Below are positions 1 to 64,000 of a stretch of DNA of 64,000 bases, one piece after another; positions within the stretch are counted from its first letter, which is position 1; each line of letters opens with the position of its first letter. Both the position numbers and the translations under genes were made by a program. The stretch is from Acidobacteriaceae bacterium KBS 83. GTDB lineage: Bacteria > Acidobacteriota > Terriglobia > Terriglobales > Acidobacteriaceae. A model generated the notes under the pieces. It was not told the origin of the DNA, searched no databases, and saw only the letters and a program-made list of their open reading frames with translations. The DNA lies in NCBI GenBank assembly GCA_000381585.1, contig KB906734.1, forward strand, positions 372,001 to 436,000, written 5' to 3'.

Positions 1-897
1 CGCATCCCCTATCACGAGAAGACCCTCGGCCAACTCTTCTGCGATCGCTCAGCGCGAGACATCGTCGCCATGCTCGAAGCAGAATGCCATGCCGTCGGTG
101 TCCGCATCCTCCTCCACCAGCACATCACGGAGGTGCGCCACAGCGAAGGCTTCGTCGTCCACACTCCGAACACAAACTACCGCGCGAAAACATTAGTCGT
201 CGCCACCGGCGGACTCTCCATTCCAAAGATGGGCGCCACGGATCTCGCATATCGCATCGCGGCGCAGTTCGGTCTCGTCATCGAGCCGTGTCGCCCTGCT
301 CTGGTTCCGCTCACCTGGCAAACACAGGACAGCGCGCACTACGCGGACCTCACCGGCCTCTCCACCGAGGTCATCGCATCTCAGGGCAGGACGCGCTTTC
401 GCGAAAAGCTCCTCTTCACGCATCGCGGGCTCAGCGGGCCGGCCATCCTGCAGATCTCCTCTTATTGGCAGCCGGGCGGATCCATCACCATCGACCTTGC
501 GCCGGATCAGGACTGCACCGCTCCACTTCGCGCGCAAGCTGGCGGCCGCGATGCCGCAAAGTTCCGCGCTGCGCTACGCGATGTTCTCCCGCATCGTCTC
601 GCCGACAGGTGGGCCGTACTTCATTCACCTTCTGCGTGGACCAATGCCGCGCTCCTCGAAACGGAAGATCGTCTCCATCAATGGCAGGTCATACCCGCCG
701 GCAGTGAAGGCTACGCCAAAGCCGAGGTCACAGCCGGCGGCATCTCCACCGCCGAGCTCTCCGCTCAGACCATGGAAAGCCGCCGCGTCTCCGGCCTCTA
801 CTTCATCGGTGAAGCCGTCGACGTAACAGGGCACCTCGGTGGTTACAATTTTCAGTGGGCCTGGGCCTCCGGCGCAGCCGCCGGCCGCGCCGTCTAG
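1..897 (+). CDS. BaiN/YhiN (HI0933)-family FAD-dependent oxidoreductase, 5' end missing
   Basis: The reading frame is open from the first base of the window, so the N-terminus with the FAD-binding GxGxxG lies outside. The visible part starts with HEKTLGQLFC, typical of the HI0933/BaiN family of flavoproteins. It continues with LVVATGGLSIPKMGATD (second dinucleotide-binding strand of this family), then GLSGPAILQISSYW, the family's insert domain. It ends with EVTAGGISTAEL and GLYFIGEAVDVTGHLGGYN, the C-terminal FAD-contacting segment. The stop is at 895-897. Members reduce C=C bonds or are of unknown substrate; they act in the cytoplasm. The convergent zwf gene ends 12 bp away. Family identity is firm; substrate is not known. 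Confidence 0.9.
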   Translation, partial: RIPYHEKTLGQLFCDRSARDIVAMLEAECHAVGVRILLHQHITEVRHSEGFVVHTPNTNYRAKTLVVATGGLSIPKMGATDLAYRIAAQFGLVIEPCRPALVPLTWQTQDSAHYADLTGLSTEVIASQGRTRFREKLLFTHRGLSGPAILQISSYWQPGGSITIDLAPDQDCTAPLRAQAGGRDAAKFRAALRDVLPHRLADRWAVLHSPSAWTNAALLETEDRLHQWQVIPAGSEGYAKAEVTAGGISTAELSAQTMESRRVSGLYFIGEAVDVTGHLGGYNFQWAWASGAAAGRAV

Positions 898-909
898 CGC
901 CGCTCCGCA

Positions 910-2277
910 TCAAGAAGGATTCAACCAGCCGCCATCGACCTCCGCCAGCTTCTCTGCTTCCACTGGTCCCCAGCTGCCGGCTTCGTACCCGTGAACCGGC
1001 GGCAGGTTCTTCAGCAATGGATCCAGGATGCGCCACGCCTCCTCCACATAGTCTTCGCGCGCAAAACGCGCCTGGTTGCCGACGATCGCATCTGCCAGCA
1101 GCTCCTCATAGGGCAGTATGTCTTCCGGACTAGCGTGCTGCGTCGCCATCATCTCCACCGGAGTGCCGCGAGGAATCTCGCCCGGAACGCGTACATGCGC
1201 GCCCAGCCCGATCGTCATATCCGGACTCACGCGGAACCGCACATAATTTGACGGCAATGGATCTCTGGAAAAGATATCGGGATGCCGTCGCAGCCGCGCC
1301 ACCACTTCGGTCGCCGTCGTATGCAGCGATTTGCCGGCGCGGATGTAGAACGGAACGTCCTTCCAGCGCCAGCTATTGATGCAGACCTTCAGCGCCACAT
1401 AGGTCTCCACCGTTGAACCGGGCTTCACCCCGGGTTCCTGGAGGTAGCCGTCGAACTGACCGCGCACCACCTCGCTCGGCACCAGGCATTGCACGCCCCT
1501 CAGCACTTTGGTGCGCTCATCGCGCAATGCTTCGGCCCACGAGCCGATCGGCGGCTCCATTGCAACGTTGCTCAGCAGTTGCATCAGGTGATTCTGCAGC
1601 ACATCGCGGATCGCTCCCGTCGCGTCGTAGAACGCGCCGCGCCCCTGCACGCCGAAGCTCTCCGCCATCGTGATCTGCACGCTCTCCACGTACTGGCGAT
1701 TCCAGATCGGCTCGAGGAAAGAGTTGTTGAAGCGGAAGAAGATCAGGTTCTGCACCGCGTTCTTGCCCAGGTAGTGATCGATGCGGAAGACATCCTTCTC
1801 ATCAAAGACGTTGTGCACGATCCGGTTCAGCGCCATCGCCGAATCCAGGTCATGCCCGAATGGCTTTTCGATCACCACCCGCGCGCCATTCGCGCAACCC
1901 GATTGCTTCAACTGCTCAAGCACTTCTCCGAAAAGGCTTGGCGGAATTGCCAGGTAGTGGATCGGATGCTGCGCGGTCCCCAACTGCTTGCGTACCTGTT
2001 GGAAGGTGGCAATATCGGAGTAGTCGCCGTCCACATAACACAGCCGCGCCATCAGCTTCTCGAATCCCTCCGGATCCAGCCCGCCGTGCTGCTCCACGCT
2101 GTCCTTTGCGCGCTTCTTCAGGTCATCCAGCGTCCATCCCGACTTCGCGACGCCGAGCACCGGGCCCTTCAGCTTGTCACGCTTCGCCAGCCGCTGCAGC
2201 GACGGGAAGATCTGCTTGTAGGCCAGATCGCCTGTCGCGCCAAAGAACACCAGAGCATCGGAAATCGGTTGTGTCAC
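910..2277 (-). CDS. zwf: Glucose-6-phosphate 1-dehydrogenase
   Basis: The 455-residue product matches G6PD, which oxidises glucose-6-phosphate to 6-phosphogluconolactone with reduction of NAD(P)+, the first step of the oxidative pentose phosphate pathway. GATGDLA (residues 13-19) is the nucleotide-binding turn, EKPFG is at 137-141, and RIDHYLGK (165-172) is the active-site signature with the catalytic histidine region. Length is slightly below the usual 480-510. The start is GTG, chosen because AGGAGAAGG lies just upstream. No 6-phosphogluconolactonase or gnd gene adjoins it, so it appears to be a single-gene unit divergent from the glycosyltransferase at 2458. Confidence 0.97.
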
Positions 2278-2457
2278 TTGCCTTCTCCTCGTCTCGCCTT
2301 CGCTGCGTCACAGCCAGCCGGCCTCTTATCCATGATGCCATCGGGGCATTTCGGATTCATCACGCCATCCCGCACACTACTCCGATAACAGCCAGTGCCG
2401 CGACCTGTACAATCCGTGCAACAGCTCTCCGGGCCCCGCGATTCATCCCCTCCTGCC

Positions 2458-3627
2458 ATGAGACTCCTTCACGTCATCGCCTCCATCCGCGCCGCTGGTG
2501 GTGGTCCGGCCGAGGCCGTGCGAAGTCTCTCTGCGGTGCACCTCCGCACCGGCCATTCCGTCGAAGTTGCCTCGCTTGACGACCCCGCGGATCACGAAGT
2601 CAGCAGCTTTCCGCTGCCTCTGCACGCGCTCGGTTCCGCGCGAAATACCTACTCATTTGCCCCTGCCTTCGTCCCTTGGCTGCGCCGGAACCGCACCCGC
2701 TTTGATGCCGTCATCATCAATGGCCTCTGGCAATATCACAGCTTCGGCGCATGGCGCGCTCTCCGCGGCAGCACCACTCCTTATTACGTCTTCCCCCACG
2801 GAATGCTCGATCCGTGGTTCAAACGCACCTTCCCTCTGAAGCACCTGAAGAAGTCTCTCTACTGGCCCTGGGCAGACTATCGCGTTCTGCGTGACGCGCG
2901 CGCCGTTTTGTTCACCTGCGAGAAAGAAAAACTCCTCGCCCCGGAGTCCTTCGCGCTCTTTCGCGCCAACTCCATCGTTACCGGCCTGGGCACAACACCG
3001 CCCCCGCCGGGCGTGGAGCCAACCGCCTTCCTCGATCGTTATCCGGATCTGCGTGGCAAGCGGCTCCTGCTTTTCATGGGCCGCCTGCACCCCAAGAAGG
3101 GCTGCGATCTGTTGCTGGAAGCCTTTGCCGCCACTCTGGCGAAAGATCCCGCATGGCGCCTGGTCTTCGCCGGCCCCGACGATTCCAATTGGCAGCAGAC
3201 ACTCGAAGAGAGAGCACGCGCTTTGCGCATTGCAGACCGCACCGTCTGGACCGGCATGCTCCGCGACACGCTGAAGTGGAGCGCCTTCGCCGCCGCGGAG
3301 GTCTTCGCGCTCCCCTCGCACCAGGAAAACTTCGGCATCGCCGTCGCGGAGTCGCTCGCCTGCGGTGTTCCCGTTCTCATCTCACAGGAGGTCAACATCT
3401 GGCGCGAGATCGATGCAGCAAACGCCGGCCTCGTCGCCCCGGACACTCTCGCAGGCACAACCGAACTGCTGGAACGCTGGCAGCAACTACCCGAAACGGA
3501 GCGAATTGCCATGCGACAGAATGCCCGCCAATGCTTCGAGGAACACTTCGATATCGAGCACAGCGCCGCGCGTCTGCTGGAAACGATCGAGTCCACTCTG
3601 AGTCAGCCCGCCGTCCTCAGTCCCTGA
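2458..3627 (+). CDS. Glycosyltransferase family 4 protein
   Basis: About 389 residues with a GT-B fold expected from the pattern. The N-terminus MRLLHVIASIRAAGGGPAEA has the glycine-rich acceptor-side loop of GT4 enzymes. The C-terminal half has LFMGRLHPKKGCDLLLEAF and FALPSHQENFGIAVAESLA, which contains the E-x7-E nucleotide-sugar motif, followed by CGVPVL. It probably transfers a sugar from an NDP-sugar to a lipid or polysaccharide acceptor. An in-frame ATG at 2395 would add 21 residues of atypical sequence, so 2458 is preferred. It stands alone; donor and acceptor cannot be read from sequence. Confidence 0.9.
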   Translation: MRLLHVIASIRAAGGGPAEAVRSLSAVHLRTGHSVEVASLDDPADHEVSSFPLPLHALGSARNTYSFAPAFVPWLRRNRTRFDAVIINGLWQYHSFGAWRALRGSTTPYYVFPHGMLDPWFKRTFPLKHLKKSLYWPWADYRVLRDARAVLFTCEKEKLLAPESFALFRANSIVTGLGTTPPPPGVEPTAFLDRYPDLRGKRLLLFMGRLHPKKGCDLLLEAFAATLAKDPAWRLVFAGPDDSNWQQTLEERARALRIADRTVWTGMLRDTLKWSAFAAAEVFALPSHQENFGIAVAESLACGVPVLISQEVNIWREIDAANAGLVAPDTLAGTTELLERWQQLPETERIAMRQNARQCFEEHFDIEHSAARLLETIESTLSQPAVLSP

Positions 3628-3734
3628 CTCGATGGCCCACCCATGAGCAACTGAAGGAATATTGCTGAATTGATCTTGCTGGAAATGGCCGCTATGGTTC
3701 CATCCCTTTCTCCATTTCGAATGGTGATCACAAC

Positions 3735-4538
3735 ATGACTAGATCAGGGCTCGCGTTGATAGTAATGTTCCTGTCGCTGACTGCTAGGGCCACGCTAACG
3801 GCCCAAAATGCGGCGAAACCCGTATGGACGATGGCATTCGATCGGCCCTTTCTTAGGAACCTCGGTGGATTTGCGGGAACACCAGAGCAGAATCAGTCAT
3901 GCGGGATTGCGCGCTGGGACGACTCCCACGTCCTCACTTATTCGTTATCGGCCGTTAAAAATCTTGGTGTGAGGAAATCTGGCGAGAAACGGGTAGGTGC
4001 TTGGAACTTTTCGGTCCAGATCGTCAGGACGGACAATGGGCAAGTCGATCGCTCACTGTTGATCCCCGCCTGGTCGGAGAACAGCGAACTGGCTGTGGTC
4101 GCGGGTGGCATCGCCGAAACCGATAACAATGGGCTTACTTTTTACTCACACGACTTTGAACGACTTGATCCCTCTTTTGTTTTTAACCCGATACACGAAC
4201 CCTTTACGCTGTTCAAAGACACAGTCTTTCGCGATCCGCAAAGGCTCTACGTAACAAACGATCGCAAGACATTCCTGCTAATTGACAGTTACGGGCGTCG
4301 ATCTCACGTCTTTGTTTTCAACGGAACGGATCTTAAACTGCGTTCCGACTGGCTGCTGGAAGATGCCGACTGGGATGATATTTCGATCGGAGATGAAGGT
4401 TTGCTGTACACAGGTTTTGATACGCCGACTCACGCGTACTGGACACGATTCGATGGGCATACATGGGAGTGGAACGTCCCATTGCCGGTGGACAAGCGCT
4501 GCCTTTCACCCGTCTACATCGATAAAGACAGGTGTTGA
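3735..4538 (+). CDS. Secreted protein of unknown function, N-terminal part of a frameshifted gene
   Basis: Starts with a signal-peptide-like segment (residues 1-24, ending LTAQNA). The rest has beta-rich, tryptophan-containing stretches such as GIARWDDSHVLTYSLS and LLEDADWDDISIGDEG that suggest a propeller-like or WD40-like exported protein. It stops early at 4536-4538 after YIDKDRC. The next reading frame, from 4532, continues the same style of sequence without a gap (VLNVCGSVTILTRDN). One missing base near 4530 would join them into a product of about 380 residues. Base composition is clearly less GC-rich than the flanking genes. I do not recognise the family. Confidence 0.6.
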   Translation: MTRSGLALIVMFLSLTARATLTAQNAAKPVWTMAFDRPFLRNLGGFAGTPEQNQSCGIARWDDSHVLTYSLSAVKNLGVRKSGEKRVGAWNFSVQIVRTDNGQVDRSLLIPAWSENSELAVVAGGIAETDNNGLTFYSHDFERLDPSFVFNPIHEPFTLFKDTVFRDPQRLYVTNDRKTFLLIDSYGRRSHVFVFNGTDLKLRSDWLLEDADWDDISIGDEGLLYTGFDTPTHAYWTRFDGHTWEWNVPLPVDKRCLSPVYIDKDRC

Positions 4539-4879
4539 ACGTGTGTGGATCCGTCACTATCCTGACCCGAGACAACAGTACGCTTATCTACAAAGACGCA
4601 AAGAAAGAGCGCATTCAGCCACCAGCAGTGATCTCACCTGATAAGCAACTCGCTGCGGTCTTCAAATACAGCTTCAAAGGTGGTGGCATTTGGGACACCA
4701 CCGAATACAGAACCGACATCGATCTATTGATTGTCACACTGGATGGCGACCACAAGGCTTGTGACATCCCGGTCATGCCTATGCCACGGAGTCAGTTCGC
4801 CTTTAACTTTGCCAGCAATTCCACACTTATCGTATTGAATGACGGCCGTATCTCTGCTTACAAGCGACTATGTCCTTGA
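4532..4879 (+). CDS. C-terminal part of the frameshifted secreted protein
   Basis: This 115-residue frame overlaps the end of the preceding frame by 7 bases and starts at GTG, with no ribosome-binding site of its own. Its content (SPDKQLAAVFKYSFKGGG, SNSTLIVLNDGRISAYKR) looks like the last blades of a beta-propeller. It is best read as the continuation of the gene starting at 3735 after a one-base deletion or sequencing error. It ends 5 bp before the convergent peptidase gene. Confidence 0.5.
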   Translation: MLNVCGSVTILTRDNSTLIYKDAKKERIQPPAVISPDKQLAAVFKYSFKGGGIWDTTEYRTDIDLLIVTLDGDHKACDIPVMPMPRSQFAFNFASNSTLIVLNDGRISAYKRLCP

Positions 4880-4883
4880 TGCC

Positions 4884-7148
4884 CTACCTCTTGTCCACCT
4901 GGTTCCACAGAAACGAAAGAATGTCCGTCTCATCCTGGATCTGCTGCGTCACCGACACGCCCGAGCTATGCCCGCCCTTCAGGCTGTAGTGCAGCAGGAC
5001 CGGACGATCGCTGCCTGTCGCGGCCTGCATCTCGGCCGTCATCTTCCGCGCGTGCAGCGGGTCAACCCGCGTGTCATTGTCGCCGGAAAAGAACATGATC
5101 GCCGGATACTTCGTTTCCTGCTTCACATTCTGGTATGGCGAGTAGGCGCGAATGTACGTGTAATCCGCCTCGTTGTCCGCCGAGCCGTACTCCGTCGTCC
5201 ACAGCCGCCCGAACTCGAAGTTCTGATAGCGCAGCATATCCAGCAATGGATAGCCGCACACAATCGCCCCGTATAGCTCCGGATGCTGCGTCATCGCCGC
5301 GCCCATCAGCAGGCCACCGTTCGACCGCCCCCAGATCGCCAGGTGCGCCGTGTCCGTGTACTTCTCATCGAGAAGGAAGCGTGTCGCCGCGAAGAAATCA
5401 TCGAAGACATTCTGCTTCTTCGCAAACATCCCGGCCTTGTGCCAGTCCTCGCCATACTCGCCGCCGCCGCGCAGGTTTGGCACCGCAAACCACCCGCCCT
5501 GCTCCAGCCACCACGCATACATCGGGCTCCATCCCGGCGTCATGCTGACGTTGAAGCCGCCATACCCCGTCATCAGCAACGGCGTCTTGCCATTCCGCGG
5601 CAAACCCTTCTTGCCCGCAATGAACATCGGCACCCGCGTGCCGTCCTTCGAATTCAGGAAGACCTGACGAACCTCGTAACGATCCGGATGGAACGGCACC
5701 TTCGGTTGCGCAAAGATGCTGGTGGCGCCGCTGTCGACTTCGTATCGATAAAACGTCGGCGGCACATTGAACGAGTTGAAGCTGTAGAAGCCTTCCTTCT
5801 CGAGCGGCCTTCCATATGGAACCGTCGCTGTGCCGATGCTCGGCAGCTTCAACAGCCCCTCCGGCTTCCCGTCCGGCGAGTAGATGGAGATCTCGTTCTT
5901 CACATCCACCAGCCGCTCTATGAAGAGCTTCCCACCCAACACGGTGGACTCCTCGATTACATCCTTCGCCTCCGGCACTACCGTCTGCCACTGCTGCGGC
6001 GGCGTATCCGGATCGGCACGCAGGATGCGCCGCTTCGGCGCGCCCATATCGGTCTCCACCAAAAACGTATCTGTTCCGGTGTCAATCAGGTTGAACCGGT
6101 TCTCGATCCCGTAGACCAGCGGAATCACCGGCGCATCCGGCTGCCGCAGATCTTTCAGCAGGATGTCCTCCCGCTTCGCCGGCACTCCACGGCTGATGCT
6201 CAGGATCAACCAGTGCCCGTTGTCCGAAGTGCTCACGCCGATCAGGTCCAGCTCTCCCAGCGGCTCACCCTTGTACTCCTTGCCGAAGATCATCTTGTCA
6301 GCCGACTGCTCCGTCCCGAATGCGTGCCAGTACACCAGCGTCCCCGAGTGATGAAACACCGAGTAGTACAGCCCCTTCTTGTCCGGCGAGATCTGCACCC
6401 CCATATATCGCTGGCTCGAAAGATGATCCGGCAGCTCCTTCCCCGTCGCCACTCCGATCAGGTGGACCTCCTGCTCATCCGCGCCACCCTGCCGAATGCC
6501 ATACGCTAGGAGTGAGCCGTCATTCGTCACGTCGAGCATGCCGACCGACGTGTTCTGGTCCGCGCTCAGCTTGGTCGCATCCACCAGTCGCTGATCCGCT
6601 CCGCCAACGCCGCGCCTGATGTAGATCGACCCCTGGTTCTCGTTCGCCAGCCGCTTCTTGAAGAAATACAGATCGCCGCGCTTGGTCGGCGTGGAGTAGC
6701 TCTCCACTCTTTCCAGCTTCGTCAGCTCCGCTTTGATCTCCGGCCGGATCGTTACCTGCTGCATGTAATTGTCCGTGTAGGTGTTCTGCTCGTCGATCCA
6801 CGCGCGAGTCGTCGGATCGTGCTGTTGCTCGAGCCAGCGATAGTTATCCGTGATCGTCTCGCCATGCTTCGTCTCGGTCACCGGATGTTTTGCCGTCTCC
6901 GGCGAATCGGGCAGCAGCACGCCATTGCCGCCGCGAACCTGCGACGACCCGGGCGAAGGCGTCCGCTGCACCGTAAGAACATTGTTGGCGGAGCCGTTTG
7001 TCGGGTTCGCTTCCTCGCCGCCGTGCCGATTCGCCACCTGCCCTAGGTGCGACGACGATTGCTGTTGCTGTTGCTGCGATTGCGCCATTCCAGCTCTCCC
7101 CACCCCCGTAACCAGGATCCCCACCACCATCGCCATCCGCAGCCCCAT
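4884..7148 (-). CDS. Prolyl oligopeptidase family serine peptidase (S9A), exported
   Basis: 754 residues with the S9A layout: an N-terminal seven-bladed propeller and a C-terminal alpha/beta-hydrolase domain. The nucleophile is in WGRSNGGLLMG (about Ser609). The acid is in GDNDTRVDPLHA (about Asp692) and the base in KGGHSSG (about His727); the spacing matches porcine prolyl oligopeptidase. TETKHGETITDNYRWLE near residue 90 is the family's N-terminal signature. Residues 1-22 form a signal peptide (GILVTGVGRAGMAQ), so it should act in the periplasm, cleaving short peptides after proline. After the signal comes a glutamine-rich low-complexity linker encoded by CAG/CAA repeats. GAGGAGG precedes the ATG. 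Confidence 0.95.
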   Translation of the reverse strand: MGLRMAMVVGILVTGVGRAGMAQSQQQQQQSSSHLGQVANRHGGEEANPTNGSANNVLTVQRTPSPGSSQVRGGNGVLLPDSPETAKHPVTETKHGETITDNYRWLEQQHDPTTRAWIDEQNTYTDNYMQQVTIRPEIKAELTKLERVESYSTPTKRGDLYFFKKRLANENQGSIYIRRGVGGADQRLVDATKLSADQNTSVGMLDVTNDGSLLAYGIRQGGADEQEVHLIGVATGKELPDHLSSQRYMGVQISPDKKGLYYSVFHHSGTLVYWHAFGTEQSADKMIFGKEYKGEPLGELDLIGVSTSDNGHWLILSISRGVPAKREDILLKDLRQPDAPVIPLVYGIENRFNLIDTGTDTFLVETDMGAPKRRILRADPDTPPQQWQTVVPEAKDVIEESTVLGGKLFIERLVDVKNEISIYSPDGKPEGLLKLPSIGTATVPYGRPLEKEGFYSFNSFNVPPTFYRYEVDSGATSIFAQPKVPFHPDRYEVRQVFLNSKDGTRVPMFIAGKKGLPRNGKTPLLMTGYGGFNVSMTPGWSPMYAWWLEQGGWFAVPNLRGGGEYGEDWHKAGMFAKKQNVFDDFFAATRFLLDEKYTDTAHLAIWGRSNGGLLMGAAMTQHPELYGAIVCGYPLLDMLRYQNFEFGRLWTTEYGSADNEADYTYIRAYSPYQNVKQETKYPAIMFFSGDNDTRVDPLHARKMTAEMQAATGSDRPVLLHYSLKGGHSSGVSVTQQIQDETDILSFLWNQVDKR

Positions 7149-7362
7149 CCCAGCCTCCTCTTCCCCACCTGTTCGACCCGATCACATCGACACACGGTTA
7201 TAAACCCAATCGCCAGTACAAATCGCCTGTAGAGTTCCGCGCGGCAATCCTTTTGTCACCGACAATCCGTTTCACAGAGGAGTCGTTGGCTCGGCATCCG
7301 TCACATCCCGCCTTGCAGAGAACCCTGCCGCGCCGTGACACTGACCGGAGGAGAAGATCATC

Positions 7363-8187
7363 ATGTCAACGCAGAAAGAGAAAGGCGCCCGTTTCCTCGC
7401 CTTGCATCAGCGCGAGCGCGCCTTCATCATTCCCAACCCCTGGGACGCCGGGACCGCGCGCCTGCTCGCTCACATGGGTTTCGAAGCGCTGGCCACCACC
7501 TCTGCCGGCTACGCCTTCTCCGCCGGCCTGCAGGATGGCGCCGTTGGCCGCGACGCCATGCTCAAACACGTCGCCGATATCGTCGCCGCCACCGACCTGC
7601 CTGTCAGCGCCGACCTCGAGAACGGCTTCGGCGACGCCCCCGAAGCCTGCGCCGAAACCATTCGTCTCGCCGCCGCCACCGGCCTCGCTGGCGGCTCCAT
7701 CGAGGACGTCAGACCGCGTCCCGAAGGGACGCTCTACGCCTTCGAGCACGCCGTCGACCGCGTCCGTGCCGCGGCGGAGGCCGCCCATGCCCTCCCCGCG
7801 CCATTCGTCATCACCGCGCGCGCCGAGAACTTCATCGCCGGCAATCCCGACCTCGCGGACACCATCCGCCGCCTTCAGGCTTTTCAGGAAGCCGGCGCCG
7901 AGGTGCTCTACGCACCCGGCCTCAGCACAAAAGAAGGTATCGCCGCCGTCCTCAGCTCCGTCGACCGCCCCCTCAACGTGCTCATGCCCATCGCCGGCGC
8001 GACGCTCGATCTCGCCACGCTCTCCGCCATGGGCGTCAAGCGCATCAGCGTCGGCAGCGCGCTCTCCCGCGTCGCTCTCACCGCATTCCTCCACGCCGCG
8101 GACGAGCTGCAGCAGAAAGGCACCTTCGCCTTCGGCAACGGCCTCATCCCCTACGACAAGCTGAACGAAATGTTCGCGCAACCCTAA
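7363..8187 (+). CDS. Isocitrate lyase/phosphoenolpyruvate mutase family protein
   Basis: 274 residues forming a TIM barrel of the PEP mutase/ICL superfamily. FIIPNPWDAGTARLL (21-35) is the family's first barrel strand. SADLENGFGD (82-91) and GGSIEDV (110-116) hold the Mg2+-binding and phosphonate-side residues, and ITARAENF follows. The 'KKCGH' catalytic motif of true isocitrate lyases is absent, so this is the oxaloacetate-decarboxylase/PEP-mutase-like branch; the exact substrate is unknown. GGAGGAGA precedes the ATG. It is monocistronic and divergent from the peptidase at 4884. A repeat element follows its stop. Confidence 0.9.
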   Translation: MSTQKEKGARFLALHQRERAFIIPNPWDAGTARLLAHMGFEALATTSAGYAFSAGLQDGAVGRDAMLKHVADIVAATDLPVSADLENGFGDAPEACAETIRLAAATGLAGGSIEDVRPRPEGTLYAFEHAVDRVRAAAEAAHALPAPFVITARAENFIAGNPDLADTIRRLQAFQEAGAEVLYAPGLSTKEGIAAVLSSVDRPLNVLMPIAGATLDLATLSAMGVKRISVGSALSRVALTAFLHAADELQQKGTFAFGNGLIPYDKLNEMFAQP

Positions 8188-8202
8188 GCACCCAAAACCA
8201 AC

Positions 8203-8281
8203 CTGTCATCCCGACCGGAGCGATCGGCGAAGTGGAGGGATCTGCTTTTCAACCCACGCGAATGCGTAAGGTGGGCCACTA
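8203..8281. repeat. Interspersed intergenic repeat, degenerate
   Basis: Between two convergent genes lies CTGTCATCCCGACCGGAGCG and a following GGAGGGATCTGC, the style of sequence that acidobacterial genomes carry in many intergenic copies. It is followed by an imperfect inverted repeat (CCCAC...GCGAATGCGTAAGGTGGG, about 8254-8277). The latter resembles the perfect hairpin at 10622-10649. A related text is embedded in RNase R at about 21795-21840. Function unknown; it may serve as a terminator for the convergent pair. Confidence 0.5.
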
Positions 8282-8297
8282 TCGGCGCGAAGTCCCT

Positions 8298-8834
8298 TCA
8301 GTATTGAATCGCCGAAGTAGCCGCCCGCTTCCAGAACGCAAGCGTCTCCGCCGCGATCGTCCGCCGTCCCGCCGCGCTCTCGCGCTCATACAAGGTACGC
8401 AGCGCCTCCCACAACAGCGAAGCCTCACGCTCCAGCCCCAGCACTCGCAGCGAGCGCAGAATCCGCGTCAGCCGCAGATGATTATGGTTTCCCGCATGCA
8501 GCCAGTTGCGCGATGCCGCCCTAAACCGTGGCCCCTCCACCAGCGCATCTCCCATGCGCTCAAATCCATAGAAAGTCAGCATCCGCTCAAACCCCGCGCG
8601 TAGCCGCCTCTGCATCTCGGCATCCCCGCGAACCGCCGCAATCGACTCCGCATCCAGAACCGGCGCCGACGGATTCGCGCCGCTCCGCTCCGGCAGCGGA
8701 AAGAGCCACTGGATATAGTCATGTACCATCTCCAGCCGCTCATCGTCCCATCCAGAGATCTCTTTGAGGGTCCTCCCCTCGTCATCCGTGCCGCCGCCAA
8801 AGAAGCGCCTTAGCCTGTCCGCATCGCGATCCAT
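8298..8834 (-). CDS. Opioid growth factor receptor (OGFr) conserved-domain protein
   Basis: 178 residues. HDYIQWLFPLPERSGANPSA near the N-terminus is the hallmark of the OGFr conserved region, a domain named from animals but present in scattered bacteria and fungi. The rest is alpha-helical (FERMLTFYGFERM, NHNHLRLTRILRSLR), as in other bacterial members. Biochemical role unknown; no secretion signal. A longer start at 8876 exists, but 8834 begins directly at the domain and is preceded by GAGGTG. It is divergent from murJ, with about 100 bp between starts. Confidence 0.85.
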   Translation of the reverse strand: MDRDADRLRRFFGGGTDDEGRTLKEISGWDDERLEMVHDYIQWLFPLPERSGANPSAPVLDAESIAAVRGDAEMQRRLRAGFERMLTFYGFERMGDALVEGPRFRAASRNWLHAGNHNHLRLTRILRSLRVLGLEREASLLWEALRTLYERESAAGRRTIAAETLAFWKRAATSAIQY

Positions 8835-8934
8835 AGCACACTGGAAGCACCTCGACGCCGGACAGTTGCCAGTCATGGGCCCATCTGCACACTCCCGTCA
8901 TCTTCACGTGATAGGTAAGCTAAAACAAGCAACT

Positions 8935-10605
8935 ATGCCCGAAACCGTACCCCCGCCCCCGAACAAGGTCCCAGCCTCATCCGATCTGCCCGTAACGAAG
9001 CCGCACCATGGCCGCGCGGCCGCGCTCGCCGTCGCCACCGGCATCATGCTCTCCAAGATCATCGGCCTCATCCGTGAGCGCATCTTCGCCCACTACTTTG
9101 GCAACTCCATGGCTGCCGATGCCTTCAAGGCCGCCTTCCGCATCCCCAACATGCTGCAGAACCTCTTTGGCGAAGGGGTCCTCTCGGCATCGTTCATCCC
9201 CGTCTACGCCCGGCTCAATGCCGAAGAGCGCCACGAAGAAGCTACCCGCACCGCCGCCGCCATCTTCGCCCTCCTCGTGCTGGTTGCATCCGCGGTGGTG
9301 CTGCTTGGCGTGGTGCTCACTCCGCTGCTCATTAACGTCATCGCGCCCGGCTTTCATGGCGACACGCGTCTTTTGGCAATCCAGCTCGTCCGTATTCTCT
9401 TCCCCGGAGCTGCCCTTCTCGTGCTCTCCGCGTGGTGCCTCGGCATTCTCAACAGCCACCGCCGCTTCTTCCTCTCCTACGCCGCGCCGGTTATCTGGAA
9501 CCTGTCCATGATCGCCACGCTGGTGTGGCAGGGCCGCCGCCTCTTCGCCCACGGCATCACCGCTGCCACCACAGCTGAGCCGCGCCTCGCCGTTGCCCTC
9601 GCTGTAGGTTCCGTCATCGGCTCCGCATTGCAGTTCATCATTCAGTTGCCAGCGGTTCTGCGGCTGCTCAGTCCGCTGCAGTGGAAGGCCACCTTCCGCT
9701 CCGAGCACGTTCGCACCATCGTGCACAACTTTGTCCCTGTCTTTCTCACCCGCGGTGTCGTCCAGATCAGCGCCTTCGTCGATCAGATCCTCGCCAGCCT
9801 GCTGCCCACCGGCGCCGTCGCCGCGCTCAGTTACGCGCAGACCATCTACCAGCTTCCCGTCGGTCTCTTCGGCATGGCTGTCTCCGCCGCCGAGTTGCCC
9901 GCCATGTCCGCTGCCCTCGGCACCCCGGAGCAGATCGCTGCCAAGCTCCGCGCGCGCCTCGCCGCCGGCTTGCAGCAGATCGCCTGGTTCGTCGTTCCCT
10001 CGGCCGTCGCCTTGGTCATCCTCGGCGATGTCGTTGTCGCCGCCATCTATCGCACCGGCCACTTCAACGCGCGAGACGTCATCTACGTCTGGAGCGCCCT
10101 CGCCGGCTCGGGCGTCGGCCTGCTCGGCGGCACCTCCGGCCGCCTTTACTCGTCGGCCTTCTACGCACTCCGCAACACGCGGACCCCACTCAACTTCGCC
10201 GTCATTCGCGTCGCCCTCACACTCGTGCTCGGCTGGTTCTGCTCGATCCCGCTGCCGCATCTGCTCGGCATCGATTCGCGCTGGGGCGTCGCCGGCCTCA
10301 CCCTCTCCGCCGGCCTCGCCGCATCGCTCGAGTACTTCCTCCTCCGTCGCGCAATGCACGAGCGCATCGGTATCGTCGACTACCCTGCCAGCCGCGTCCT
10401 CCGCCTCTGGCTCGCCGCCATCGTCGCAGGTCTGCTCTGCTTTCTGCTCCACCGCCATCTGCCCATCCACGGCCACGGCACGCGCGCCGCGGTCCTCACC
10501 GCCATCGCCGTCCTCATCCCCTACGGCGCCCTCTACATCGCCTTGACGGTAGCAATGAAAATCCCCGTCCCCGGCAGCCTGCTCCGCCGCTTCAAACGCC
10601 GCTAA
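8935..10605 (+). CDS. murJ: Murein biosynthesis integral membrane protein MurJ (lipid II flippase)
   Basis: About 556 residues, a MATE/MOP-superfamily protein with some 14 hydrophobic segments. RAAALAVATGIMLSKIIGLI and RERIFAHYFGNSMAADAF (about residues 23-60) are the MurJ N-terminal signature. NLFGEGVLSASFIPVYARL and GMAVSAAELPAMS follow, also family-typical. MurJ moves lipid II across the inner membrane for peptidoglycan synthesis. The frame is open upstream to 8764, but that extension would overlap the divergent OGFr gene; ATG 8935 (MPETVPPPPNK) is preferred. It is followed by a strong hairpin at 10622. Confidence 0.95.
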   Translation: MPETVPPPPNKVPASSDLPVTKPHHGRAAALAVATGIMLSKIIGLIRERIFAHYFGNSMAADAFKAAFRIPNMLQNLFGEGVLSASFIPVYARLNAEERHEEATRTAAAIFALLVLVASAVVLLGVVLTPLLINVIAPGFHGDTRLLAIQLVRILFPGAALLVLSAWCLGILNSHRRFFLSYAAPVIWNLSMIATLVWQGRRLFAHGITAATTAEPRLAVALAVGSVIGSALQFIIQLPAVLRLLSPLQWKATFRSEHVRTIVHNFVPVFLTRGVVQISAFVDQILASLLPTGAVAALSYAQTIYQLPVGLFGMAVSAAELPAMSAALGTPEQIAAKLRARLAAGLQQIAWFVVPSAVALVILGDVVVAAIYRTGHFNARDVIYVWSALAGSGVGLLGGTSGRLYSSAFYALRNTRTPLNFAVIRVALTLVLGWFCSIPLPHLLGIDSRWGVAGLTLSAGLAASLEYFLLRRAMHERIGIVDYPASRVLRLWLAAIVAGLLCFLLHRHLPIHGHGTRAAVLTAIAVLIPYGALYIALTVAMKIPVPGSLLRRFKRR

Positions 10606-10621
10606 TCACGAAAACGGGTGC

Positions 10622-10649
10622 CCCACCCTACGCAAACGCGTAGGGTGGG
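10622..10649. terminator. Perfect 12-bp hairpin downstream of murJ
   Basis: CCCACCCTACGC, loop AAAC, GCGTAGGGTGGG: 12 perfect pairs 17 bp after the murJ stop. There is no U-tract, so it may be a rho-independent-like structure or a REP-type repeat. A degenerate relative lies at about 8254-8277. Confidence 0.6.
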
Positions 10650-10847
10650 CGAATCCAGAACGCGCGAAGCGCCTCCTTCGCTTTTATTCGCAATCAACTG
10701 TGCTGAGTCCTTCTGCAAGCAGCAGGAGAAGCCTTGAATCTTCCGGACTATCCCGCCGCGGCAGCGGACTAGCGATCTCCGTTGACTCGCAACAACGCTG
10801 AGCCTAGCATCCCCGCCAAAGCTCGGAAGAGCTCACAGGGAGGAAGC

Positions 10848-11549
10848 ATGATCCGCCTCATCTTACCGGCATGTATCGGGCTCATCCTGATGATGTCAGC
10901 GTCGGATGGGCGGACGAATCAAAAGCAGACGATTCCCGAATTGTGGAAGCACGAACACAATGTTGTTCCGTGCGGCGATTCTCCGATTCCGGGTAAGCGG
11001 CCTGCGAATTGGGATTGTGCCATCCTTGCCCGAAGGCAGTTTTCTTCGTTACCACCAGACGCCGTGGTATTGCGCGTCGAGAGTTTTCCAACGAGAGAGG
11101 CTGCGGAACCCGTCGCCACTCCGACAAGCATTGTGGTGGAAGCCGTGGGAAAGGTCTGGCTCCTGACCTTTGCAAAAAAAGGAGAGCGATCGCAAGGCGG
11201 TCAGTTCGTGACGGAGGTAGGACCGATGCCGGTTCCCTCAGCACCTGCCTACGAAATGGTGGTCGCCGAGGCGGATTTCGGTCCTGCGGTCAATGCCTTG
11301 CCGCTTCAGCATCAGCATTCTGGACCGGAGATCTGGTACGTGTTCACGGGTGAGCAGTGCGTGGAACTGCCGGACCGGGTCGTGCGCGCGCGAGCCGGAG
11401 AAGGCGCGTTCGTGCCCGGGGACATCCCCATGAAGCTCAACATAATGGGCAAATCGAAGCGCGACGCTCTGTTCATCGTTCTTCACGATCCGGCGCTGCC
11501 CTTTACGTCACACGTGGACTGGCAGCCAAAAGGCACTTGTCAGAAGTGA
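10848..11549 (+). CDS. Exported cupin-domain protein, first of a tandem pair
   Basis: About 233 residues with an N-terminal signal (LILPACIGLILMMSAS). The cupin core is LPLQHQHSGPEIWYVFTGEQ (motif 1, two His and one Glu as metal ligands), followed by GEGAFVPGDIPMKLNIMG (motif 2). The start at 10848 is set by GGGAGGA seven bases upstream; a TTG at 10782 would give an unlikely N-terminus. The next gene encodes a paralogue with the same signal-linker-cupin order, suggesting local duplication. Enzymatic activity or ligand unknown; periplasmic location inferred. Confidence 0.8.
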   Translation: MIRLILPACIGLILMMSASDGRTNQKQTIPELWKHEHNVVPCGDSPIPGKRPANWDCAILARRQFSSLPPDAVVLRVESFPTREAAEPVATPTSIVVEAVGKVWLLTFAKKGERSQGGQFVTEVGPMPVPSAPAYEMVVAEADFGPAVNALPLQHQHSGPEIWYVFTGEQCVELPDRVVRARAGEGAFVPGDIPMKLNIMGKSKRDALFIVLHDPALPFTSHVDWQPKGTCQK

Positions 11550-11664
11550 AGTAAGGCTCCGTATGATTCGAAGTCGGCTTATCTCCGCTATGCGTGAACA
11601 GATCATTGATCCTTTACCGAGGGATCCTTTTTGCTGGCGACTTACTGGCGACGTGAGGACCGCT

Positions 11665-12330
11665 ATGAAAACGCCCACGGCATATTCCACAATCGCAATG
11701 ACGTTTCTGCTCTCGCTGCTGACGGCAAATATGGCAGCTGCGCAGCTGATGTCTACGTGCGTTGAGAACTCACCCGAGCGGCGAGGCGAGATCGGATGCA
11801 GCATCATTGAAAAGAGACCGCTGCCCGTCGGCCTGAAGGAGCCGGTGTTTTGGCACATCGATCGCTTTGATTCTGCGGAGCGTGCCCGTACAGCAGTCGG
11901 CCCGGCAAGCGTCGCATTCGAGGCCGCCGGCACCTCGTGGCTCATGACGATTGAGTCTCAGACCTCCGACCACCACGGTGGCCACCATGCGGCACAGGTA
12001 GGACCACTGCCGCTCCCACAGGCCCCGAAGTATGCGATGCAGGTCCAGTCAGCGGCGTTCACGCCTGGAATGTACTCCTTGCTTCATCATCATTCCGGGG
12101 TGGAAGCGGTCTATGTGATTCAAGGCGAAGCATGCTACGAGACGCCAACACGCGCCTTCAAGCTCCAAAAGGGCGAGACGCTCGCCCTTCCTACGGGTAC
12201 TCCGATGCGGGCGGTGGCCACCGGATCGACACTTCGCTACGTCCTGGCGGTCATCGTCTACGACGCGTCGCAACCTCCGACTATGCGGATGGAGGAAGCG
12301 ACAGGGCCACGGCTCGTCGCGTGCAAGTAG
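11665..12330 (+). CDS. Exported cupin-domain protein, second of a tandem pair
   Basis: About 221 residues, signal peptide ending NMAAAQL. The metal-binding cupin motif is SLLHHHSGVEAVYVIQGEAC, followed by KGETLALPTGTPMRAV. The central part (VGPASVAFEAAGTSWLMTIE, QVGPLPLPQAPKYAM) aligns with the upstream paralogue (QFVTEVGPMPVPSAPAYEMV). ATG 11665 follows GTGAGGA; the frame is open to 11563 but upstream starts would displace the signal peptide. The 115-bp spacer to the first cupin could allow co-transcription. Function not known beyond the fold. Confidence 0.8.
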   Translation: MKTPTAYSTIAMTFLLSLLTANMAAAQLMSTCVENSPERRGEIGCSIIEKRPLPVGLKEPVFWHIDRFDSAERARTAVGPASVAFEAAGTSWLMTIESQTSDHHGGHHAAQVGPLPLPQAPKYAMQVQSAAFTPGMYSLLHHHSGVEAVYVIQGEACYETPTRAFKLQKGETLALPTGTPMRAVATGSTLRYVLAVIVYDASQPPTMRMEEATGPRLVACK

Positions 12331-12397
12331 CGAGTCCTAATTCTTGCAGGTGACGGATTAACCGGGTTGTTCGGCTATGGCCAACGGAGGAGGTCTC

Positions 12398-12880
12398 ATG
12401 CGAACTCTCTTGCGGATTGGCGTCTGGTATCTGGCGATGACATTCCTGATGCCGGCAGCTCTTTTGGCCAATGATCTATTGAGCGGCGCCTGGGAACTCG
12501 ACACAGCAGCTTCAAAGTTTGAACCCGGCCCGGCACGGAAGAGCGACATTCGCATTTACAAGGTCGACGGTAATCTCATTTTTATGAGGGGCAAGGTTGT
12601 TCTCGCTGACGGGAAGTCGATCAACATAGAGTACAGCGGCGCCTACGACGGCAAAGACTACCCAGTCGCGGGCAATCCGAAAGTCGGAACGATCGCGCAA
12701 GAACGTGTCGACGACTACACTGCCAGGACCACGACCAAAAGAGACGGCAAAATCACGGCCACAAGTACCCGTGTGATTTCGAAGGATGGCAAGACAATGA
12801 CGATTAACAGCACCGGGACTGACGAGAAGGGCGCCAAGTTCAGCGACACTCTCGTGTTCCGTAAACGAAAGACCAGCTAA
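12398..12880 (+). CDS. Small exported protein of unknown function
   Basis: About 160 residues. Signal peptide MRTLLRIGVWYLAMTFLMPA is followed by NDLLSGAWELDTAASKF, the start seen in many acidobacterial small exported proteins with a lipocalin-like beta fold. Repeated TTTKRDGKITATS and VISKDGKTMTINSTGTDEKG stretches fit antiparallel beta strands. GGAGGTCTC precedes the chosen ATG. It ends in a basic tail (VFRKRKTS). No enzyme motif seen. It may be part of the same transcript as the cupin genes (67-bp gap). Confidence 0.7.
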   Translation: MRTLLRIGVWYLAMTFLMPAALLANDLLSGAWELDTAASKFEPGPARKSDIRIYKVDGNLIFMRGKVVLADGKSINIEYSGAYDGKDYPVAGNPKVGTIAQERVDDYTARTTTKRDGKITATSTRVISKDGKTMTINSTGTDEKGAKFSDTLVFRKRKTS

Positions 12881-12968
12881 CGCGAGGTCGCGTCCGTAAA
12901 CAACAGATCTACCGATAGGATTTGACTTTCAGGAACGACCGTTTCCGCAAGCCCGGAAAGTCGCCACC

Positions 12969-13715
12969 ATGGACAAAACATTCACTCTAGGTGTTATCTC
13001 TTCGGTCGTCGCGATCAGCGCCGCTATGATCGCTGTTTGGGGCCAACTTCGCGTTAAGCGAGTTGAAGCCCAGTTGGAATTGCAAAAGGCTGAAGCTGGG
13101 CGCCGAGCCGAGGCCGAGCAAACCGCGCGTCGATTTCGCGAGCCTCTCGGGCGCGCCGCCTATGAATTGCAGAGTCGGATTTTCAATATCATTACGCGCG
13201 GCTTTCTCACAATCTATCTGCAGAACGGTGATGGTCGCACGCGATCGTTTGCGATCAACCACACGCTTTTCGTAATTGCGCAATATTTCGCCTGGACAGA
13301 GCTGATCCGCCGTGAGATTCAATTCATCGATTTAGGCGCCGATGAGGAAACGCGCCGACTTGCTCAGCTCCAACACAAGATCTATTCATGTTGGCAATCC
13401 GACAAATACGACCATCCAATTCTTCGCGTGTTTGGGGGCGAACAACATGCAATCGGCGAGCGAATGATTTGGGAGGGGCCGCGTGGACCACAGTGTATGG
13501 GGTTTGCCTCTTTCCTCGACTACCTGAAGGGCTGCCCAGATCCATTGATTTGCGCCTTAAAGGCCGACGTCGAGGCGCTGGGACCTCACCTTGAACAAGC
13601 AATGCCGCGGTTGACTGAACTCCAGCACTCTCTCATCGACCTCGTAGTGTTCCTGGATCGTGGAGCCGTACGGTTTCCGGAAAAGAACCGGATAAAGATC
13701 GACTTAAAAGCTTGA
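12969..13715 (+). CDS. Membrane-anchored protein of unknown function
   Basis: 248 residues. One N-terminal membrane segment (LGVISSVVAISAAMIAVWG, residues 7-25) is followed by a coiled coil rich in Glu, Ala and Lys (about 30-55), then a soluble domain starting REPLGRAAYELQSRIFNI. This layout recurs in hypothetical bacterial proteins that tether a helical domain to the inner membrane. No catalytic motif recognised. The start (ATG 12969) has only weak upstream GGAAAG. It is the last plus-strand gene before the convergent SHEVxE gene cluster. Confidence 0.65.
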   Translation: MDKTFTLGVISSVVAISAAMIAVWGQLRVKRVEAQLELQKAEAGRRAEAEQTARRFREPLGRAAYELQSRIFNIITRGFLTIYLQNGDGRTRSFAINHTLFVIAQYFAWTELIRREIQFIDLGADEETRRLAQLQHKIYSCWQSDKYDHPILRVFGGEQHAIGERMIWEGPRGPQCMGFASFLDYLKGCPDPLICALKADVEALGPHLEQAMPRLTELQHSLIDLVVFLDRGAVRFPEKNRIKIDLKA

Positions 13716-13864
13716 CTGTCAAAGGCCAGAGCCAGGCGTTGCTGGTAGAGAACCTCGACGCTCACTTGCTCCAGGTGTGGAGGGCCGAGACGAGAACATT
13801 CGCATCCTCTATCATCCCTGAACTGAGTTTCGTAACGACCTCGAAACATTCCCTAAAAAAGAAC

Positions 13865-13888
13865 AAGCCCCGGATCGCTCCGGGGCTT
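13865..13888 (-). terminator. Rho-independent terminator of the remnant gene
   Basis: AAGCCCCGGA, loop TCGC, TCCGGGGCTT: a 10-bp perfect stem. On the minus strand it is followed by GTTCTTTTTT. The same hairpin, base for base, follows the intact paralogue at 15958-15981, so it was duplicated with the gene end. Confidence 0.85.
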
Positions 13889-13904
13889 CGTCTCCTGCAA
13901 CCTC

Positions 13905-14198
13905 TTACTTCGGACAAGGTACAGCCGATTTCGTAAGCGCATTCTCGTCCGGATAGCTCCACGCGCCGTCGATTGCATTTGAAGCTGGGCCCTGGCTGAA
14001 CCACTGCAGCAAGGCCTCGTCTGCGGGCGGAAGGTGAATATCTTCCCGTTCTCTCTCAGCGGAATCGCTACCGTCCCAACGGGCAGCACTTCGACTAGAT
14101 CCCCGGTCTCCAGGTTGTCCTGGCAGACCTTGGAACCCGCCGGCTCACCCGGGAACTGCCAGATCGGTACGGGGGTGTCGGTGAAGGGATCGTTGTAG
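13905..14198 (-). pseudogene. 3' remnant of an SHEVxE-family secreted protein gene
   Basis: About 295 bp, very similar to the last part of the intact gene 15998-17374 (its 15998-16293). The stop codon context, the CPK C-terminus and the downstream terminator are shared. The remnant would encode NDPFTDTPVPIWQFPGEPA through LPVGTVAIPLREN, then loses frame by a single-base deletion near 14010-14020. Similarity stops abruptly at 14198. No start or N-terminal half is attached; the matching 5' remnant lies at 15581-15880 on the other side of gene 14294-15547. Confidence 0.8.
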
Positions 14199-14232
14199 CG
14201 CCGGTGTGCCGTTGCTTACCTCCGGACGCGCG

Positions 14233-14264
14233 AACGGCCGGATCGTCTCACCGATCCGGCCGTT
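14233..14264 (-). terminator. 13-bp hairpin downstream of gene 14294-15547
   Basis: AACGGCCGGATCG, loop TCTCAC, CGATCCGGCCGTT. It lies about 30 bp after the stop of the minus-strand gene. The stem is perfect but no T-run follows on either strand, so termination is inferred. Confidence 0.65.
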
Positions 14265-14293
14265 CCCTCACTTCAATCGCAGCAGGCAAGACT

Positions 14294-15547
14294 TCAATGA
14301 CAGGGTGGTCCTGCGTCCGTCAGGAACGTACCGTTGTTGGAGAACCACCCGTGGATACCGATGGATGGTGTCTTGAAGAACCAGGAGAAGAACGCCATCT
14401 CCTGGAGATGGTAGGTGAAGCCGTTCGACCCAAAGACGCGCGGAGCATTCGTGGGGGTGAGCGGGTCCGCCACTTCAAGGTTGTCTTGGCAGCCGACTAC
14501 CTGCCCAGTGTGTCCCCACGGTGGTGTCGGGTTATTGCCGTACGGGTCGTTCACCCATTCAGCCACCTCATGAGACAGAGCTAGCGTATCTCCACCCTCC
14601 GCGCCTCCGAAGAGTCCGGTGCTGTCGAAATTGGACGGAGAGTAGGTCTGCATGGGAGAACCGGTCGTTCCGTGATACCCAAGGACGCAGCAGGTTCCGA
14701 GATCGGTCGGTTTGTCAGCCAGGACGACGTTTGACAGCAGGAAGATGGGGAAGGTCGTGGGATTGACACCTTGTGCCTTCAATGCCGGCAAGACCTTCGT
14801 GGTCACAATCCCATCAAATACATCGATATTTAGAATGCCGAGCGGCGCGCAAAATGCCGGCGGGCCCAGTGAGGTGGTTGCGAGGGCAAGACCTTGGTTT
14901 GCCGGAATGTCAATGACGATTGGGGCCAGAGTCCTGGGAGCGAGACGAACATGATAGTTAGCCTTGTCGATCACGTTCCACAAGCTGCCTCTCTGAAAGG
15001 CATCGATGTATTGCGTAACGCCCACTTCCGTTCCCCCGAAGTTGAAGTTGGCAGAGCGGAAGATTGGGGATTGCTGCACCAGAGTGAGCGGAACATTATT
15101 CCGGCTGCCAAGACACGCCGTCTTGGGCGACGTGGAATCAAAGACAACCCTGCCCGGTTTCGTGGTAATGATCCCCTTGGAATTGACCGTCGTTCCCACG
15201 GTATGAGTCACGATGATAAGCGGCACGATCTGCGTCGGTACACTTACGGAGCCGCCGCCAGCGAATGGATCGCGGCCGACGATCACGCCGGTGTAGTTGT
15301 TATTGTCCCTGTTTGACGCAACGTGGTAGGTGAACAATGGCGGAGCCTTCCCAGCCCCGGCTGAGCCAGCCATGTCCTCCGCCATGGCAGGAGTCGAATC
15401 AGGCGCAACCCTGACCGTGAATATTCCCCTGAGCCTGTGCGGTGTCGTGCTTTGCACTTCGCCGGATTGCTGCGCATACGATGCCGTCGCACCCATGCAA
15501 CAACACAGTAATGCGGCTACCGATATCACATTCAGCTTATGACTCAT
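14294..15547 (-). CDS. Secreted protein of the SHEVxE family, unknown function
   Basis: 417 residues with a signal peptide (SVAALLCCCMGATASYAQQ). Features shared with the paralogue at 15998: a cysteine-glycine motif TCCVLGYHG, then LALSHEVAEWVNDPYGNN, then CQDNLEVADPL. The HEVAE segment recalls half of a zincin helix, but HExxH is not present and no third ligand is obvious, so metalloprotease activity is only a possibility. AGGGGG lies upstream of the ATG. The gene is flanked by the two ends of a decayed paralogue (3' part at 13905-14198, 5' part at 15581-15880). It is probably exported to periplasm or outside. Confidence 0.75.
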   Translation of the reverse strand: MSHKLNVISVAALLCCCMGATASYAQQSGEVQSTTPHRLRGIFTVRVAPDSTPAMAEDMAGSAGAGKAPPLFTYHVASNRDNNNYTGVIVGRDPFAGGGSVSVPTQIVPLIIVTHTVGTTVNSKGIITTKPGRVVFDSTSPKTACLGSRNNVPLTLVQQSPIFRSANFNFGGTEVGVTQYIDAFQRGSLWNVIDKANYHVRLAPRTLAPIVIDIPANQGLALATTSLGPPAFCAPLGILNIDVFDGIVTTKVLPALKAQGVNPTTFPIFLLSNVVLADKPTDLGTCCVLGYHGTTGSPMQTYSPSNFDSTGLFGGAEGGDTLALSHEVAEWVNDPYGNNPTPPWGHTGQVVGCQDNLEVADPLTPTNAPRVFGSNGFTYHLQEMAFFSWFFKTPSIGIHGWFSNNGTFLTDAGPPCH

Positions 15548-15580
15548 TTGTCGCCCCCTGGTAAGTGTGCGTGGTGAAGT

Positions 15581-15697
15581 TCACTGCAAGCCCCGAAGGC
15601 CGATGGCAACTTCAGGCTCAGTTACGCGCTGGTGCGGCGGTTCCTGGGGCGGAACACCGCCCACAACTGCACCGGCATATCTGAACCTCGACTTCAT
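15581..15697 (-). pseudogene. 5' remnant of an SHEVxE-family gene with its upstream region
   Basis: A 38-codon frame starting MKSRFRYAGAVVGG, resembling the start of the intact paralogue (MRSASRYVGVVGSAV). It then loses all similarity before the signal peptide is complete and stops. About 180 bp upstream (15698-15880) is also similar to the upstream region of the intact gene (17375-17560), including a shared AACGACAAGATTTTG. Together with the fragment at 13905-14198 it looks like the two ends of one destroyed copy. Confidence 0.65.
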
Positions 15698-15957
15698 ATC
15701 GGCCACCTTCTGAATTCGCTTCAAGAACGTGGTCGAAGGTCCCGTCGAGCAACATACGCTCCGCGGATGACAACAAACGACAAGATTTTGAAAGTCTGTT
15801 TCATCGTGAGAAAAATCAGGACGCCTATCGCATGACTGCAGACCGCGACCGTGACAAGTTCTTGACCATCCCAGACCCTGGTCATCTCGATTCGGCGCGA
15901 CAAAGCCGCGTAGCGGAGAGAGTTGGTGTTTCTTGTCGACGCGCCGCACCAAAAACA

Positions 15958-15981
15958 AAGCCCCGGATCGCTCCGGGGCTT
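15958..15981 (-). terminator. Rho-independent terminator of gene 15998-17374
   Basis: AAGCCCCGGA, loop TCGC, TCCGGGGCTT, followed on the minus strand by TGTTTTTGG. It starts 17 bp after the stop codon of the gene. Identical stem to 13865-13888. Confidence 0.9.
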
Positions 15982-15997
15982 CGCCTCCAGCAACCTC

Positions 15998-17374
15998 TTA
16001 CTTCGGACAAGGCACCGCCGACCTCGTAAGCGCATTCTCGTCCGGATAACTCCACGCGCCGTCGATCGCATTCGATGCCGGCCCCTGGCTGAACCACTGC
16101 AGCAATGCCTCAGTCTGCGGGTGGAAGGTGAATATCTTCCCGTTCTCCCTCAGAGGAATCGCTACGGTGCCCACGGGCAGTACTTCGATAGGATCGCCGG
16201 TCTCGAGGTTGCCCTGGCAGACTTTGGAATTCGCCGGCTCACCTGGGAACTGCCAGACCGGTACTGCCGTGTCGACGAAGGGATCGTTGTAGGCTTCCGT
16301 CACTTCGTGCGAAAGCCCGACGATGTCCTCGAATCCCCCACTTAACACCCCGGGAGATATCCAACTCGCAAAAGCAGTAATCCAGCGTGATTGCGGGACG
16401 TTCGAACTCAGGAAGTAGGTGTGAAAGCCAAAAACACAGCAGTCACCGTCAAAGCGTTCTCCCTTGCTGTTGATCGAAAACAGAAAGGTGTTCGGATATA
16501 GCTGCATGTTGACGGCGTCCGTGGTGTCGTTTCCGGCATTAATGTCGTCGACGCCTACATTCTCGAAAACGGAGCCGAAGAAAAGATCCAGCAATTCGAT
16601 GAAAGTATCGCCGTTCGGAACGGTCCCCACGTAATAGTTCTGGACCTGCTTGACCGTGCCGTCAGGCAGACGAACATTCACAAATCGAGGAATTGGAACA
16701 GTAATCCGATTGACTACCGTCGGATCCAGGCGCGTATGCCAGTTCTGTTTCATCGTATTGAAGAACTCGGCGCGCTGGATTGCGTCTGCAAATTGGGCGC
16801 GTCCACTGCCGTACAGCACGTTTTCGAAGACTGGCGAGCCGAGAGTCTTGCTCTCGAATGGGTTGAAAGAAACAACCTCTCTCACGCTGCCATCCGGATT
16901 CAGCAATTGCAGTGAAACGGTAGTGATCTTCGCCGGGATCGTCGTGGTGCCGCCGACCAACGGATCGTTTCCGATCATGAGGTACGGAAAGATGATTCCT
17001 TTGTCCGGACCACCGGTCGCTGCAAACGCTCCTTCAAAAAGCGGAACCGTGTCCAACCCAAATGTCGTCCCATTCCCGATCACGGCAGAATTCGGACCTG
17101 CTGCAACATTTGCGTTCTCCCTTACGTGGGATACGCTCGCGCCGTTCTCGTCGGACGTCATCTTCCCTCTCGATGTTCTCGCACCAGCAGGATACGTCAG
17201 GACCGGCGAAGAGGTCACCGTTCGCACCGATTGCAGAGGAATCGGCGCCACTCTTGAGTAACCCGGACTGGCCGAATGTGCTCGCGCCTCGTTCTGCGCT
17301 GAGAGGTTTTGGGCGAAACAAAGGAGTGCGACGGCACTCCCAACGACGCCGACATATCGGGACGCGGATCTCAT
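15998..17374 (-). CDS. Secreted protein of the SHEVxE family, longer paralogue
   Basis: About 458 residues from the chosen ATG, which is preceded by GGAAGGTGA; the frame remains open to 17512 without a better start. Signal peptide: YVGVVGSAVALLCFAQNLSA. The core shares DCCVFGFHTYFLS, VGLSHEVTEAYNDPFVDT and CQGNLETGDPIEVLPVG with the neighbour at 14294. The order Cys-Cys/His motif, SHEV(T/A)E, N-D-P, CQxNLE is conserved in both. The C-terminus (QWFSQGPASNAIDGAWSYPD) is duplicated in the remnant at 13905. Function unknown; an extracellular or periplasmic hydrolase is possible but untested. Confidence 0.75.
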   Translation of the reverse strand: MRSASRYVGVVGSAVALLCFAQNLSAQNEARAHSASPGYSRVAPIPLQSVRTVTSSPVLTYPAGARTSRGKMTSDENGASVSHVRENANVAAGPNSAVIGNGTTFGLDTVPLFEGAFAATGGPDKGIIFPYLMIGNDPLVGGTTTIPAKITTVSLQLLNPDGSVREVVSFNPFESKTLGSPVFENVLYGSGRAQFADAIQRAEFFNTMKQNWHTRLDPTVVNRITVPIPRFVNVRLPDGTVKQVQNYYVGTVPNGDTFIELLDLFFGSVFENVGVDDINAGNDTTDAVNMQLYPNTFLFSINSKGERFDGDCCVFGFHTYFLSSNVPQSRWITAFASWISPGVLSGGFEDIVGLSHEVTEAYNDPFVDTAVPVWQFPGEPANSKVCQGNLETGDPIEVLPVGTVAIPLRENGKIFTFHPQTEALLQWFSQGPASNAIDGAWSYPDENALTRSAVPCPK

Positions 17375-17774
17375 ACGGTCACCTTCCAGAAGTTGTTTGA
17401 AAACGTGGTCGAAGGGCCCCGGGGAGGAACATACGCTTTCCGAATGAGAACGAACGACAAGATTTTGCAAATTTGTGTTCATCGTAGGAAAAGGGAAAAT
17501 CAGAACGTGCATCGCACGACCACAGACTCGCGAGATAGAGACAAGTTCTTGACTGCTGCCTGAATTGTTTGAGCACTCGCGCCTTCTATTCGTTCAATTC
17601 CGCCCGCCACGCCGCGCAGAAGCGCGCATCGGCGAAAACGCCGTTCCGCAAAGGAAATCCGCAGAGTAAAGTGGACGCCAGTCCTCGGGCCCCACAGATT
17701 CATACAGCTTCATGTGGTCACAGGAAGCCGGGCCCACTACAACCCCCCTTCATTACCCTTTGAGGAGAGTACCG
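17375..17774. promoter_or_regulatory. Divergent upstream region of the SHEVxE gene and gene 17775
   Basis: About 400 bp without a convincing gene. The left half (17375-17560) has a similar copy at 15698-15880, so it probably carries the promoter of the SHEVxE gene. The right half leads into the plus-strand gene at 17775. No clear -35/-10 pair could be assigned by eye. Confidence 0.4.
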
Positions 17775-18935
17775 ATGTTTTCCAGAGCAATCGGGCGAAT
17801 CGCCGTCCCTGTGTGCGCAGTGCTTCTGTGGTCAGCGGCCGAGCGCCCGTTGCTGGCAGATGCCAGCTACAAAGAGACCACACAGATCACCGGCGGCTCG
17901 CTCGTAGGCATGATGAAAATGGCCGGTGCCTTCAGTTCGCAGGCGCGCAAGGCGAACCAGCCCATCACCTCCGAGGTGTACGTGAGCGGCAATCGCATGG
18001 CACGGATTCGACCGGATAGCGCGGAGATCATCGATCTCGATGCCCGCACAATCACCCACATCGACTCGGTGAAGCATCAGTTCAGCACCACAACCTTTGA
18101 GCAGATGCAGGAGCAGATCGAGCAGGCCCAGCGTGATGCCGAGGCCAAGGCGAAAGAAGCCAAGCCCGATGCGCAGAAGCAGCCCGCTGACCAGACTCAA
18201 CAGAATGTGGATATGTCCTTCGACGTTCATGTGCGGCAGACTGGCGCTACGAAGCAGGTCTCCGGCCTGAACACAGAGGAGTCCATCATGACCGTGGCGC
18301 TTCATGCCACGGATAAAAGCACGCAACAGACCGGAACACTCGCCATCACTAATGACATGTGGCTTGCTTCAAGCACGCCGGTCTATGACGAGGTCCGCGC
18401 CTTCAATGAGAAATTCGCCCGGGCGATGGGACAGGTCTTCAGCGGCAGCGAGGGTATGCAAGGCATGCAGGCCCTGATGGCACAACCGGGCGCGTCCAAG
18501 GGCATGGCGGAGATGGCGAAAGAGACGAGCAAGCTGAAGGGCGTCCCCATTCTGCAGGTGATGCGGATGGGTTCGACATCCAACGGAGAGCCGTTACCGG
18601 CGGCCTCCGAAGCCCCGTTGCCCACATCCAACAGCCCAGCAATGCCAACCGCCGGCGATGTCGCGCAGCAGACAGCGACATCGGCTGTGGCAAGCGCACT
18701 CGGTGGATTCAGCATGGGCGGATTCGGGCACAAGAAGAAGCCGGCAAACACTGCACCAGCACAGCCTGCTGACTCCGGCAATAAAAGTGCGCCAACGGAT
18801 CCGAGCTCAAGCGTGCTCATAGAATCAAGCACGACCCTCAGCGATTTTTCGTCCGCGCCGGTGGACGGCTCTCGTTTCCAGGTACCCGCAGGCTATCAGC
18901 AGATGACCGCGCCCAGCGCAAAAGCAAGCTCATAG
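17775..18935 (+). CDS. Exported protein of unknown function
   Basis: About 386 residues. Signal peptide ends SAAERPLLADASY. The first part (TTQITGGSLVGMMKMAGAFS, EVYVSGNRMARIRPDSAEII) resembles acidobacterial exported proteins whose ligand is unknown. A Lys/Glu/Gln-rich helix (about residues 110-150) and an Ala/Pro/Ser-rich, probably disordered C-terminal region (from about 275) follow. GAGGAGAG lies upstream of ATG 17775; the frame opens at 17712 but that start would spoil the signal. A bidirectional terminator separates it from the convergent bactofilin gene. Confidence 0.7.
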   Translation: MFSRAIGRIAVPVCAVLLWSAAERPLLADASYKETTQITGGSLVGMMKMAGAFSSQARKANQPITSEVYVSGNRMARIRPDSAEIIDLDARTITHIDSVKHQFSTTTFEQMQEQIEQAQRDAEAKAKEAKPDAQKQPADQTQQNVDMSFDVHVRQTGATKQVSGLNTEESIMTVALHATDKSTQQTGTLAITNDMWLASSTPVYDEVRAFNEKFARAMGQVFSGSEGMQGMQALMAQPGASKGMAEMAKETSKLKGVPILQVMRMGSTSNGEPLPAASEAPLPTSNSPAMPTAGDVAQQTATSAVASALGGFSMGGFGHKKKPANTAPAQPADSGNKSAPTDPSSSVLIESSTTLSDFSSAPVDGSRFQVPAGYQQMTAPSAKASS

Positions 18936-18954
18936 CGCCGCGCACACACACAGA

Positions 18955-18987
18955 AAAGCCCCGCAGCGAATAGCGCTCCGGGGCTTT
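18955..18987. terminator. Bidirectional terminator between convergent genes
   Basis: AAAGCCCCGCAGCG, loop AATAG, CGCTCCGGGGCTTT: 14-bp stem with one mismatch. T-rich sequence follows on the plus strand (CTTTCTTATC) and A-rich sequence precedes it (T-rich for the minus strand). It lies between the stops of 17775-18935 and the bactofilin gene. Confidence 0.85.
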
Positions 18988-19005
18988 CTTATCTCTATAT
19001 GGTAT

Positions 19006-19512
19006 TTAGACCGAAACCGGCTTCGCCGCTTCAGCCGGCTTGGTGTCCGGGCTTCCCGGCTTGCGAATGTCGATGCCGCCCTTGAAGAACGCGCCATCCT
19101 CGATCGAGATGCGCTGCGCGATCACGTCGCCGGTCAGCGAGCCTTCGCTCCGGATGTCCACGCGGTCGCTCGCGTTGATGTTGCCGCGCACCTTGCCCAG
19201 GACCACAACCTCGCGGGCCGAGATGTTCGCCGCCACCTGGCCATTGCGGCCCACGGTAACGCGGTTGCCCGGCAGGTTGATCGCACCTTCCACCTTGCCG
19301 TCGATGTACAGCGACTCAGAACCAGTGACTTCGCCCTTGACCACCAGGCTCTTGCCGATCGTCGCCTGCTCTGCGGCGGCTGCCTGGGCTCCGGGGGCTG
19401 CAGGACGTGAAGCAGCCGGCTCGAACCCGCCGCCGGAAGCAGGGGTCGCCGGGCGGTTCGGCTCGTTGTTGGGGGATTGGGGAGTACTGCCGGGCTGATT
19501 CGGTTTCCACAT
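19006..19512 (-). CDS. Bactofilin (polymer-forming cytoskeletal protein)
   Basis: About 168 residues. A Pro/Asn-rich disordered N-terminus is followed by the bactofilin beta-helix: TIGKSLVVKGEVTGSESLYI, DGKVEGAINLPGNRVTVG, NISAREVVVLGKVRGNI and DGAFFKGGIDIRK. Bactofilins self-assemble into non-polar filaments without nucleotide and scaffold cell-envelope enzymes. ATG 19512 (MWKPNQPG) preceded by AAAGGAAA is preferred over 19578. No lmdC/M23 peptidase neighbour, which often accompanies bactofilin, is present. Confidence 0.93.
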   Translation of the reverse strand: MWKPNQPGSTPQSPNNEPNRPATPASGGGFEPAASRPAAPGAQAAAAEQATIGKSLVVKGEVTGSESLYIDGKVEGAINLPGNRVTVGRNGQVAANISAREVVVLGKVRGNINASDRVDIRSEGSLTGDVIAQRISIEDGAFFKGGIDIRKPGSPDTKPAEAAKPVSV

Positions 19513-19795
19513 CGCTTGGGTGTTTCCTTTCAGATACTGCGAAATATGCTTTCCTGCCGACGGGCCTGCGGGAATCACTCGTCCGCCCTCTGCACCGGTC
19601 CATCCTTCAGCAGGTACAGGGTGACCGGGATCTTCGCACCCGCGCCAAACCTGTCCGTTGTCTGCATATTACTCACCTCTGTCTCAAAATTGCATCCCTC
19701 GTCAACAATCTTTTCCCTCAATCTTGCACCTAAGTGGTATCCCGACAGCCCTTTGCAGAAGCTTCCACGCCGCGATTTACCATCAAAGCTGCCCT

Positions 19796-22366
19796 ATGCC
19801 CTCGGACCGCGATCTGCTCGCACGCATCAGCCGCTCCTCCGGCGGCCGGGCCGGCTATAAACAACTGGTCCGCGAACTGGGTCTCGGCGGTGGCCGCGAG
19901 CGCCGCCTGCTCCTCGAGCAGCTCGCCCGCCTTACCGCGCGCGGCTCCCTCGTCAAGGCCGACCGCGATCACTGGAGCCTCCCCCAGGCCGCCGCCGCAC
20001 GCACCAATCTCATTGCCGGCCGCCTCGACCTCCATCGCGACGGTTTCGGCTTCGTACGCCCCACCAGCAATATCGGCACAAGCGCGCAAAGCAATAGCAG
20101 CAAAGACGATGACATCTTTATTCCCCCCGCCGAACTCCACGGCGCCATGCAGGGCGACCTCGTCCTGGTGGAGCTCCTCCCGCCCCGCGGGCAGGGCCCC
20201 AACGCCGGTAAGCGCGCCGGCCGCATCGTCCAGATCGCCCATCGCCGCAACCCCACCGTCGTAGGCCGCTTCCGCTACGCGACAGGCGAAAGAGCACAGG
20301 GCAACTACGTAGTCCCCTTCGACGAGCGCATGACTCAGCCCATCCTTATCCCTTTCGGCGATGAGGTGCCGCTGCTCGAATCCGAAGCCACCCCACACCG
20401 CGTCCTTGGCAAAGATGCGCAGCATGCGTTTCACACACAGGACGATCTCGAAAATCTCGTCGTCGATGTCGAGATCACCGACTGGCCCACGCTCCATCGC
20501 CAGGCGCGCGGACGCGTCCTCGAAATCCTCGGCGACCCCGACGACTTCGGCGTCGACGTCGAGGTCATGATCCGCAAGCACCACATCCCCCATCTCTTTC
20601 CGGATGCCGTGCTCGACAACGCTCGCGATGTCGCCCGCCTCGACCAGCAGGAGATCGCCCGCCGTCGTGACTTCCGCGATCTCCCAATCGTCACCATCGA
20701 CGGCGAGACTGCCAAAGACTTCGACGATGCCGTCCACGTCAAAGCAACCATCCACGGTTACGAATTGCAGGTCCACATCGCCGATGTGGCGCAGTACGTC
20801 ACGCCCGGCTCGCCTCTCGACCTCGAAGCCCGCCTGCGCGGCACCTCCGTCTACTTTCCCGATCGCGCCGTCCCCATGCTGCCGCAGGAGCTCTCGTCGG
20901 ACATCTGCAGTCTGCGCCCCGCTGAGGATCGCCTCGTCCTCTCCTGCATCATGCAACTCGACCATCACGGCGCCATCCTCAGTTACGAAATCTCGGAAGG
21001 CGTCATCCGCTCCGCTCAGCGCATGACGTATACGCAGGTCCACACCATCCTCACCGGCGGCGAGGCGACTCGTGCCCAGTTCGCGGCGCTCGTCCCGGAG
21101 TTCGAGCGCATGCTCACCCTCGCGAAGATTCTCAACCGCAAGCGCGAGCAGCGCGGCTCCATCGACTTCGACCTTCCCGAGCCCATCATCGACTTCAACG
21201 ACGAAGGCGAGATGCAGGGCATCCTCCGTTCAGATCGCACCTGGGCCCACCGCCTCATCGAAGAGTTCATGCTCTCCGCCAACGAGTGCGTCGCCGACTG
21301 GCATCATCGCGTCGCCGTGCCTTCCATCTACCGCGTCCACAAAAAGCCCGACGCCAAACGCGTCATCGACTTCGAAGAAACCGCCGCTCACTTCGGCTAC
21401 TCACTCGGAATCGGCGCCTTGCCGGTCAAGCGCCTGCAGTTTGAAAGCGAGCGCCGCGAGTATCGTGCCCACAACGCCCGCAACCGCGACCGGCAGCACG
21501 CCGCGCCGCGCCAGCACGAGATTCCCCAGGACATCCCCGTCACGCCAAAAATGTATCAGCGCCTGGCACAGAAGATCGCGGGCAAGCCGGAAGAGCGCAT
21601 CCTCGCCCACCTCATGCTCCGCTCGCTCAAGCAGGCCCACTACTCAGAAAAGAACGAAGGCCACTTCGCCCTCGCCTCCTCGCACTACACTCACTTCACC
21701 TCACCCATCCGCCGCTACCCCGACCTCATCATCCACCGCATCTCGAAAGCCCTGCTTCACTCCGGCGCAGACAATCAAGTCATCCTGAACGAAACATCCC
21801 GGGTGCCCCATGCTGAGCGGAGCGAAGGGCGGGATTCCACCGTCACCAACCTCTCCGAAGACGACCTCAGCTCCATCGCCAGAGAATCCTCTGACAGCGA
21901 GCGCCGCGCCGCGGAAGCCGAGCGCGAGCTGATCGAATGGAAGAAGGTCAAGTTCATGCAGCACCGCATCGGTGAGGACTTCGATGCCATGGTCATGAAC
22001 GCCACCAAATACGGCCTCTTCGTCGAGCTCGCCGACCTCTTCATCGAAGGCCTCGTTCCCCTCGGCAGCCTGCTCGACGACATCTATACCTACCGCGAGA
22101 ACACGCGTCAGATCATCGGCGCTCACAGCGGCCGCCGCTTCTCCATCGGCGACCGCCTGCGCGTCATCCTCGATCGCGTCGACGAAGTAGAACGCCGGCT
22201 GCAGTTTTCGGTTCTCGAAGAACTTCAGTCACCCCGCCCCGCACGAAAAGGCAAACAAAAGGATAAAGAATCCGTAAAGACGGAACGCGCATCTGCATCG
22301 CGAACTACGAAGCGTGGCAAACACCGCCGCCAGCCTAAGGGCAAAGGCCGCAATAAAAATAAATAA
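19796..22366 (+). CDS. rnr: Ribonuclease R (3'-5' exoribonuclease, RNB family)
   Basis: About 856 residues. N-terminal winged helix (GRAGYKQLVRELGLGG), cold-shock/OB domains, then the RNB catalytic domain with TIDGETAKDFDDAVHV (about 300-315), which holds the Mg2+-binding aspartates, and RGTSVYFPDRAVPMLP. The C-terminal S1 domain is DAMVMNATKYGLFVELADLF, ended by a Lys/Arg-rich tail (KGKQKDKESVKTERA). RNase R degrades structured RNA. An in-frame block, SRVPHAERSEGRDSTVTN, interrupts the end of the RNB domain and derives from an interspersed repeat. Start 19796 is preferred over 19658, which adds an atypical leader. The stop is followed by a short AAAT tandem run. Confidence 0.95.
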   Translation: MPSDRDLLARISRSSGGRAGYKQLVRELGLGGGRERRLLLEQLARLTARGSLVKADRDHWSLPQAAAARTNLIAGRLDLHRDGFGFVRPTSNIGTSAQSNSSKDDDIFIPPAELHGAMQGDLVLVELLPPRGQGPNAGKRAGRIVQIAHRRNPTVVGRFRYATGERAQGNYVVPFDERMTQPILIPFGDEVPLLESEATPHRVLGKDAQHAFHTQDDLENLVVDVEITDWPTLHRQARGRVLEILGDPDDFGVDVEVMIRKHHIPHLFPDAVLDNARDVARLDQQEIARRRDFRDLPIVTIDGETAKDFDDAVHVKATIHGYELQVHIADVAQYVTPGSPLDLEARLRGTSVYFPDRAVPMLPQELSSDICSLRPAEDRLVLSCIMQLDHHGAILSYEISEGVIRSAQRMTYTQVHTILTGGEATRAQFAALVPEFERMLTLAKILNRKREQRGSIDFDLPEPIIDFNDEGEMQGILRSDRTWAHRLIEEFMLSANECVADWHHRVAVPSIYRVHKKPDAKRVIDFEETAAHFGYSLGIGALPVKRLQFESERREYRAHNARNRDRQHAAPRQHEIPQDIPVTPKMYQRLAQKIAGKPEERILAHLMLRSLKQAHYSEKNEGHFALASSHYTHFTSPIRRYPDLIIHRISKALLHSGADNQVILNETSRVPHAERSEGRDSTVTNLSEDDLSSIARESSDSERRAAEAERELIEWKKVKFMQHRIGEDFDAMVMNATKYGLFVELADLFIEGLVPLGSLLDDIYTYRENTRQIIGAHSGRRFSIGDRLRVILDRVDEVERRLQFSVLEELQSPRPARKGKQKDKESVKTERASASRTTKRGKHRRQPKGKGRNKNK
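21794..21840 (+). repeat. Interspersed repeat translated within RNase R
   Basis: ATCCCGGGTGCCCCATGCTG followed by GAGCGGAGCGAAGGGCGGGA, written in the style of acidobacterial intergenic repeats (compare 8203-8250 and the GGGTGCCCCACCCTA at 10618). It lies in frame in rnr between the conserved RYPDLIIHRISKALL and ERRAAEAERELIEWKK and encodes RVPHAERSEG. Confidence 0.6.
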
Positions 22367-22561
22367 ATAAATAAATAGGATCTTAACCAGCAGATTCGCC
22401 CCGCACAGCGCGCACCTTGCGACCAATCGCCGATACAAACATCCATTGAGTATCGCTGCCTTGCATCGAGCAAGGTCAAAGCAATTGAAGAGGGCGGGAT
22501 GGAACGCGCGCTCACCCTGATTTCGATTTAACCGTACTTGTATCTCAGGAGTTGTTTCGTA

Positions 22562-23143
22562 ATGAGAATTGCAAAATATTTTGGTATCGCCATCATTCCT
22601 TTGGCACTCTCGCTTACTGCTATGGCGAAGGATGTACATCAGAGCACCAATGAAGGACAGCTGGTTCAGGCAAACACGGTATTGCAAACAAAGATCGACG
22701 CTAAAACCGCGAAGGTAGGCGACGCCGTCACCGCCAGGCTCGTCTCGTCCGTCCATCTTTCTGGCGGAACGGAAATTCCACGTAACGCGCTGCTGATCGG
22801 ACACATCGACCAGGTGCAGCCTGCTGAGAACAACGGCGTTTCGACCGTAGTCCTCACCTTTGACAAGGCGCAGCCCAAGGACGGGCAGCCGATCGCAATA
22901 AAGTCGACAATCGTTGGCATTCAACCCAGCAATAGTGTCTTTTCTCCGACGGATCTCAACCCGCAACTGAAGACGGAACAGACCGCGGCGAGCGCGCATG
23001 GATACAGTTTGACCAGCGATGTGCAGGGCGCAAATTCGGGAGTCTTAAAGGCGGATGGAAAGAATGTTCACCTTGAGCACGGGACGGAATTCGAATTTGC
23101 CCTGGCTCCCACCGCCGCAGGCTCTACCACAACTGGAAACTGA
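22562..23143 (+). CDS. Small exported protein of unknown function
   Basis: 193 residues with signal peptide MRIAKYFGIAIIPLALSLTA. Then LQTKIDAKTAKVGDAVTARL and GGTEIPRNALLIGHIDQVQP, a beta-barrel-like pattern found in many acidobacterial exported proteins (similar in wording to TrbI/VirB10-type barrels, but without other secretion genes here). Ends with HLEHGTEFEFALAPTA. AGGAG lies 10 bp upstream of ATG 22562. Convergent with the histidine kinase. Confidence 0.7.
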   Translation: MRIAKYFGIAIIPLALSLTAMAKDVHQSTNEGQLVQANTVLQTKIDAKTAKVGDAVTARLVSSVHLSGGTEIPRNALLIGHIDQVQPAENNGVSTVVLTFDKAQPKDGQPIAIKSTIVGIQPSNSVFSPTDLNPQLKTEQTAASAHGYSLTSDVQGANSGVLKADGKNVHLEHGTEFEFALAPTAAGSTTTGN

Positions 23144-23253
23144 AAGCTGATTCACGCATTTCCGCCGATCCTTGATCCTCGACCCTCAATCGATGACCAA
23201 TGGCGAAATGGTTCGCGCCTGCGAGCCGTTTCGCCAGGGCGTGACATCAAAGA

Positions 23254-24831
23254 TCAGCCATCAGCAGGCAAGACGATCGAGAAGATCGTCCCTCTTCTCT
23301 CTCCGGTCAACTGTGACCGCACCTGAATGCTGCCGTGATGCTTGTCGACGATCTGCTTCGTTACCCACAATCCCAGCCCGGTGCCCACAGATCCTTTCGT
23401 CGTAAAGAACGGCTCAAACAGGTGATCCCGCGCGGCGGGGCTGATCCCCGAGCCGTTATCCGCCATCGTGATACGCACGCTCCTCTGCCCCGGCGTCTTC
23501 CAAGCGCGCTCCTCGGACACGCGAACCCGAATCTTGCCACGCGCGTCGATCGCATCCAGACTGTTCGCAAGCAAATTCGAGAACACCTGCCGCAACTCTC
23601 CGGCCACCGCGGTGACTTTCACGTCGCCCCGCCATTCCTTGCGGATCTCTGCCCGTTTTGCCTCGATCTTGCCCCGCAACAAATTGAAGCATGAATTGAG
23701 CAGATCGGGAATGGAAGTGACTGTCGGGGCATTGGCCTCGCGATAAAAACCGAGCGACTGGCGCGTGATATGCGCAATGCGGTTTAGCTCCGCATCGGCA
23801 GTGTCCAGCCGTTCGCGCACCACTTCAGGAACATCGCCTTCCGATCGCGCAAGAAAGAGAAGATTCGTCACCGCTTCCAGCGGATTGTTGATCTCGTGCG
23901 AGATCGTCGCAGCCATCCTTCCCAGCGAAGCCAGCTTCTCCGCGCGAAGCAACGCCTGCTCGGCTTGCTTACGTGCAGTGATGTCGGTCGCAGCCCCAAA
24001 CCATTCCACAATCTCGCCTGCATCGCCGAGCACGGGAATGGCGCGCGAAAACGTCCAACCCGGCGTGCCGTCGGACCGCAAAACCCGATGCTCCAATTCG
24101 AAGGGACGTTTCTCTCGAACAGATTCGTGGATCGAGTCCAGCACCGGCGCCTGATCTTCGGGATGAATATATTTGCCGAGCCAGTTTCGATCCGCGGATT
24201 CGGTATCCGCGATGAAGTCGCGCCCTTGCAGTTGGTGCATCTCCGTCCAGTCCGCGTTCATCCTGTACACCACATCGGAGCTTGCTGCCACCAGCGCGCG
24301 AAAGCGCTTCTCGCTATCCGCCAGCGCCGACTGCGCAGCCTTCATGTCGGAGATATCTCGCGTCGTGCCCCCAACCGCCTGCACGCTCCCATCGCTCGCG
24401 AACACCGGAAAGAAAATGTAGTCGTAGACACGTCTTCCACTTGTGCCGCTGAATGGAACTTCACCGCGCACGGATTTCCGGGTAGCGATCACCTGTTCAA
24501 TTTCGCGGTCGTGCATTGCCGCATGCCAGGGTTCGTAGCCAAGTTCCAGGCAGTTCTTGCCTATGGCTTCATCCCAGCTCTTTCCCCACATCGCGAGTAG
24601 GGCATCATTGGCGTAAATAAACCTGTGATTCAGGTCGAATACGTATCCCAGGTCAGGCGTATTGGCCAGGACTGCTTCGTACAGCTGCTTCCATCGCAGC
24701 CCATCGGTGTGGGCAGTCTGCTTCACATCACCGGCGACGCCATCTCGCTGAGTCGTGTCAAATCGCGGATCGGGCATGGGCATTCTCGCGGGGTCGTCCG
24801 ATAGTACATCCTTGGAGGTCTCGCAGCTCAC
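23254..24831 (-). CDS. Cytoplasmic PAS-domain sensor histidine kinase
   Basis: 525 residues, no membrane segment. Two PAS domains: about 47-160 (NTPDLGYVFDLNHRFIYAND, ending VGGTTRDISDMK) and about 172-287 (RFRALVAASSDVVYRM, ending FGAATDITARKQ). HisKA has SHEINNPLEA with phospho-acceptor His312. HATPase_c has LRQVFSNLLANSLDAID (N box), DNGSGISP (G1) and GTGLGLWVTKQ (G2). It should autophosphorylate in response to a cytoplasmic cue. No response regulator is adjacent. Its start overlaps the stop of the small membrane protein at 24828 by 4 bp (ATGA), so the three genes 25453-23254 form one operon. Confidence 0.93.
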   Translation of the reverse strand: MSCETSKDVLSDDPARMPMPDPRFDTTQRDGVAGDVKQTAHTDGLRWKQLYEAVLANTPDLGYVFDLNHRFIYANDALLAMWGKSWDEAIGKNCLELGYEPWHAAMHDREIEQVIATRKSVRGEVPFSGTSGRRVYDYIFFPVFASDGSVQAVGGTTRDISDMKAAQSALADSEKRFRALVAASSDVVYRMNADWTEMHQLQGRDFIADTESADRNWLGKYIHPEDQAPVLDSIHESVREKRPFELEHRVLRSDGTPGWTFSRAIPVLGDAGEIVEWFGAATDITARKQAEQALLRAEKLASLGRMAATISHEINNPLEAVTNLLFLARSEGDVPEVVRERLDTADAELNRIAHITRQSLGFYREANAPTVTSIPDLLNSCFNLLRGKIEAKRAEIRKEWRGDVKVTAVAGELRQVFSNLLANSLDAIDARGKIRVRVSEERAWKTPGQRSVRITMADNGSGISPAARDHLFEPFFTTKGSVGTGLGLWVTKQIVDKHHGSIQVRSQLTGERRGTIFSIVLPADG

Positions 24832-25169
24832 CTACATCCGATCGCAAAATGACGCTTTCGGTTGCGTCCCTGAGACCTCTTATCCCCTGCTCTTGCCGCC
24901 ACATTTCCCGCCGCCCAGATCACCCCGCCCCACACCAGCACATTCAGGCCAATGATCAGTAGCGGCATCAGCAGCTTGTACTCAATGCCGCGCGTTATCA
25001 GGCCGCTGGTCAGCCAGTGTGTCACCTGCCATCCCGGAAACAACATGAGCTGCGCCGCTGTGTGCATGCCCGCCATGTGGAAGAAGGGCGGCATCCGCGC
25101 GATCACGTCGAAGATCAGGCAGGGAATGCCCAGCAGAGCCGCGTACATGCAGCCCTGCTTGTACGTCAT
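24828..25169 (-). CDS. Small integral membrane protein, unknown
   Basis: 113 residues with about three hydrophobic segments (YAALLGIPCLIFDVIA, TAAQLMLFPGWQVTHWL, LLMPLLIIGLNVLVWGGVIW) and a basic C-terminus. No recognised family. It overlaps the upstream gene by 4 bp and the downstream kinase by 4 bp, so translation is coupled throughout. It could sense or transmit a membrane signal to the kinase, which itself is soluble; this is inference from position only. Confidence 0.65.
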   Translation of the reverse strand: MTYKQGCMYAALLGIPCLIFDVIARMPPFFHMAGMHTAAQLMLFPGWQVTHWLTSGLITRGIEYKLLMPLLIIGLNVLVWGGVIWAAGNVAARAGDKRSQGRNRKRHFAIGCR

Positions 25170-25453
25170 GGCCGGGACGCGGCTGGAGGCTCGGAAGGCG
25201 GTTCCGTCTCGCCCTCGTCCTCATCGTTCAATTCAAGCCTGGTCTCGATCTTCACCGACCCCTTGCCCCGCTCCGCATTGTGCCGCTGCTGGCGCAGGTT
25301 AATCACAAACAGGACCACGCGCAGCACCAGTATGCCCACCAGCACCGCCACCAGACCCCATTGCGTCTGGCCGCGCCCCTGCATCAGCCAGAAGATCGCT
25401 GCCAGCACCACGATCACAAACAACACGAAGGTGACCGTTCCCGTACTTTTCAT
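25166..25453 (-). CDS. Small membrane protein, unknown, first gene of kinase operon
   Basis: 95 residues from ATG 25453, which follows AAGGAG at good spacing; the earlier ATG at 25477 lacks this. Two hydrophobic segments (TVTFVLFVIVVLAAIFWLM and GLVAVLVGILVLRVVLFVI) and an acidic C-terminus (LNDEDEGETEPPSEPP). Family not recognised. Promoter should lie in the 300-bp divergent spacer to 25759. Confidence 0.65.
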   Translation of the reverse strand: MKSTGTVTFVLFVIVVLAAIFWLMQGRGQTQWGLVAVLVGILVLRVVLFVINLRQQRHNAERGKGSVKIETRLELNDEDEGETEPPSEPPAASRP

Positions 25454-25758
25454 GCTGACCCGCTCCTTTACCGACACTTTAGACCGTTTTCACAAAAGCC
25501 GTAGCCGCCGGGACCCACTTGCAGCTTTTCCCTCACCAGGGTTCCCCCAACGGTCGGCGTGTAAATAAGATGCCAGCCTCGTCGCTCCCCACCCAGGTAG
25601 TTCCAATTCAGGAACATTCTCGAAACGCGTCATCGGAATGAGCCCAAATAATCCTTGTCGCCTGCAAAAGAGAAACGGTATAACCTCGCCAGCCACCCCT
25701 TTGCGGTTTTTTTCTGACGTCGTCATTGCCCTTGGTTCGTCCATTGCTCGAGGTCCCT
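25454..25758. promoter_or_regulatory. Divergent intergenic region
   Basis: 305 bp between the kinase operon (minus) and the DUF3857 pair (plus). It must hold both promoters; I could not assign boxes with confidence. A T-run (GTTTTTTTCTG) lies near 25706-25716. Confidence 0.4.
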
Positions 25759-27726
25759 GTGCCACTCCGGTCCCTGTACGTCTCTCTTCTCCTTCTCTCT
25801 GCTCTTTCCTCTACCGCCTTCGCCGCCGAATGGCAGCAACCCACGCCCGAAGAGCTGAAGATGACCGCCGAGCCCTCGGCTCCTAACGCTGACGCCATCT
25901 ACCTCTACCGCGAAGATCTCACCGACAACAAGCTCCACATGGAAGCGGTCTACGTGCGCATGAAGATCCTGCGCGACGAAGGCAAGAAATACGCCGACGT
26001 GGAGCTCACCGGCGCCAGCCGCGTCTTTCAGATCACCGACATCCAAGGCCGCACAATACACAGCGACGGCACCATCATCCCCTTCACCGGCAAGCCCTAC
26101 GAGAAGCTGATCGTCAAGACCAAAACTCTGCAGTACAAGGCCAAGGTCTTCTCCCTGCCCGAGGTCGAAACCGGCAGCATCCTCGAATATCGCTACAAGC
26201 TCCGCTTCGACGACAATCGCCTGCTCTCACCCGAGTGGGACGTCCAGCACTCTCTCTTTGTCCGCAAGACCCACTTCCACTACATCCCCACCGACCACCA
26301 GGTTATCTCCAGCATCGACAAAGGCAGCGCCACCAGCTCGATCGCCTACAGCCAGTTGCTGCCCAAAGGCTCGAAGGTGGTCGAGACCCGCGGCGAGTTC
26401 GACCTCGTCGTGGAGAACGTCCCCGCGCTGCCGCGCGAAGAGTACGAGCCGCCGATGCAGGCCTTCGCCTATCGCGTCCGCTTCTACTACACCAGTAAGC
26501 GCAGCGCGCAGGAGTTCTGGAACTCCTACGGCAAGTCCTGGTCGCATGACATCGATAGGTTCGCCTCGCCCTCACCCGCCATCAACGACGCGGCAAAGGA
26601 GCTCACCTCCGGGGCCACAACCCAGGACGAGAAGCTCGCGAAGCTTTACGACGCTGTGATGAAGCTGGACAACACCCGTTACTCCCGCGAGCACTCGAAC
26701 GATGAGAACCGCGCCGAAGGCGTCAAGCACATCAAGTCCGCCGCCGATGTTCTCGCCCTCAAGCGCGGCTCACCGGACGATCTCGCCATGCTCTTTCTAG
26801 CGCTCGCCCGCGCCGCCGGCTTTCACGCAGAAGCCATGGCCGTCGTCAATCGGGATAGCGACTTCTTCGAGCAGAACTACCTCGACGGCAATCAGTTTGA
26901 CGACCTCATCATTCTCGTCACCGTCGACGACAAGGAGCGCGCCTTCGATCCCGGCGAGAGGTATGCCACCTACGGCACCCTTCATTGGAAGCACACCCTC
27001 GCAGGGGGTCTCCGCCAACAGGACGGCCATACCGCCCTCGCAAGCTCGCCCAGCCTCGGCTACAAGGACACCGTCGTGCAGCGCATCGCGGAGCTCACCC
27101 TTGCACCCGATGGTGCCATCACCGGCTCCGTCACCATCATCTGCACCGGCCAACGCTCCATGCGATGGCGGCAAAAAGCTCTGGAGGGAGACGACGTCGC
27201 GCTCAAGAAGGACTTCGACGACCAGCTTCAGACGGACCTTCCTCCCGGCCTCATCGTCCAGACCGATCACTTCCTCGGACTCAGCGACGAGAACTCCAAC
27301 CTCATGGTCCGCATGAAGGTCACCGGATCGCTCGGCACCGCCACCGGCAAGCGCATCTTCCTGCCCCTCTCCATCTTCTCCGCCGGCACCCGGGATCCCT
27401 TCACCAGCTCGCATCGCGAGGAGCCCATCGACCTTCAATATCCCTTCCTTGAAAAGGATCAGGTCACGCTCCATCTGCCTCCCGGATTCCAGGTGGAGAG
27501 CGTTCCCTCCGATGCCCGCGTTGATCTGCCGCAGAATGCCGTCTACCTCTCCCATGCGGCGGCGGACGGCCAGACCATCACCTTCACCCGCAGCTACGTC
27601 CTCGCCAACATGCTCTACGGCGCCGCGGAGTACAACAAGCTCAAGGGCTTCTTCGACGACGTCAGCAACAAGGACCGTGCGCAGGCTGTCCTCCGCGTTG
27701 CCACCACAACAAACTCGGGCCAGTGA
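25759..27726 (+). CDS. DUF3857/transglutaminase-like exported protein lacking catalytic residues
   Basis: About 655 residues. The GTG at 25759 gives a clean signal peptide (LYVSLLLLSALSSTAFAAEW); a TTG at 25726 is the alternative. DUF3857 domain: ILRDEGKKYADVELTG through LPEVETGSILEYRYKL. The following transglutaminase-like domain has SAADVLALKRGSPDDLAML where active members have GDCKDKA, and QFDDLIILV where they have the histidine strand; only the aspartate (AFDPGE) remains. It is therefore probably non-catalytic. The stop shares a base with the ATG of the next gene, a paralogue with an intact triad. Role unknown; envelope location inferred. Confidence 0.88.
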   Translation: MPLRSLYVSLLLLSALSSTAFAAEWQQPTPEELKMTAEPSAPNADAIYLYREDLTDNKLHMEAVYVRMKILRDEGKKYADVELTGASRVFQITDIQGRTIHSDGTIIPFTGKPYEKLIVKTKTLQYKAKVFSLPEVETGSILEYRYKLRFDDNRLLSPEWDVQHSLFVRKTHFHYIPTDHQVISSIDKGSATSSIAYSQLLPKGSKVVETRGEFDLVVENVPALPREEYEPPMQAFAYRVRFYYTSKRSAQEFWNSYGKSWSHDIDRFASPSPAINDAAKELTSGATTQDEKLAKLYDAVMKLDNTRYSREHSNDENRAEGVKHIKSAADVLALKRGSPDDLAMLFLALARAAGFHAEAMAVVNRDSDFFEQNYLDGNQFDDLIILVTVDDKERAFDPGERYATYGTLHWKHTLAGGLRQQDGHTALASSPSLGYKDTVVQRIAELTLAPDGAITGSVTIICTGQRSMRWRQKALEGDDVALKKDFDDQLQTDLPPGLIVQTDHFLGLSDENSNLMVRMKVTGSLGTATGKRIFLPLSIFSAGTRDPFTSSHREEPIDLQYPFLEKDQVTLHLPPGFQVESVPSDARVDLPQNAVYLSHAAADGQTITFTRSYVLANMLYGAAEYNKLKGFFDDVSNKDRAQAVLRVATTTNSGQ

Positions 27727-29732
27727 TGTCGAACCGGAAACCCCGCGCCTCCTGGCTGCTGGCTGCCTCCCTCGCGCTGGCAGTCGCGCTGGCAGCCGCG
27801 CTGCCGGCCCATGCAGGCACACCTCAGCCGCCCGACTGGGTGCTCACCGCGGCACACGCCTCCACGCCCGATTACTCCAAGACCACGATGGCGGTCGTGC
27901 TCGATGACGAAGAAACCCTCACCGTCCAGCCCGACGGCAAGGCCACCGTCCTCAAGCGTCGTGTCATCAAGATCCTTCGCCCGCAGGGCCGCGGATTCGC
28001 CACCGTCGTCGTGCCCATCGATCGCGATCGCAAGCTGCGCTCCCTCCACGTCTGGGGCATCGCCTCCGACGGCCATCCCTACACTCTGCGCGATAACGAA
28101 ATCCTGGAGATAGGCGACAACGAATACGGCATGCTCTACGTCGATCTTCACGCCAAGGTAGCCCGCGCTCCCGCCGCGGACCCCGGCGCCGTCGTCGCCT
28201 ACGAGTACGAGCGCACCGAGCGCCCCTATGTACAGGAATACTCCTGGAACTTTCAGGACTCGATCCCCACCCTGCACTCCGTCTTTGAACTCATCCTGCC
28301 GCCCGACTGGCATTACTCCGTCGCCTCCCGTAACGCCGTCGCCGGCCGAAAGGATGACATCGGAGTCGTCACCAGCCAGCCCGCTCCCGGCCATTACCGC
28401 TGGCAGCTCGACCGCATTTCCGGCGTCGACATCGAAGACGTCCCCATGACCCCTGAGTTTGAAGCCATGGCCGGTCGCCTCGTCGTCCGCTACTCCCGCG
28501 ACCCGCAGCCCACCGGCGACGACCGCTGGACCGCCATCGGCAACTGGTACACCACGCTCGCCTCGCCCAGCGCGCAGGCCACACCCGACCTCAGCGCCAA
28601 GGCGAAGGAGCTCGTCGCCGGCCAGTCCGACTTCACCGCCAAGGTCCAGGCCATCGCCGGCTACATGCAGCGCAACATTCGCTACGTCGGCATCGAGATC
28701 GGTATCGGCGGCTTGCAGCCTCACACAGCAGACGAGATCTTCCGCAACCACTATGGCGATTGCAAGGACAAGGCCACGCTGCTGCGCGCCATGCTGGAGA
28801 GCGTCGGCATTCACTCCACCTGGGTACTGGTCGATACCCGCCGCGGCTTAATCGATCCCAGGATCCCCTCCGTCGACGGCAACCACGCCATAGCCGCCAT
28901 CGAGCTCCCCGCCGGCTACACCAATCCCGTCCTGCAATCCGTCGTCACGGCCAAGAGCGGCAAGAGCTACCTCATCTTCGATCCCACCAACCAGTGGATC
29001 CCCATCGGCCAGATCCCGCCCTATGAGCAGGGCGGCTACGGAATCCTCAGCGAAGGCGGCCAGAGTCAGCTCATTGCGCTGCCCGTCATGGCGGCCGCCT
29101 CGGACCGCGTCGACCACACCATCCACGCGCAACTCGATGCCGACGGCTCACTGAGCGCCACGGTAGTCGAACAGCGCTTCGGCTATTCCGCCGAAAGACC
29201 ACGCGTCACCTTTACCGAAGGCAGCCAGCAGCAGCAGCGCGACTACCTCGAAAATCGCCTGCGCCGCGATCTCAACGGCATCTCGCTCGAAAAACTTGCC
29301 GCGGCGCACTCCACCGATCTCAGCAGTCCGCTCGAGCTCGACTACAGCTTCCACGTCGCCAACTACGCGCGCAACGCCGGCGATCTCTTGCTCGTCCGCC
29401 CGCGCATTCTCGGCTCTGACGCATGGTCTCTGCCACGCGAAACCCGCGTATGGCCCATCGACCTGAGCGCCGTGCAGAGCCGCAGCGACCACATCGACCT
29501 TGCCCTGCCGCCCGGCTACGTCGTCGACGAGCTACCCGAACCCGTCTCGCTCGACACCGACTTCGCCTCCTACCACAGCGCCGTCACCGCCGACGCCACG
29601 GCGCTTCACTACACCCGCGAATACACCGTGAAGCAACTGGAGCTCGACGCCTCCCGCTACGACGACCTCCGCAAATTCACCGAACGCGTCGCCTACGACG
29701 AAGCCACCAGCGCCGTCCTCAAGAAAAAGTAA
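27726..29732 (+). CDS. DUF3857 and transglutaminase-core domain exported protein with intact triad
   Basis: 668 residues. Signal peptide LLAASLALAVALAAALPAHA. DUF3857 about 55-240 (LKRRVIKILRPQGRGFATVV, AVVAYEYERTERPYVQEYSW). Transglutaminase core about 300-430: NHYGDCKDKATLLRAML (Cys346), NHAIAAIEL (His387), LIFDPTNQW (Asp419). This resembles papain-like transglutaminase/peptidase folds. Translation is coupled to the preceding catalytically dead paralogue (1-base overlap), so a dimer or regulatory pairing is plausible. Its last roughly 37 codons are duplicated as a fragment at 41276-41395. Confidence 0.92.
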   Translation: MSNRKPRASWLLAASLALAVALAAALPAHAGTPQPPDWVLTAAHASTPDYSKTTMAVVLDDEETLTVQPDGKATVLKRRVIKILRPQGRGFATVVVPIDRDRKLRSLHVWGIASDGHPYTLRDNEILEIGDNEYGMLYVDLHAKVARAPAADPGAVVAYEYERTERPYVQEYSWNFQDSIPTLHSVFELILPPDWHYSVASRNAVAGRKDDIGVVTSQPAPGHYRWQLDRISGVDIEDVPMTPEFEAMAGRLVVRYSRDPQPTGDDRWTAIGNWYTTLASPSAQATPDLSAKAKELVAGQSDFTAKVQAIAGYMQRNIRYVGIEIGIGGLQPHTADEIFRNHYGDCKDKATLLRAMLESVGIHSTWVLVDTRRGLIDPRIPSVDGNHAIAAIELPAGYTNPVLQSVVTAKSGKSYLIFDPTNQWIPIGQIPPYEQGGYGILSEGGQSQLIALPVMAAASDRVDHTIHAQLDADGSLSATVVEQRFGYSAERPRVTFTEGSQQQQRDYLENRLRRDLNGISLEKLAAAHSTDLSSPLELDYSFHVANYARNAGDLLLVRPRILGSDAWSLPRETRVWPIDLSAVQSRSDHIDLALPPGYVVDELPEPVSLDTDFASYHSAVTADATALHYTREYTVKQLELDASRYDDLRKFTERVAYDEATSAVLKKK

Positions 29733-29864
29733 CCGTAACTTTACGTTGAAGCCGACGAATCAGTTTTGGTCGAATGCTGCTCCGCTGCGCATCGGGACTT
29801 TTCTACTTTGATGACCCAACGCGGACCTAAGGCCCCGGCGCAGTCCGTCGGGCGAGTTGCGCGA

Positions 29865-30395
29865 CTAAGGAACGTACGTCAATCGAATCACGTCCTCGCC
29901 GATTCGATCGCTGGACACCAGGCGGAGCGGCGGCCGGGGGCCGGCGAAGAATGGCGTGCCACGACCAAGCACGATGGGGCGGAGGTAGAGTCGATACTCA
30001 TCGATCAGACCAAGATTGGTCAGACTTCCTGCCAGGTTTGGTCCGGCAACGTCAATCTCCCCATCCAACTGAGCCTTCAGCCCACGTATCGCCGCCTCGA
30101 GGTCATCGTCGATCAGTGTGGCGTTGGGGCCGACCGACTTCAACGAGCGCGACACAACCCACTTCCGCTGGCTCCGCCACACCGCCGCGAAGTCGCGATC
30201 CTCTGCGTCCCAGTCGGGAAGGTCCTCATCCCAATAGCGCATGATCTCGTACATGACGCGACCGTACACCACGCCCGTCAGGCCACGCGTCTGCTCAATG
30301 AAATGACGAGAGAGCGCCGGACTGGGTGGCCCCAGTTCCATGTGGTCGACGTAGCCGTCGAGGGACTGGTTCAATCCATACACGAGCTTTGCCAT
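29865..30395 (-). CDS. Dihydrofolate reductase family (RibD C-terminal-like) protein
   Basis: 176 residues with the DHFR-fold pattern of the YwjB/RibD-C group: LVYGLNQSLDGYVDH at the start, GVVYGRVMYEIMRYW, then GEIDVAGPNLAGSL and RPIVLGRGTPFF. Such proteins bind NADPH; their physiological substrates are mostly unknown and they are not the main FolA. No signal peptide. It stands alone on the minus strand. Confidence 0.92.
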   Translation of the reverse strand: MAKLVYGLNQSLDGYVDHMELGPPSPALSRHFIEQTRGLTGVVYGRVMYEIMRYWDEDLPDWDAEDRDFAAVWRSQRKWVVSRSLKSVGPNATLIDDDLEAAIRGLKAQLDGEIDVAGPNLAGSLTNLGLIDEYRLYLRPIVLGRGTPFFAGPRPPLRLVSSDRIGEDVIRLTYVP

Positions 30396-30988
30396 GCTGC
30401 AAAATCCCCTCTCCAGGTTCTTCAGAATAGCTTGAGCCGACGTTCCGCAGAGATTCTCTCTCGCTTGTCTGGGCTTTTCTTCTCTCTTTAGGGGTGTCCA
30501 GAGGGGATATTTCTCTTTTCAGAGCGTGCGCAGAGAGATCATGAAAGCAGACTAGCTGCTAATCGCAGCCGGACTTCCCTAGCCGATCTCGGTTCAATGT
30601 GATTTCGCGCTCACCGACAGCCGCGGAGGCTCGCGAGACGGAAGCCGCTTGTCGCTATCGTCGAATTGCGTTCTCAGTTAGCGACACGAGCTATCTGCGG
30701 GATCTGCAGGTGGTGCTTTGAGCGCGCGCAGGTCGAACGCCAGAGCTAAGGAGAGTCATCAATCTTCCGTGCCCCGGGGTTCTTTCGATGTAGAGGAGTC
30801 TGATTGCCTAACTCCATTACCCGCGAGATCGCCATCGAAGGTGACTAATACTCGTCTTCGGTCGAAGTCGCCTTCCGCATCGCGTACATCTCCAGGTTCC
30901 AGTGGAACAAGTCTTTCAATACACCTCTCCAAAGCCGTAGCAAGCGTTGACCGGCTGCCCGCCGTAGCTCGTGTAGCCTCAAAGCAAG
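30396..30988. other. Intergenic region, no gene recognised
   Basis: 593 bp between a minus-strand and a plus-strand gene. Short frames exist on both strands but none has a recognisable family, ribosome-binding site or good codon pattern. It must contain the promoters of both neighbours, and possibly LysR-type operator half-sites upstream of 30989, but none stood out. Confidence 0.4.
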
Positions 30989-31894
30989 ATGCTTCTGCGT
31001 AATCTCGATCTCGACACTCTGCGGACTCTCGTCACGACGCATGATGTGGGTGGTTTCACGCAGGCGGCAGACCGTCTTGGACGCACACCATCTGCCATCA
31101 GTCTGCAGATGAAGCGTCTTCAAGAGGAGCTGGGAACTCCGCTGTTTCGCAAGCAGGGCCGGACGCTCAAGTTGACAGAGGCCGGACAGACAGCGCTCGG
31201 ATACGCTCGCCGCATGCTTGCGCTGAATGATGATTTCCTGCAAACCATGCAAGGAGTGACATTGGCCGGCACCCTTCGCATCGGCGCTCCGCAGGATTTC
31301 GCGTCTGTGCTGCCTGACGCCCTGCGGCAGTTCACGGCGCTCTATCCGCGAACGCAGGTCGAGCTGCGTATCGAGGGCAACGGAGCGCTTATCGAAGCCC
31401 TGGACAAAAGTCAGCTTGATCTCGCGCTGACAATCGGCTTCGCAGACCGCAAGGACGGGCTGCTCCTGGGCGAACTCCCCGTGCTCTGGATTGCCAGCCG
31501 AACCTTCCGCATGCAGGATGCTTCACTGCCGCTTGCTGTCTTAGGCCCTCAATGCGCCTTCCGCAAGGAGGCGATGCAACAGCTCGAAACCGCTGGCATT
31601 CCGTACCGTATCGCCGCCACCAGCCCAAGCCTGGACGGCTTATGGGCAGCGCTTCAAGGGGGACTAGGCATCACCGCACGTACCGCGATGCAATTGCCGG
31701 CGTCTCTCATGGCGAATAAATCGCTGCATCGCCTCCCCGTTCTCCCCAGTTTTCCCGTTGCGCTGCACCGTGGCCAAAACGTTACCGCTACACCTGCGGT
31801 TGACGCTCTGCATTCTTTGCTTGGCATGGCGACACGAGGCGTCCTTGCCGGACTTACCTATCCGCAACACTCGCGCATCCTGCGAAAAGCATAA
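30989..31894 (+). CDS. LysR family transcriptional regulator
   Basis: 301 residues. Winged helix-turn-helix at the N-terminus: LDTLRTLVTTHDVGGFTQAA, DRLGRTPSAISLQMKRLQ, EELGTPLFRKQGRTLKLTEA. Then the periplasmic-binding-protein-like effector domain (GTLRIGAPQDFASVLPDALR, LDLALTIGFADR, LGITARTAMQLPASL). Controlled genes are usually adjacent or divergent; the following lipocalin-like gene is a candidate target but is on the same strand. Effector unknown. Confidence 0.95.
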   Translation: MLLRNLDLDTLRTLVTTHDVGGFTQAADRLGRTPSAISLQMKRLQEELGTPLFRKQGRTLKLTEAGQTALGYARRMLALNDDFLQTMQGVTLAGTLRIGAPQDFASVLPDALRQFTALYPRTQVELRIEGNGALIEALDKSQLDLALTIGFADRKDGLLLGELPVLWIASRTFRMQDASLPLAVLGPQCAFRKEAMQQLETAGIPYRIAATSPSLDGLWAALQGGLGITARTAMQLPASLMANKSLHRLPVLPSFPVALHRGQNVTATPAVDALHSLLGMATRGVLAGLTYPQHSRILRKA

Positions 31895-31962
31895 GCGCCG
31901 CTCACTTCACCGATAAAAACAATCAAATTGTGCAGCGTTCATGGGATTAGTACGGTGTACTC

Positions 31963-32460
31963 ATGACTGCTCGCATACTTTCGCTCATCGCTACCGTGGC
32001 AATGGCTGTCTCTTCCATACATGCTCAAGTGGGCACCGCGAATCCGTTTGTCGGTAGTTGGAAACTTATCGCTGCGGATAAGCTCCTCCCAGACGGCACT
32101 CGCATCCCCGACTATGGAGCTGAGCCACACGGTATGGTCATCTTTACCGCCGACGGCCATTTCATGATTGACGTATTTCGGGATGTGCGCACAAAATTTG
32201 TCAGCAAAGACCGGGAAAAGGGCACCTTCGAGGAATACAAAGAAGCGCAACTGAGTTCTAGTTGTGCCTTCGGAACCTATTCCGTCGACACCGCCACCGG
32301 CAAGTTCACCATCCATATCGACCGCAGCACCTATCCGAACAACGACGGCACGACACAGGTCCGCGACTACGAACTCAAGGGCGACACTTTGAGCTGGCGC
32401 GTCATTCCTCGTCCCGACGGCTCCATCCCCATTACCGTGGTGCGCCGCATCGCTCAGTAG
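31963..32460 (+). CDS. Lipocalin-like domain exported protein
   Basis: 165 residues. Signal peptide ARILSLIATVAMAVSSIHAQ, then NPFVGSWKLIAADKLLPDGT, the typical start of lipocalin-like (DUF4488/lipocalin_5) domains. It contains HGMVIFTADGHFMIDVFRD and CAFGTYSVDTATGKFTIHI, alternating beta strands. It probably binds a small hydrophobic ligand in the periplasm, but no ligand can be named. 68 bp after the LysR gene; could be co-transcribed. Confidence 0.85.
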   Translation: MTARILSLIATVAMAVSSIHAQVGTANPFVGSWKLIAADKLLPDGTRIPDYGAEPHGMVIFTADGHFMIDVFRDVRTKFVSKDREKGTFEEYKEAQLSSSCAFGTYSVDTATGKFTIHIDRSTYPNNDGTTQVRDYELKGDTLSWRVIPRPDGSIPITVVRRIAQ

Positions 32461-32507
32461 AGAACAAGAATGACACCTACGCGTCGCCAACGCGCTCATC
32501 GACACCG

Positions 32508-32566
32508 GATTGGTACCGACATGTCGGCTCCTCGTCATCTATGCGCTTCTAACTGCGCGGCCCGTT
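32508..32566 (+). repeat. Left copy of a ~60-bp direct repeat
   Basis: GTCGGCTCCTCGTCATCTAT then GCGCTTCTAACTGCGCGGCC and CGTT (32523-32566) match 34984-35027 with one mismatch over 44 bp. Weaker similarity extends about 15 bp to the left. The right copy contains the last codons and stop of the TetR gene; here they are not attached to a gene. Confidence 0.8.
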
Positions 32567-32615
32567 CAAGAAGAAAAGCAACTGCTCCCTGCGACTGCTG
32601 AGCTAAATTAGCAGC

Positions 32616-33740
32616 GTGACGACTCAACCTCCTTCCGGCGCATCGGCCAGCACAGCGGACAACAGCGCCACGCACCAGGGCCCTTCAAGAAATCTTGGAC
32701 TTGACCTTCTTAGAGTCGTGGCGATGTACATGGTCGTGCAGGTCCATACCGGTGAGTTCTATTACATCGGCCCCGGCGGCTCTGTACTCGACACGCCCGC
32801 CGCGCACTGGGTGGGCTGGCTCAACTCTCTATTTCGCTCCTGCGTCCCGCTGTTCGTGATGATTTCCGGAGTCTTTCTCTTTCCTGTGACGAATGAAGGC
32901 GCCTTCTTCCGGAAGCGATTCAGTCGCGTGCTAGCCCCTTTCGTTGTGTGGTGCGTGATCTACGCCTTCTATCTCTACTGGCAAGGCACGACCACCATGC
33001 AGGGAGCGCTGCTGGATATCCTCAAAATACCGGTGAACTTCGGCACAGATGTCGGGCACCTTTGGTTCGTCTACATGCTGCTCGGCATCTATCTGGTCGC
33101 CCCCGTTTTGTCGCCGTGGGTTGAATCTGCCAGCCGCCGCAGCATGGAACGCTTCCTCACCCTGTGGGCGGTCAGCCTAACCATCCCCTACATTCACCTG
33201 GTCTTCCCAGCGATATGGGGTGAGGCCTTCTGGAACTCGACCCCGATGCTTTACTACTTCACCGGCTACATCGGATACGCTGTCGCGGGCGCATATTTCA
33301 AACGCTTCCATATGCAGCCTTCCCGGTCGCTTTCTTTGATTGCCGTAGTCTTGATCCTCTCCGGCTACGCGATCACCGCTTCCGGCTTTCTGCACAGGCT
33401 TTCGACAGAGCATGTTCTTCCCAAACTCGAATTGACCTGGGGATTCGAGACCATCAATGTCGCCATGATGACAGTTGGACTGTTCTTGCTGTTCAAGGAT
33501 ATTCAGCCGGCGGGCCCCGATAGTGCGCCCTGGAAGCTGATACGCAACGTATCGCAGAGAAGCTATGGCATGTATCTCGCGCACATCATCGTCCTCAACG
33601 CGGTCTATGGTCTGTTGAACGGGCGCCTGGACAGCCCGATTATCAAAATCCCCACGATCGCCATCGTGGCCTTCTTGGGGACGTATGCGTTGATCTCCTT
33701 AATCGCGCTGCTTCCGAAGAGTAAGTGGATCGTCGGCTGA
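32616..33740 (+). CDS. Membrane acyltransferase, acyltransferase_3 family
   Basis: 374 residues, about ten membrane segments. LGLDLLRVVAMYMVVQVHTG near residue 28 is the family's first helix with the catalytic histidine. FRSCVPLFVMISGVFLFPV and GHLWFVYMLLGIYLVAPVL follow, also typical. The family O-acetylates sugars of polysaccharides or LPS, or other envelope carbohydrates. The start is GTG. It lies with greB between the two copies of a direct repeat. Substrate unknown. Confidence 0.93.
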   Translation: MTTQPPSGASASTADNSATHQGPSRNLGLDLLRVVAMYMVVQVHTGEFYYIGPGGSVLDTPAAHWVGWLNSLFRSCVPLFVMISGVFLFPVTNEGAFFRKRFSRVLAPFVVWCVIYAFYLYWQGTTTMQGALLDILKIPVNFGTDVGHLWFVYMLLGIYLVAPVLSPWVESASRRSMERFLTLWAVSLTIPYIHLVFPAIWGEAFWNSTPMLYYFTGYIGYAVAGAYFKRFHMQPSRSLSLIAVVLILSGYAITASGFLHRLSTEHVLPKLELTWGFETINVAMMTVGLFLLFKDIQPAGPDSAPWKLIRNVSQRSYGMYLAHIIVLNAVYGLLNGRLDSPIIKIPTIAIVAFLGTYALISLIALLPKSKWIVG

Positions 33741-34139
33741 TCGGCAGCGAACGAGCTTTCCCTTCCGCATGACCTGGCCTTGGATGCCGCGCGTGGCACC
33801 CAGAGCAGCGGTTCACAACCCGAGGCAGGACCGAAACTTGAAGCTTGGACGATCCCAAGCGCTGAAGGCGTGCTAGTTAAAGCGGAGAGCCTCCAGTGTA
33901 GGTGCAGAGACCTGGACGCACTGGGTCGTTGTGCGGGCAGAGACGACTGTCCCGCTCCGTCCGACACAAGGACAGCCGGTACTGTATCGATCCTGCTTGG
34001 AGCAGAATTGGCGTCCAGGTGCAACACCCTCGATTTGAGCTGTTCCAGTTCAATGACGAGAAGCGCGTTTATGAGGTTTCAACTCATCTCCTGTCGCTTG
34101 CCAAAAGCCGGTAGCGCTCTATTACGGGTCGTCGCTCTT
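33741..34139. other. Intergenic region between convergent genes, no gene recognised
   Basis: 399 bp. Short frames such as 33902-34114 have no family resemblance or ribosome-binding site. Codon periodicity is weak, suggesting decayed or non-coding DNA. No strong terminator hairpin was found by eye. Confidence 0.4.
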
Positions 34140-34778
34140 TCACGACCTGTGCCGTGTCGTCTCTTCTTCGTCAGATGAGCGTAGGCGAGGGAGTCCCTTT
34201 ACCGAGGCCTCGGATCCAGGTGGTTCACGGAACGGTTCCACAGAAATGCGCTCGTAACGCACTTCCAGCACCGTCAGGTATTCTGTCCCGCCCGGCGCTT
34301 CGAGAACTACGCTGTCACCCGCTGCCGACTTCATCAACGCGCGCCCCAGAGGTGACACCCAACTGATGTGGTTGCGGTTGAGATCGACCTCGTCGGTGCC
34401 TACGATGCTCACCACTCGCTCCGCTCCCGCGGCATTGGCATAGCGCACGGTCGCCCCGAAGAATGCCCTCGTCTCCGGCCGCCCCGCTCTCGGACCTTCC
34501 GGGTCCACCACTTCCGCGGCTTCGATTCGCTTCGTGAGAAAGCGAATCCGCCCATCGATCTGCCGCAGCCGCCGCTTGCCGTACTGATAGTCGGCGTTTT
34601 CACTGCGATCACCGTTGCTGGCAGCCCACGCCACCACCTCCGTCACGGCCGGGCGGTCCCTGGTGAGCAGAAACCGGTGCTCATCTTTGAGGCGCTGCAG
34701 CCCGCTCGGCGTTATGTAGTTCTTGCCTCGCGTCACGGGCTCGTCCGCTTGTGGTTTTCTCGTAAACCCTTTCCGCAT
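34140..34778 (-). CDS. greB: Transcription elongation factor of the GreA/GreB family
   Basis: 212 residues from ATG 34778, chosen because GGGAGGACTGGGAG precedes it; a longer frame to 34868 reads through intergenic sequence. N-terminal coiled coil: YITPSGLQRLKDEHRFLLTR, SNGDRSENADYQYGKRRLRQ (the GreB signature with the acidic tip) and GRIRFLTKRIEAAEVVDP. The C-terminal FKBP-like domain is EVDLNRNHISWVSPLGRALM. Gre factors enter the RNA polymerase secondary channel and trigger cleavage of backtracked RNA. It has a longer, charged C-terminal tail than E. coli GreB. Confidence 0.93.
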   Translation of the reverse strand: MRKGFTRKPQADEPVTRGKNYITPSGLQRLKDEHRFLLTRDRPAVTEVVAWAASNGDRSENADYQYGKRRLRQIDGRIRFLTKRIEAAEVVDPEGPRAGRPETRAFFGATVRYANAAGAERVVSIVGTDEVDLNRNHISWVSPLGRALMKSAAGDSVVLEAPGGTEYLTVLEVRYERISVEPFREPPGSEASVKGLPRLRSSDEEETTRHRS

Positions 34779-34968
34779 CTCCCAGTCCTCCCAGCGCAAA
34801 TCCGGTGGGTGCCCCCAATGAATGCGGATGAACGCCGATGGAAAACACTGTAGGTCATCCACATTCATGGGAGTTCATCTGCGGCTCTAGCTGATTTTTT
34901 CACGTCTTCCGGCCCCTTGCGATCCTATCCATCATCTCGGACAAGTGCCGGCTAAGGCATGCTTGGGG

Positions 34969-35027
34969 GATCAGTACTGATAAGTCGGCTTCTCGTCATC
35001 TATGCGCTTCTAACTGCGCGGCCCGTT
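34969..35027 (+). repeat. Right copy of a ~60-bp direct repeat
   Basis: Matches 32508-32566 (see left copy). On the minus strand it encodes the last residues of the TetR protein (GRAVRSA and stop) and the start of its 3' flank. The two copies flank the acyltransferase and greB genes at about 2.46 kb. Confidence 0.8.
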
Positions 35028-35665
35028 TTCGATTCCGTGAGTACAGGGGTCAGGTAGCGGAGAACGGCATTGCGCATCGCCTGCTGCAGGCGCTGACGGG
35101 CGTGAGGCGAGGCGACGGCCAGCTCGTCGAGGATTCCGCGGAAGATCATAAGGGCTACCTGCCCATGATGGACCGCTTCAGAGCGAGAGAGAGTGGGTAG
35201 CTCTCGTCGGAGGCGGGCCGCGATGAAGTCGACGAAAACCTGCCCAAGAACCCGCTTGTCTTCGCGCGCGGCAGGTGAGAGCGGTGCGTTGACCACGAGG
35301 GTGTGAAACTCGGGACGCTTCCGGTTGAACCTCATGCACACATCGATCAGTTCACCGACGGCTTCTGTGAAGTCCAATACGCCTTCGGAGTCGATTGCGC
35401 GTTCTACCTCGGCCATTTCGCGCGCGTACATCGAGGCGAGCGCGCTGGCGATGGCTTCTTTATTGGGGAAAAACTGGTAAAGAGTAGCCGGAGATACGCC
35501 CGCTTCCGTGGCGATCGCGTTTGTGGTGGTCTCGTGGTAACCAAGACGACCGAAAACTGCGGCAGCGGCGCGGAGGAGAGCCTGCTGGCGCTGCTCGCCA
35601 CGCGCGTTACGCTTGCGGTTTGGATCAAAGACGCTCACGGGAGGATTCTCGCAGAAAGGAATCAT
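35000..35665 (-). CDS. TetR/AcrR family transcriptional regulator
   Basis: 221 residues. Helix-turn-helix: RQQALLRAAAAVFGRLGYHE, then TTTNAIATEAGVSPATLYQF and FPNKEAIA, the classic TetR DNA-binding region. The C-terminal helices form the ligand domain (EVERAIDSEGVLDFTEAVGE). Start 35665 is chosen because a palindrome begins two bases upstream; the frame is open far upstream but that is antisense to the NmrA gene. It is divergent from the NmrA-like gene and probably represses both promoters. The C-terminus lies in the direct repeat at 34984-35027, so its native end may have been altered. Confidence 0.93.
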   Translation of the reverse strand: MIPFCENPPVSVFDPNRKRNARGEQRQQALLRAAAAVFGRLGYHETTTNAIATEAGVSPATLYQFFPNKEAIASALASMYAREMAEVERAIDSEGVLDFTEAVGELIDVCMRFNRKRPEFHTLVVNAPLSPAAREDKRVLGQVFVDFIAARLRRELPTLSRSEAVHHGQVALMIFRGILDELAVASPHARQRLQQAMRNAVLRYLTPVLTESKTGRAVRSA

Positions 35666-35666
35666 A

Positions 35667-35710
35667 TAAGTAAAAACTTGCATCCCTTTTAGAACACAAG
35701 TATCTACTTG
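35667..35710. promoter_or_regulatory. Twin operator-like palindromes between TetR and NmrA genes
   Basis: Two related 14-bp palindromic sites: TAAGTAAAAACTTG (35667-35680) and CAAGTATCTACTTG (35697-35710), sharing 11 of 14 bases. They start 30 bp apart, about three helical turns. The second is a perfect 6-2-6 inverted repeat. They cover the TetR start and end just before the NmrA ribosome-binding site, where a TetR dimer would block both promoters. Confidence 0.75.
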
Positions 35711-35728
35711 CATAGGGAGGTGAACGAC

Positions 35729-36598
35729 ATGTTCACAGTGATGGGAATTACGGGCAAAGTTGGCGGGGCAGTCGCGGAGAATCTGCTTGCTGCGGGTAAA
35801 ACGGTGCGGGGCGTGGTGCGCGATTCGGGGAAGGCGAAAGCCTGGGCTGATCGTGGTGTGGAACTGGTGCAATCCGCATATGACGACGCGGCGGGACTCG
35901 CCAAGGCGTTCTCGGGGGCAGAGGGTGTGTTCGCGATGATTCCACCGGACTTTGCGCCGGCTCCCGGGCTGCCGGACCAGAAGCGTACGATTGCGGCGAT
36001 CCGTGAGGCGCTGGAGCAGGCGAATCCTGGCAAGGCTGTGTTTCTTTCGTCTATCGGTTCGGAGCAACCGAGCGGGCTGGGGCTGATCACGTCGACCCAC
36101 CTGATGGAAGAGGCGATGCGCACGCTGCCGATCCCTGTGGCGTACCTGCGCGCGGGCAGTTTCATGGAGAACTGGCTGGGAGCGTTGGACCACATCCGTG
36201 CGACGGGTGAGATGCCGTTCTTCTATGCGCCGCTTGATCGCAAATTCCCGCTGGTCGCCACGCGAGACATCGGCCTGGCGGGCGCCAAGGTATTGCAGGA
36301 GACCTGGACGGGGGAGCGTGTGCTGGAGGTAGACGGACCTGAGGGTGGAACCGATTTGCACGCAACGGCGGCCGCGTTCGGCAGGGCGCTGGGCCGTGAG
36401 GTGAAGGCCGTGCAATTACCTGAGGCTGCCTGGCAGAACGTTTTGGAAACCATGGGTACGCCAGCTGATCGGACCGGGCTCTATATCGAAATGGTGAAGA
36501 GCTTCAACTCGGGCTGGATCCACTTCGGTAATTCGGGAACAGAGAAGTTCCATGGGCCGACGACGATCGAGGCGTTCGCACAGCAGCTGGTCAAGTAA
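35729..36598 (+). CDS. NmrA-like/SDR NAD(P)-binding protein
   Basis: 289 residues. MFTVMGITGKVGGAVAENLL holds the Rossmann glycine motif of atypical short-chain dehydrogenases. VFLSSIGSEQPSGLGLITST and AYLRAGSFMENWL follow, typical of NmrA-family and NAD(P)H-dependent quinone or azoreductase-like proteins. ATG 35729 follows GGGAGGTG. Divergent from, and probably repressed by, the TetR regulator at 35665. A strong terminator follows at 36638. Substrate unknown; NmrA proteins may be redox sensors or reductases. Confidence 0.92.
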   Translation: MFTVMGITGKVGGAVAENLLAAGKTVRGVVRDSGKAKAWADRGVELVQSAYDDAAGLAKAFSGAEGVFAMIPPDFAPAPGLPDQKRTIAAIREALEQANPGKAVFLSSIGSEQPSGLGLITSTHLMEEAMRTLPIPVAYLRAGSFMENWLGALDHIRATGEMPFFYAPLDRKFPLVATRDIGLAGAKVLQETWTGERVLEVDGPEGGTDLHATAAAFGRALGREVKAVQLPEAAWQNVLETMGTPADRTGLYIEMVKSFNSGWIHFGNSGTEKFHGPTTIEAFAQQLVK

Positions 36599-36637
36599 GG
36601 AGAACGGGCGCAGGGACTCTTCGATGCAATAAATTCG

Positions 36638-36670
36638 GCATCTCGGAAGCGGCGTCAGCTTCCGAGATGC
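36638..36670 (+). terminator. 13-bp terminator hairpin after the NmrA gene
   Basis: GCATCTCGGAAGC, loop GGCGTCA, GCTTCCGAGATGC, followed by GCGTTTCTCG. It lies 40 bp after the stop. Stem perfect; U-tract short. Confidence 0.85.
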
Positions 36671-36750
36671 GCGTTTCTCGTGACGGATCATCGGCCTCCG
36701 TCGTTCGACCCCAAATGCGATACCCTTCCGCAGGGAGAACCAGAACGAAG

Positions 36751-37695
36751 ATGATCGTAGACCGCCGGCGATTCTTGCAACTAGGCTCCAGTACGGCAGC
36801 AATCAGTCTGATTCCTTCAACCTTCGCCGAGACAACCCAGCGGCCGCCGATCATTGACGTACATCTCCACGCGTATCCTTCCGACGCGCCAATCCCCGCC
36901 GTAAAGAATCCCGCTACCGGGAAGACGGTACAGCTCAAGGACGGAGCCGCTCACAGGGCAGCCTGCCTTGCTGAAATGAAACGCCTGAATATCGTTAAAG
37001 CAGTCGTGAGTGGAGGAGATGGTGACCGCCTCGCCGCCGCGACAGCCTGGTACGACGCGGATCCGGGAAGAATCATTCCCGGGGCCGGCATACGCGGCTC
37101 TGAAGATACGCCGCTGCCCGACCTGAGTGTGCTCCGTAGCGACTTCACGAGTGGACGCATGCGTGTCTTAGGCGAAGTCACTACGCAATATGCCGGCCTC
37201 ACCCTGGACGACCCGAAATACGCTGCTTATCTGGCCCTTGCTGAAGAATTGGATATACCGGTCGCTTTGCACACGGGAACGATGCCGCCCGGAATGTCGT
37301 TCGATCCATGCTGCCGTACAGCTCGCGCTCGCCTTGGGAACCCCGGACTTGTGGAAGAGGCTCTCAACCGCTATCCGAAACTCAGACTGAATCTCATGCA
37401 CGCCGGCTGGCCGTATCTCGACGACACGCTCTCTATTCTTTTCCACTATCCGCAAGTCAACGCGGACTTGGGCGCGATCGACTGGCTGCTTCCACGAGCG
37501 GAGTTTCACGCCTACCTGAACTCACTCATGCGGGCTGGGTTCGGCAAGCGCTTGATGTTCGGCACCGATCAGATGTACTGGCCTGAAGGAATCGCGATGG
37601 CCGTGGATGGGGTGAATTCTGCGTCATTCCTTAGTCATGGGGAGAAACGGGACATCTTTTATTCGAACGCGGCTCGCTTCTATAAGTTGGGCTAG
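36751..37695 (+). CDS. Exported amidohydrolase-family protein (amidohydrolase_2 type)
   Basis: 314 residues. The N-terminus DRRRFLQLGSSTAAISLIPS has a twin-arginine signal. The TIM-barrel has PPIIDVHLHAYPSDAPIP (HxH metal ligands), VALHTGTMPPGM, LNLMHAGWPYLDD and MFGTDQMYWPEG (Asp ligand). This branch hydrolyses or decarboxylates small carboxylated aromatics or lactones; the substrate here is unknown. ATG 36751 with upstream GGGAGAAC is preferred over 36667. The Tat signal implies folded, metal-loaded export. Confidence 0.88.
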   Translation: MIVDRRRFLQLGSSTAAISLIPSTFAETTQRPPIIDVHLHAYPSDAPIPAVKNPATGKTVQLKDGAAHRAACLAEMKRLNIVKAVVSGGDGDRLAAATAWYDADPGRIIPGAGIRGSEDTPLPDLSVLRSDFTSGRMRVLGEVTTQYAGLTLDDPKYAAYLALAEELDIPVALHTGTMPPGMSFDPCCRTARARLGNPGLVEEALNRYPKLRLNLMHAGWPYLDDTLSILFHYPQVNADLGAIDWLLPRAEFHAYLNSLMRAGFGKRLMFGTDQMYWPEGIAMAVDGVNSASFLSHGEKRDIFYSNAARFYKLG

Positions 37696-37947
37696 GGGAT
37701 TTAGATCGACCGTTCGACGGTCCGTTTCGGATTTCTTCCGGATGGTCGACCAACCGGCTGGAATGCCCTGGGCGCTCAGTTAAGGAATCAATGAGCGCAT
37801 CGGCCTGTTAGCAACAGTTGTCAATAGATTCCGCATTTTTCCGTTCTAGCACTGCGTTCTGGGACGCAAACAGTCGCTGGATGCAGTGTCCGTTTGCGGG
37901 TCAACTCGCGATTGTGGCCGAACCCCCTAGACTCCAAAACAGACACC

Positions 37948-37976
37948 TTGACCTTCTACACGTTCGAGTGTATGTG
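37948..37976 (+). promoter_or_regulatory. Promoter-like boxes and operator-like palindrome before the PadR gene
   Basis: TTGACC (37948-37953) and TATGTG (37971-37976) are separated by 17 bp. The spacer contains TACAC-GTTCGA-GTGTA, a 5-6-5 inverted repeat that overlaps the -10 box, where a PadR dimer could bind and autorepress. The start codon is 15 bp downstream. Confidence 0.6.
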
Positions 37977-37990
37977 TAGAAGCCATAGGC

Positions 37991-38341
37991 ATGAAGACGG
38001 AAGACAGATTCGATCTCCCGCAGGGTACCCTCGATCTACTCATCATGAGGGTGGTTGCGCTTGGCCCCATTCACGGTTACGCCATCGCGCAAAGGATTCA
38101 GCAGATGTCTCGCGAGGCCTTGCAGGTCCAACAGGGATCCCTTTATCCCGCTCTCCATCGCCTCGAATACAAAAAGCTGCTGACTTCCAACTGGCAACCG
38201 TCCGAGACGGGCCGTGAAGCCAAGTTCTATGAGCTCACTGCCAAAGGTCGAGCGCATCTCAGGGCGGAGACCGAAAATTGGAAGCGCCTCACCGACGTGG
38301 TCGGGCTCATTCTTAAGGGAACGCTGGAGGGAATTTCATGA
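37991..38341 (+). CDS. PadR family transcriptional regulator
   Basis: 116 residues. LPQGTLDLLIMRVVALGPIH, GYAIAQRIQQMSREALQVQQ and GSLYPALHRLEYKKLL form the winged helix-turn-helix of PadR proteins; the C-terminal helix mediates dimerisation. It overlaps the ADOP permease gene by ATGA, a coupling very common in acidobacteria. Likely represses its own operon through the TACAC/GTGTA site upstream. The inducing ligand is unknown. Confidence 0.96.
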   Translation: MKTEDRFDLPQGTLDLLIMRVVALGPIHGYAIAQRIQQMSREALQVQQGSLYPALHRLEYKKLLTSNWQPSETGREAKFYELTAKGRAHLRAETENWKRLTDVVGLILKGTLEGIS

Positions 38342-41067
38342 GCTGGCTGCAGAGACTCTTCGCACGCAGGCGCATGGAGCGCGATCTGGACAAGGAAATC
38401 CGGTTTCACGTCGAATCGCAGGTCGCCGATAAGGTACGATCCGGCATTTCCGAAATCGAAGCCCGTCGGCTGACGCGTCTGGAGTTCGGTGGCACTGAAC
38501 AGATCAAAGAGGATTGCCGGGAGAGTCGAGGCACTTTGTGGTTTGAATCGCTAGTTCAGGATGTCCGATACGGTCTGCGACAACTTCGAAAATCGCCCGG
38601 CTTCGCCTTTATCGCCATCCTCTCCCTGACGCTGGGCATCGGCGCCAACACTGCCATCTTCACGCTGCTCAACGCGATCCTGCTGCGCCCGCTTCCGGTC
38701 CAGAATCCCAGTGAGTTGCTTCTATTCGGGGACGGCCAGGCGCAGGGCAGCACCAGCTCAATTCCCGACGGGAGCACGAGGCTATTCTCCTATTCCCTCT
38801 TTCACGATTTTCGCCAGAAGGATACTTCGTTTTCAGGAATCGCCGCGGTAGACAGCAGCCAGTTTGCGACCAAAGCTTCGATTGGCGGGGCAGCTTATCA
38901 AACGACCCACGTCGATCTTGTCTCCGGCAGTTACTTCTCCGTGCTTGGTGTACCGGCATTTCTGGGCCGTACGATTGGCGAATCCGACGATGGCGCCGAC
39001 GGCGCAGGTCCGGTCGCCGTAGCCAGTTACTCCTGGTTCCAGCGGCAATTCAATGGCGACCCATCCGCGCTTGGTAAAACCATCCGCATCCAGTCACACG
39101 ACTACACGCTGGTCGGCGTTGCCCGGCCGGGCTTCTACGGATACACGGTGGACCAATCGACCGACCTGTGGATTCCGCTTTCGATGGAGAAGGCGTTCTC
39201 TCGTCCGGGCTGGAACGGACTCGGGGATAAATTCTTTCAGTCGCTCTATCTGATCGGCCGTCTGAAACCCGGCGTGACCGCAACCCAAGCGAGCGCCGAA
39301 ACCAATCTGCTGTTCAAGCAGATTCTCCGCAGCTACCTCGGGTCTCAACCTCCGCAAAAGCATCTCGATGATATTGCACACGCCAGTATCCAACTGAATC
39401 CAGGAGGCCGTGGAGTCTCTTACCTGCGTTACGCGTTCTCGGTGCCGCTGGAAATTCTCATGGCCATTGTGGCGCTGGTGCTGCTGATTGCCTGCGCGAA
39501 TATCGCGAACATGCTTCTGGCCCGCGGCGTAGCGCGGACGCGTGAAGTCGCGGTGCGCATGGCACTGGGCGCATCGCATCGCAGGATTGTGTTGCAACTT
39601 CTCACGGAGTCTCTATTGCTTGCTTTTCTGGGAGCGGCGGCCGGTGTTGCGCTGGCATGGAAGGCGAGTGTTGTGCTGCTGAGCATGGCCACGCCCGGCC
39701 CCGATCCAGTTCCGTTGAATCTGACCCCCGACATGGCCGTGCTCGGCTTTACGCTAGGGGCCGCGTTGGTAACGGCGCTTCTGTTCGGCATGCTGCCGGC
39801 GTTCCGGGCGGCGGGGCTTGAGTTCACACCTGCACTCAAGGACGGGCGCGGCAGTTCTTCTTCCACAACGCGCGGCGCGCTGGCCCGATCGCTTATCGTC
39901 GGACAGATTGCGCTTTCTGTCGTGCTGCTGGTTGTCGCCGGGTTGTTCGTGCGCAGCCTCATAAACCTCTCGGACGTTGAGACCGGTTTCGACAAGCACA
40001 ACGTCCTCGTGTTTTCTCTCGACTCAAGCACGGCCAATCTGCCGCATGGAACTCCGGAAGAGATACGCTCTGTCCAGTTACAGGAGCAGATCGAAGACCG
40101 TGTGCAGAACCTCCCAGGCGTAAAAGCGGATGGCTTTGCCTTCTTCACTTTCAATCAAGGCGCATGGACCGACGAAGTTCTCTTCCTGGGCATCCCGCGG
40201 ACGCAGTCAAACGGCGGCGAGGTCTCCTTCAACATTACCGGCAAGGGATATTTCACCACGATGGGCATTCAGCTGGTCGCGGGCCGTCTCTTCAACGCTC
40301 AGGATACGCAGATGTCAAATAAAGTCGCGGTCATCAACGAAACCATGGCGCGTCGCTTCTTTCCGAATGGTTCGGCGATCGGACGCCGCTTTGGAATCGG
40401 AGAGACCCCGGATCATCCTGGCGAGAAGGAAGTGATCGGCGTGGTCAAAGATGCCAAGTACAGCTCACTCACCGAAGGCACGCTGATGGCCGCCTATTTC
40501 CCCTGCACGCAAAATCCCGGCTTCTACGGGAACTTTGCGGTTCGCTATGCTCCCGGGGCAAACCGGCAGGAAATCGTCTCGCGAACGCGCCGCGCCATCG
40601 CTGAGATCAACTCCAACATTCTGGTCAACAACGTTGGCAGTCTGGAAGAGCAGGTGGACGGTTCCATTGCGACGCAGTCGCTGGTTGCCCGGCTTTCGAG
40701 TTTCTTTGGAATCATAGCTGTTTTTCTCGGCTGCATCGGCATCTACGGTGTGCTTTCGTATTCGGTAGCCCGCCGTACGAGTGAGTTTGGCGTCCGTCTC
40801 GCCCTCGGGGCACGATCTCACATGTTGCTTTGGATGATCCTTCGAGAATGCATTCTGCTGTTGGCTCTCGGACTTGCTATCGGTGTGCCGGTCGCCTTGA
40901 GTTCAACACGCATTCTCAAGAGCTTGCTCTACGAGTTAAGTCCGCTCGACCCCACGGCTATCTCCATCGCAATTGCCGCCGTTTCTGTAATGACCATCGC
41001 CGCCGCGTGGTTACCCGCAAGGCGCGCCACCAAAATCGACCCGATGCAAGCCTTGCGCACCGAATAG
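38338..41067 (+). CDS. ADOP family FtsX/MacB-like permease
   Basis: 909 residues. N-terminal ADOP prefix (MERDLDKEIRFHVESQVADK). The two-half architecture has TM1 (FAFIAILSLTLGIGANTAIF) followed by a periplasmic MacB-like domain, an FtsX block (about 370-480: MAIVALVLLIACANIANMLL), a second TM and periplasmic domain, and a last FtsX block (GCIGIYGVLSYSVARRTSEF). Such proteins form an acidobacterial branch of type VII ABC permeases; no ATPase subunit is encoded here. Translationally coupled to PadR. Suggested role in drug or peptide efflux or envelope stress; not shown. Confidence 0.95.
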   Translation: MSWLQRLFARRRMERDLDKEIRFHVESQVADKVRSGISEIEARRLTRLEFGGTEQIKEDCRESRGTLWFESLVQDVRYGLRQLRKSPGFAFIAILSLTLGIGANTAIFTLLNAILLRPLPVQNPSELLLFGDGQAQGSTSSIPDGSTRLFSYSLFHDFRQKDTSFSGIAAVDSSQFATKASIGGAAYQTTHVDLVSGSYFSVLGVPAFLGRTIGESDDGADGAGPVAVASYSWFQRQFNGDPSALGKTIRIQSHDYTLVGVARPGFYGYTVDQSTDLWIPLSMEKAFSRPGWNGLGDKFFQSLYLIGRLKPGVTATQASAETNLLFKQILRSYLGSQPPQKHLDDIAHASIQLNPGGRGVSYLRYAFSVPLEILMAIVALVLLIACANIANMLLARGVARTREVAVRMALGASHRRIVLQLLTESLLLAFLGAAAGVALAWKASVVLLSMATPGPDPVPLNLTPDMAVLGFTLGAALVTALLFGMLPAFRAAGLEFTPALKDGRGSSSSTTRGALARSLIVGQIALSVVLLVVAGLFVRSLINLSDVETGFDKHNVLVFSLDSSTANLPHGTPEEIRSVQLQEQIEDRVQNLPGVKADGFAFFTFNQGAWTDEVLFLGIPRTQSNGGEVSFNITGKGYFTTMGIQLVAGRLFNAQDTQMSNKVAVINETMARRFFPNGSAIGRRFGIGETPDHPGEKEVIGVVKDAKYSSLTEGTLMAAYFPCTQNPGFYGNFAVRYAPGANRQEIVSRTRRAIAEINSNILVNNVGSLEEQVDGSIATQSLVARLSSFFGIIAVFLGCIGIYGVLSYSVARRTSEFGVRLALGARSHMLLWMILRECILLLALGLAIGVPVALSSTRILKSLLYELSPLDPTAISIAIAAVSVMTIAAAWLPARRATKIDPMQALRTE

Positions 41068-41111
41068 CCGGAGAAACACGTGCTGGCCAACCGGCGCGTC
41101 TTCCTGGCTGG

Positions 41112-41281
41112 CTAATGCTTAGCTTGCCGCACAAACTCCACCCGGCGATTGTTCGCCTTGTCCGCTGGAGAATCGTTCGGGCGCAGTGGCTTCGTGTCGC
41201 ATACCCCTTGGTCGTCAGCCGGCTCGCATTTACACCCATCGACACGAGTTGCGCCTTCATCGCATCGGCGCGCTGCTGCGA
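41112..41281 (-). pseudogene. Fragment of an OmpA-family protein (C-terminal peptidoglycan-binding domain)
   Basis: On the minus strand the reading is LSQQRADAMKAQLVSMGVNA, SRLTTKGY, then, after restoring one deleted base near 41202, DTKPLRPNDSPADKANNRRV and EFVRQAKH before a stop. This is the end of an OmpA_C domain (LSxxRAxxVxxxLxxxG, RLxxxGYGxxxP, NRRVEF). Nothing upstream of LSQQ remains; the fragment ends at the junction with the DUF3857 fragment. Intact OmpA genes were not seen in the window. Confidence 0.8.
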
Positions 41282-41395
41282 CAGCTCGGCGCTTCACTAT
41301 ACCCGCGAGTACACCGCAAAGCAGTTGGAACTCGACGCTCCCGCTACTTCGACCTCCGCAAATTCACCGAGCGCGTCGCCTACGACGAAGCCACC
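41276..41395 (+). pseudogene. Fragment of a DUF3857/transglutaminase gene 3' end
   Basis: About 115 bp closely similar to 29599-29711, the last codons of the intact DUF3857 protein: GGCGCTTCACTATACCCGCG, then a shared segment encoding RKFTERVAYDEAT. One base is missing relative to the source (CTCCCGCTAC after GACG), so the frame changes. It is inserted between an OmpA fragment and a molybdopterin-oxidoreductase fragment that both read the other way. An imperfect inverted repeat (GGCGAGCCGCTGC / GGCAGTGGCTCGCC) sits at its right junction. Confidence 0.85.
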
Positions 41396-41885
41396 GGCGA
41401 GCCGCTGCTCCGGGGCAGTGGCTCGCCGTTGATTTCGTAGCAGAGCAGGTTGTTGCTATTGAGCGCTTCATCGATAGACATGCTGCGGGCAAACTGCTCA
41501 GTGATCGTGAGATCGAGTCCGCCTTCGGAATCGGGCTCGCCCACTCCCGTCTTGCCGCTACTGACGATCCCCGAGTTGTCGCGGATTGCCACCTTCCCGC
41601 TATCAGATCCGTAGAAGACCACTTCGGTGCCCTGTTCCAGGACACCCACCTCCTCTAACAGCGGGGACAGCTGCGCTCCGCCCCAGCGCGCATTACCGAC
41701 GAGTGGTGAGAGGACCCCAGCCCCGGGATCCTCATCATTCCCCCGACTTCCTGGCGCGCACGGACCTTGAGGTCACTCAACGTCAGGGATTGCAGCCGTG
41801 CAACCAGCCCCTGATATCTACGCGCCACGTGGAAGGATCGGCATTTTGAAATATTCCGTAGTGGGTAACGTAAAAGTTGTGGACC
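41380..41885 (-). pseudogene. Decayed molybdopterin-dependent (sulfite oxidase-like) oxidoreductase, central part
   Basis: In minus-strand order: HNFYVTHYGIFQNADPSTWR, then (frame change near 41822) SLTLSDLKVRARQEV, then GNARWGGAQLSPLLEEVGVL, EQGTEVVFYGSDSGKVAIRD, ITEQFARSMSIDEALNSNNL and LCYEINGEPLP. These match the order of the Mo-cofactor domain of sulfite oxidase/SorA-like enzymes (FF-x-H-G, DPxTW, WxGxxL, VVFxGxDxG, FARSxxxxxAL, LLxYEMNGEPLP). At least one frameshift and the loss of the C-terminal dimerisation domain show it is non-functional. A Tat-signal fragment that could be its N-terminus lies at 43364, beyond the intact beta-helix gene. Confidence 0.8.
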
Positions 41886-41985
41886 TTCAGGCTCATTCTT
41901 CGATTACAGAGACCTGGTAGCAGCGAGACCCTCAACATGGGCGTACCCGCTGGGCCGTTTCCTACGACTGCTGAACCTTGCAAAC

Positions 41986-43155
41986 TCAGTGCTCGGATTT
42001 CCCCCCTCGGCATAGCCGGGCGGGAGTAGATGTGTCACACGTGTTGAAAACGAAGCGGTTGCCCGAGCCCAAGCCGTCATAGACCAGGTCGAAAGGCTGG
42101 TTGTCAAGTACATCGTTATTCACGATGATGTTGTGCTCCGCCACATCTCCGTAGAATCCCGGGAATAAGGAGACGTTGGCCGTGGAGACGACGACGATAC
42201 CTCCGGCCAGCGGGACGTCATTGATGAGACTGGGCTCACCACCCGGGTGGTTCGTGAGCACCCTGTTCGCCCGAAGCACGATGTGGTCGCCGCCGCCGAT
42301 CAGGATACCCACTCCGGTTAGCGAAAACGGCAGCTCTTCTGCCGAGCAGAATTTGTCGTTGTGCACCACGATATTGTGGGAGGCCCGCCAATTATGCACG
42401 CCGGTAGTCGTGCCCGTGTTCAGGAAGACCAGACCCGAGCAACTGTCGTGCAGCAGGTTGTCCCTCACACTGCCCGTGGACGCATCCCGCACGAGGATCC
42501 CCCATAGGTCGGCAAAAGCCGTGTTGTATCGGATCTTGAAATCGGCGTTTGGTGAATTGCCCACGTAGAAGCCGGCGTCACCGCTGCCGTAGCTCGTGTT
42601 GTACTCAAAGAGGCCGTGTGTAGAGAGGAAGGCAGTGATGCCGTAGCTCTTGTTGTTCGCCGCCACATTGTGGTCCGCGCGGGCCTCGTTAGTGCCACCG
42701 AAGAGGATGCCAACTCCCGAGAAATCCCGTACCGTGAAGCCCGTCACGCGCACATCGTTTACTGTCCGAAGCACCTTACCCTGGGGGTCGAGGTCAGCGA
42801 CACAAATGCCATTGAGGCCGAAGTTCTCACCGCCAATAGGCGGGATCTGTAAAACAGGGCAGAACGGCCTTGGTTGGGCTGGCGGTTCAAGGACCGTATT
42901 CTCGGGTCCTGCGCCCTTTAAGGTGATGCCATCCTTGTTGATGAGCAGGTTCTCCTGGTAGTTGCCCGGACCGACACACACCGTCGCGCCGGTCGCCGCG
43001 CTATCAATCGCGTTTTGAATGGAATGCCCGGCCACCACCTGAACGGTGCACGCCGGGTCCGGTGCCGCTCGTCCGATCCCGGTGAAGACGAGAACGATGA
43101 GACCTCCCGCAAAAAGAGCGGACGTATGCATCGCTGATACGGAAATCCGAACCAT
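41986..43155 (-). CDS. Exported right-handed parallel beta-helix protein (NosD-like)
   Basis: 389 residues, signal peptide ending TGIGRAAPDP. Begins ACTVQVVAGHSIQNAIDSAA, TGATVCVGPGNYQENLLINK, the usual start of NosD/pectate-lyase-like beta-helices. It continues with repeated NxI/VxxN turns: NVAANNKSYGITAF, NLLHDSCSGLVFLN, HNIIVNNDVLDNQPFDLVYD. Such proteins bind or cleave polysaccharides, but no catalytic residues can be assigned. AAGGAGGG precedes the ATG. The gene is intact yet lies between fragments of a molybdopterin oxidoreductase on the same strand (41380-41885 and 43185-43364). Confidence 0.88.
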   Translation of the reverse strand: MVRISVSAMHTSALFAGGLIVLVFTGIGRAAPDPACTVQVVAGHSIQNAIDSAATGATVCVGPGNYQENLLINKDGITLKGAGPENTVLEPPAQPRPFCPVLQIPPIGGENFGLNGICVADLDPQGKVLRTVNDVRVTGFTVRDFSGVGILFGGTNEARADHNVAANNKSYGITAFLSTHGLFEYNTSYGSGDAGFYVGNSPNADFKIRYNTAFADLWGILVRDASTGSVRDNLLHDSCSGLVFLNTGTTTGVHNWRASHNIVVHNDKFCSAEELPFSLTGVGILIGGGDHIVLRANRVLTNHPGGEPSLINDVPLAGGIVVVSTANVSLFPGFYGDVAEHNIIVNNDVLDNQPFDLVYDGLGSGNRFVFNTCDTSTPARLCRGGKSEH

Positions 43156-43184
43156 GATTATCCCTCCTTTCAGTCTTTCTTTAC

Positions 43185-43364
43185 TTAATTCGAGCTGTGC
43201 TTGTCAGGTTGACCATGCCGGGGTGCGGCACAGCGAGTGATGAAAGGGCATCGTTGGGGGATAGGCTCGTCCCTTTGTATAGGTACGGACTCCACCGTCA
43301 ACTCCGCCAACGCCGCGCCGCCTCCTTTCAACAAGGTGCGCCGAGAAAGATCTTGATTTTCCAT
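43185..43364 (-). pseudogene. Tat-signal N-terminal fragment, probably of the decayed molybdopterin oxidoreductase
   Basis: A 59-codon frame starting MENQDLSRRTLLKGGGAALA with GGAGAAC before the ATG. The SRRTLLKGxGAALAxLTV form is typical of sulfite oxidase-like periplasmic molybdoenzymes. Similarity ends after about 35 residues (RDEPIP), and the frame runs into non-matching sequence and stops. No oxidoreductase follows directly; the next matching part is at 41885, across the beta-helix gene. It could also be translated as a useless short peptide. Confidence 0.6.
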
Positions 43365-43651
43365 GGGGTAGTTCTCCTTCCCACAATTCGCGAAAGCGCA
43401 AGTGCTTATGCCAAGGCTCTCGTTTCGTAAAAGTCGTATTGTTCGGGTGGTTGGCCTTCGATGTTGCGACGGAATGGTATACAGCCCGTCGGGCCGGGAC
43501 GAACTGGGCAAGTTCGTCGAGACAGCTCTCCCAATTTCCGCAGAACGCGTAAGGAGCGCAATGCACCAGCGGTTGTCTGGAGGTTAATTTGCGGGTTGAC
43601 AGCTAAGCTGTTGCTGAACAATACTGGCCACCCTTTTGGCGTGGGTGGACC

Positions 43652-44926
43652 TTGGTAGAGTTAGCCCAATGCTGCAACGGAGCAGTCAATGGCTACCGTT
43701 TCGGTCGCTTTGAGGTTGACGTGCGCACCGGGGAGCTGCGCCGAGACGGCAGCCGCCTGAAACTCCAGGACAAGCCCTTTCAACTCCTGATCGCCCTCTT
43801 GGAGCGTCCGGGCGAACTGGTGACGCATGAAGAACTCAAGCGGCGGCTCTGGCCCGCGGACACATTTGTAGACTTCGCCCTGGGGTTGAAGGTCGCCGTC
43901 AAGAAGCTGCGGGATGCGCTGGGGGACCATGCTGGTACTCCCCGGTATGTAGAGAACCTGCCACGGCGGGGATACCGGTTCATGGTGCCAGTGGAACCGG
44001 TTAACCACACGGTAACTCGCCTTACGGCAGGAGAAAACGACGCTCAGACGCATGAGCTGGCGCAGCCAATGGCCAAAGCTAGGCGCGAGGCTGGAGTAGG
44101 CGGGGCGCAAGGTGACTCAACAGCCACGTCCGCACGGTCCCTGCAGTGGCGAGTGACTGCCATTGCTGCCTCTGTGCTCCTTATCGCAGCAGTGACGATA
44201 GGGGTGGTGGAACACCTTCGTCCAACCCAGCCGGCTGCCACTCAGCCAGGCAGTCTCGCGGTCCTGCCATTTACGGTAATCGGCAACAGTGGGCAAAGCG
44301 AACACCTCGGCCTTGGATTGGCTGACGCCCTCATCATCCGCCTTGGACGGTCGAAACGGTTCGCCGTCCGGCCAACCAGCGCGGTCCGTGGCTTCAGCGC
44401 ATCCAAGCCGGACGTCGTCGCTGCCGGCCGCCGGCTCGGCGTCGAGAACATTCTGGACGGCCATATCCAGCGTTCCGCTGACCGGGCTCGCGTAACTGTG
44501 CAGTTGGTCCGTGTCGCCGACGGCTTCGCTCTTTGGACCGAGCAGTTCGACGAGAAATTTACGGATATTTTGGGCTTCCAGGACTCCATCGCAGTCCGCG
44601 TCGTCAGCGCGCTCTGCCAGCCGCTTTCCGAAGATCAGATCCACAGCATGGCGCGCCAATCAACTGTCAATGCTGACGCCTACGAGGCATTCCTGAAAGG
44701 ACGTTTTTTCTGGAACAAGCGTACTGAGGACGGCTGCACCCGCGCGATCGAGCACTTCCAACGTGCTATCCAGTTGGATCCGAACTTCGGGGCCGCCTAC
44801 GCAGGTTTGGCCGACGCCTACGCGCTGCTTGGCTCCATGGCTGATAAAACCATTCCGCACAGCCAGGCCATGTCAGCAGCGCACCGGGACTTTACGTGCC
44901 AGAATTCGATCGAGCCGAACCACTGA
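43652..44926 (+). CDS. CadC-like winged-helix regulator with truncated TPR domain
   Basis: 424 residues. N-terminal OmpR/PhoB-type winged helix: GYRFGRFEVDVRTGELRRDG, LQDKPFQLLIALLERPGELV, GLKVAVKKLRDALGD, VENLPRRGYRFMVPV. One membrane segment follows (VTAIAASVLLIAAVTIGVVE). The periplasmic part has LAVLPFTVIGNSGQSEHLGL (adenylate-cyclase-associated TolB-like block) and one TPR (AIEHFQRAIQLDPNFGAAYA). Relatives carry several more TPRs and reach about 600-750 residues; here similarity stops after ADAYALLGSMADK and the frame ends 25 codons later. TTG start. It may still bind DNA. Confidence 0.8.
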   Translation: MVELAQCCNGAVNGYRFGRFEVDVRTGELRRDGSRLKLQDKPFQLLIALLERPGELVTHEELKRRLWPADTFVDFALGLKVAVKKLRDALGDHAGTPRYVENLPRRGYRFMVPVEPVNHTVTRLTAGENDAQTHELAQPMAKARREAGVGGAQGDSTATSARSLQWRVTAIAASVLLIAAVTIGVVEHLRPTQPAATQPGSLAVLPFTVIGNSGQSEHLGLGLADALIIRLGRSKRFAVRPTSAVRGFSASKPDVVAAGRRLGVENILDGHIQRSADRARVTVQLVRVADGFALWTEQFDEKFTDILGFQDSIAVRVVSALCQPLSEDQIHSMARQSTVNADAYEAFLKGRFFWNKRTEDGCTRAIEHFQRAIQLDPNFGAAYAGLADAYALLGSMADKTIPHSQAMSAAHRDFTCQNSIEPNH

Positions 44927-45266
44927 CTCGCTGGCATCGTCCGGTCCCGCTCCGGGAACAACCAGCAGAAACCTGCCAGTTAATTCCCATCCATTCGCTA
45001 CACTGGAAATAGGGAGTCAGTGCAGCAGCATCAATAGCCACCATCTCCGTTTCATTTCCTGATCGTCGGGTAGAACACTGCTCTCGACGCAGCTTTTCCG
45101 TCAAGAAAAAGCTGCTCATAATTGCAGCCCGGCGAACCCACGTAAGGAAATGGAACGGTCGCGGTGGCTTTTCTCATGCCGTAATTACTTCTATCGATCG
45201 CATCTCGACCGGACCCGTTTCGCGCAAAGCGAGACCAGGCGAAATGAGAGGCTGCTTTGACCACGC

Positions 45267-45320
45267 TAACTCCTTTATCAGGACATATTTACGCGTAAGT
45301 CCTTTGGAAAGACATATTTA
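45267..45320 (+). repeat. Tandem 29-bp element, TAAGTCCTTT type (copy A)
   Basis: Two 29-bp units: TAACTCCTTT-(5)-GACATATTTA-(4) then TAAGTCCTTT-(5)-GACATATTTA-(4). Both blocks repeat exactly 29 bp apart. A second element of the same type is at about 58017-58057. Confidence 0.75.
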
Positions 45321-45373
45321 ATGCTCGGAAGACCTCATATCCTCGTGATTCGGCTGATGTTGTACCGTGCCCT

Positions 45374-45404
45374 CCCGCACCGGAGGGGGGAGGGGGGGTG
45401 CGGG
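45374..45404. repeat. G-rich hairpin downstream of tandem element A
   Basis: CCCGCACC and GGTGCGGG pair around a loop of GGAGGGGGGAGGGGG. A similar G-rich structure follows the second tandem element at about 58120-58156. Could form a quadruplex or a terminator-like stem. Confidence 0.5.
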
Positions 45405-45784
45405 TAACGTGACCTCGCCGAAGCACGAGCTTGAACGACAGCTCCGCTCACTCCGCCGTCTAAGCATGTCGGATCTCCTGGCAGCCCTCGCCTTCCAGCA
45501 TCACTCGCCGGAGAGAGCAGCCGCACTGCTCAACACCGCTGGCTCCATCGCGCTCACTCCGGAGCAGTTCATCTGCGCCCGCACGAGAATCCGGACACGC
45601 GCAGCCCACCCGATCCAGCGTGAACGACCAGTCGCCCGCTTAGTTCAACGTGAGCGGCCAAAGGGAGCGAAGCCCACCGAACACGCCGGAGGCGCCGTTA
45701 CCTGGATGGCAGATCCCGCCGCAGGCGCTTCTGCCTGGAGGACGGATCCCTCGGTACAATCAGGGCAGGAAAGCGTCCAACAGA

Positions 45785-46495
45785 ATGTTCATGCGACCAG
45801 CCTCCGCCCTCGCCTCTCTCGCTCTCGCCGCCACGTTGTTTCTACCCGGTGCTCTCTCCGCCGCCTCCGCGCAGGAGACCACGCAGGTGCACAACACCGC
45901 TCCGCTCCATCCGCCGGCCGGTGCGCGCGTGGCCATCATCGAGTTCGGAGACCTGGAGTGTCCCGATTGCGCCCGCGCCAACTCACTGCTCAAGCAGGCA
46001 TCCGAGCAGTACAAGATTCCCTGGGTCCGCCACGACTTCCCGCTGCCCCAGCATGACTGGAGCTTTCAGGCCGCCGTCAACGCGCGCTGGTTCGACACCA
46101 AGAGCAAGAAGCTCGGCGATGAGTACCGCGATGCCGTCTTCGCCCACCAGAATGAAATCACCGTCATCAGCAGCGAAGGCACCTACGACGGCAGCAAAGG
46201 CCTGCCCAACCTGCACGCCTTCACCGAGAAGTTTGCCGCCGAGCACAACGTCGCTATGCCGTTCGTGATCGATCCCCAGGGCAAGCTCGCCGCGCTGGTG
46301 AAAGCGGACTATGCGCTCGGCCAGAGCATCGGCATCCAGCACACACCCACCATCTGGGTCGTCACCAATTCCACGAGGGGCACCCCCTTCGTCGAGGTGG
46401 TCGATCGCACCAAGCTCTACTCGATGATTGATGATGCCCTTGCGGAGACCAAAGGCAGCGCACCGGAGCACGCCGCCGCGCACCACGGACGATAG
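45785..46495 (+). CDS. DsbA-like thioredoxin-fold exported protein
   Basis: About 236 residues, signal peptide ASLALAATLFLPGALSAASA. Thioredoxin fold: ARVAIIEFGDLECPDCARAN carries the CPDC redox motif, then VRHDFPLPQHDWSFQAAVNA, and GIQHTPTIWVVTN holds the cis-proline. Likely oxidises or isomerises periplasmic disulfides. Two close ATGs (45785, 45791) are possible starts. It ends in a His-rich tail (EHAAAHHGR). No DsbB homologue is visible nearby. Confidence 0.9.
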   Translation: MFMRPASALASLALAATLFLPGALSAASAQETTQVHNTAPLHPPAGARVAIIEFGDLECPDCARANSLLKQASEQYKIPWVRHDFPLPQHDWSFQAAVNARWFDTKSKKLGDEYRDAVFAHQNEITVISSEGTYDGSKGLPNLHAFTEKFAAEHNVAMPFVIDPQGKLAALVKADYALGQSIGIQHTPTIWVVTNSTRGTPFVEVVDRTKLYSMIDDALAETKGSAPEHAAAHHGR

Positions 46496-46589
46496 CTGTC
46501 GCAACGGCCATCTCCCGGCCGCAAGCCAAACATCGCGGGCATGAACAATTTTGGACAGTTTGGAGCGCTGATTGCACATTGCTCCGTTC

Positions 46590-47516
46590 ATGCCCCCGGT
46601 ACCCTGTGGAGAAGGTAAAAAGTCGTCAACCCAGGCGTCTTCCGGGCAAAATCTTGTCTCCGAGCAGGTCCATGACAAGCTGACGTCCTGGAGTGTTCTG
46701 AGTTCCAGCGGTGCTCGCTGGGCATCTCTCACGGCGGATATCTACGACTTCAGGACCTCCGACACGCCAGAGCTTCGATCCGCCGATCCGGGCATTGCCC
46801 TCCATCTTTCCTCGCCCACGCTGATCGATCTGACTCTTGATGGATACCGGGATACCCGAGTTCGCGTTGAGGGCGACCTTTCAGTTTTCTCCGCCGGCTC
46901 GCGCCGCCAGATGCAATCAAAAAGACCTCACAAAGTTCTCGTGATAACGCTGCATCGCGAGGTAGTGTTGCGTGCCATCTACGAGATGAAAGCCGCCCAC
47001 GCATTCGAGTTAGGTGGCCTCCCGTTTCTGAGAGATGCACAGATAGAACACATCTGTCACGCGGTCCTGGCCGAGATGGATTGCGACTATGCGTCAGGAC
47101 CGCTCTATGGTGATTCTCTTTCACTCGCCTTGTGCTCACGGTTGCTTCGTTGTGTATCCTCGCTCGATCCGGGCTCAGGTCGCCGCGGCGGGATCGCACC
47201 ACATACCCTTGATCGCGTCATGGAATACATCGACTCAAATTTGACCGAACCGCTTCGAATGGAAGAACTGGCTGAGATTGCCGGTCTCAGTGAGTACCGC
47301 TTCGCGCATAACTTCAAGACGGCGACGGGTATCTCGCCGCATCAGTATGTAATCAACCAACGAATAGAGCGCGCCAAGCGAATACTCCGCGAGACCGACC
47401 TTTCGGTGATTGAGACTGCTTACTCAGTCGGCTGCCAGAGCCTGAGTCGCTTTAACTCATTATTTCGGAGGCAGATCGGCGCTACACCAAGCGCTTATCG
47501 ATCTTCCTTTCGCTGA
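46590..47516 (+). CDS. AraC family transcriptional regulator
   Basis: About 308 residues. The C-terminal 100 residues hold two helix-turn-helix motifs: EPLRMEELAEIAGLSEYRFA, HNFKTATGISPHQYVINQRI and SVIETAYSVGCQSLSRFNSL followed by FRRQIGATPSAYR. The N-terminal domain (about 200 residues) is unassigned and presumably binds an effector. The start is uncertain: ATG 46590 is used, with a TTG at 46572 in frame. Target genes unknown; the peroxidase gene downstream is the nearest candidate. Confidence 0.92.
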   Translation: MPPVPCGEGKKSSTQASSGQNLVSEQVHDKLTSWSVLSSSGARWASLTADIYDFRTSDTPELRSADPGIALHLSSPTLIDLTLDGYRDTRVRVEGDLSVFSAGSRRQMQSKRPHKVLVITLHREVVLRAIYEMKAAHAFELGGLPFLRDAQIEHICHAVLAEMDCDYASGPLYGDSLSLALCSRLLRCVSSLDPGSGRRGGIAPHTLDRVMEYIDSNLTEPLRMEELAEIAGLSEYRFAHNFKTATGISPHQYVINQRIERAKRILRETDLSVIETAYSVGCQSLSRFNSLFRRQIGATPSAYRSSFR

Positions 47517-47648
47517 GTTATTCGCGTAGCCACAGCGCGACCTTAACAGTTAGTGGCAAGAATGTCTCATCCCCGGCAAGAACAGGGAGGACATCAAGAT
47601 ACCCACCCGAGATACTTAGCAACCAAAAAAATCTCCCTGGAGGTGTGA

Positions 47649-49310
47649 ATGAGAATCCATTTCTCGCTCCCCACAGTATCCGTATGCCTTTTTGTTGCTA
47701 TCTCAGCGCAACACACTCTCAGGGCCCAGAATCATAATGCGGATGTGACGCTTCTGGAAAACATCAGACCCATTGGTGGGTCTGGCAATAACCTCGTTCG
47801 TCCCTATCTCAATCCCGTACCCGGGAGTGCCGAGATAAACCTGGCCCCATTAGATTTCGCCCCTCATACAAGAAACGGCCTGATAACAGGCTCTAATCCG
47901 AGAGAAATCAGCAATGTCATTGCCGGAGGAACCGGTGCGAAAGGACAAAATGCGGATACGGAAGATCCCATCGAGTCCGCATGGTTATATGTCTTTGGCC
48001 AATTTGTGGACCATGATCTGGATCTTGAGTCCACACCCGCGAGTAGTCCGGCAATCAATATCACCGTTCCGCCCGACGACCCGTTTTTCCCGCCGAATAC
48101 CACCATCGGCATGACCAGAGATGCGCGAAGCAGGCGCACGAACACGATCATCAATACGGTTGCGGGTTATCTCGACTTGTCACAGGTATACGGTTCCACT
48201 CAATCAGTAGCCGATAGCCTCCGCAACCCTGATGGATCAATGATGACTTCCGATTCGGGTCAGGCACTGCCTGTGGCGAATGGTGTTTTCGTGGCGGGAG
48301 ATCCCAGGGTGATGGAAAATCCTGAGCTGACGGCGGTCGATGTCCTGTTCGTGAGAGAACACAACTGGTGGGTTGCGGCCTTAAGCCACGAACATCCAGA
48401 TTGGAACGGACAGCAACTCTATGACATGGCGAAGGCGATAACAACTGCTGAATATCAGAACATCATCTACAAGGAATTTCTGCCGGTATTGATTGGCAAT
48501 GCGATAAGGCCTTACAGAGGCTACAATCCAGCGGTCGCGGCGCAAGTGACCCAGGAATTCTCAACCGCAGCGTTCCGTCTTGGCCATTCTCAAGTTTCTG
48601 ATGAACAGACGGGCCTTGATAACGCCGGAAACGTCACGTTTGTGGAGTCCTTAGCGCAGTCGTTCTTTAATACTCCTGCAATTGATGAAGCGAATGGCTT
48701 CGATCCTCTGCTGCGGGGCGTTAGTGCCGATAATGCTGAGGCAACCGACGTCTATACAGTCGCGACGTTACGTAACCTGCTTTTCGCTCCATTGGTCGGC
48801 GGCGACATAGACCAAATGGACCTCATTGCGATTGATATCCAAAGAGAGAGAGATGTGGGTCTTGGCACGTTAAACGAGACTAGACAGGCACTCGGACTTT
48901 TCCCGTATTCCTCATTTGCTCAAGTCACGAAAGATCCGATTCTGCAGGGCGATCTGCAGACGGTCTACGGGACCGTCGGCAATCTTGACTTGTTCATCGG
49001 CGGCCTCGCAGAAGACCACGTCTTGGGAACTGACGTCGGACCAACCTTCCGGGCAATTATTGCCAAACAATTTGCGGCGCTGCGGGACGGAGACCGGTTC
49101 TTCTGGTTGAATCAGGGATTCGATAGACAGACGAGTAGCTTGATCTCGAACGCGACGCTTGCGACACTCATACTCCGAAATACAGATACCACCGCGCTCC
49201 AGGCAAAGGTATTTTTGCCTCCTGCCGTCTCCACCCACAGCAAACCGCCGGCACCACAGCTCCAGGTTGATACTCATGGACGCCGAGGCGTTCCATTTGT
49301 AAATCCCTAG
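47649..49310 (+). CDS. Exported animal-type haem peroxidase (peroxidase superfamily)
   Basis: 553 residues, signal peptide ending SAQHTLRAQN. GQFVDHDLDLES holds the distal His (about 122). VDVLFVREHNWWVAAL contains the active-site Arg, and TAAFRLGHSQVSDEQTG the proximal His. GTLNETRQALGLFPYSSFAQ and GPTFRAIIAKQFAALRDGDR, FFWLN complete the family pattern. Bacterial members are peroxidocinerin/cyclooxygenase-like enzymes that use H2O2 to oxidise halides or organic substrates. GGAGGTG precedes the ATG. Base composition is lower in GC than neighbours, a possible sign of transfer. Confidence 0.93.
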   Translation: MRIHFSLPTVSVCLFVAISAQHTLRAQNHNADVTLLENIRPIGGSGNNLVRPYLNPVPGSAEINLAPLDFAPHTRNGLITGSNPREISNVIAGGTGAKGQNADTEDPIESAWLYVFGQFVDHDLDLESTPASSPAINITVPPDDPFFPPNTTIGMTRDARSRRTNTIINTVAGYLDLSQVYGSTQSVADSLRNPDGSMMTSDSGQALPVANGVFVAGDPRVMENPELTAVDVLFVREHNWWVAALSHEHPDWNGQQLYDMAKAITTAEYQNIIYKEFLPVLIGNAIRPYRGYNPAVAAQVTQEFSTAAFRLGHSQVSDEQTGLDNAGNVTFVESLAQSFFNTPAIDEANGFDPLLRGVSADNAEATDVYTVATLRNLLFAPLVGGDIDQMDLIAIDIQRERDVGLGTLNETRQALGLFPYSSFAQVTKDPILQGDLQTVYGTVGNLDLFIGGLAEDHVLGTDVGPTFRAIIAKQFAALRDGDRFFWLNQGFDRQTSSLISNATLATLILRNTDTTALQAKVFLPPAVSTHSKPPAPQLQVDTHGRRGVPFVNP

Positions 49311-49527
49311 CTTGTCTTGTCATTCCGCGCGGGAGCACGTCCCCGTCCGCCACGCAAGATAGACAACATTTGACCTAGCCTCAGGCGCTTACAAAATGTG
49401 GACCCTCCGCATTTTGCAGGCGCCTCTGCATTTTGCGTTCCCGATTTTGCGTCGCTCAAGAGGAACTCTGCGCCTCGCGTTCGCGTAATCCTGCTTGTCC
49501 CCGAGGTGCCGCCCCAGAGGTGCAGTG

Positions 49528-51972
49528 ATGACGAGTTTTCTCCGCCAGGACCTGGTCTACGCCGCGCGGCAGTTGCGCAAGAGTCCCGCTTTCACCGCTG
49601 CCGCCGTGCTCACATTGGCCCTCGGCATCGGAGCCAACCTCACCGTCTTTCTCATCCTCTATGGAGTTCTGCTCCGCCCTCTGCCCTTCCCCCATCCGGA
49701 GCAACTGGTGCGCATCAATCGGCTCTACTCGGGCAGCCACCTCGTTCCTGCCTACGCCGGAACGAAGGCCCTCTTCATGCGCCGCGCCAGCCGGACGCTG
49801 GAATCGGCCGCGGCCTATGACTACGTCCCGAGCCATGTGAACCTGCTCCAGGGCAGCCAGGTCGTATCTCTGAATGCGCTGCGCGCCACCGCTGACTTCT
49901 TTCGGGTCTTCCAGATGGAGCCCAGACTCGGCCGCGGCTTCTCCGCAGCCGACATGGTGCCCAACGCTGCTGGAGTCGCCGTCCTTAGCGATGCAACGTG
50001 GCGCCGGCAGTTCTCTGCCGATCCCGACATCCTGGGGCGCTCCATCACCCTCGGCAACAAGCAGTACACCGTCATCGGCGTGGCCAATCCCGACTTTCGC
50101 CTCGATGCCCGGACCGACGTGTGGACACCGCTACCCATCAGCGAGAGTGCGGAAGACCACAGCAACGAATACAACTTCATCGCCCGGCTCAAGCCCGGCG
50201 TCACGCGCGCTCAGGCCGAAGACGACCTCCGGCGCGTGCTGCTGCAATTGAAGAGCACCTACCCGGCTCTATGGGATCAGCAGGAGTCCGTGCGCGTGCA
50301 GGATCTTCACGAGTCCTTCGTCGGCGATATCGCGCCCGCGCTCACCATGCTCATGGGTGCCGTAGGCCTGGTGCTGGTCATCGTCTCCGCGAATATCCTC
50401 AGCCTGCTGCTCACGCGATCCATCGCGCGCCGGCGTGAGATGGGCCTGCGCGCTGCGCTCGGCGCCTCCGCCTGGCGCATCCTTCGGCAGCTTCTGGTGG
50501 AGAACGCGGTGCTCTGCTGCCTGGGCGGAATCCTCGGCACAGTCCTCGCCCAGTTCGCCATCCCGATGCTCATGCACTTCAGCCCCTTGCCTCTGCCGGA
50601 GTTTGCCAGCCTCCATGTGGGGGCATCCGCATTGTTCTTCGCCGCAGCTCTCGTGCTCGCTTGTGCAGTGCTCTTCAGTCTGGTTCCTGCAATCGAAGGC
50701 AGGCGCGTTCAACTCAACGAAGCGCTGCGCATCAATTCCACTCAGATCGCCGTCGGCCGCAACCTGGCGCAGAAGTCGCTGGTCGTCGGCGAAGTGGCCG
50801 TATCGCTGATGCTGCTTGTCGCCTCCGGCCTGCTGCTCACCAGCTTCTGGAAGCTGATACACGTCTCGCCGGGTTTCGACGCCGCGCATGTCCTGACCTT
50901 CAAAACCAGCTTCACGGAGCAGCAGACCGCCACCAGCGCCTTGCTCGGACAGCGCATGGATGAGTTGACTGCACGTCTGGAGTCACAGCCAGGCGTCGAA
51001 GCGGCCGCCGCCGTCAACAGTTTGCCCACGCAACTGACGCCCGATCTGCCCTTCGAAGTCCTCGGACGCAAGGCCGGAAACTCCGATGCCGGCGGCGATG
51101 AGAAGTACATTCCGGTGACCGCCCACTACTTCGCCGCCTTGCGCATTCCGGTCATCGCAGGACGCAGTTTCCGATTCTCCGACACACACGGAACCCAGCC
51201 GGTGGTCATCATCAACCAGCAGGTTGCGCGCGACTACTTCAAGGATCAATCTGCTACCGGCCAGCACATCCGCATTGGCGCAGCGATGGGCCCAGGCTTT
51301 GAGGATGGCGTCCGCGAAATCGTCGGAGTCGTTGGAGACACCAAGAACTCCGGACTGGATGCTCCCGCTCCCGGCATTATGTACCTGCCGGCAGCACAAA
51401 TTCCCAACAGCTTGACCCGGATGGATAGCGGTCTGCTCGGGCAGAGCTGGGTCGTACGCACGAGGACCGGCCAGGTCGACGTGGCGTCCGCGGCCCAGCG
51501 CATCTTCATGGAGAATGCGCGCGCGCCGCTGCTCAGCGTGCAATCGATGCAGGAGGTAGTCAGCGCATCGGTGGCACAGCAGCGCTTCACCATGGTGCTG
51601 CTTGGCTGCTTCGGGCTGATTTCGCTCCTGATGGGCGCAGCGGGCCTCTATGGCGTCATGTCCTATACCGTGGCCCGCCGGACCAAAGAAATCGGCGTGC
51701 GCATGGCCATCGGCGCACAGCGCACGGACATCCTGCGCATGGTGTTGCAAGAAGCTGGCCTGCTGATAGGCGTTGGTTTGGTCGTCGGACTGGCGGCGTC
51801 GCTCGCCGGCGCTCAGCTCTTGCGCAGCCTGCTCTTCGGCATAGCGCCGCACGATCCGCTCACCCTGGCTGCAACCTGCGGAGTGCTGCTGCTCACTGGT
51901 CTATTTGCCGCATGGTGGCCGGCCAGCCGCGCCGCTGCCACCGAACCCATGCAGGCACTTCGGATGGAATGA
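49528..51972 (+). CDS. ADOP family FtsX/MacB-like permease without prefix domain or PadR partner
   Basis: 814 residues. Starts directly with FLRQDLVYAARQLRKSPAFT and AAAVLTLALGIGANLTVFLI, i.e. without the charged N-terminal prefix present in the permease at 38338. It has two FtsX blocks (about 280-400 and 690-800: LLGCFGLISLLMGAAGLYGV, MSYTVARRTKEIGVRMAIGA) and two periplasmic MacB-like domains. GAGGTGC precedes the ATG. No regulator is attached. AT-rich GCATTTTGC repeats lie just upstream (49390-49440). Substrate unknown. Confidence 0.93.
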   Translation: MTSFLRQDLVYAARQLRKSPAFTAAAVLTLALGIGANLTVFLILYGVLLRPLPFPHPEQLVRINRLYSGSHLVPAYAGTKALFMRRASRTLESAAAYDYVPSHVNLLQGSQVVSLNALRATADFFRVFQMEPRLGRGFSAADMVPNAAGVAVLSDATWRRQFSADPDILGRSITLGNKQYTVIGVANPDFRLDARTDVWTPLPISESAEDHSNEYNFIARLKPGVTRAQAEDDLRRVLLQLKSTYPALWDQQESVRVQDLHESFVGDIAPALTMLMGAVGLVLVIVSANILSLLLTRSIARRREMGLRAALGASAWRILRQLLVENAVLCCLGGILGTVLAQFAIPMLMHFSPLPLPEFASLHVGASALFFAAALVLACAVLFSLVPAIEGRRVQLNEALRINSTQIAVGRNLAQKSLVVGEVAVSLMLLVASGLLLTSFWKLIHVSPGFDAAHVLTFKTSFTEQQTATSALLGQRMDELTARLESQPGVEAAAAVNSLPTQLTPDLPFEVLGRKAGNSDAGGDEKYIPVTAHYFAALRIPVIAGRSFRFSDTHGTQPVVIINQQVARDYFKDQSATGQHIRIGAAMGPGFEDGVREIVGVVGDTKNSGLDAPAPGIMYLPAAQIPNSLTRMDSGLLGQSWVVRTRTGQVDVASAAQRIFMENARAPLLSVQSMQEVVSASVAQQRFTMVLLGCFGLISLLMGAAGLYGVMSYTVARRTKEIGVRMAIGAQRTDILRMVLQEAGLLIGVGLVVGLAASLAGAQLLRSLLFGIAPHDPLTLAATCGVLLLTGLFAAWWPASRAAATEPMQALRME

Positions 51973-51996
51973 GGAGACGTCGCCCGGACGGATCTG

Positions 51997-52497
51997 TTAG
52001 CGGGCCGAGGTGCGCTCCACTCGGATCGCCAGTTCCCCTGCATCTGCCTCGCCCTGCGCATACATCAGGTCGAAGATGTTGGCCGCCGTTTGCAACCACT
52101 TTTGGCGCGCTGGCAGCGTCCACTCCGTCGATGGCTCCGGTAGCTTCGAGAACAATCCTTGAATCAACGGGTCAGCGCCATCCGCGCTCTTCCGTAATGT
52201 CTGCTGTACCGCCTTCGCTGGCAGGTCAGGCTCGCGGTGGTGGCTCCGTTCCTGGCGCTGGTCCGAATTCCGATCGGCTTGCCTGCCGTTGGAATCCAGG
52301 CCGCGTTCCAGCCGGTCCTGCGTTCGCAGGTCGGCGGCATTTCGTTCGTCCGCACGAGCCACACTTCGATCCGAATTCCGATCATCATTGCGGTCCATGC
52401 GATTCAGATCGTCATACGGACTCCGCGCCGTACTATCCGGGTCCGGAGCGGTCTTGAAAGTCGGCATGACTGAGCGGTCGTTTCCGAAAAGAGCCAT
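51997..52497 (-). CDS. Protein of unknown function with Asp/Arg/Asn-rich linker
   Basis: 166 residues from ATG 52497 (a longer frame to 52587 exists). The middle (about 30-90) is low complexity, rich in Asp, Arg, Asn and Gln (NRMDRNDDRNSDRSVARADE), probably disordered. The C-terminal part (LFSKLPEPSTEWTLPARQKW, LQTAANIFDLMYAQ) is conserved-looking and resembles the end of small bacterial hypotheticals. No function assigned. Convergent with the ADOP permease, 24 bp away. Confidence 0.6.
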   Translation of the reverse strand: MALFGNDRSVMPTFKTAPDPDSTARSPYDDLNRMDRNDDRNSDRSVARADERNAADLRTQDRLERGLDSNGRQADRNSDQRQERSHHREPDLPAKAVQQTLRKSADGADPLIQGLFSKLPEPSTEWTLPARQKWLQTAANIFDLMYAQGEADAGELAIRVERTSAR

Positions 52498-52753
52498 ATT
52501 CCCGCAATCATGCAGAAATACAACTTCAGGCTCAATGGCACTCTTAGGTGATGGTCGACGACTGACCTTTAGCCAATTCGGTACCACGCCTCCGCCGCAA
52601 GTCAGCGCTTAAGCAAGTTATTCCTCTCTCTCGTCTATGCAACACAGCCGTTTCGAGTAACTGGAAACTCGCTATTCCGCTTGACGATACCCCTTGGCGC
52701 AGCCTACAGTCGGCTCACTCCAGCGCATCACACCACTTGGAAGGGGGCAAGCC

Positions 52754-52936
52754 ATGACGAATATCTACATCATGATCTTCTTCGGGATCGCCCTGATCGT
52801 CGGCACTTATTTCGCCTGGGTACTGCTGCGCAGGGAGATGAAGGGCCGCCCCAAGCTTCCGCCCGACCCCTATGACTTCGGCTTCGGACCAGCCCACCCA
52901 GATCCCAAGTCCCGTCATCAGAACGGGCTCTCGTAG
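52754..52936 (+). CDS. Small membrane protein, 60 residues
   Basis: MTNIYIMIFFGIALIVGTYF begins with one membrane helix, then WVLLRREMKGRPKLPPDPYD, a basic-proline cytoplasmic tail. GGAAGGGGG lies upstream of ATG 52754. A single transmembrane microprotein; family not recognised. Confidence 0.55.
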   Translation: MTNIYIMIFFGIALIVGTYFAWVLLRREMKGRPKLPPDPYDFGFGPAHPDPKSRHQNGLS

Positions 52937-53007
52937 AACTGAAGTGCAACCCCTCCCACCCTCGGGGAGTACCGCGTTTTGTGAGTCGCGGCTACCCTCG
53001 GAAGAAC

Positions 53008-53754
53008 ATGCGTATCAATCTGCGCGTCGCAATCCGGCTCAAGGTCCTATCTCTCCTGCTGTTCTCTCCCTCGCCCCTTGTCGCCGGTAGCCACGCCAAA
53101 CCCCACACCATTGGCCTCGGCACAGGCAAGCGGGTTGCCTACACCATCACCTCGGACCCTGCGGGGGCGACTCCCGACGAGAAGACCCTCCATGTCCGCC
53201 CCCTCATCGTCGACGACAAGGTCAAAGAGTGGACTACCGGGGAGGCGCATGACATCACCGACCGTAGCTTCGTCGTCCGCCGCGCATTGCGCCTCAACGA
53301 CGCCCTTCCCGGCGACAAAGCAGAGCACTGGATCTGGCAGCGCGGACCCTGGATCCTGATCGACCGCAGCAACGGCCATGTCACCGCCTTGAGGCTGCCC
53401 GACTACGATCCCGCCGTCTCACAGGTCGTCTGGTTCCGTGACTACGCTGCCTACTGCGGCCTCAACAGCGGTGGCCACCAACTCTACGCGGTGGTGGCCC
53501 AACTCGCCGCCCACCGCCCCATCCTCGCCAAAAAGATCGGCCCTTGGACACCCGCTCCTCCGTCACCCGGTGCATCCTCCGCCCCTGCCTGCGGTGCGGC
53601 CACCTGGCAACGCGATCCTCTCCGCGTCAGCTTCAATCCCAGCGGAGCAGCCGAACCCATGAACTTCACCCTCGTCGGCCTCTCCGCCGTCCTGGTAGAA
53701 GACGGCGACACAGACGACAACAGCAGAGGAAGCGAAAATTCGGCTAGCAACTGA
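53008..53754 (+). CDS. Exported protein of unknown function
   Basis: About 248 residues with signal-like segment RLKVLSLLLFSPSPLVAGSH. Contains KRVAYTITSDPAGATPDEKT, DRSFVVRRALRLNDALPGDK and CGLNSGGHQLYAVVAQLAAH. A cysteine pair (AAYCGLN, APACGAA) may form a disulfide. GGAAGAAC precedes ATG 53008. No recognised family; acidic, Ser-rich tail (DGDTDDNSRGSENSAS). Confidence 0.6.
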   Translation: MRINLRVAIRLKVLSLLLFSPSPLVAGSHAKPHTIGLGTGKRVAYTITSDPAGATPDEKTLHVRPLIVDDKVKEWTTGEAHDITDRSFVVRRALRLNDALPGDKAEHWIWQRGPWILIDRSNGHVTALRLPDYDPAVSQVVWFRDYAAYCGLNSGGHQLYAVVAQLAAHRPILAKKIGPWTPAPPSPGASSAPACGAATWQRDPLRVSFNPSGAAEPMNFTLVGLSAVLVEDGDTDDNSRGSENSASN

Positions 53755-53880
53755 CCGGCCCCACCACGGAAAACTTCAGTGTGTGTGGATGCTCTCTGGC
53801 CTCATCCGTCGATAGTTGCCGTCCTCCTCACATAAAATCCGGATGTTACAAGAGCCTCACGCTTCCACGGGAGATGGCAG

Positions 53881-55371
53881 ATGCCTGGCCTATGGCGAAT
53901 ATTGCTCACGCTTCTGCTCGTCGTCCCCTTCTCGCCTGCGCAGGAGACACATAGCCACCCGGCGCCTGAGAAGCTGGGAAAAGTATCGTTTCCCGTCTCT
54001 TGCACACCAGCGGCCCAGGCCGAGTTCAATAAAGGTGTAGCTCTCCTTCACTCTTTCGCCTACGCCGCCGCCGAAAACACCTTTCAAAAGGTAGCCGAAC
54101 TGGATCACCGCTGTGCCATGGCGCATTGGGGCGTCGCCATGACGCACTTTCACCAGCTTTGGGAGCCACCCCTCTCCCCGGCAACAATCTCGATTGCGCA
54201 AAGCGAATTGCAGCGGGCGCGGCAGCTCGGTGCGGGCTCGGAGCGCGAACGGCAGTTCATCCATGCTTTAGGCTTGATCTATCAGGACCCCGCCACCGTT
54301 CTCTACCGCACGCGAGCATTGCGCTACGAGCAGGCGATGAGCGATATCGCTTCAGCCAACAAGCAAGACGTCGAAGCCCAGGTGTTTTACGCGCTTGCAC
54401 TTCTCGCGAATGCGTCGCCTGCAGACAAGACGCATGCGAAGCAGAAACAGGCAGTCAATCTGCTTGAGCCGCTCGATCGCACCTATCCGGAGCACCCGGG
54501 AATCCCGCACTACCTCATCCATGCCTGCGACAACGCGGAACTGGCACCGAAGGGTTTGCCGGCGGCAAGGGCTTATTCGCAAATCGCGCCCGCAGCTCCG
54601 CACGCATTGCACATGCCGTCGCATATCTTCACCCGGCTCGGCCTGTGGGATGACTCCATCGCATCCAATCTCGCGGCAAGCGAAGCGGCACGCCAGCAGG
54701 GCGACACCGCAGAAGAGCTGCACGCCATGGATTACCTGGTGTATGCCTATCTGCAAGGTGGTCGCGACACATACGCGGCTCACGTCATTCAGCAGTTGAA
54801 GGGCACGTCCAAGCTGAATGCTGGCGATTTCAAAACAACCTACGCCTCGACCGCAATGCCGATTCGCTACGCGGTTGAGCGGGGTCAATGGAACGACGCT
54901 GCAGCGATCGTTCCCTCCGCCGGAGCACCGCCACATGTCGTCGCGATTGCTGTCTGGTCCCGGGGCATGGGGCTCACCCACACTGGACGCGAGTCCGAGG
55001 CGCGCGCGGAGATAGATCGGTTGCGCCAAATCGAGGAGCAGCTTCGCACCTCGGGCAATGACTATTGGGCCACCCAGGTCGATATCCTGAGGCGCGAAGT
55101 CATGGCGTGGTCCGCTCAGGCCAGTGGCAAGCCGGATGAGGCCGTAGCCCTCATGCGCGCATCAGCCGATGCGGAAGACGCAATTGAAAAGCTTCCCGTA
55201 ACGCCGGGGCCGATCATTCCAGCCCGCGAACAGCTTGGATCCTTGTTACTGGAGCAGAATCACCCGGCTCTGGCGCTGAACGAGTTTCAAACGGCACTCG
55301 CAAATGCCCCCGGACGGCGCGGAGCACTTCAGGGTGCTGCCCGTGCTGGCCAGCTCTTCACTTCGAAGTAG
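53881..55371 (+). CDS. Exported tetratricopeptide-repeat protein
   Basis: 496 residues with signal peptide MPGLWRILLTLLLVVPFSPA. Helical repeats: AQAEFNKGVALLHSFAYAAA, CAMAHWGVAMTHFHQLW, LRYEQAMSDIASANKQ. The conserved block HALHMPSHIFTRLGLWDDSI marks a family of acidobacterial TPR-like proteins of unknown function. GGGAGATGG precedes the ATG. Probably periplasmic; partner unknown. It is followed by the DUF4760 gene on the same strand. Confidence 0.85.
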   Translation: MPGLWRILLTLLLVVPFSPAQETHSHPAPEKLGKVSFPVSCTPAAQAEFNKGVALLHSFAYAAAENTFQKVAELDHRCAMAHWGVAMTHFHQLWEPPLSPATISIAQSELQRARQLGAGSERERQFIHALGLIYQDPATVLYRTRALRYEQAMSDIASANKQDVEAQVFYALALLANASPADKTHAKQKQAVNLLEPLDRTYPEHPGIPHYLIHACDNAELAPKGLPAARAYSQIAPAAPHALHMPSHIFTRLGLWDDSIASNLAASEAARQQGDTAEELHAMDYLVYAYLQGGRDTYAAHVIQQLKGTSKLNAGDFKTTYASTAMPIRYAVERGQWNDAAAIVPSAGAPPHVVAIAVWSRGMGLTHTGRESEARAEIDRLRQIEEQLRTSGNDYWATQVDILRREVMAWSAQASGKPDEAVALMRASADAEDAIEKLPVTPGPIIPAREQLGSLLLEQNHPALALNEFQTALANAPGRRGALQGAARAGQLFTSK

Positions 55372-55489
55372 ATCTGTCGGGCTATGGAGCGAGGCGTTCG
55401 GCTTTCCCACGATCGCCTGACGGTATTTCTCTTTCAAACCAACGGTCGGGCAGGCGACTATGTCTTCGGCGAAGGAGCCTATCGAGGAC

Positions 55490-55963
55490 ATGAGTGCCAA
55501 AAAACGGGTGACATCTACCAACGCAATCCAGCAGGCCGAACTAATCCTCCACCTCTACGAACTGCGGCGCGAGACCGTGATGCGCGAAGCGCGCTCCTAC
55601 GTAGGCGGCGAATTCCTGCCCGCCTCTGCCGCCGAATTTTTCGACGTCGTCAGTGGGGGCGGCAAACACTGCGCATTCGTTCTTCAGGTCTACGGATACT
55701 GGGACATGGTTGCCGCATTTGTAGAGCACGGCGCACTCGACGCAACGCTCGTCCACAACACCTGCCAGGAGATGTACTTCCAGTACGCCAAGATCCAGCC
55801 CTACCTCGCTGACTTCCGCAAAGCCATGAACCTGCCCGAGTGGCTGATCAGCGTGGAGCGCCTCATCGACGGCTCAAAGGCAGGCCGTGCACGCCTCGCC
55901 CACATGCAGAAGAGTCTCGCGGCCATGGCCGCGGCACGGGCGGAACAGAAGCCTGCGGGCTAG
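55490..55963 (+). CDS. DUF4760-like protein
   Basis: 157 residues from ATG 55490 (55460 also in frame). Matches the DUF4760 pattern: TNAIQQAELILHLYELRRET, GYWDMVAAFVEHGALDATLV, HNTCQEMYFQYAKIQPYLAD. All-helical, cytoplasmic, no catalytic residues assigned. Function unknown in the family. Confidence 0.85.
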   Translation: MSAKKRVTSTNAIQQAELILHLYELRRETVMREARSYVGGEFLPASAAEFFDVVSGGGKHCAFVLQVYGYWDMVAAFVEHGALDATLVHNTCQEMYFQYAKIQPYLADFRKAMNLPEWLISVERLIDGSKAGRARLAHMQKSLAAMAAARAEQKPAG

Positions 55964-56028
55964 CGGCCGCGTGGCAGTAGAGCCGGACACGCATAGCCAT
56001 CGGGCTGACCCAATCGGCCATGGTGTTC

Positions 56029-56526
56029 CTAGCGAGCAGGTCCTTTCGGCGCAGTCGTGGACGTGACCGCCGTCATCGTCCAATGCCCTTCGCGCTTCTC
56101 GTAGGCAGACATCCACGCCATCGTGTCGTCGTGGACTACACTTTTCCCGGAATTGTCCTTCTCCGTATATGCAATCCTGACATGCACGATCATCCAGCCC
56201 ATGCTTCCATCGTCTGAAACCCGCACGATGGGAGGCTCGAGATCATCCCATGCGGTGAACTGCGCTCTCTGGAAGTATTCGGCGAATTTCTTGCGCACAT
56301 CCTCGCGACTCAAATGGTTTATCTTTCCGTCGTGCACATCCAGCAATTCGCTTCCCAGATTTCGAAGCAAGCCGTTGATGTCGTGGTCGAAGTGAGCGCG
56401 CCTGTCAGCCTGATGCAAAGCCAGCAGCTCACCCTCGGCCTTCCCCTGCGCAGGAGAGTCGGCAAAACCCCTTCCAATGGATGAGTACAGCACCAGCGTT
56501 GGAAGCAGAAAGCATAGATGGCGCAT
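56029..56526 (-). CDS. Exported NTF2-like (SnoaL-type) protein
   Basis: 165 residues. Signal peptide MRHLCFLLPTLVLYSSIGRG. NTF2 fold: ELLALHQADRRAHFDHDING, LRNLGSELLDVHDGKINHL, AYTEKDNSGKSVVHDDTMAW. Family members are hydrolase or isomerase-like or ligand-binding; the role here is unknown. ATG 56526 with GAGGTC upstream is preferred over 56559. Confidence 0.87.
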   Translation of the reverse strand: MRHLCFLLPTLVLYSSIGRGFADSPAQGKAEGELLALHQADRRAHFDHDINGLLRNLGSELLDVHDGKINHLSREDVRKKFAEYFQRAQFTAWDDLEPPIVRVSDDGSMGWMIVHVRIAYTEKDNSGKSVVHDDTMAWMSAYEKREGHWTMTAVTSTTAPKGPAR

Positions 56527-56689
56527 GAAGACCTCGTGGGTCTCAAGCATACGAACCACGAATCACGATGTATTGGCTAAAATGCTCCACAATGAACGCG
56601 CCGTGGGCACTACCGAGAAACTATGCTCGGGACCCACTCATGGCTGGTCCAACTTCCAGGTTGCCGTCGACCTGGGAGCTATCTTGAGA

Positions 56690-57343
56690 CTAGGCATTCG
56701 AAGAATGAGATGTAGCAGCCAGCCTATGCGTTCGGACGATAGCTCCAGCTATAACGATCGCCAGGGAATCGGCGAAGTACCACGTCAACCTCCACAGAGT
56801 TGCATCGTCCCCGGTCCTGGTCACTATATAGACCGAACCAGCAACACCAATCGCGCCGTAGATGAGGCCCAAAGACATTGTGGCCACCATCTCTCTTTCC
56901 CTCGCGGCGAAAGCGACGATGAAGCCAATGCACAGAAATGTAATGAAATGTCCGACGTCAAGACCAGTCGATGCGAGGAACCTGTACGTGCTGAAGTGAT
57001 GCTCGAAGACCTGATATCTCTCAAGCACTGCAAATATCGAGGGGTCCACCCACGGGGCGACAAGCTTCCGCAGCAGGAATCCTCCCACAACGGCCGCGCC
57101 TGTCATCCATGGGGCAGTGCGGAAGCCAACGCCCGCAAGCTGTGGGACAGTTTTTATCGTCTGTCGCCAATACCATCTTCGCGCGGAAGCCACACCCGAT
57201 TTGGACGCGAGGAGAGAGAATTCTTCAAGCAAGTCACCCAGGATTGAATCCGCCCTTTCGGCAAGCGCGAAAAGATTGAGAAGCCAAACGGCAAGGCTCG
57301 GCGGACGAACGAAATTCTGCTGCGACGTCACGCGTGGCTCCAT
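56690..57343 (-). CDS. Membrane protein with ADOP permease-prefix-like N-terminus
   Basis: 217 residues. RPPSLAVWLLNLFALAERAD, SILGDLLEEFSLLASKSGVA, SARRWYWRQTIKTVPQL matches the prefix region that precedes ADOP permeases, but the permease is absent; instead four or five short membrane segments follow (FGRTAPWM region, SLGLIYGAIGVAGSVYIVTR). It overlaps the PadR gene by 16 bp, as ADOP genes do. It may be a remnant or a stand-alone regulator-binding membrane protein. Confidence 0.8.
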   Translation of the reverse strand: MEPRVTSQQNFVRPPSLAVWLLNLFALAERADSILGDLLEEFSLLASKSGVASARRWYWRQTIKTVPQLAGVGFRTAPWMTGAAVVGGFLLRKLVAPWVDPSIFAVLERYQVFEHHFSTYRFLASTGLDVGHFITFLCIGFIVAFAAREREMVATMSLGLIYGAIGVAGSVYIVTRTGDDATLWRLTWYFADSLAIVIAGAIVRTHRLAATSHSSNA

Positions 57344-57660
57344 GTGAAACCGAGTCCTTCTGTCATCCTCTGCAGCGCGTGGTGCGTGCGGTTCACAGCC
57401 GCCGCTCCCTTTGCTGTGACACGAAAGAAGCGTTTCGAACGCCCGCCACGTTCCGGCGTTGGTTCGCCTCGGTGGGACGTGACATACCCTTTTGTCTCTA
57501 AGCGATCAAGAGTGGCATAAACAGCGCCAATTGAAACCTCACGTTGCGTGCGGAGTTCAATCTCCTGTCGCACGGTGACCCCGTAGGCGCGATCTTCCAG
57601 CCGCAGCAGTGCCAGGACAATGATGTGCTCGAATTCCCCGAGGTAATCGCGGCGACTCAT
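57328..57660 (-). CDS. PadR family transcriptional regulator
   Basis: 110 residues. HIIVLALLRLEDRAYGVTVR, QEIELRTQREVSIGAVYATL, DRLETKGYVTSHRGEPTPER is a PadR winged helix. The promoter region has the palindrome TCTATA-CAA-TATAGA (57663-57677) directly upstream. It overlaps the following membrane-protein gene by 16 bp and probably controls it. Inducer unknown. Confidence 0.96.
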   Translation of the reverse strand: MSRRDYLGEFEHIIVLALLRLEDRAYGVTVRQEIELRTQREVSIGAVYATLDRLETKGYVTSHRGEPTPERGGRSKRFFRVTAKGAAAVNRTHHALQRMTEGLGFTWSHA

Positions 57661-57662
57661 TA

Positions 57663-57677
57663 TCTATACAATATAGA
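57663..57677 (-). promoter_or_regulatory. PadR operator-like palindrome
   Basis: TCTATA, CAA, TATAGA: perfect 6-3-6 inverted repeat 3 bp upstream of the PadR start. It is AT-rich in a GC-rich context and could overlap the -10 box. Confidence 0.6.
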
Positions 57678-57880
57678 ATAAATATGCCGCTGAGATTCTT
57701 CGGGCTCAGAATCGCGGGAAGTCAACGAAGCGAAGCCTGTCAAGATTGGCGTTGGATAAGCTATGTTTCTGTCCTGGACCCGTTCCAAAACGGAAATCCT
57801 CATCGCCTCCGACCGCGGAAACCTGCCAGGTTTATCCGCCCAATTTGCTAGTCTTGAATTAGGGACTCACTCAGAAAGAC

Positions 57881-57908
57881 AAAGCCACGGAAGATCTCCG
57901 TGGCTTTT
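57881..57908 (+). terminator. Orphan terminator hairpin
   Basis: AAAGCCACGGA, loop AGATC, TCCGTGGCTTT, then TTGCC: 11-bp stem with U-tract on the plus strand. No plus-strand gene ends nearby (the frame at 57763 is unconvincing), so it marks a lost transcription unit or a small RNA. Confidence 0.7.
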
Positions 57909-58016
57909 GCCTTGTAAGTCATTTGTTTGGACACTTTTAGCGACAACCATTTTGTAATGAACAACTTATCAGCAGTAGCCCCGATCGCACCAGAAATGAG
58001 GCAAAATTCACGCCTC

Positions 58017-58057
58017 TAAGTCCCTTTATTTGGAGATATTTAACACTTAAGTCCTTT
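58017..58057 (+). repeat. Tandem TAAGTCCTTT element (copy B)
   Basis: TAAGTCCCTTT, then GAGATATTTA, then TAAGTCCTTT about 31 bp after the first. Same arrangement as 45267-45320 (copy A). It lies 180 bp upstream of the FmdE start; a G-rich hairpin follows at 58120-58156. Confidence 0.65.
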
Positions 58058-58119
58058 AGACCACCGTACTTAGCGATCGGGATGCGGTCTAAATGATTGA
58101 AGACAGATGGCTTACGGGC

Positions 58120-58156
58120 CCCCCTCCGGAGAGGGGAGGGGGGAGGGGGTCCCCCT
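58120..58156. repeat. G-rich hairpin downstream of element B
   Basis: CCCCCCTCC, GGAGA, GGGGAGGGGGGAGGGGGTCC then CCC: pairs partly and has several G-runs. Comparable to 45374-45404, where the same two features follow each other. Confidence 0.5.
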
Positions 58157-58236
58157 TGAGGCCGTGATCGCTCGCGATCATGATTCGTGGAGCAGCCTCG
58201 CGAGCCCAGGTCGACAGGCATAGCATCAGGGATGCA

Positions 58237-58839
58237 ATGGAACCTTTCGACGAACTCCTGACCATGGCCGAATCCGCGCATGGCCATCTCTGCGCCGGTC
58301 AAATCCTCGGCGTCCGTATGGCTGTGCTCGGCTGCGAGCGTCTTGGCATCGACGAGCCCCGTGGCCGCGACCGCAAGCGCCTCGTCACCTTCGTCGAGAT
58401 CGATCGCTGCGCCACAGACGCCATCGGCGTCGTCACCGGGTGCCGCCTCGGCAAGCGCGCCCTCAAGTTCCGCGACTGGGGCAAGATGGCCGCCACCTTC
58501 ATCGACCTGGCCCCAAAAGACGTAACCGGCTACCGCGCCATCCGCATCGCCGCCCGCGAGTCTTCGAAGGACCTCGCCCGTACCCTCCACCCGGAGATTG
58601 AAAACAAGAACCAACAGCAGATGCTCGCCTACCGAGAGCTCTCCGACGCCGACCTCTTCACCGAAGAATGGGTCCGCGTCACCCTACCGCCCAGAGAATT
58701 TCCCGGCTACAAGGCGGAGCGCCTCGCCTGCGCACAATGCGGCGAAGGCATCAACTACGATCGCTTCGTCGAACGGGACGGCCAACGCCTCTGCTACGCA
58801 TGCGCGAACCCGGATGGACGCTACTACCAACCGCTCTAG
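58237..58839 (+). CDS. FmdE family protein (formylmethanofuran dehydrogenase subunit E-like) with zinc ribbon
   Basis: 200 residues. AHGHLCAGQILGVRMAVLGC near the N-terminus and FVEIDRCATDAIGVVTGCRL are the FmdE signatures, with conserved Cys and His probably binding a metal. The C-terminus ACAQCGEGINYDRFVERDGQ, CYACA is a treble-clef zinc ribbon, as in archaeal FmdE. No methanofuran pathway genes are nearby, so the role in this bacterium is unknown. ATG 58237 is preferred over 58180. Confidence 0.88.
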   Translation: MEPFDELLTMAESAHGHLCAGQILGVRMAVLGCERLGIDEPRGRDRKRLVTFVEIDRCATDAIGVVTGCRLGKRALKFRDWGKMAATFIDLAPKDVTGYRAIRIAARESSKDLARTLHPEIENKNQQQMLAYRELSDADLFTEEWVRVTLPPREFPGYKAERLACAQCGEGINYDRFVERDGQRLCYACANPDGRYYQPL

Positions 58840-58965
58840 ATCGCCGCAAATCACCACTCGACACGACACCTGTAACACTCGTCACAAAATCCCGCGCGGA
58901 TTATCCCTGGCCGCACTAGACTGGCCGACGGCACAAATCGAGGTCAATTCCATCTGAGGTAACGC

Positions 58966-59514
58966 ATGAAGCCAAGCATCCTCATCACCATCACCACAGC
59001 GCTCGTTCTCTGTTTCTCCTTGAACGCGGGAGCGCAGGATAAGAAGCCGGCACCCACCTTGAGGTCCATCCTGCTCGAACAACTCCACAGCACCCACGAC
59101 AAGAGCGACTGGTTTGTCTGCGCCAACGTCGCCGTCGCCCACCTCACACCTGAGCAGGCGCGCTGGACAGACGGCAAAGGCAACCACTCCGTGGGCCAGC
59201 TTACCTATCACCTGCTCTTCTGGAACGAGCGCTCGCTCCAGACTTTCCGCGGGGAGAAGCCGTCGAAGTTCACCGGCAAGAACGACGAGACCTTCAACAA
59301 CTTCGATGCCAAGCAGTGGAACGAAACGGTCTACCAGCTTGACCAGGTGCTGACGGGAATTGAGAAGGCAGTCGCGTCAGCCACCGACGCCCAACTCGCC
59401 GAGTGGGCGCCGACCATCGCGAACATCAGCACCCACAACGCCTACCACATCGGCGAGATTGTAATGGTGCGTAAGGAGCAGGGAGCCTGGGACGCCAGCA
59501 AAGGTGTGAACTAA
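58966..59514 (+). CDS. Exported DinB family protein
   Basis: 182 residues. Signal peptide ILITITTALVLCFSLNAGAQ. DinB four-helix bundle: HSVGQLTYHLLFWNERSLQT (metal His), HNAYHIGEIVMVRKEQGAWD (two His). DinB proteins bind a divalent metal; some are thiol transferases, most are unknown. Export is less usual for the family. A terminator-like hairpin follows (59528-59578). Confidence 0.88.
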   Translation: MKPSILITITTALVLCFSLNAGAQDKKPAPTLRSILLEQLHSTHDKSDWFVCANVAVAHLTPEQARWTDGKGNHSVGQLTYHLLFWNERSLQTFRGEKPSKFTGKNDETFNNFDAKQWNETVYQLDQVLTGIEKAVASATDAQLAEWAPTIANISTHNAYHIGEIVMVRKEQGAWDASKGVN

Positions 59515-59527
59515 CCCAATCACACAG

Positions 59528-59578
59528 GGCCTCCCATCCATAACCTGAGCATCGCAAAGGGAGATGGATGGGAAGGCC
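59528..59578 (+). terminator. Imperfect hairpin between convergent genes
   Basis: GGCCTCCCATCCAT and ATGGATGGGAAGGCC pair with one bulge around a 22-base loop. It lies between the DinB stop and the convergent gatA stop; no U-tract. Confidence 0.5.
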
Positions 59579-59636
59579 ACCCTTCCTAAACACCAGCCCA
59601 TCCCGACCAGTTGAAATGCGGACGCGTTACTTGTTT

Positions 59637-61142
59637 CTAGACCGTCTGCCCCTGCTCAATTGCGCGCGCGGCACGAAATACCGTTCCTTCGCAGAAATGC
59701 GGTCCCAGTATCTGCGCGCCGATCGGCAGCCCCTCGCTGGAGACTCCGCAAGGAACCGAAATACCGCAGATGCCTGCTAGGCTGGCCGTCACGGTATAGA
59801 TGTCCGCAAGGTACATGGATACCGGGTCGTCCGTCTTTTCGCCGATACGGAACGCCGGCGTCGGCGCGGTCGGCGTCACAATTACATCGACCTTCTCAAA
59901 CGCTTTGAGAAAGTCCTCTGCCAGCACACGTCGAACCTGTTGGCCCTTGCGATAGTACGCATCGTAATAGCCCGCGCTCAGCACATATGTTCCCAGCAGA
60001 ATCCGCCGCTTCACCTCGCGCCCAAAACCGCGGTCGCGCGTCTCGCGATACATATCCGAAAGAGTCTTCACCTCCGGTGCGCGATAGCCGTAGCGGACGC
60101 CATCGAAGCGCTCCAGGTTAGCGCTCGCCTCCGCAGTCGCCAAGACGTAGTACGTAGGCACCGCGTAGCGGGTGTGCGGCAGTGACACCGGCGTGATCAC
60201 ACAGCCCTGCGCGCGCAAGGAGTCGATCGCCCTTTGGACCGTGAGCTTCACCTCTTGGTCCAGTCCCTCAGCGAAGTACTCAGCCGGCACACCCACGCGC
60301 AGACCTTCTACCGGCCTATGGCACTCCGCGACATAATCCGGCACGGGCCGCCGGGATGAGGTAGCATCCAGCGGATCGTGTCCAGCGATCACCCCCAGCA
60401 CCATCGCCGCGTCCTCCACGGTACGGGCGAACGGCCCAATGCGATCGAGCGACGACGCAAACGCAATCAACCCATAGCGTGACACACGCCCGTATGTCGG
60501 CAAGACGCCCACCACACCGCAGAACGACGCCGGCTGCCGAATCGACCCCCCGGTGTCCGTCCCAAGCGTCGCTGCGGCCAACTCCGCCGCGACTGCTGCC
60601 GCCGAGCCTCCGCTTGAGCCGCCCGGCACGCGATCGAGGGCCGCCGGATTCCGCACCACCCCATAGGCTGAGTTTTCGTTCGACGAGCCCATCGCGAACT
60701 CATCGCAGTTCAGCTTGCCTAACACCACCGCACCCGCCTCTTTCAACCGGCGCACCGCCGTTGCCGTGTAAGGCGGCTTGTATCCCTCTAGAATGCGTGA
60801 GCCTGCCGTCGCTGTCATCCCCTCGATGGCAATCACATCCTTGATCGCAACGGGCACTCCAGCAAGAGATCCCAGCGGGTCGCCCCGCCTCGCCGCCGCA
60901 TCCAGATCCTCGGCAGTCCGCCGTGCGTCTTCACTGGCTACCGAAAGATAGGCATTGATCTTCGCGTTGCGCGCCTCAATGCGCTGAAGATAGCTGTTCA
61001 CGAGCTCGGCAGCTTTCACCCTGCCCGAAATGACGCTCTGGCCAAGCTCTTGAAGCGTCATCCCGACCGAGATCGTGCCATTCGCCTCAGTCCTCAAGTG
61101 CGTTTCTCCTGTCGCGGTAGCACGCCGTACCTCATCGCCCAA
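59637..61142 (-). CDS. gatA: Asp-tRNA(Asn)/Glu-tRNA(Gln) amidotransferase subunit A
   Basis: 501 residues. Amidase signature with the Ser-cisSer-Lys triad: VAIKDVI (Lys101), GGSSGGSAAAVA (Ser176) and GTDTGGSIRQPASFCG (Ser200); spacing equals that of S. aureus GatA. GatCAB converts Glu-tRNA(Gln) and Asp-tRNA(Asn) into the amidated forms using glutamine. The start used (61142) overlaps the gatC stop by 11 bp; a start at TTG 61097 or ATG 61061 is possible. gatB is not in the window. Operon gatC-gatA. Confidence 0.96.
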   Translation of the reverse strand: MGDEVRRATATGETHLRTEANGTISVGMTLQELGQSVISGRVKAAELVNSYLQRIEARNAKINAYLSVASEDARRTAEDLDAAARRGDPLGSLAGVPVAIKDVIAIEGMTATAGSRILEGYKPPYTATAVRRLKEAGAVVLGKLNCDEFAMGSSNENSAYGVVRNPAALDRVPGGSSGGSAAAVAAELAAATLGTDTGGSIRQPASFCGVVGVLPTYGRVSRYGLIAFASSLDRIGPFARTVEDAAMVLGVIAGHDPLDATSSRRPVPDYVAECHRPVEGLRVGVPAEYFAEGLDQEVKLTVQRAIDSLRAQGCVITPVSLPHTRYAVPTYYVLATAEASANLERFDGVRYGYRAPEVKTLSDMYRETRDRGFGREVKRRILLGTYVLSAGYYDAYYRKGQQVRRVLAEDFLKAFEKVDVIVTPTAPTPAFRIGEKTDDPVSMYLADIYTVTASLAGICGISVPCGVSSEGLPIGAQILGPHFCEGTVFRAARAIEQGQTV

Positions 61143-61494
61143 TCACCTGGGGAACCTTGAAGAATGAGCCATCGGTCTCCGGGGCCTCCTGCATCACCGG
61201 CGCACGCTCCAGGCATGGCACAGGCGTGTCGTCCCGCAAGGTCGTCTCCCCTACTTGCGCAACAGCGACGTCGGGAGTCATCTCCAGAACAACTTCCGAT
61301 ATCTGTGCAAGAGGCTGAACGTTCGCTACATCGAGCTCGTTCAGCTGGGCGATGTAGTCGAGGATGGCGTTCAGGTCACGCCCCATCGCCGGAAGCTCCT
61401 CCGGTGTGAGTTCAAGATTTGCGAGAGTTGCGACTTGGAGAACCTGCTCATCAGAGACGGTCTGGCTGGGTTTCCCACTGGCTGGCTTGGTCAT
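61132..61494 (-). CDS. gatC: Asp-tRNA(Asn)/Glu-tRNA(Gln) amidotransferase subunit C
   Basis: About 120 residues from ATG 61494. VATLANLELTPEELPAMGRD, LNAILDYIAQLNELDVANVQ, TLRDDTPVP and GSFFKVPQVI are the GatC pattern. GatC wraps around GatA and stabilises the complex. Immediately upstream of and overlapping gatA, the common bacterial order. Confidence 0.95.
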   Translation of the reverse strand: MTKPASGKPSQTVSDEQVLQVATLANLELTPEELPAMGRDLNAILDYIAQLNELDVANVQPLAQISEVVLEMTPDVAVAQVGETTLRDDTPVPCLERAPVMQEAPETDGSFFKVPQVIGR

Positions 61495-61590
61495 GTGTTG
61501 TGCGCACAAGAGATGAGGCCTGTCAGTGCCTCATGTTCACATCTGTATCGAGTATAGAGCGTGTTTCAGACAGGCATGAAGGAGTCTCGC

Positions 61591-62397
61591 CTAAAGAATC
61601 GCGCTTGGCTGCGGCGGCCTCGCCTTGCTGCGCACCACACAAACCTGGGCCGTGCGCAACATTAAGGCCAAGTCACTTCGGAAGGTGGCGCGCTCAGCGT
61701 AAACGAAATCGAGATGCGTCTTGTAGGGGGTCAGCTTGTATTTGCAGAATGCCTCGATCTGCTCCTCCGGGATCTGCCGCAACATCTCTTCCTCGCAGCG
61801 GAAAACCAGCGTCGCCGCACCCGTGATCCCAGGACGAAACGGCATAGCCTGCGCCTGCCGATGCTGGTGGTCGGGAAGCTTCGGCCGGGGGCCAACCAAG
61901 CTCATGTCGCCGAAGAGCACATTCACCAGCTGTGGCAGCTCGTCCAGTTTGTAGCGGCGAAGAAGGCGTCCTACTGCGGTGACGCGACGATCACCATGCC
62001 TGGTTACCGAAAGCCCCTTGGGCTGAGGCTGGGCCTCCATGGTGCGGAACTTGTAGATGGTGAACAGTTGTCCCATGCGTCCCACGCGTTGCTGACGGAA
62101 GATCACTGGCCCGGGCGAGCTGAATCGAACAGCCACTGCAAGAATCCCAAAGAGCGGCGAAAACATCACCAGACCGAAAAACGACAAAGTTAGATCCATG
62201 ACCCGGCGAACTGCGGAAAGCGACCAGTCGCTCCCCGTAATCACAACTCCGAAGTCCGTCTCCTGCTCATCATAGGCAACGGCCGAAGCAGCTGCTCCGC
62301 GCAAACGTTCCTCGCGATGGGGGGCAGCGCTCTTCCGTGAAAAATCATTCCAGATGGGTTGAACGGAGAGACTACGTGAGGTTTCGAATGAACTCAT
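61591..62397 (-). CDS. Exopolysaccharide sugar transferase (bacterial sugar transferase family)
   Basis: 268 residues. One membrane helix (LSFFGLVMFSPLFGILAVAV) followed by the catalytic domain: SPGPVIFRQQRVGRMGQLFT, YKFRTM, KLDELPQLVNVLFGDMSLVG and PRPKLPDHQ. These enzymes (PF02397, WbaP/EpsL type) transfer a sugar phosphate to undecaprenyl phosphate to start repeat-unit synthesis. No long N-terminal membrane bundle, so it is the small monotopic form. It lies beside a glycosyltransferase at the right edge. Confidence 0.92.
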   Translation of the reverse strand: MSSFETSRSLSVQPIWNDFSRKSAAPHREERLRGAAASAVAYDEQETDFGVVITGSDWSLSAVRRVMDLTLSFFGLVMFSPLFGILAVAVRFSSPGPVIFRQQRVGRMGQLFTIYKFRTMEAQPQPKGLSVTRHGDRRVTAVGRLLRRYKLDELPQLVNVLFGDMSLVGPRPKLPDHQHRQAQAMPFRPGITGAATLVFRCEEEMLRQIPEEQIEAFCKYKLTPYKTHLDFVYAERATFRSDLALMLRTAQVCVVRSKARPPQPSAIL

Positions 62398-62828
62398 TCA
62401 GTATCCTTGGATACACGTCTTGCCCGTCTGTTCGGCGCACCGCCGGGATTCTTCTCCCCGCTCTGGCGCATTAAGGTTGAGGCTGCATCCTTCTTGTTCA
62501 GATGCAGCGGGGGGATGGAACACCGGCTATCCAAGTTCTAATACCGTCATTCGGGCTTGTCCTGCGAAACTTCCTGCCAGCTGCCTGCCAAGCTTCTGAA
62601 AGCCTCTTCACAGCCGGTCTTATCTCGTACGTAAATAAGGTACATGCTTGTGCGACTTTAAAAGCTAGCATTACTGCGGCACTCTGCCAAAAGCGAGCCG
62701 ACGGGGTATATACATCGCCAGCTTTCGGAGAACCAGTTTACCTGCACGTCAGCCGGATTGCTTGTTTAACCACGTGTAAAAAAGAGCATCAGCGGGCAAA
62801 TAGCTCACTACTTTTGAAGCATTTACGC
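62398..62828. other. Intergenic region upstream of the sugar transferase, no gene recognised
   Basis: 431 bp, less GC-rich than the genes around it (GTACATGCTTGTGCGACTTT, TTAAACAACATTAGACGATA). A plus-strand frame 62502-62903 has no recognisable family and overlaps the glycosyltransferase end. It may carry the promoter of the sugar transferase gene. Confidence 0.4.
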
Positions 62829-64000
62829 TTAAACAACATTAGACGATACACCAAATTTCACAGGTGCAACCGCATCTTCAACAATCTGAACAAGCTGTGG
62901 TAACAGACGATTCTGGGAATAGTTGCGCGACGCCGGGCTGACAATGGTTCGACCCGCCTCCCTCCAGTTCACCCAATCCGCCTCCAGACAGACCGTCAAT
63001 CCAGACACATCGCCGAAGTCTATTCGGATGTAATGGCTGCTGCACCTATCTTTTGTCCCAGCACCACCAGGTGTTATCGAACCGGTGCTTTCGAGGGCAT
63101 CGCTGATATGGCTCCGTTCCGGACCCACATATAGCACCCTGTTGCCTACCGCGAGCATGTTGTAAAGCTTTGAAGGATGGATTGTCCCTACCATTGCGCT
63201 GCCCAGGACCACTGCCTGCAGGTCTGCCGCGGAAAGCGAACCGGACAGCGACTCTATCGGCTGATAGGGCAGAAACTTGACATTCGTCAGGCCGAGGTCC
63301 TCTGAGAGCGCACGCAGTCGCGAAAACTCGCTCCCGCCGCCAACGAATACAAAGCAGAAGCGCGAATCCGATTTTAACTGGAGTGCCGCCTGCAAAAGCG
63401 TATCGAGCGGATGGACCGGGCTGTGATTGCCGGAGTACATCACCACATATTTTCCCGTGAGACCATGCCGCTCCCGGAATGCTGCCCTGCCCTCTTGATC
63501 GAAGTATGCGTAGCGGTCCATCGACCACGGCGGTACTACCCGCACCCTCGCAGCGTCCACACCCTTTGCCAGGATCCGGTCGCGCATGTAGCGGTCCAGC
63601 ACCACCACAGCATCTGCAGAATGCAGCGTAAAGCGTGAAATCCGCTCCAATGCCGAGGCCACGACCCCCGGTCGCAGCCATCCCGCCGCGAGGGCCTCAT
63701 CCGGATTCAAATCCATGACCCAGTACACAAATCGTTCGCCACGGAGCCGACAGCGTAGCGCCGCCAGGGCCGCGACGAGCGGCGGCGAGGTCAGGGCCAC
63801 CACGCAATCCGCCCCCGGCGGCATTAGAAGTCGCAACGTGGCCCGCAACAGGAAGCTGCCAAAATCCACGGCACGGCGCCACTTCGCATCCTTCCCGAAT
63901 CCTGTGCCGCCCACGCGCTCGATTTCGATGCGACCATAGCGCTCTCGCTTAGCGAAGCGGCGCGCTGGCTCATCGTACGCACGCCGCGCGGCCAACACAC
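62829..64000 (-). CDS. Glycosyltransferase family 4 (WbuB-like), 5' end missing
   Basis: The frame is open to the end of the window; the N-terminal Rossmann start is missing. ARRAYDEPARRFAKRERYGR near the visible start and FVYWVMDLNPDEALAAGWLR are typical of WbuB-like GT4 enzymes. KYVVMYSGNHSPVHPLDTLL, GGGSEFSRLRALSEDLGLTN and GTIHPSKLYNMLAVGNRVLY form the donor-binding half (the usual E-x7-E is replaced here by a HPSKLYNML context, as in that subfamily). It probably adds a sugar in the exopolysaccharide pathway started by the neighbouring sugar transferase. Confidence 0.9.
   Translation of the reverse strand, partial: VLAARRAYDEPARRFAKRERYGRIEIERVGGTGFGKDAKWRRAVDFGSFLLRATLRLLMPPGADCVVALTSPPLVAALAALRCRLRGERFVYWVMDLNPDEALAAGWLRPGVVASALERISRFTLHSADAVVVLDRYMRDRILAKGVDAARVRVVPPWSMDRYAYFDQEGRAAFRERHGLTGKYVVMYSGNHSPVHPLDTLLQAALQLKSDSRFCFVFVGGGSEFSRLRALSEDLGLTNVKFLPYQPIESLSGSLSAADLQAVVLGSAMVGTIHPSKLYNMLAVGNRVLYVGPERSHISDALESTGSITPGGAGTKDRCSSHYIRIDFGDVSGLTVCLEADWVNWREAGRTIVSPASRNYSQNRLLPQLVQIVEDAVAPVKFGVSSNVV

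Follow-up and report, generated by a model that had tools for sequence, protein, structure and literature searches.

An intact beta-helix gene within a broken enzyme gene

We found an intact gene for a beta-helix protein lying between the remains of a sulfite-oxidase-family gene, and we consider it probable that non-homologous recombination placed a duplicate of the beta-helix gene into the enzyme gene, or into its already dead remains, and that the host gene then decayed. The locus lies in the window, by which we mean the whole analyzed stretch of 64 kb (G000:C2:372001-436000), taken from a genome of 6.25 Mb in 21 contigs. An earlier note on this DNA had proposed an intact beta-helix gene within a dead gene of sulfite-oxidase type, and our comparisons confirmed this, as the enzyme fragments belong to the same protein and relatives carry the gene uninterrupted. 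The locus consists of the following features:

38338-41067, plus strand: MacB/FtsX-type permease, flanking the locus on one side
41130-41284, no strand assigned: region matched at the DNA level by another genome of the family (71% to G035:C1:1678462-1678617, E 1.4e-11)
41279-41399, plus strand: 121 bp copied from the 3' end of the transglutaminase-type gene 27723-29732 (87.7% to 29591-29712)
41392-41881, minus strand: middle remnant of the enzyme gene, about residues 95-261 of the G764 orthologue (tblastn with the G764 and G658 orthologues, PF00174)
41905-43182, minus strand: duplicated 1278-bp unit, composed of 27 bp with the ribosome-binding site, the beta-helix gene and 81 bp past the stop codon
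41986-43155, minus strand: intact beta-helix (NosD-like) gene, 389 aa (PF13229, PF05048, dN/dS)
43183-43283, minus strand: 101 bp separating the N-terminal remnant from the beta-helix unit (profile and DNA comparison)
43284-43364, minus strand: N-terminal remnant of twin-arginine type, residues ~1-26 of the sulfite-oxidase-family gene (64% over 25 aa to G764)
43652-44926, plus strand: winged-helix/TPR regulator, the divergent neighbor (PF00486)

In the order of transcription on the minus strand, the N-terminal remnant is followed by the 101 bp, the beta-helix unit and the middle enzyme remnant. The 121-bp copy, whose source sits 11.7 kb away, occupies the place of the lost enzyme C-terminus. 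Judged by eye, the stretch 41130-41284 may encode, on the minus strand, the C-terminus of an OmpA protein; the one ORF of this region checked against Pfam gave no match. An imperfect palindrome with 32-nt arms, 78% complementary, and no spacer lies where the enzyme remnant meets the transglutaminase fragment (41380-41443).

Origin and decay of the enzyme gene

Uninterrupted and open orthologues of the enzyme were present in G764 (434 aa) and G658 (411 aa; both lengths depend on the start codons chosen), and they share 64-65% identity with the larger remnant. In a search of the whole 64-kb window with the first 60 residues of the G764 orthologue, residues 2-26 matched 43358-43284 with 64% identity (E 2.7e-5), and the best match elsewhere had an E of 0.078. 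In the middle piece, 41872-41807 corresponds to G764 residues 95-117, 41810-41721 to residues 117-146 and 41700-41392 to residues 159-261 (66%, E 1e-43); compared with G658, the range 41881-41392 corresponds to residues 73-240. As the middle remnant is read in three frames, it must have acquired at least two frameshifts. The Mo-cofactor domain by which we tested for the sulfite oxidase family (PF00174) was found above its cut-off in this remnant, as two stretches in one profile search and as one in another. This domain had been placed at 41380-41885, which holds for its identity by both Pfam and orthologue matches, but the homology ends near 41392 and not at 41380. Similarly, of the N-terminus assigned to 43185-43364 the part 43284-43364 is recognizable, whereas 43183-43283 has no accepted enzyme match: its frameshift-tolerant profile score of 28.7 was equalled by 16 of 397 random segments, and DNA comparison was negative. 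On these two grounds we rejected the assignment of this part to enzyme residues ~251-284, which would have meant a scrambled gene order.

The enzyme pieces lie on the same strand and in the right order, as the earlier note had stated; in the comparison with G764 and G658 they are collinear and cover non-overlapping residues of the same orthologues. Both match one protein, the G764 orthologue, and not different ones, and by these alignments they share one origin. Between them 68 residues are missing by G764 (204 bp) or about 46 by G658 (about 138 bp), and the C-terminal two-fifths of the enzyme (G764 residues 262-434) are absent. The motif LECSG of the orthologue aligns to MRIPG in the remnant, so that an isoleucine stands at the position of the cysteine, which we take to be the catalytic one of sulfite oxidases. 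Having neither this cysteine nor one open frame, the copy is a pseudogene and no working member of the family. For the N-terminal remnant we compared 359 candidate twin-arginine-type N-termini, a pool that counts nested starts separately and is biased, as it consists of fetched loci, many of them chosen for this enzyme family, and 464 kb of the own genome. In this pool G764 had the top score (70), and the G658 N-terminus scored 46, level with a further sulfite-oxidase homologue.

No intact enzyme orthologue was found in the own genome, the remnant being the sole close match and the next one reaching 38%. Matches to an 89-aa middle piece were found at E <= 0.001 in 10 of 61 relatives (own genome included, the others weak) and in 37 of 396 phylum genomes (again with the own genome), and a longer form of 115 aa had matches in 83 of 399 class genomes, where G658 and G764 stand out with 64-65% identity; the three samples overlap. 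Comparing the G764 contig that carries the enzyme with window positions 36600-48000, we observed that the enzyme gene alone matches. G001 (85% complete), the only further genome of this genus that we searched, gave no close match to the enzyme or to the beta-helix gene. In the same genome (L089), about 220 bp separate the matches to 45259-46495 and 51998-55938, which means that about 5.5 kb (46496-51997), with a haem peroxidase gene of animal type (47649-49310) among them, are present in the window and absent from that place in G001.

The beta-helix gene and its copies

The reading frame 41986-43155 is open over 389 aa and AGGAGG precedes its start codon, the ribosome-binding site lying within the 27 bp before the start. 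The description of this gene as intact, NosD-like and provided with a good ribosome-binding site thus stands for the frame and the site, but the NosD cut-off was not reached (NCBIfam TIGR04247, 38.6 of 300 bits). The protein matches PF13229 (E 1e-13) and PF05048 (1.6e-10) and passes the Pfam Beta_helix gathering score (51.7 versus 25.9 bits); for TIGR03805 it stays under the NCBIfam cut-off as well (73.9 of 141.5 bits). It is probably secreted, and its hydrophobic N-terminus was taken by eye as an export signal. Structure prediction was of too low a quality to be informative (mean pLDDT 30.8), and a comparison with solved structures yielded no significant match (best E 0.076). In base composition the gene is like its surroundings (GC 0.590 versus 0.607, sd 0.032, 245 genes). 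A simple promoter scan of this strand found no site, which is weak evidence since the scan is limited in promoter types.

We observed three copies of the gene in the genome. Those on contigs C5 and C1 are 92% and 76% identical to the window copy in amino acids, and 92% and 84% in DNA. The limits of the unit follow from aligning window 41905-43182 with G000:C5:2535-3817 (92% nt), where the similarity stops abruptly at both ends. Past one unit end the enzyme match resumes after 23 bp, or after 11 bp with some adjoining codons added by eye, and 101 bp separate the other end from the N-terminal enzyme sequence. The C1 copy has the 3' tail past the stop codon in common with the window unit, without the shared 5' end. 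For the window and C5 copies we calculated a dN/dS of 0.30 (dS 0.16), and pairwise values among four close copies ranged from 0.30 to 0.42, which would fit purifying selection. In other genomes the gene is rare: 5 of 60 other relatives showed only weak partial matches, and the 398 other genomes among the 399 class genomes had no match at E <= 1e-10. Three copies here and none at this threshold there argue for insertion. A contig scan revealed one close relative (77%) in G776, a Bryobacteraceae genome, and one distant relative (25%) in an actinobacterial genome. The own genome is probably acidobacterial, as the nearest named relative of the beta-helix gene is this Bryobacteraceae one and the adjoining permease is of a type typical of acidobacteria. 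No relative with the beta-helix gene beside an intact oxidoreductase was seen, as G776 has the sole close copy found outside this genome and its best match to the enzyme reaches 35%.

Regarding the surroundings of the copies, the C5 copy has upstream of it a gene fragment with a frameshift, from a local gene family, and downstream a vanadium-haloperoxidase fragment (L027 3843-4000, 2173-2568), the latter covering positions 37-130 of 177 in PF22778. The Bryobacteraceae copy (L031) is preceded by an ORF that matches part of a Y_Y_Y domain (positions 25-64 of 65). Nothing unusual is apparent around the C1 copy, which has a divergent regulator and, by eye, a downstream hairpin resembling a terminator. 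An association of the copies with gene wreckage is suggestive, the cases being few. The window regulator (43652-44926) matches residues 5-454 of the 676-aa regulator beside C1, the window version being shorter, and in the sequence compared the two are reciprocal best matches (33-34% aa); two other regulators in 464 kb have 30-35% identity, but with shorter matching parts or lower scores. It is possible that beta-helix gene and regulator form a shared ancestral neighborhood in which the former is the old resident, although the regulator pair is far less similar than the window and C1 beta-helix pair (76%).

Tests for a mobile element

The ends of the window unit show a 5-nt direct repeat, which 493 of 1000 random pairs equalled, and an inverted score equalled by 873 of 1000; for the C5 unit the corresponding numbers were 918 and 476 of 1000. 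The unit contained no transposase: its long ORF is the beta-helix gene, and none of the three further ORFs of 80 aa or more had a Pfam match. We therefore rejected a transposon or insertion sequence, there being no repeat ends beyond chance and no transposase in the unit. A 17-nt inverted repeat at both ends of the beta-helix reading frame (41986-42002 and 43141-43157, 14/17) is probably due to chance, since only 10/17 positions pair in the C5 and C1 copies.

The 3' tail of the three copies did not fold in a consistently stable way (z 0.78, -2.17 and 0.10), and an integron gene cassette was dismissed because no consistent fold like that of attC motifs in their general form was seen there. A retrocopy was discarded, as the reverse transcriptase profile PF00078 had no match in the genome at E <= 0.001, and so was phage cargo, as no beta-helix relative was found in viral contigs or phage records. 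Distant beta-helix relatives with 26-31% identity were found on nine plasmid records.

Other copied pieces in the window

The earlier note had also suggested a common mechanism with a second locus at 13.9-15.9 kb. There, the end and the start of the 504-aa gene 15998-17512 recur as copies at 13865-14198 (89% nt) and 15664-15866 (74% nt), and the 417-aa gene embedded between these copied ends is itself related to the 504-aa gene (29% aa, E 2e-19). By these similarities the locus is a case of duplication and decay among neighboring paralogues, with no unrelated gene inserted. Since insert and host are relatives, a common mechanism with the locus at 41-43 kb is unsupported and we abandoned this part of the proposal.

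The 121-bp piece at 41279-41399 is also a copy of a distant gene end, which indicates that the copying of short pieces of genes does occur here. Similar pairs at E <= 1e-6 numbered 33 in 464 kb of this contig, with several at gene 3' ends; this is too small a number for judging a general excess. A 60-bp repeat (90% identical) was observed at 32507-32566 and 34968-35027, that is, at the start of ORF 31939-32538 and the 3' end of gene 35000-36415.

Proposed course of events and alternatives

For the events at the locus we infer the following order, type of recombination and promoter use. The beta-helix gene would have been copied as a unit of ~1.28 kb with its ribosome-binding site and no detected promoter, and this unit would have been inserted in the same orientation into the sulfite-oxidase-family gene by non-homologous (illegitimate) recombination, about 140-200 bp of target sequence being deleted. 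The insertion may have broken the enzyme gene, or the gene may already have been dead, and afterwards the C-terminal two-fifths would have been lost and frameshifts would have arisen in it. The beta-helix copy itself would have remained intact, perhaps being transcribed from the leftover promoter of the enzyme gene. As a kind of event this would be ordinary. Counting against it are the reciprocal-best regulators beside the C1 and window copies, the 101 bp without an accepted match at the 5' junction, and G001 and G764, which show no empty site.

An unlikely but not negligible alternative is that several rearrangements assembled a patchwork of debris around an older resident beta-helix gene, with gene conversion keeping the copies similar. 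The two further stretches of foreign origin that adjoin the enzyme remnant would agree with this, as would the shortened adjacent regulator and its relative next to the C1 copy; however, collinear, same-strand and non-overlapping enzyme pieces directly flank the unit, for which one insertion is simpler. We give considerably less credit to an undescribed mobile promoterless unit (ribosome-binding site, ORF and conserved 3' tail) that repeatedly lands in genes, breaks them and uses their transcription. It would explain the abrupt ends, the 3' tail past the stop codon common to C1, the position of the window and C5 copies among broken genes and that of the Bryobacteraceae copy after a partial Y_Y_Y domain, but there are three copies only, direct and terminal inverted repeats are no longer than in random pairs, the 3' tail has no consistently stable fold and C1 does not share the 5' end.

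The enzyme pieces themselves might derive from two separate genes of Tat or molybdopterin proteins and stand around the beta-helix gene by chance, given that the N-terminal piece has just 25 recognizable residues and lies beside 101 bp without an accepted match. We regard this as very improbable, because the top-scoring N-terminus is that of G764, whose orthologue also matches the middle piece. An assembly chimera, to which several similar copies could have misled the assembly, is hardly credible with copies just 92% and 84% identical in DNA and a contig of 933 kb.

If the insertion took place as proposed, the locus would be a clearly bounded case, comparable with intact relatives, in which a bacterium, probably an acidobacterium, lost an enzyme gene and the duplicate of an unrelated one took over its place, its orientation and perhaps its promoter. 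Should the same unit be shown to have inserted independently elsewhere, this would hint at an unrecognized way of moving single genes. By their titles, papers on gene duplication in the acidobacterium Solibacter (PMC3174227) and on mobile DNA and pseudogenes (PMC4369082) are near in topic.

Comparison with known systems

With sulfite oxidases of the SorA/SUOX type (PF00174; PDB 2blf and 1sox) the remnant shares a twin-arginine-type N-terminus and the Mo-cofactor domain. The G764 orthologue matches both 2blf and 1sox by sequence, and the remnant is 42-45% identical to a Rhizobium protein annotated as sulfite oxidase (‘sulfite oxidase’ on Rhizobium plasmids). Unlike these enzymes, the copy described here is frameshifted and split, and is without the C-terminal two-fifths and the LECSG cysteine. 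The beta-helix protein gives the same kind of profile matches as right-handed parallel beta-helix proteins (PF13229, PF05048 NosD, TIGR03805), but compared with NosD and TIGR03805 it falls below the NCBIfam cut-offs and few close copies were found. Pseudogenes formed through the insertion of another sequence are a known kind, and as in those the host gene lies in two collinear parts around the insert; the difference is that the insert here is a duplicated ordinary gene and not an insertion sequence.
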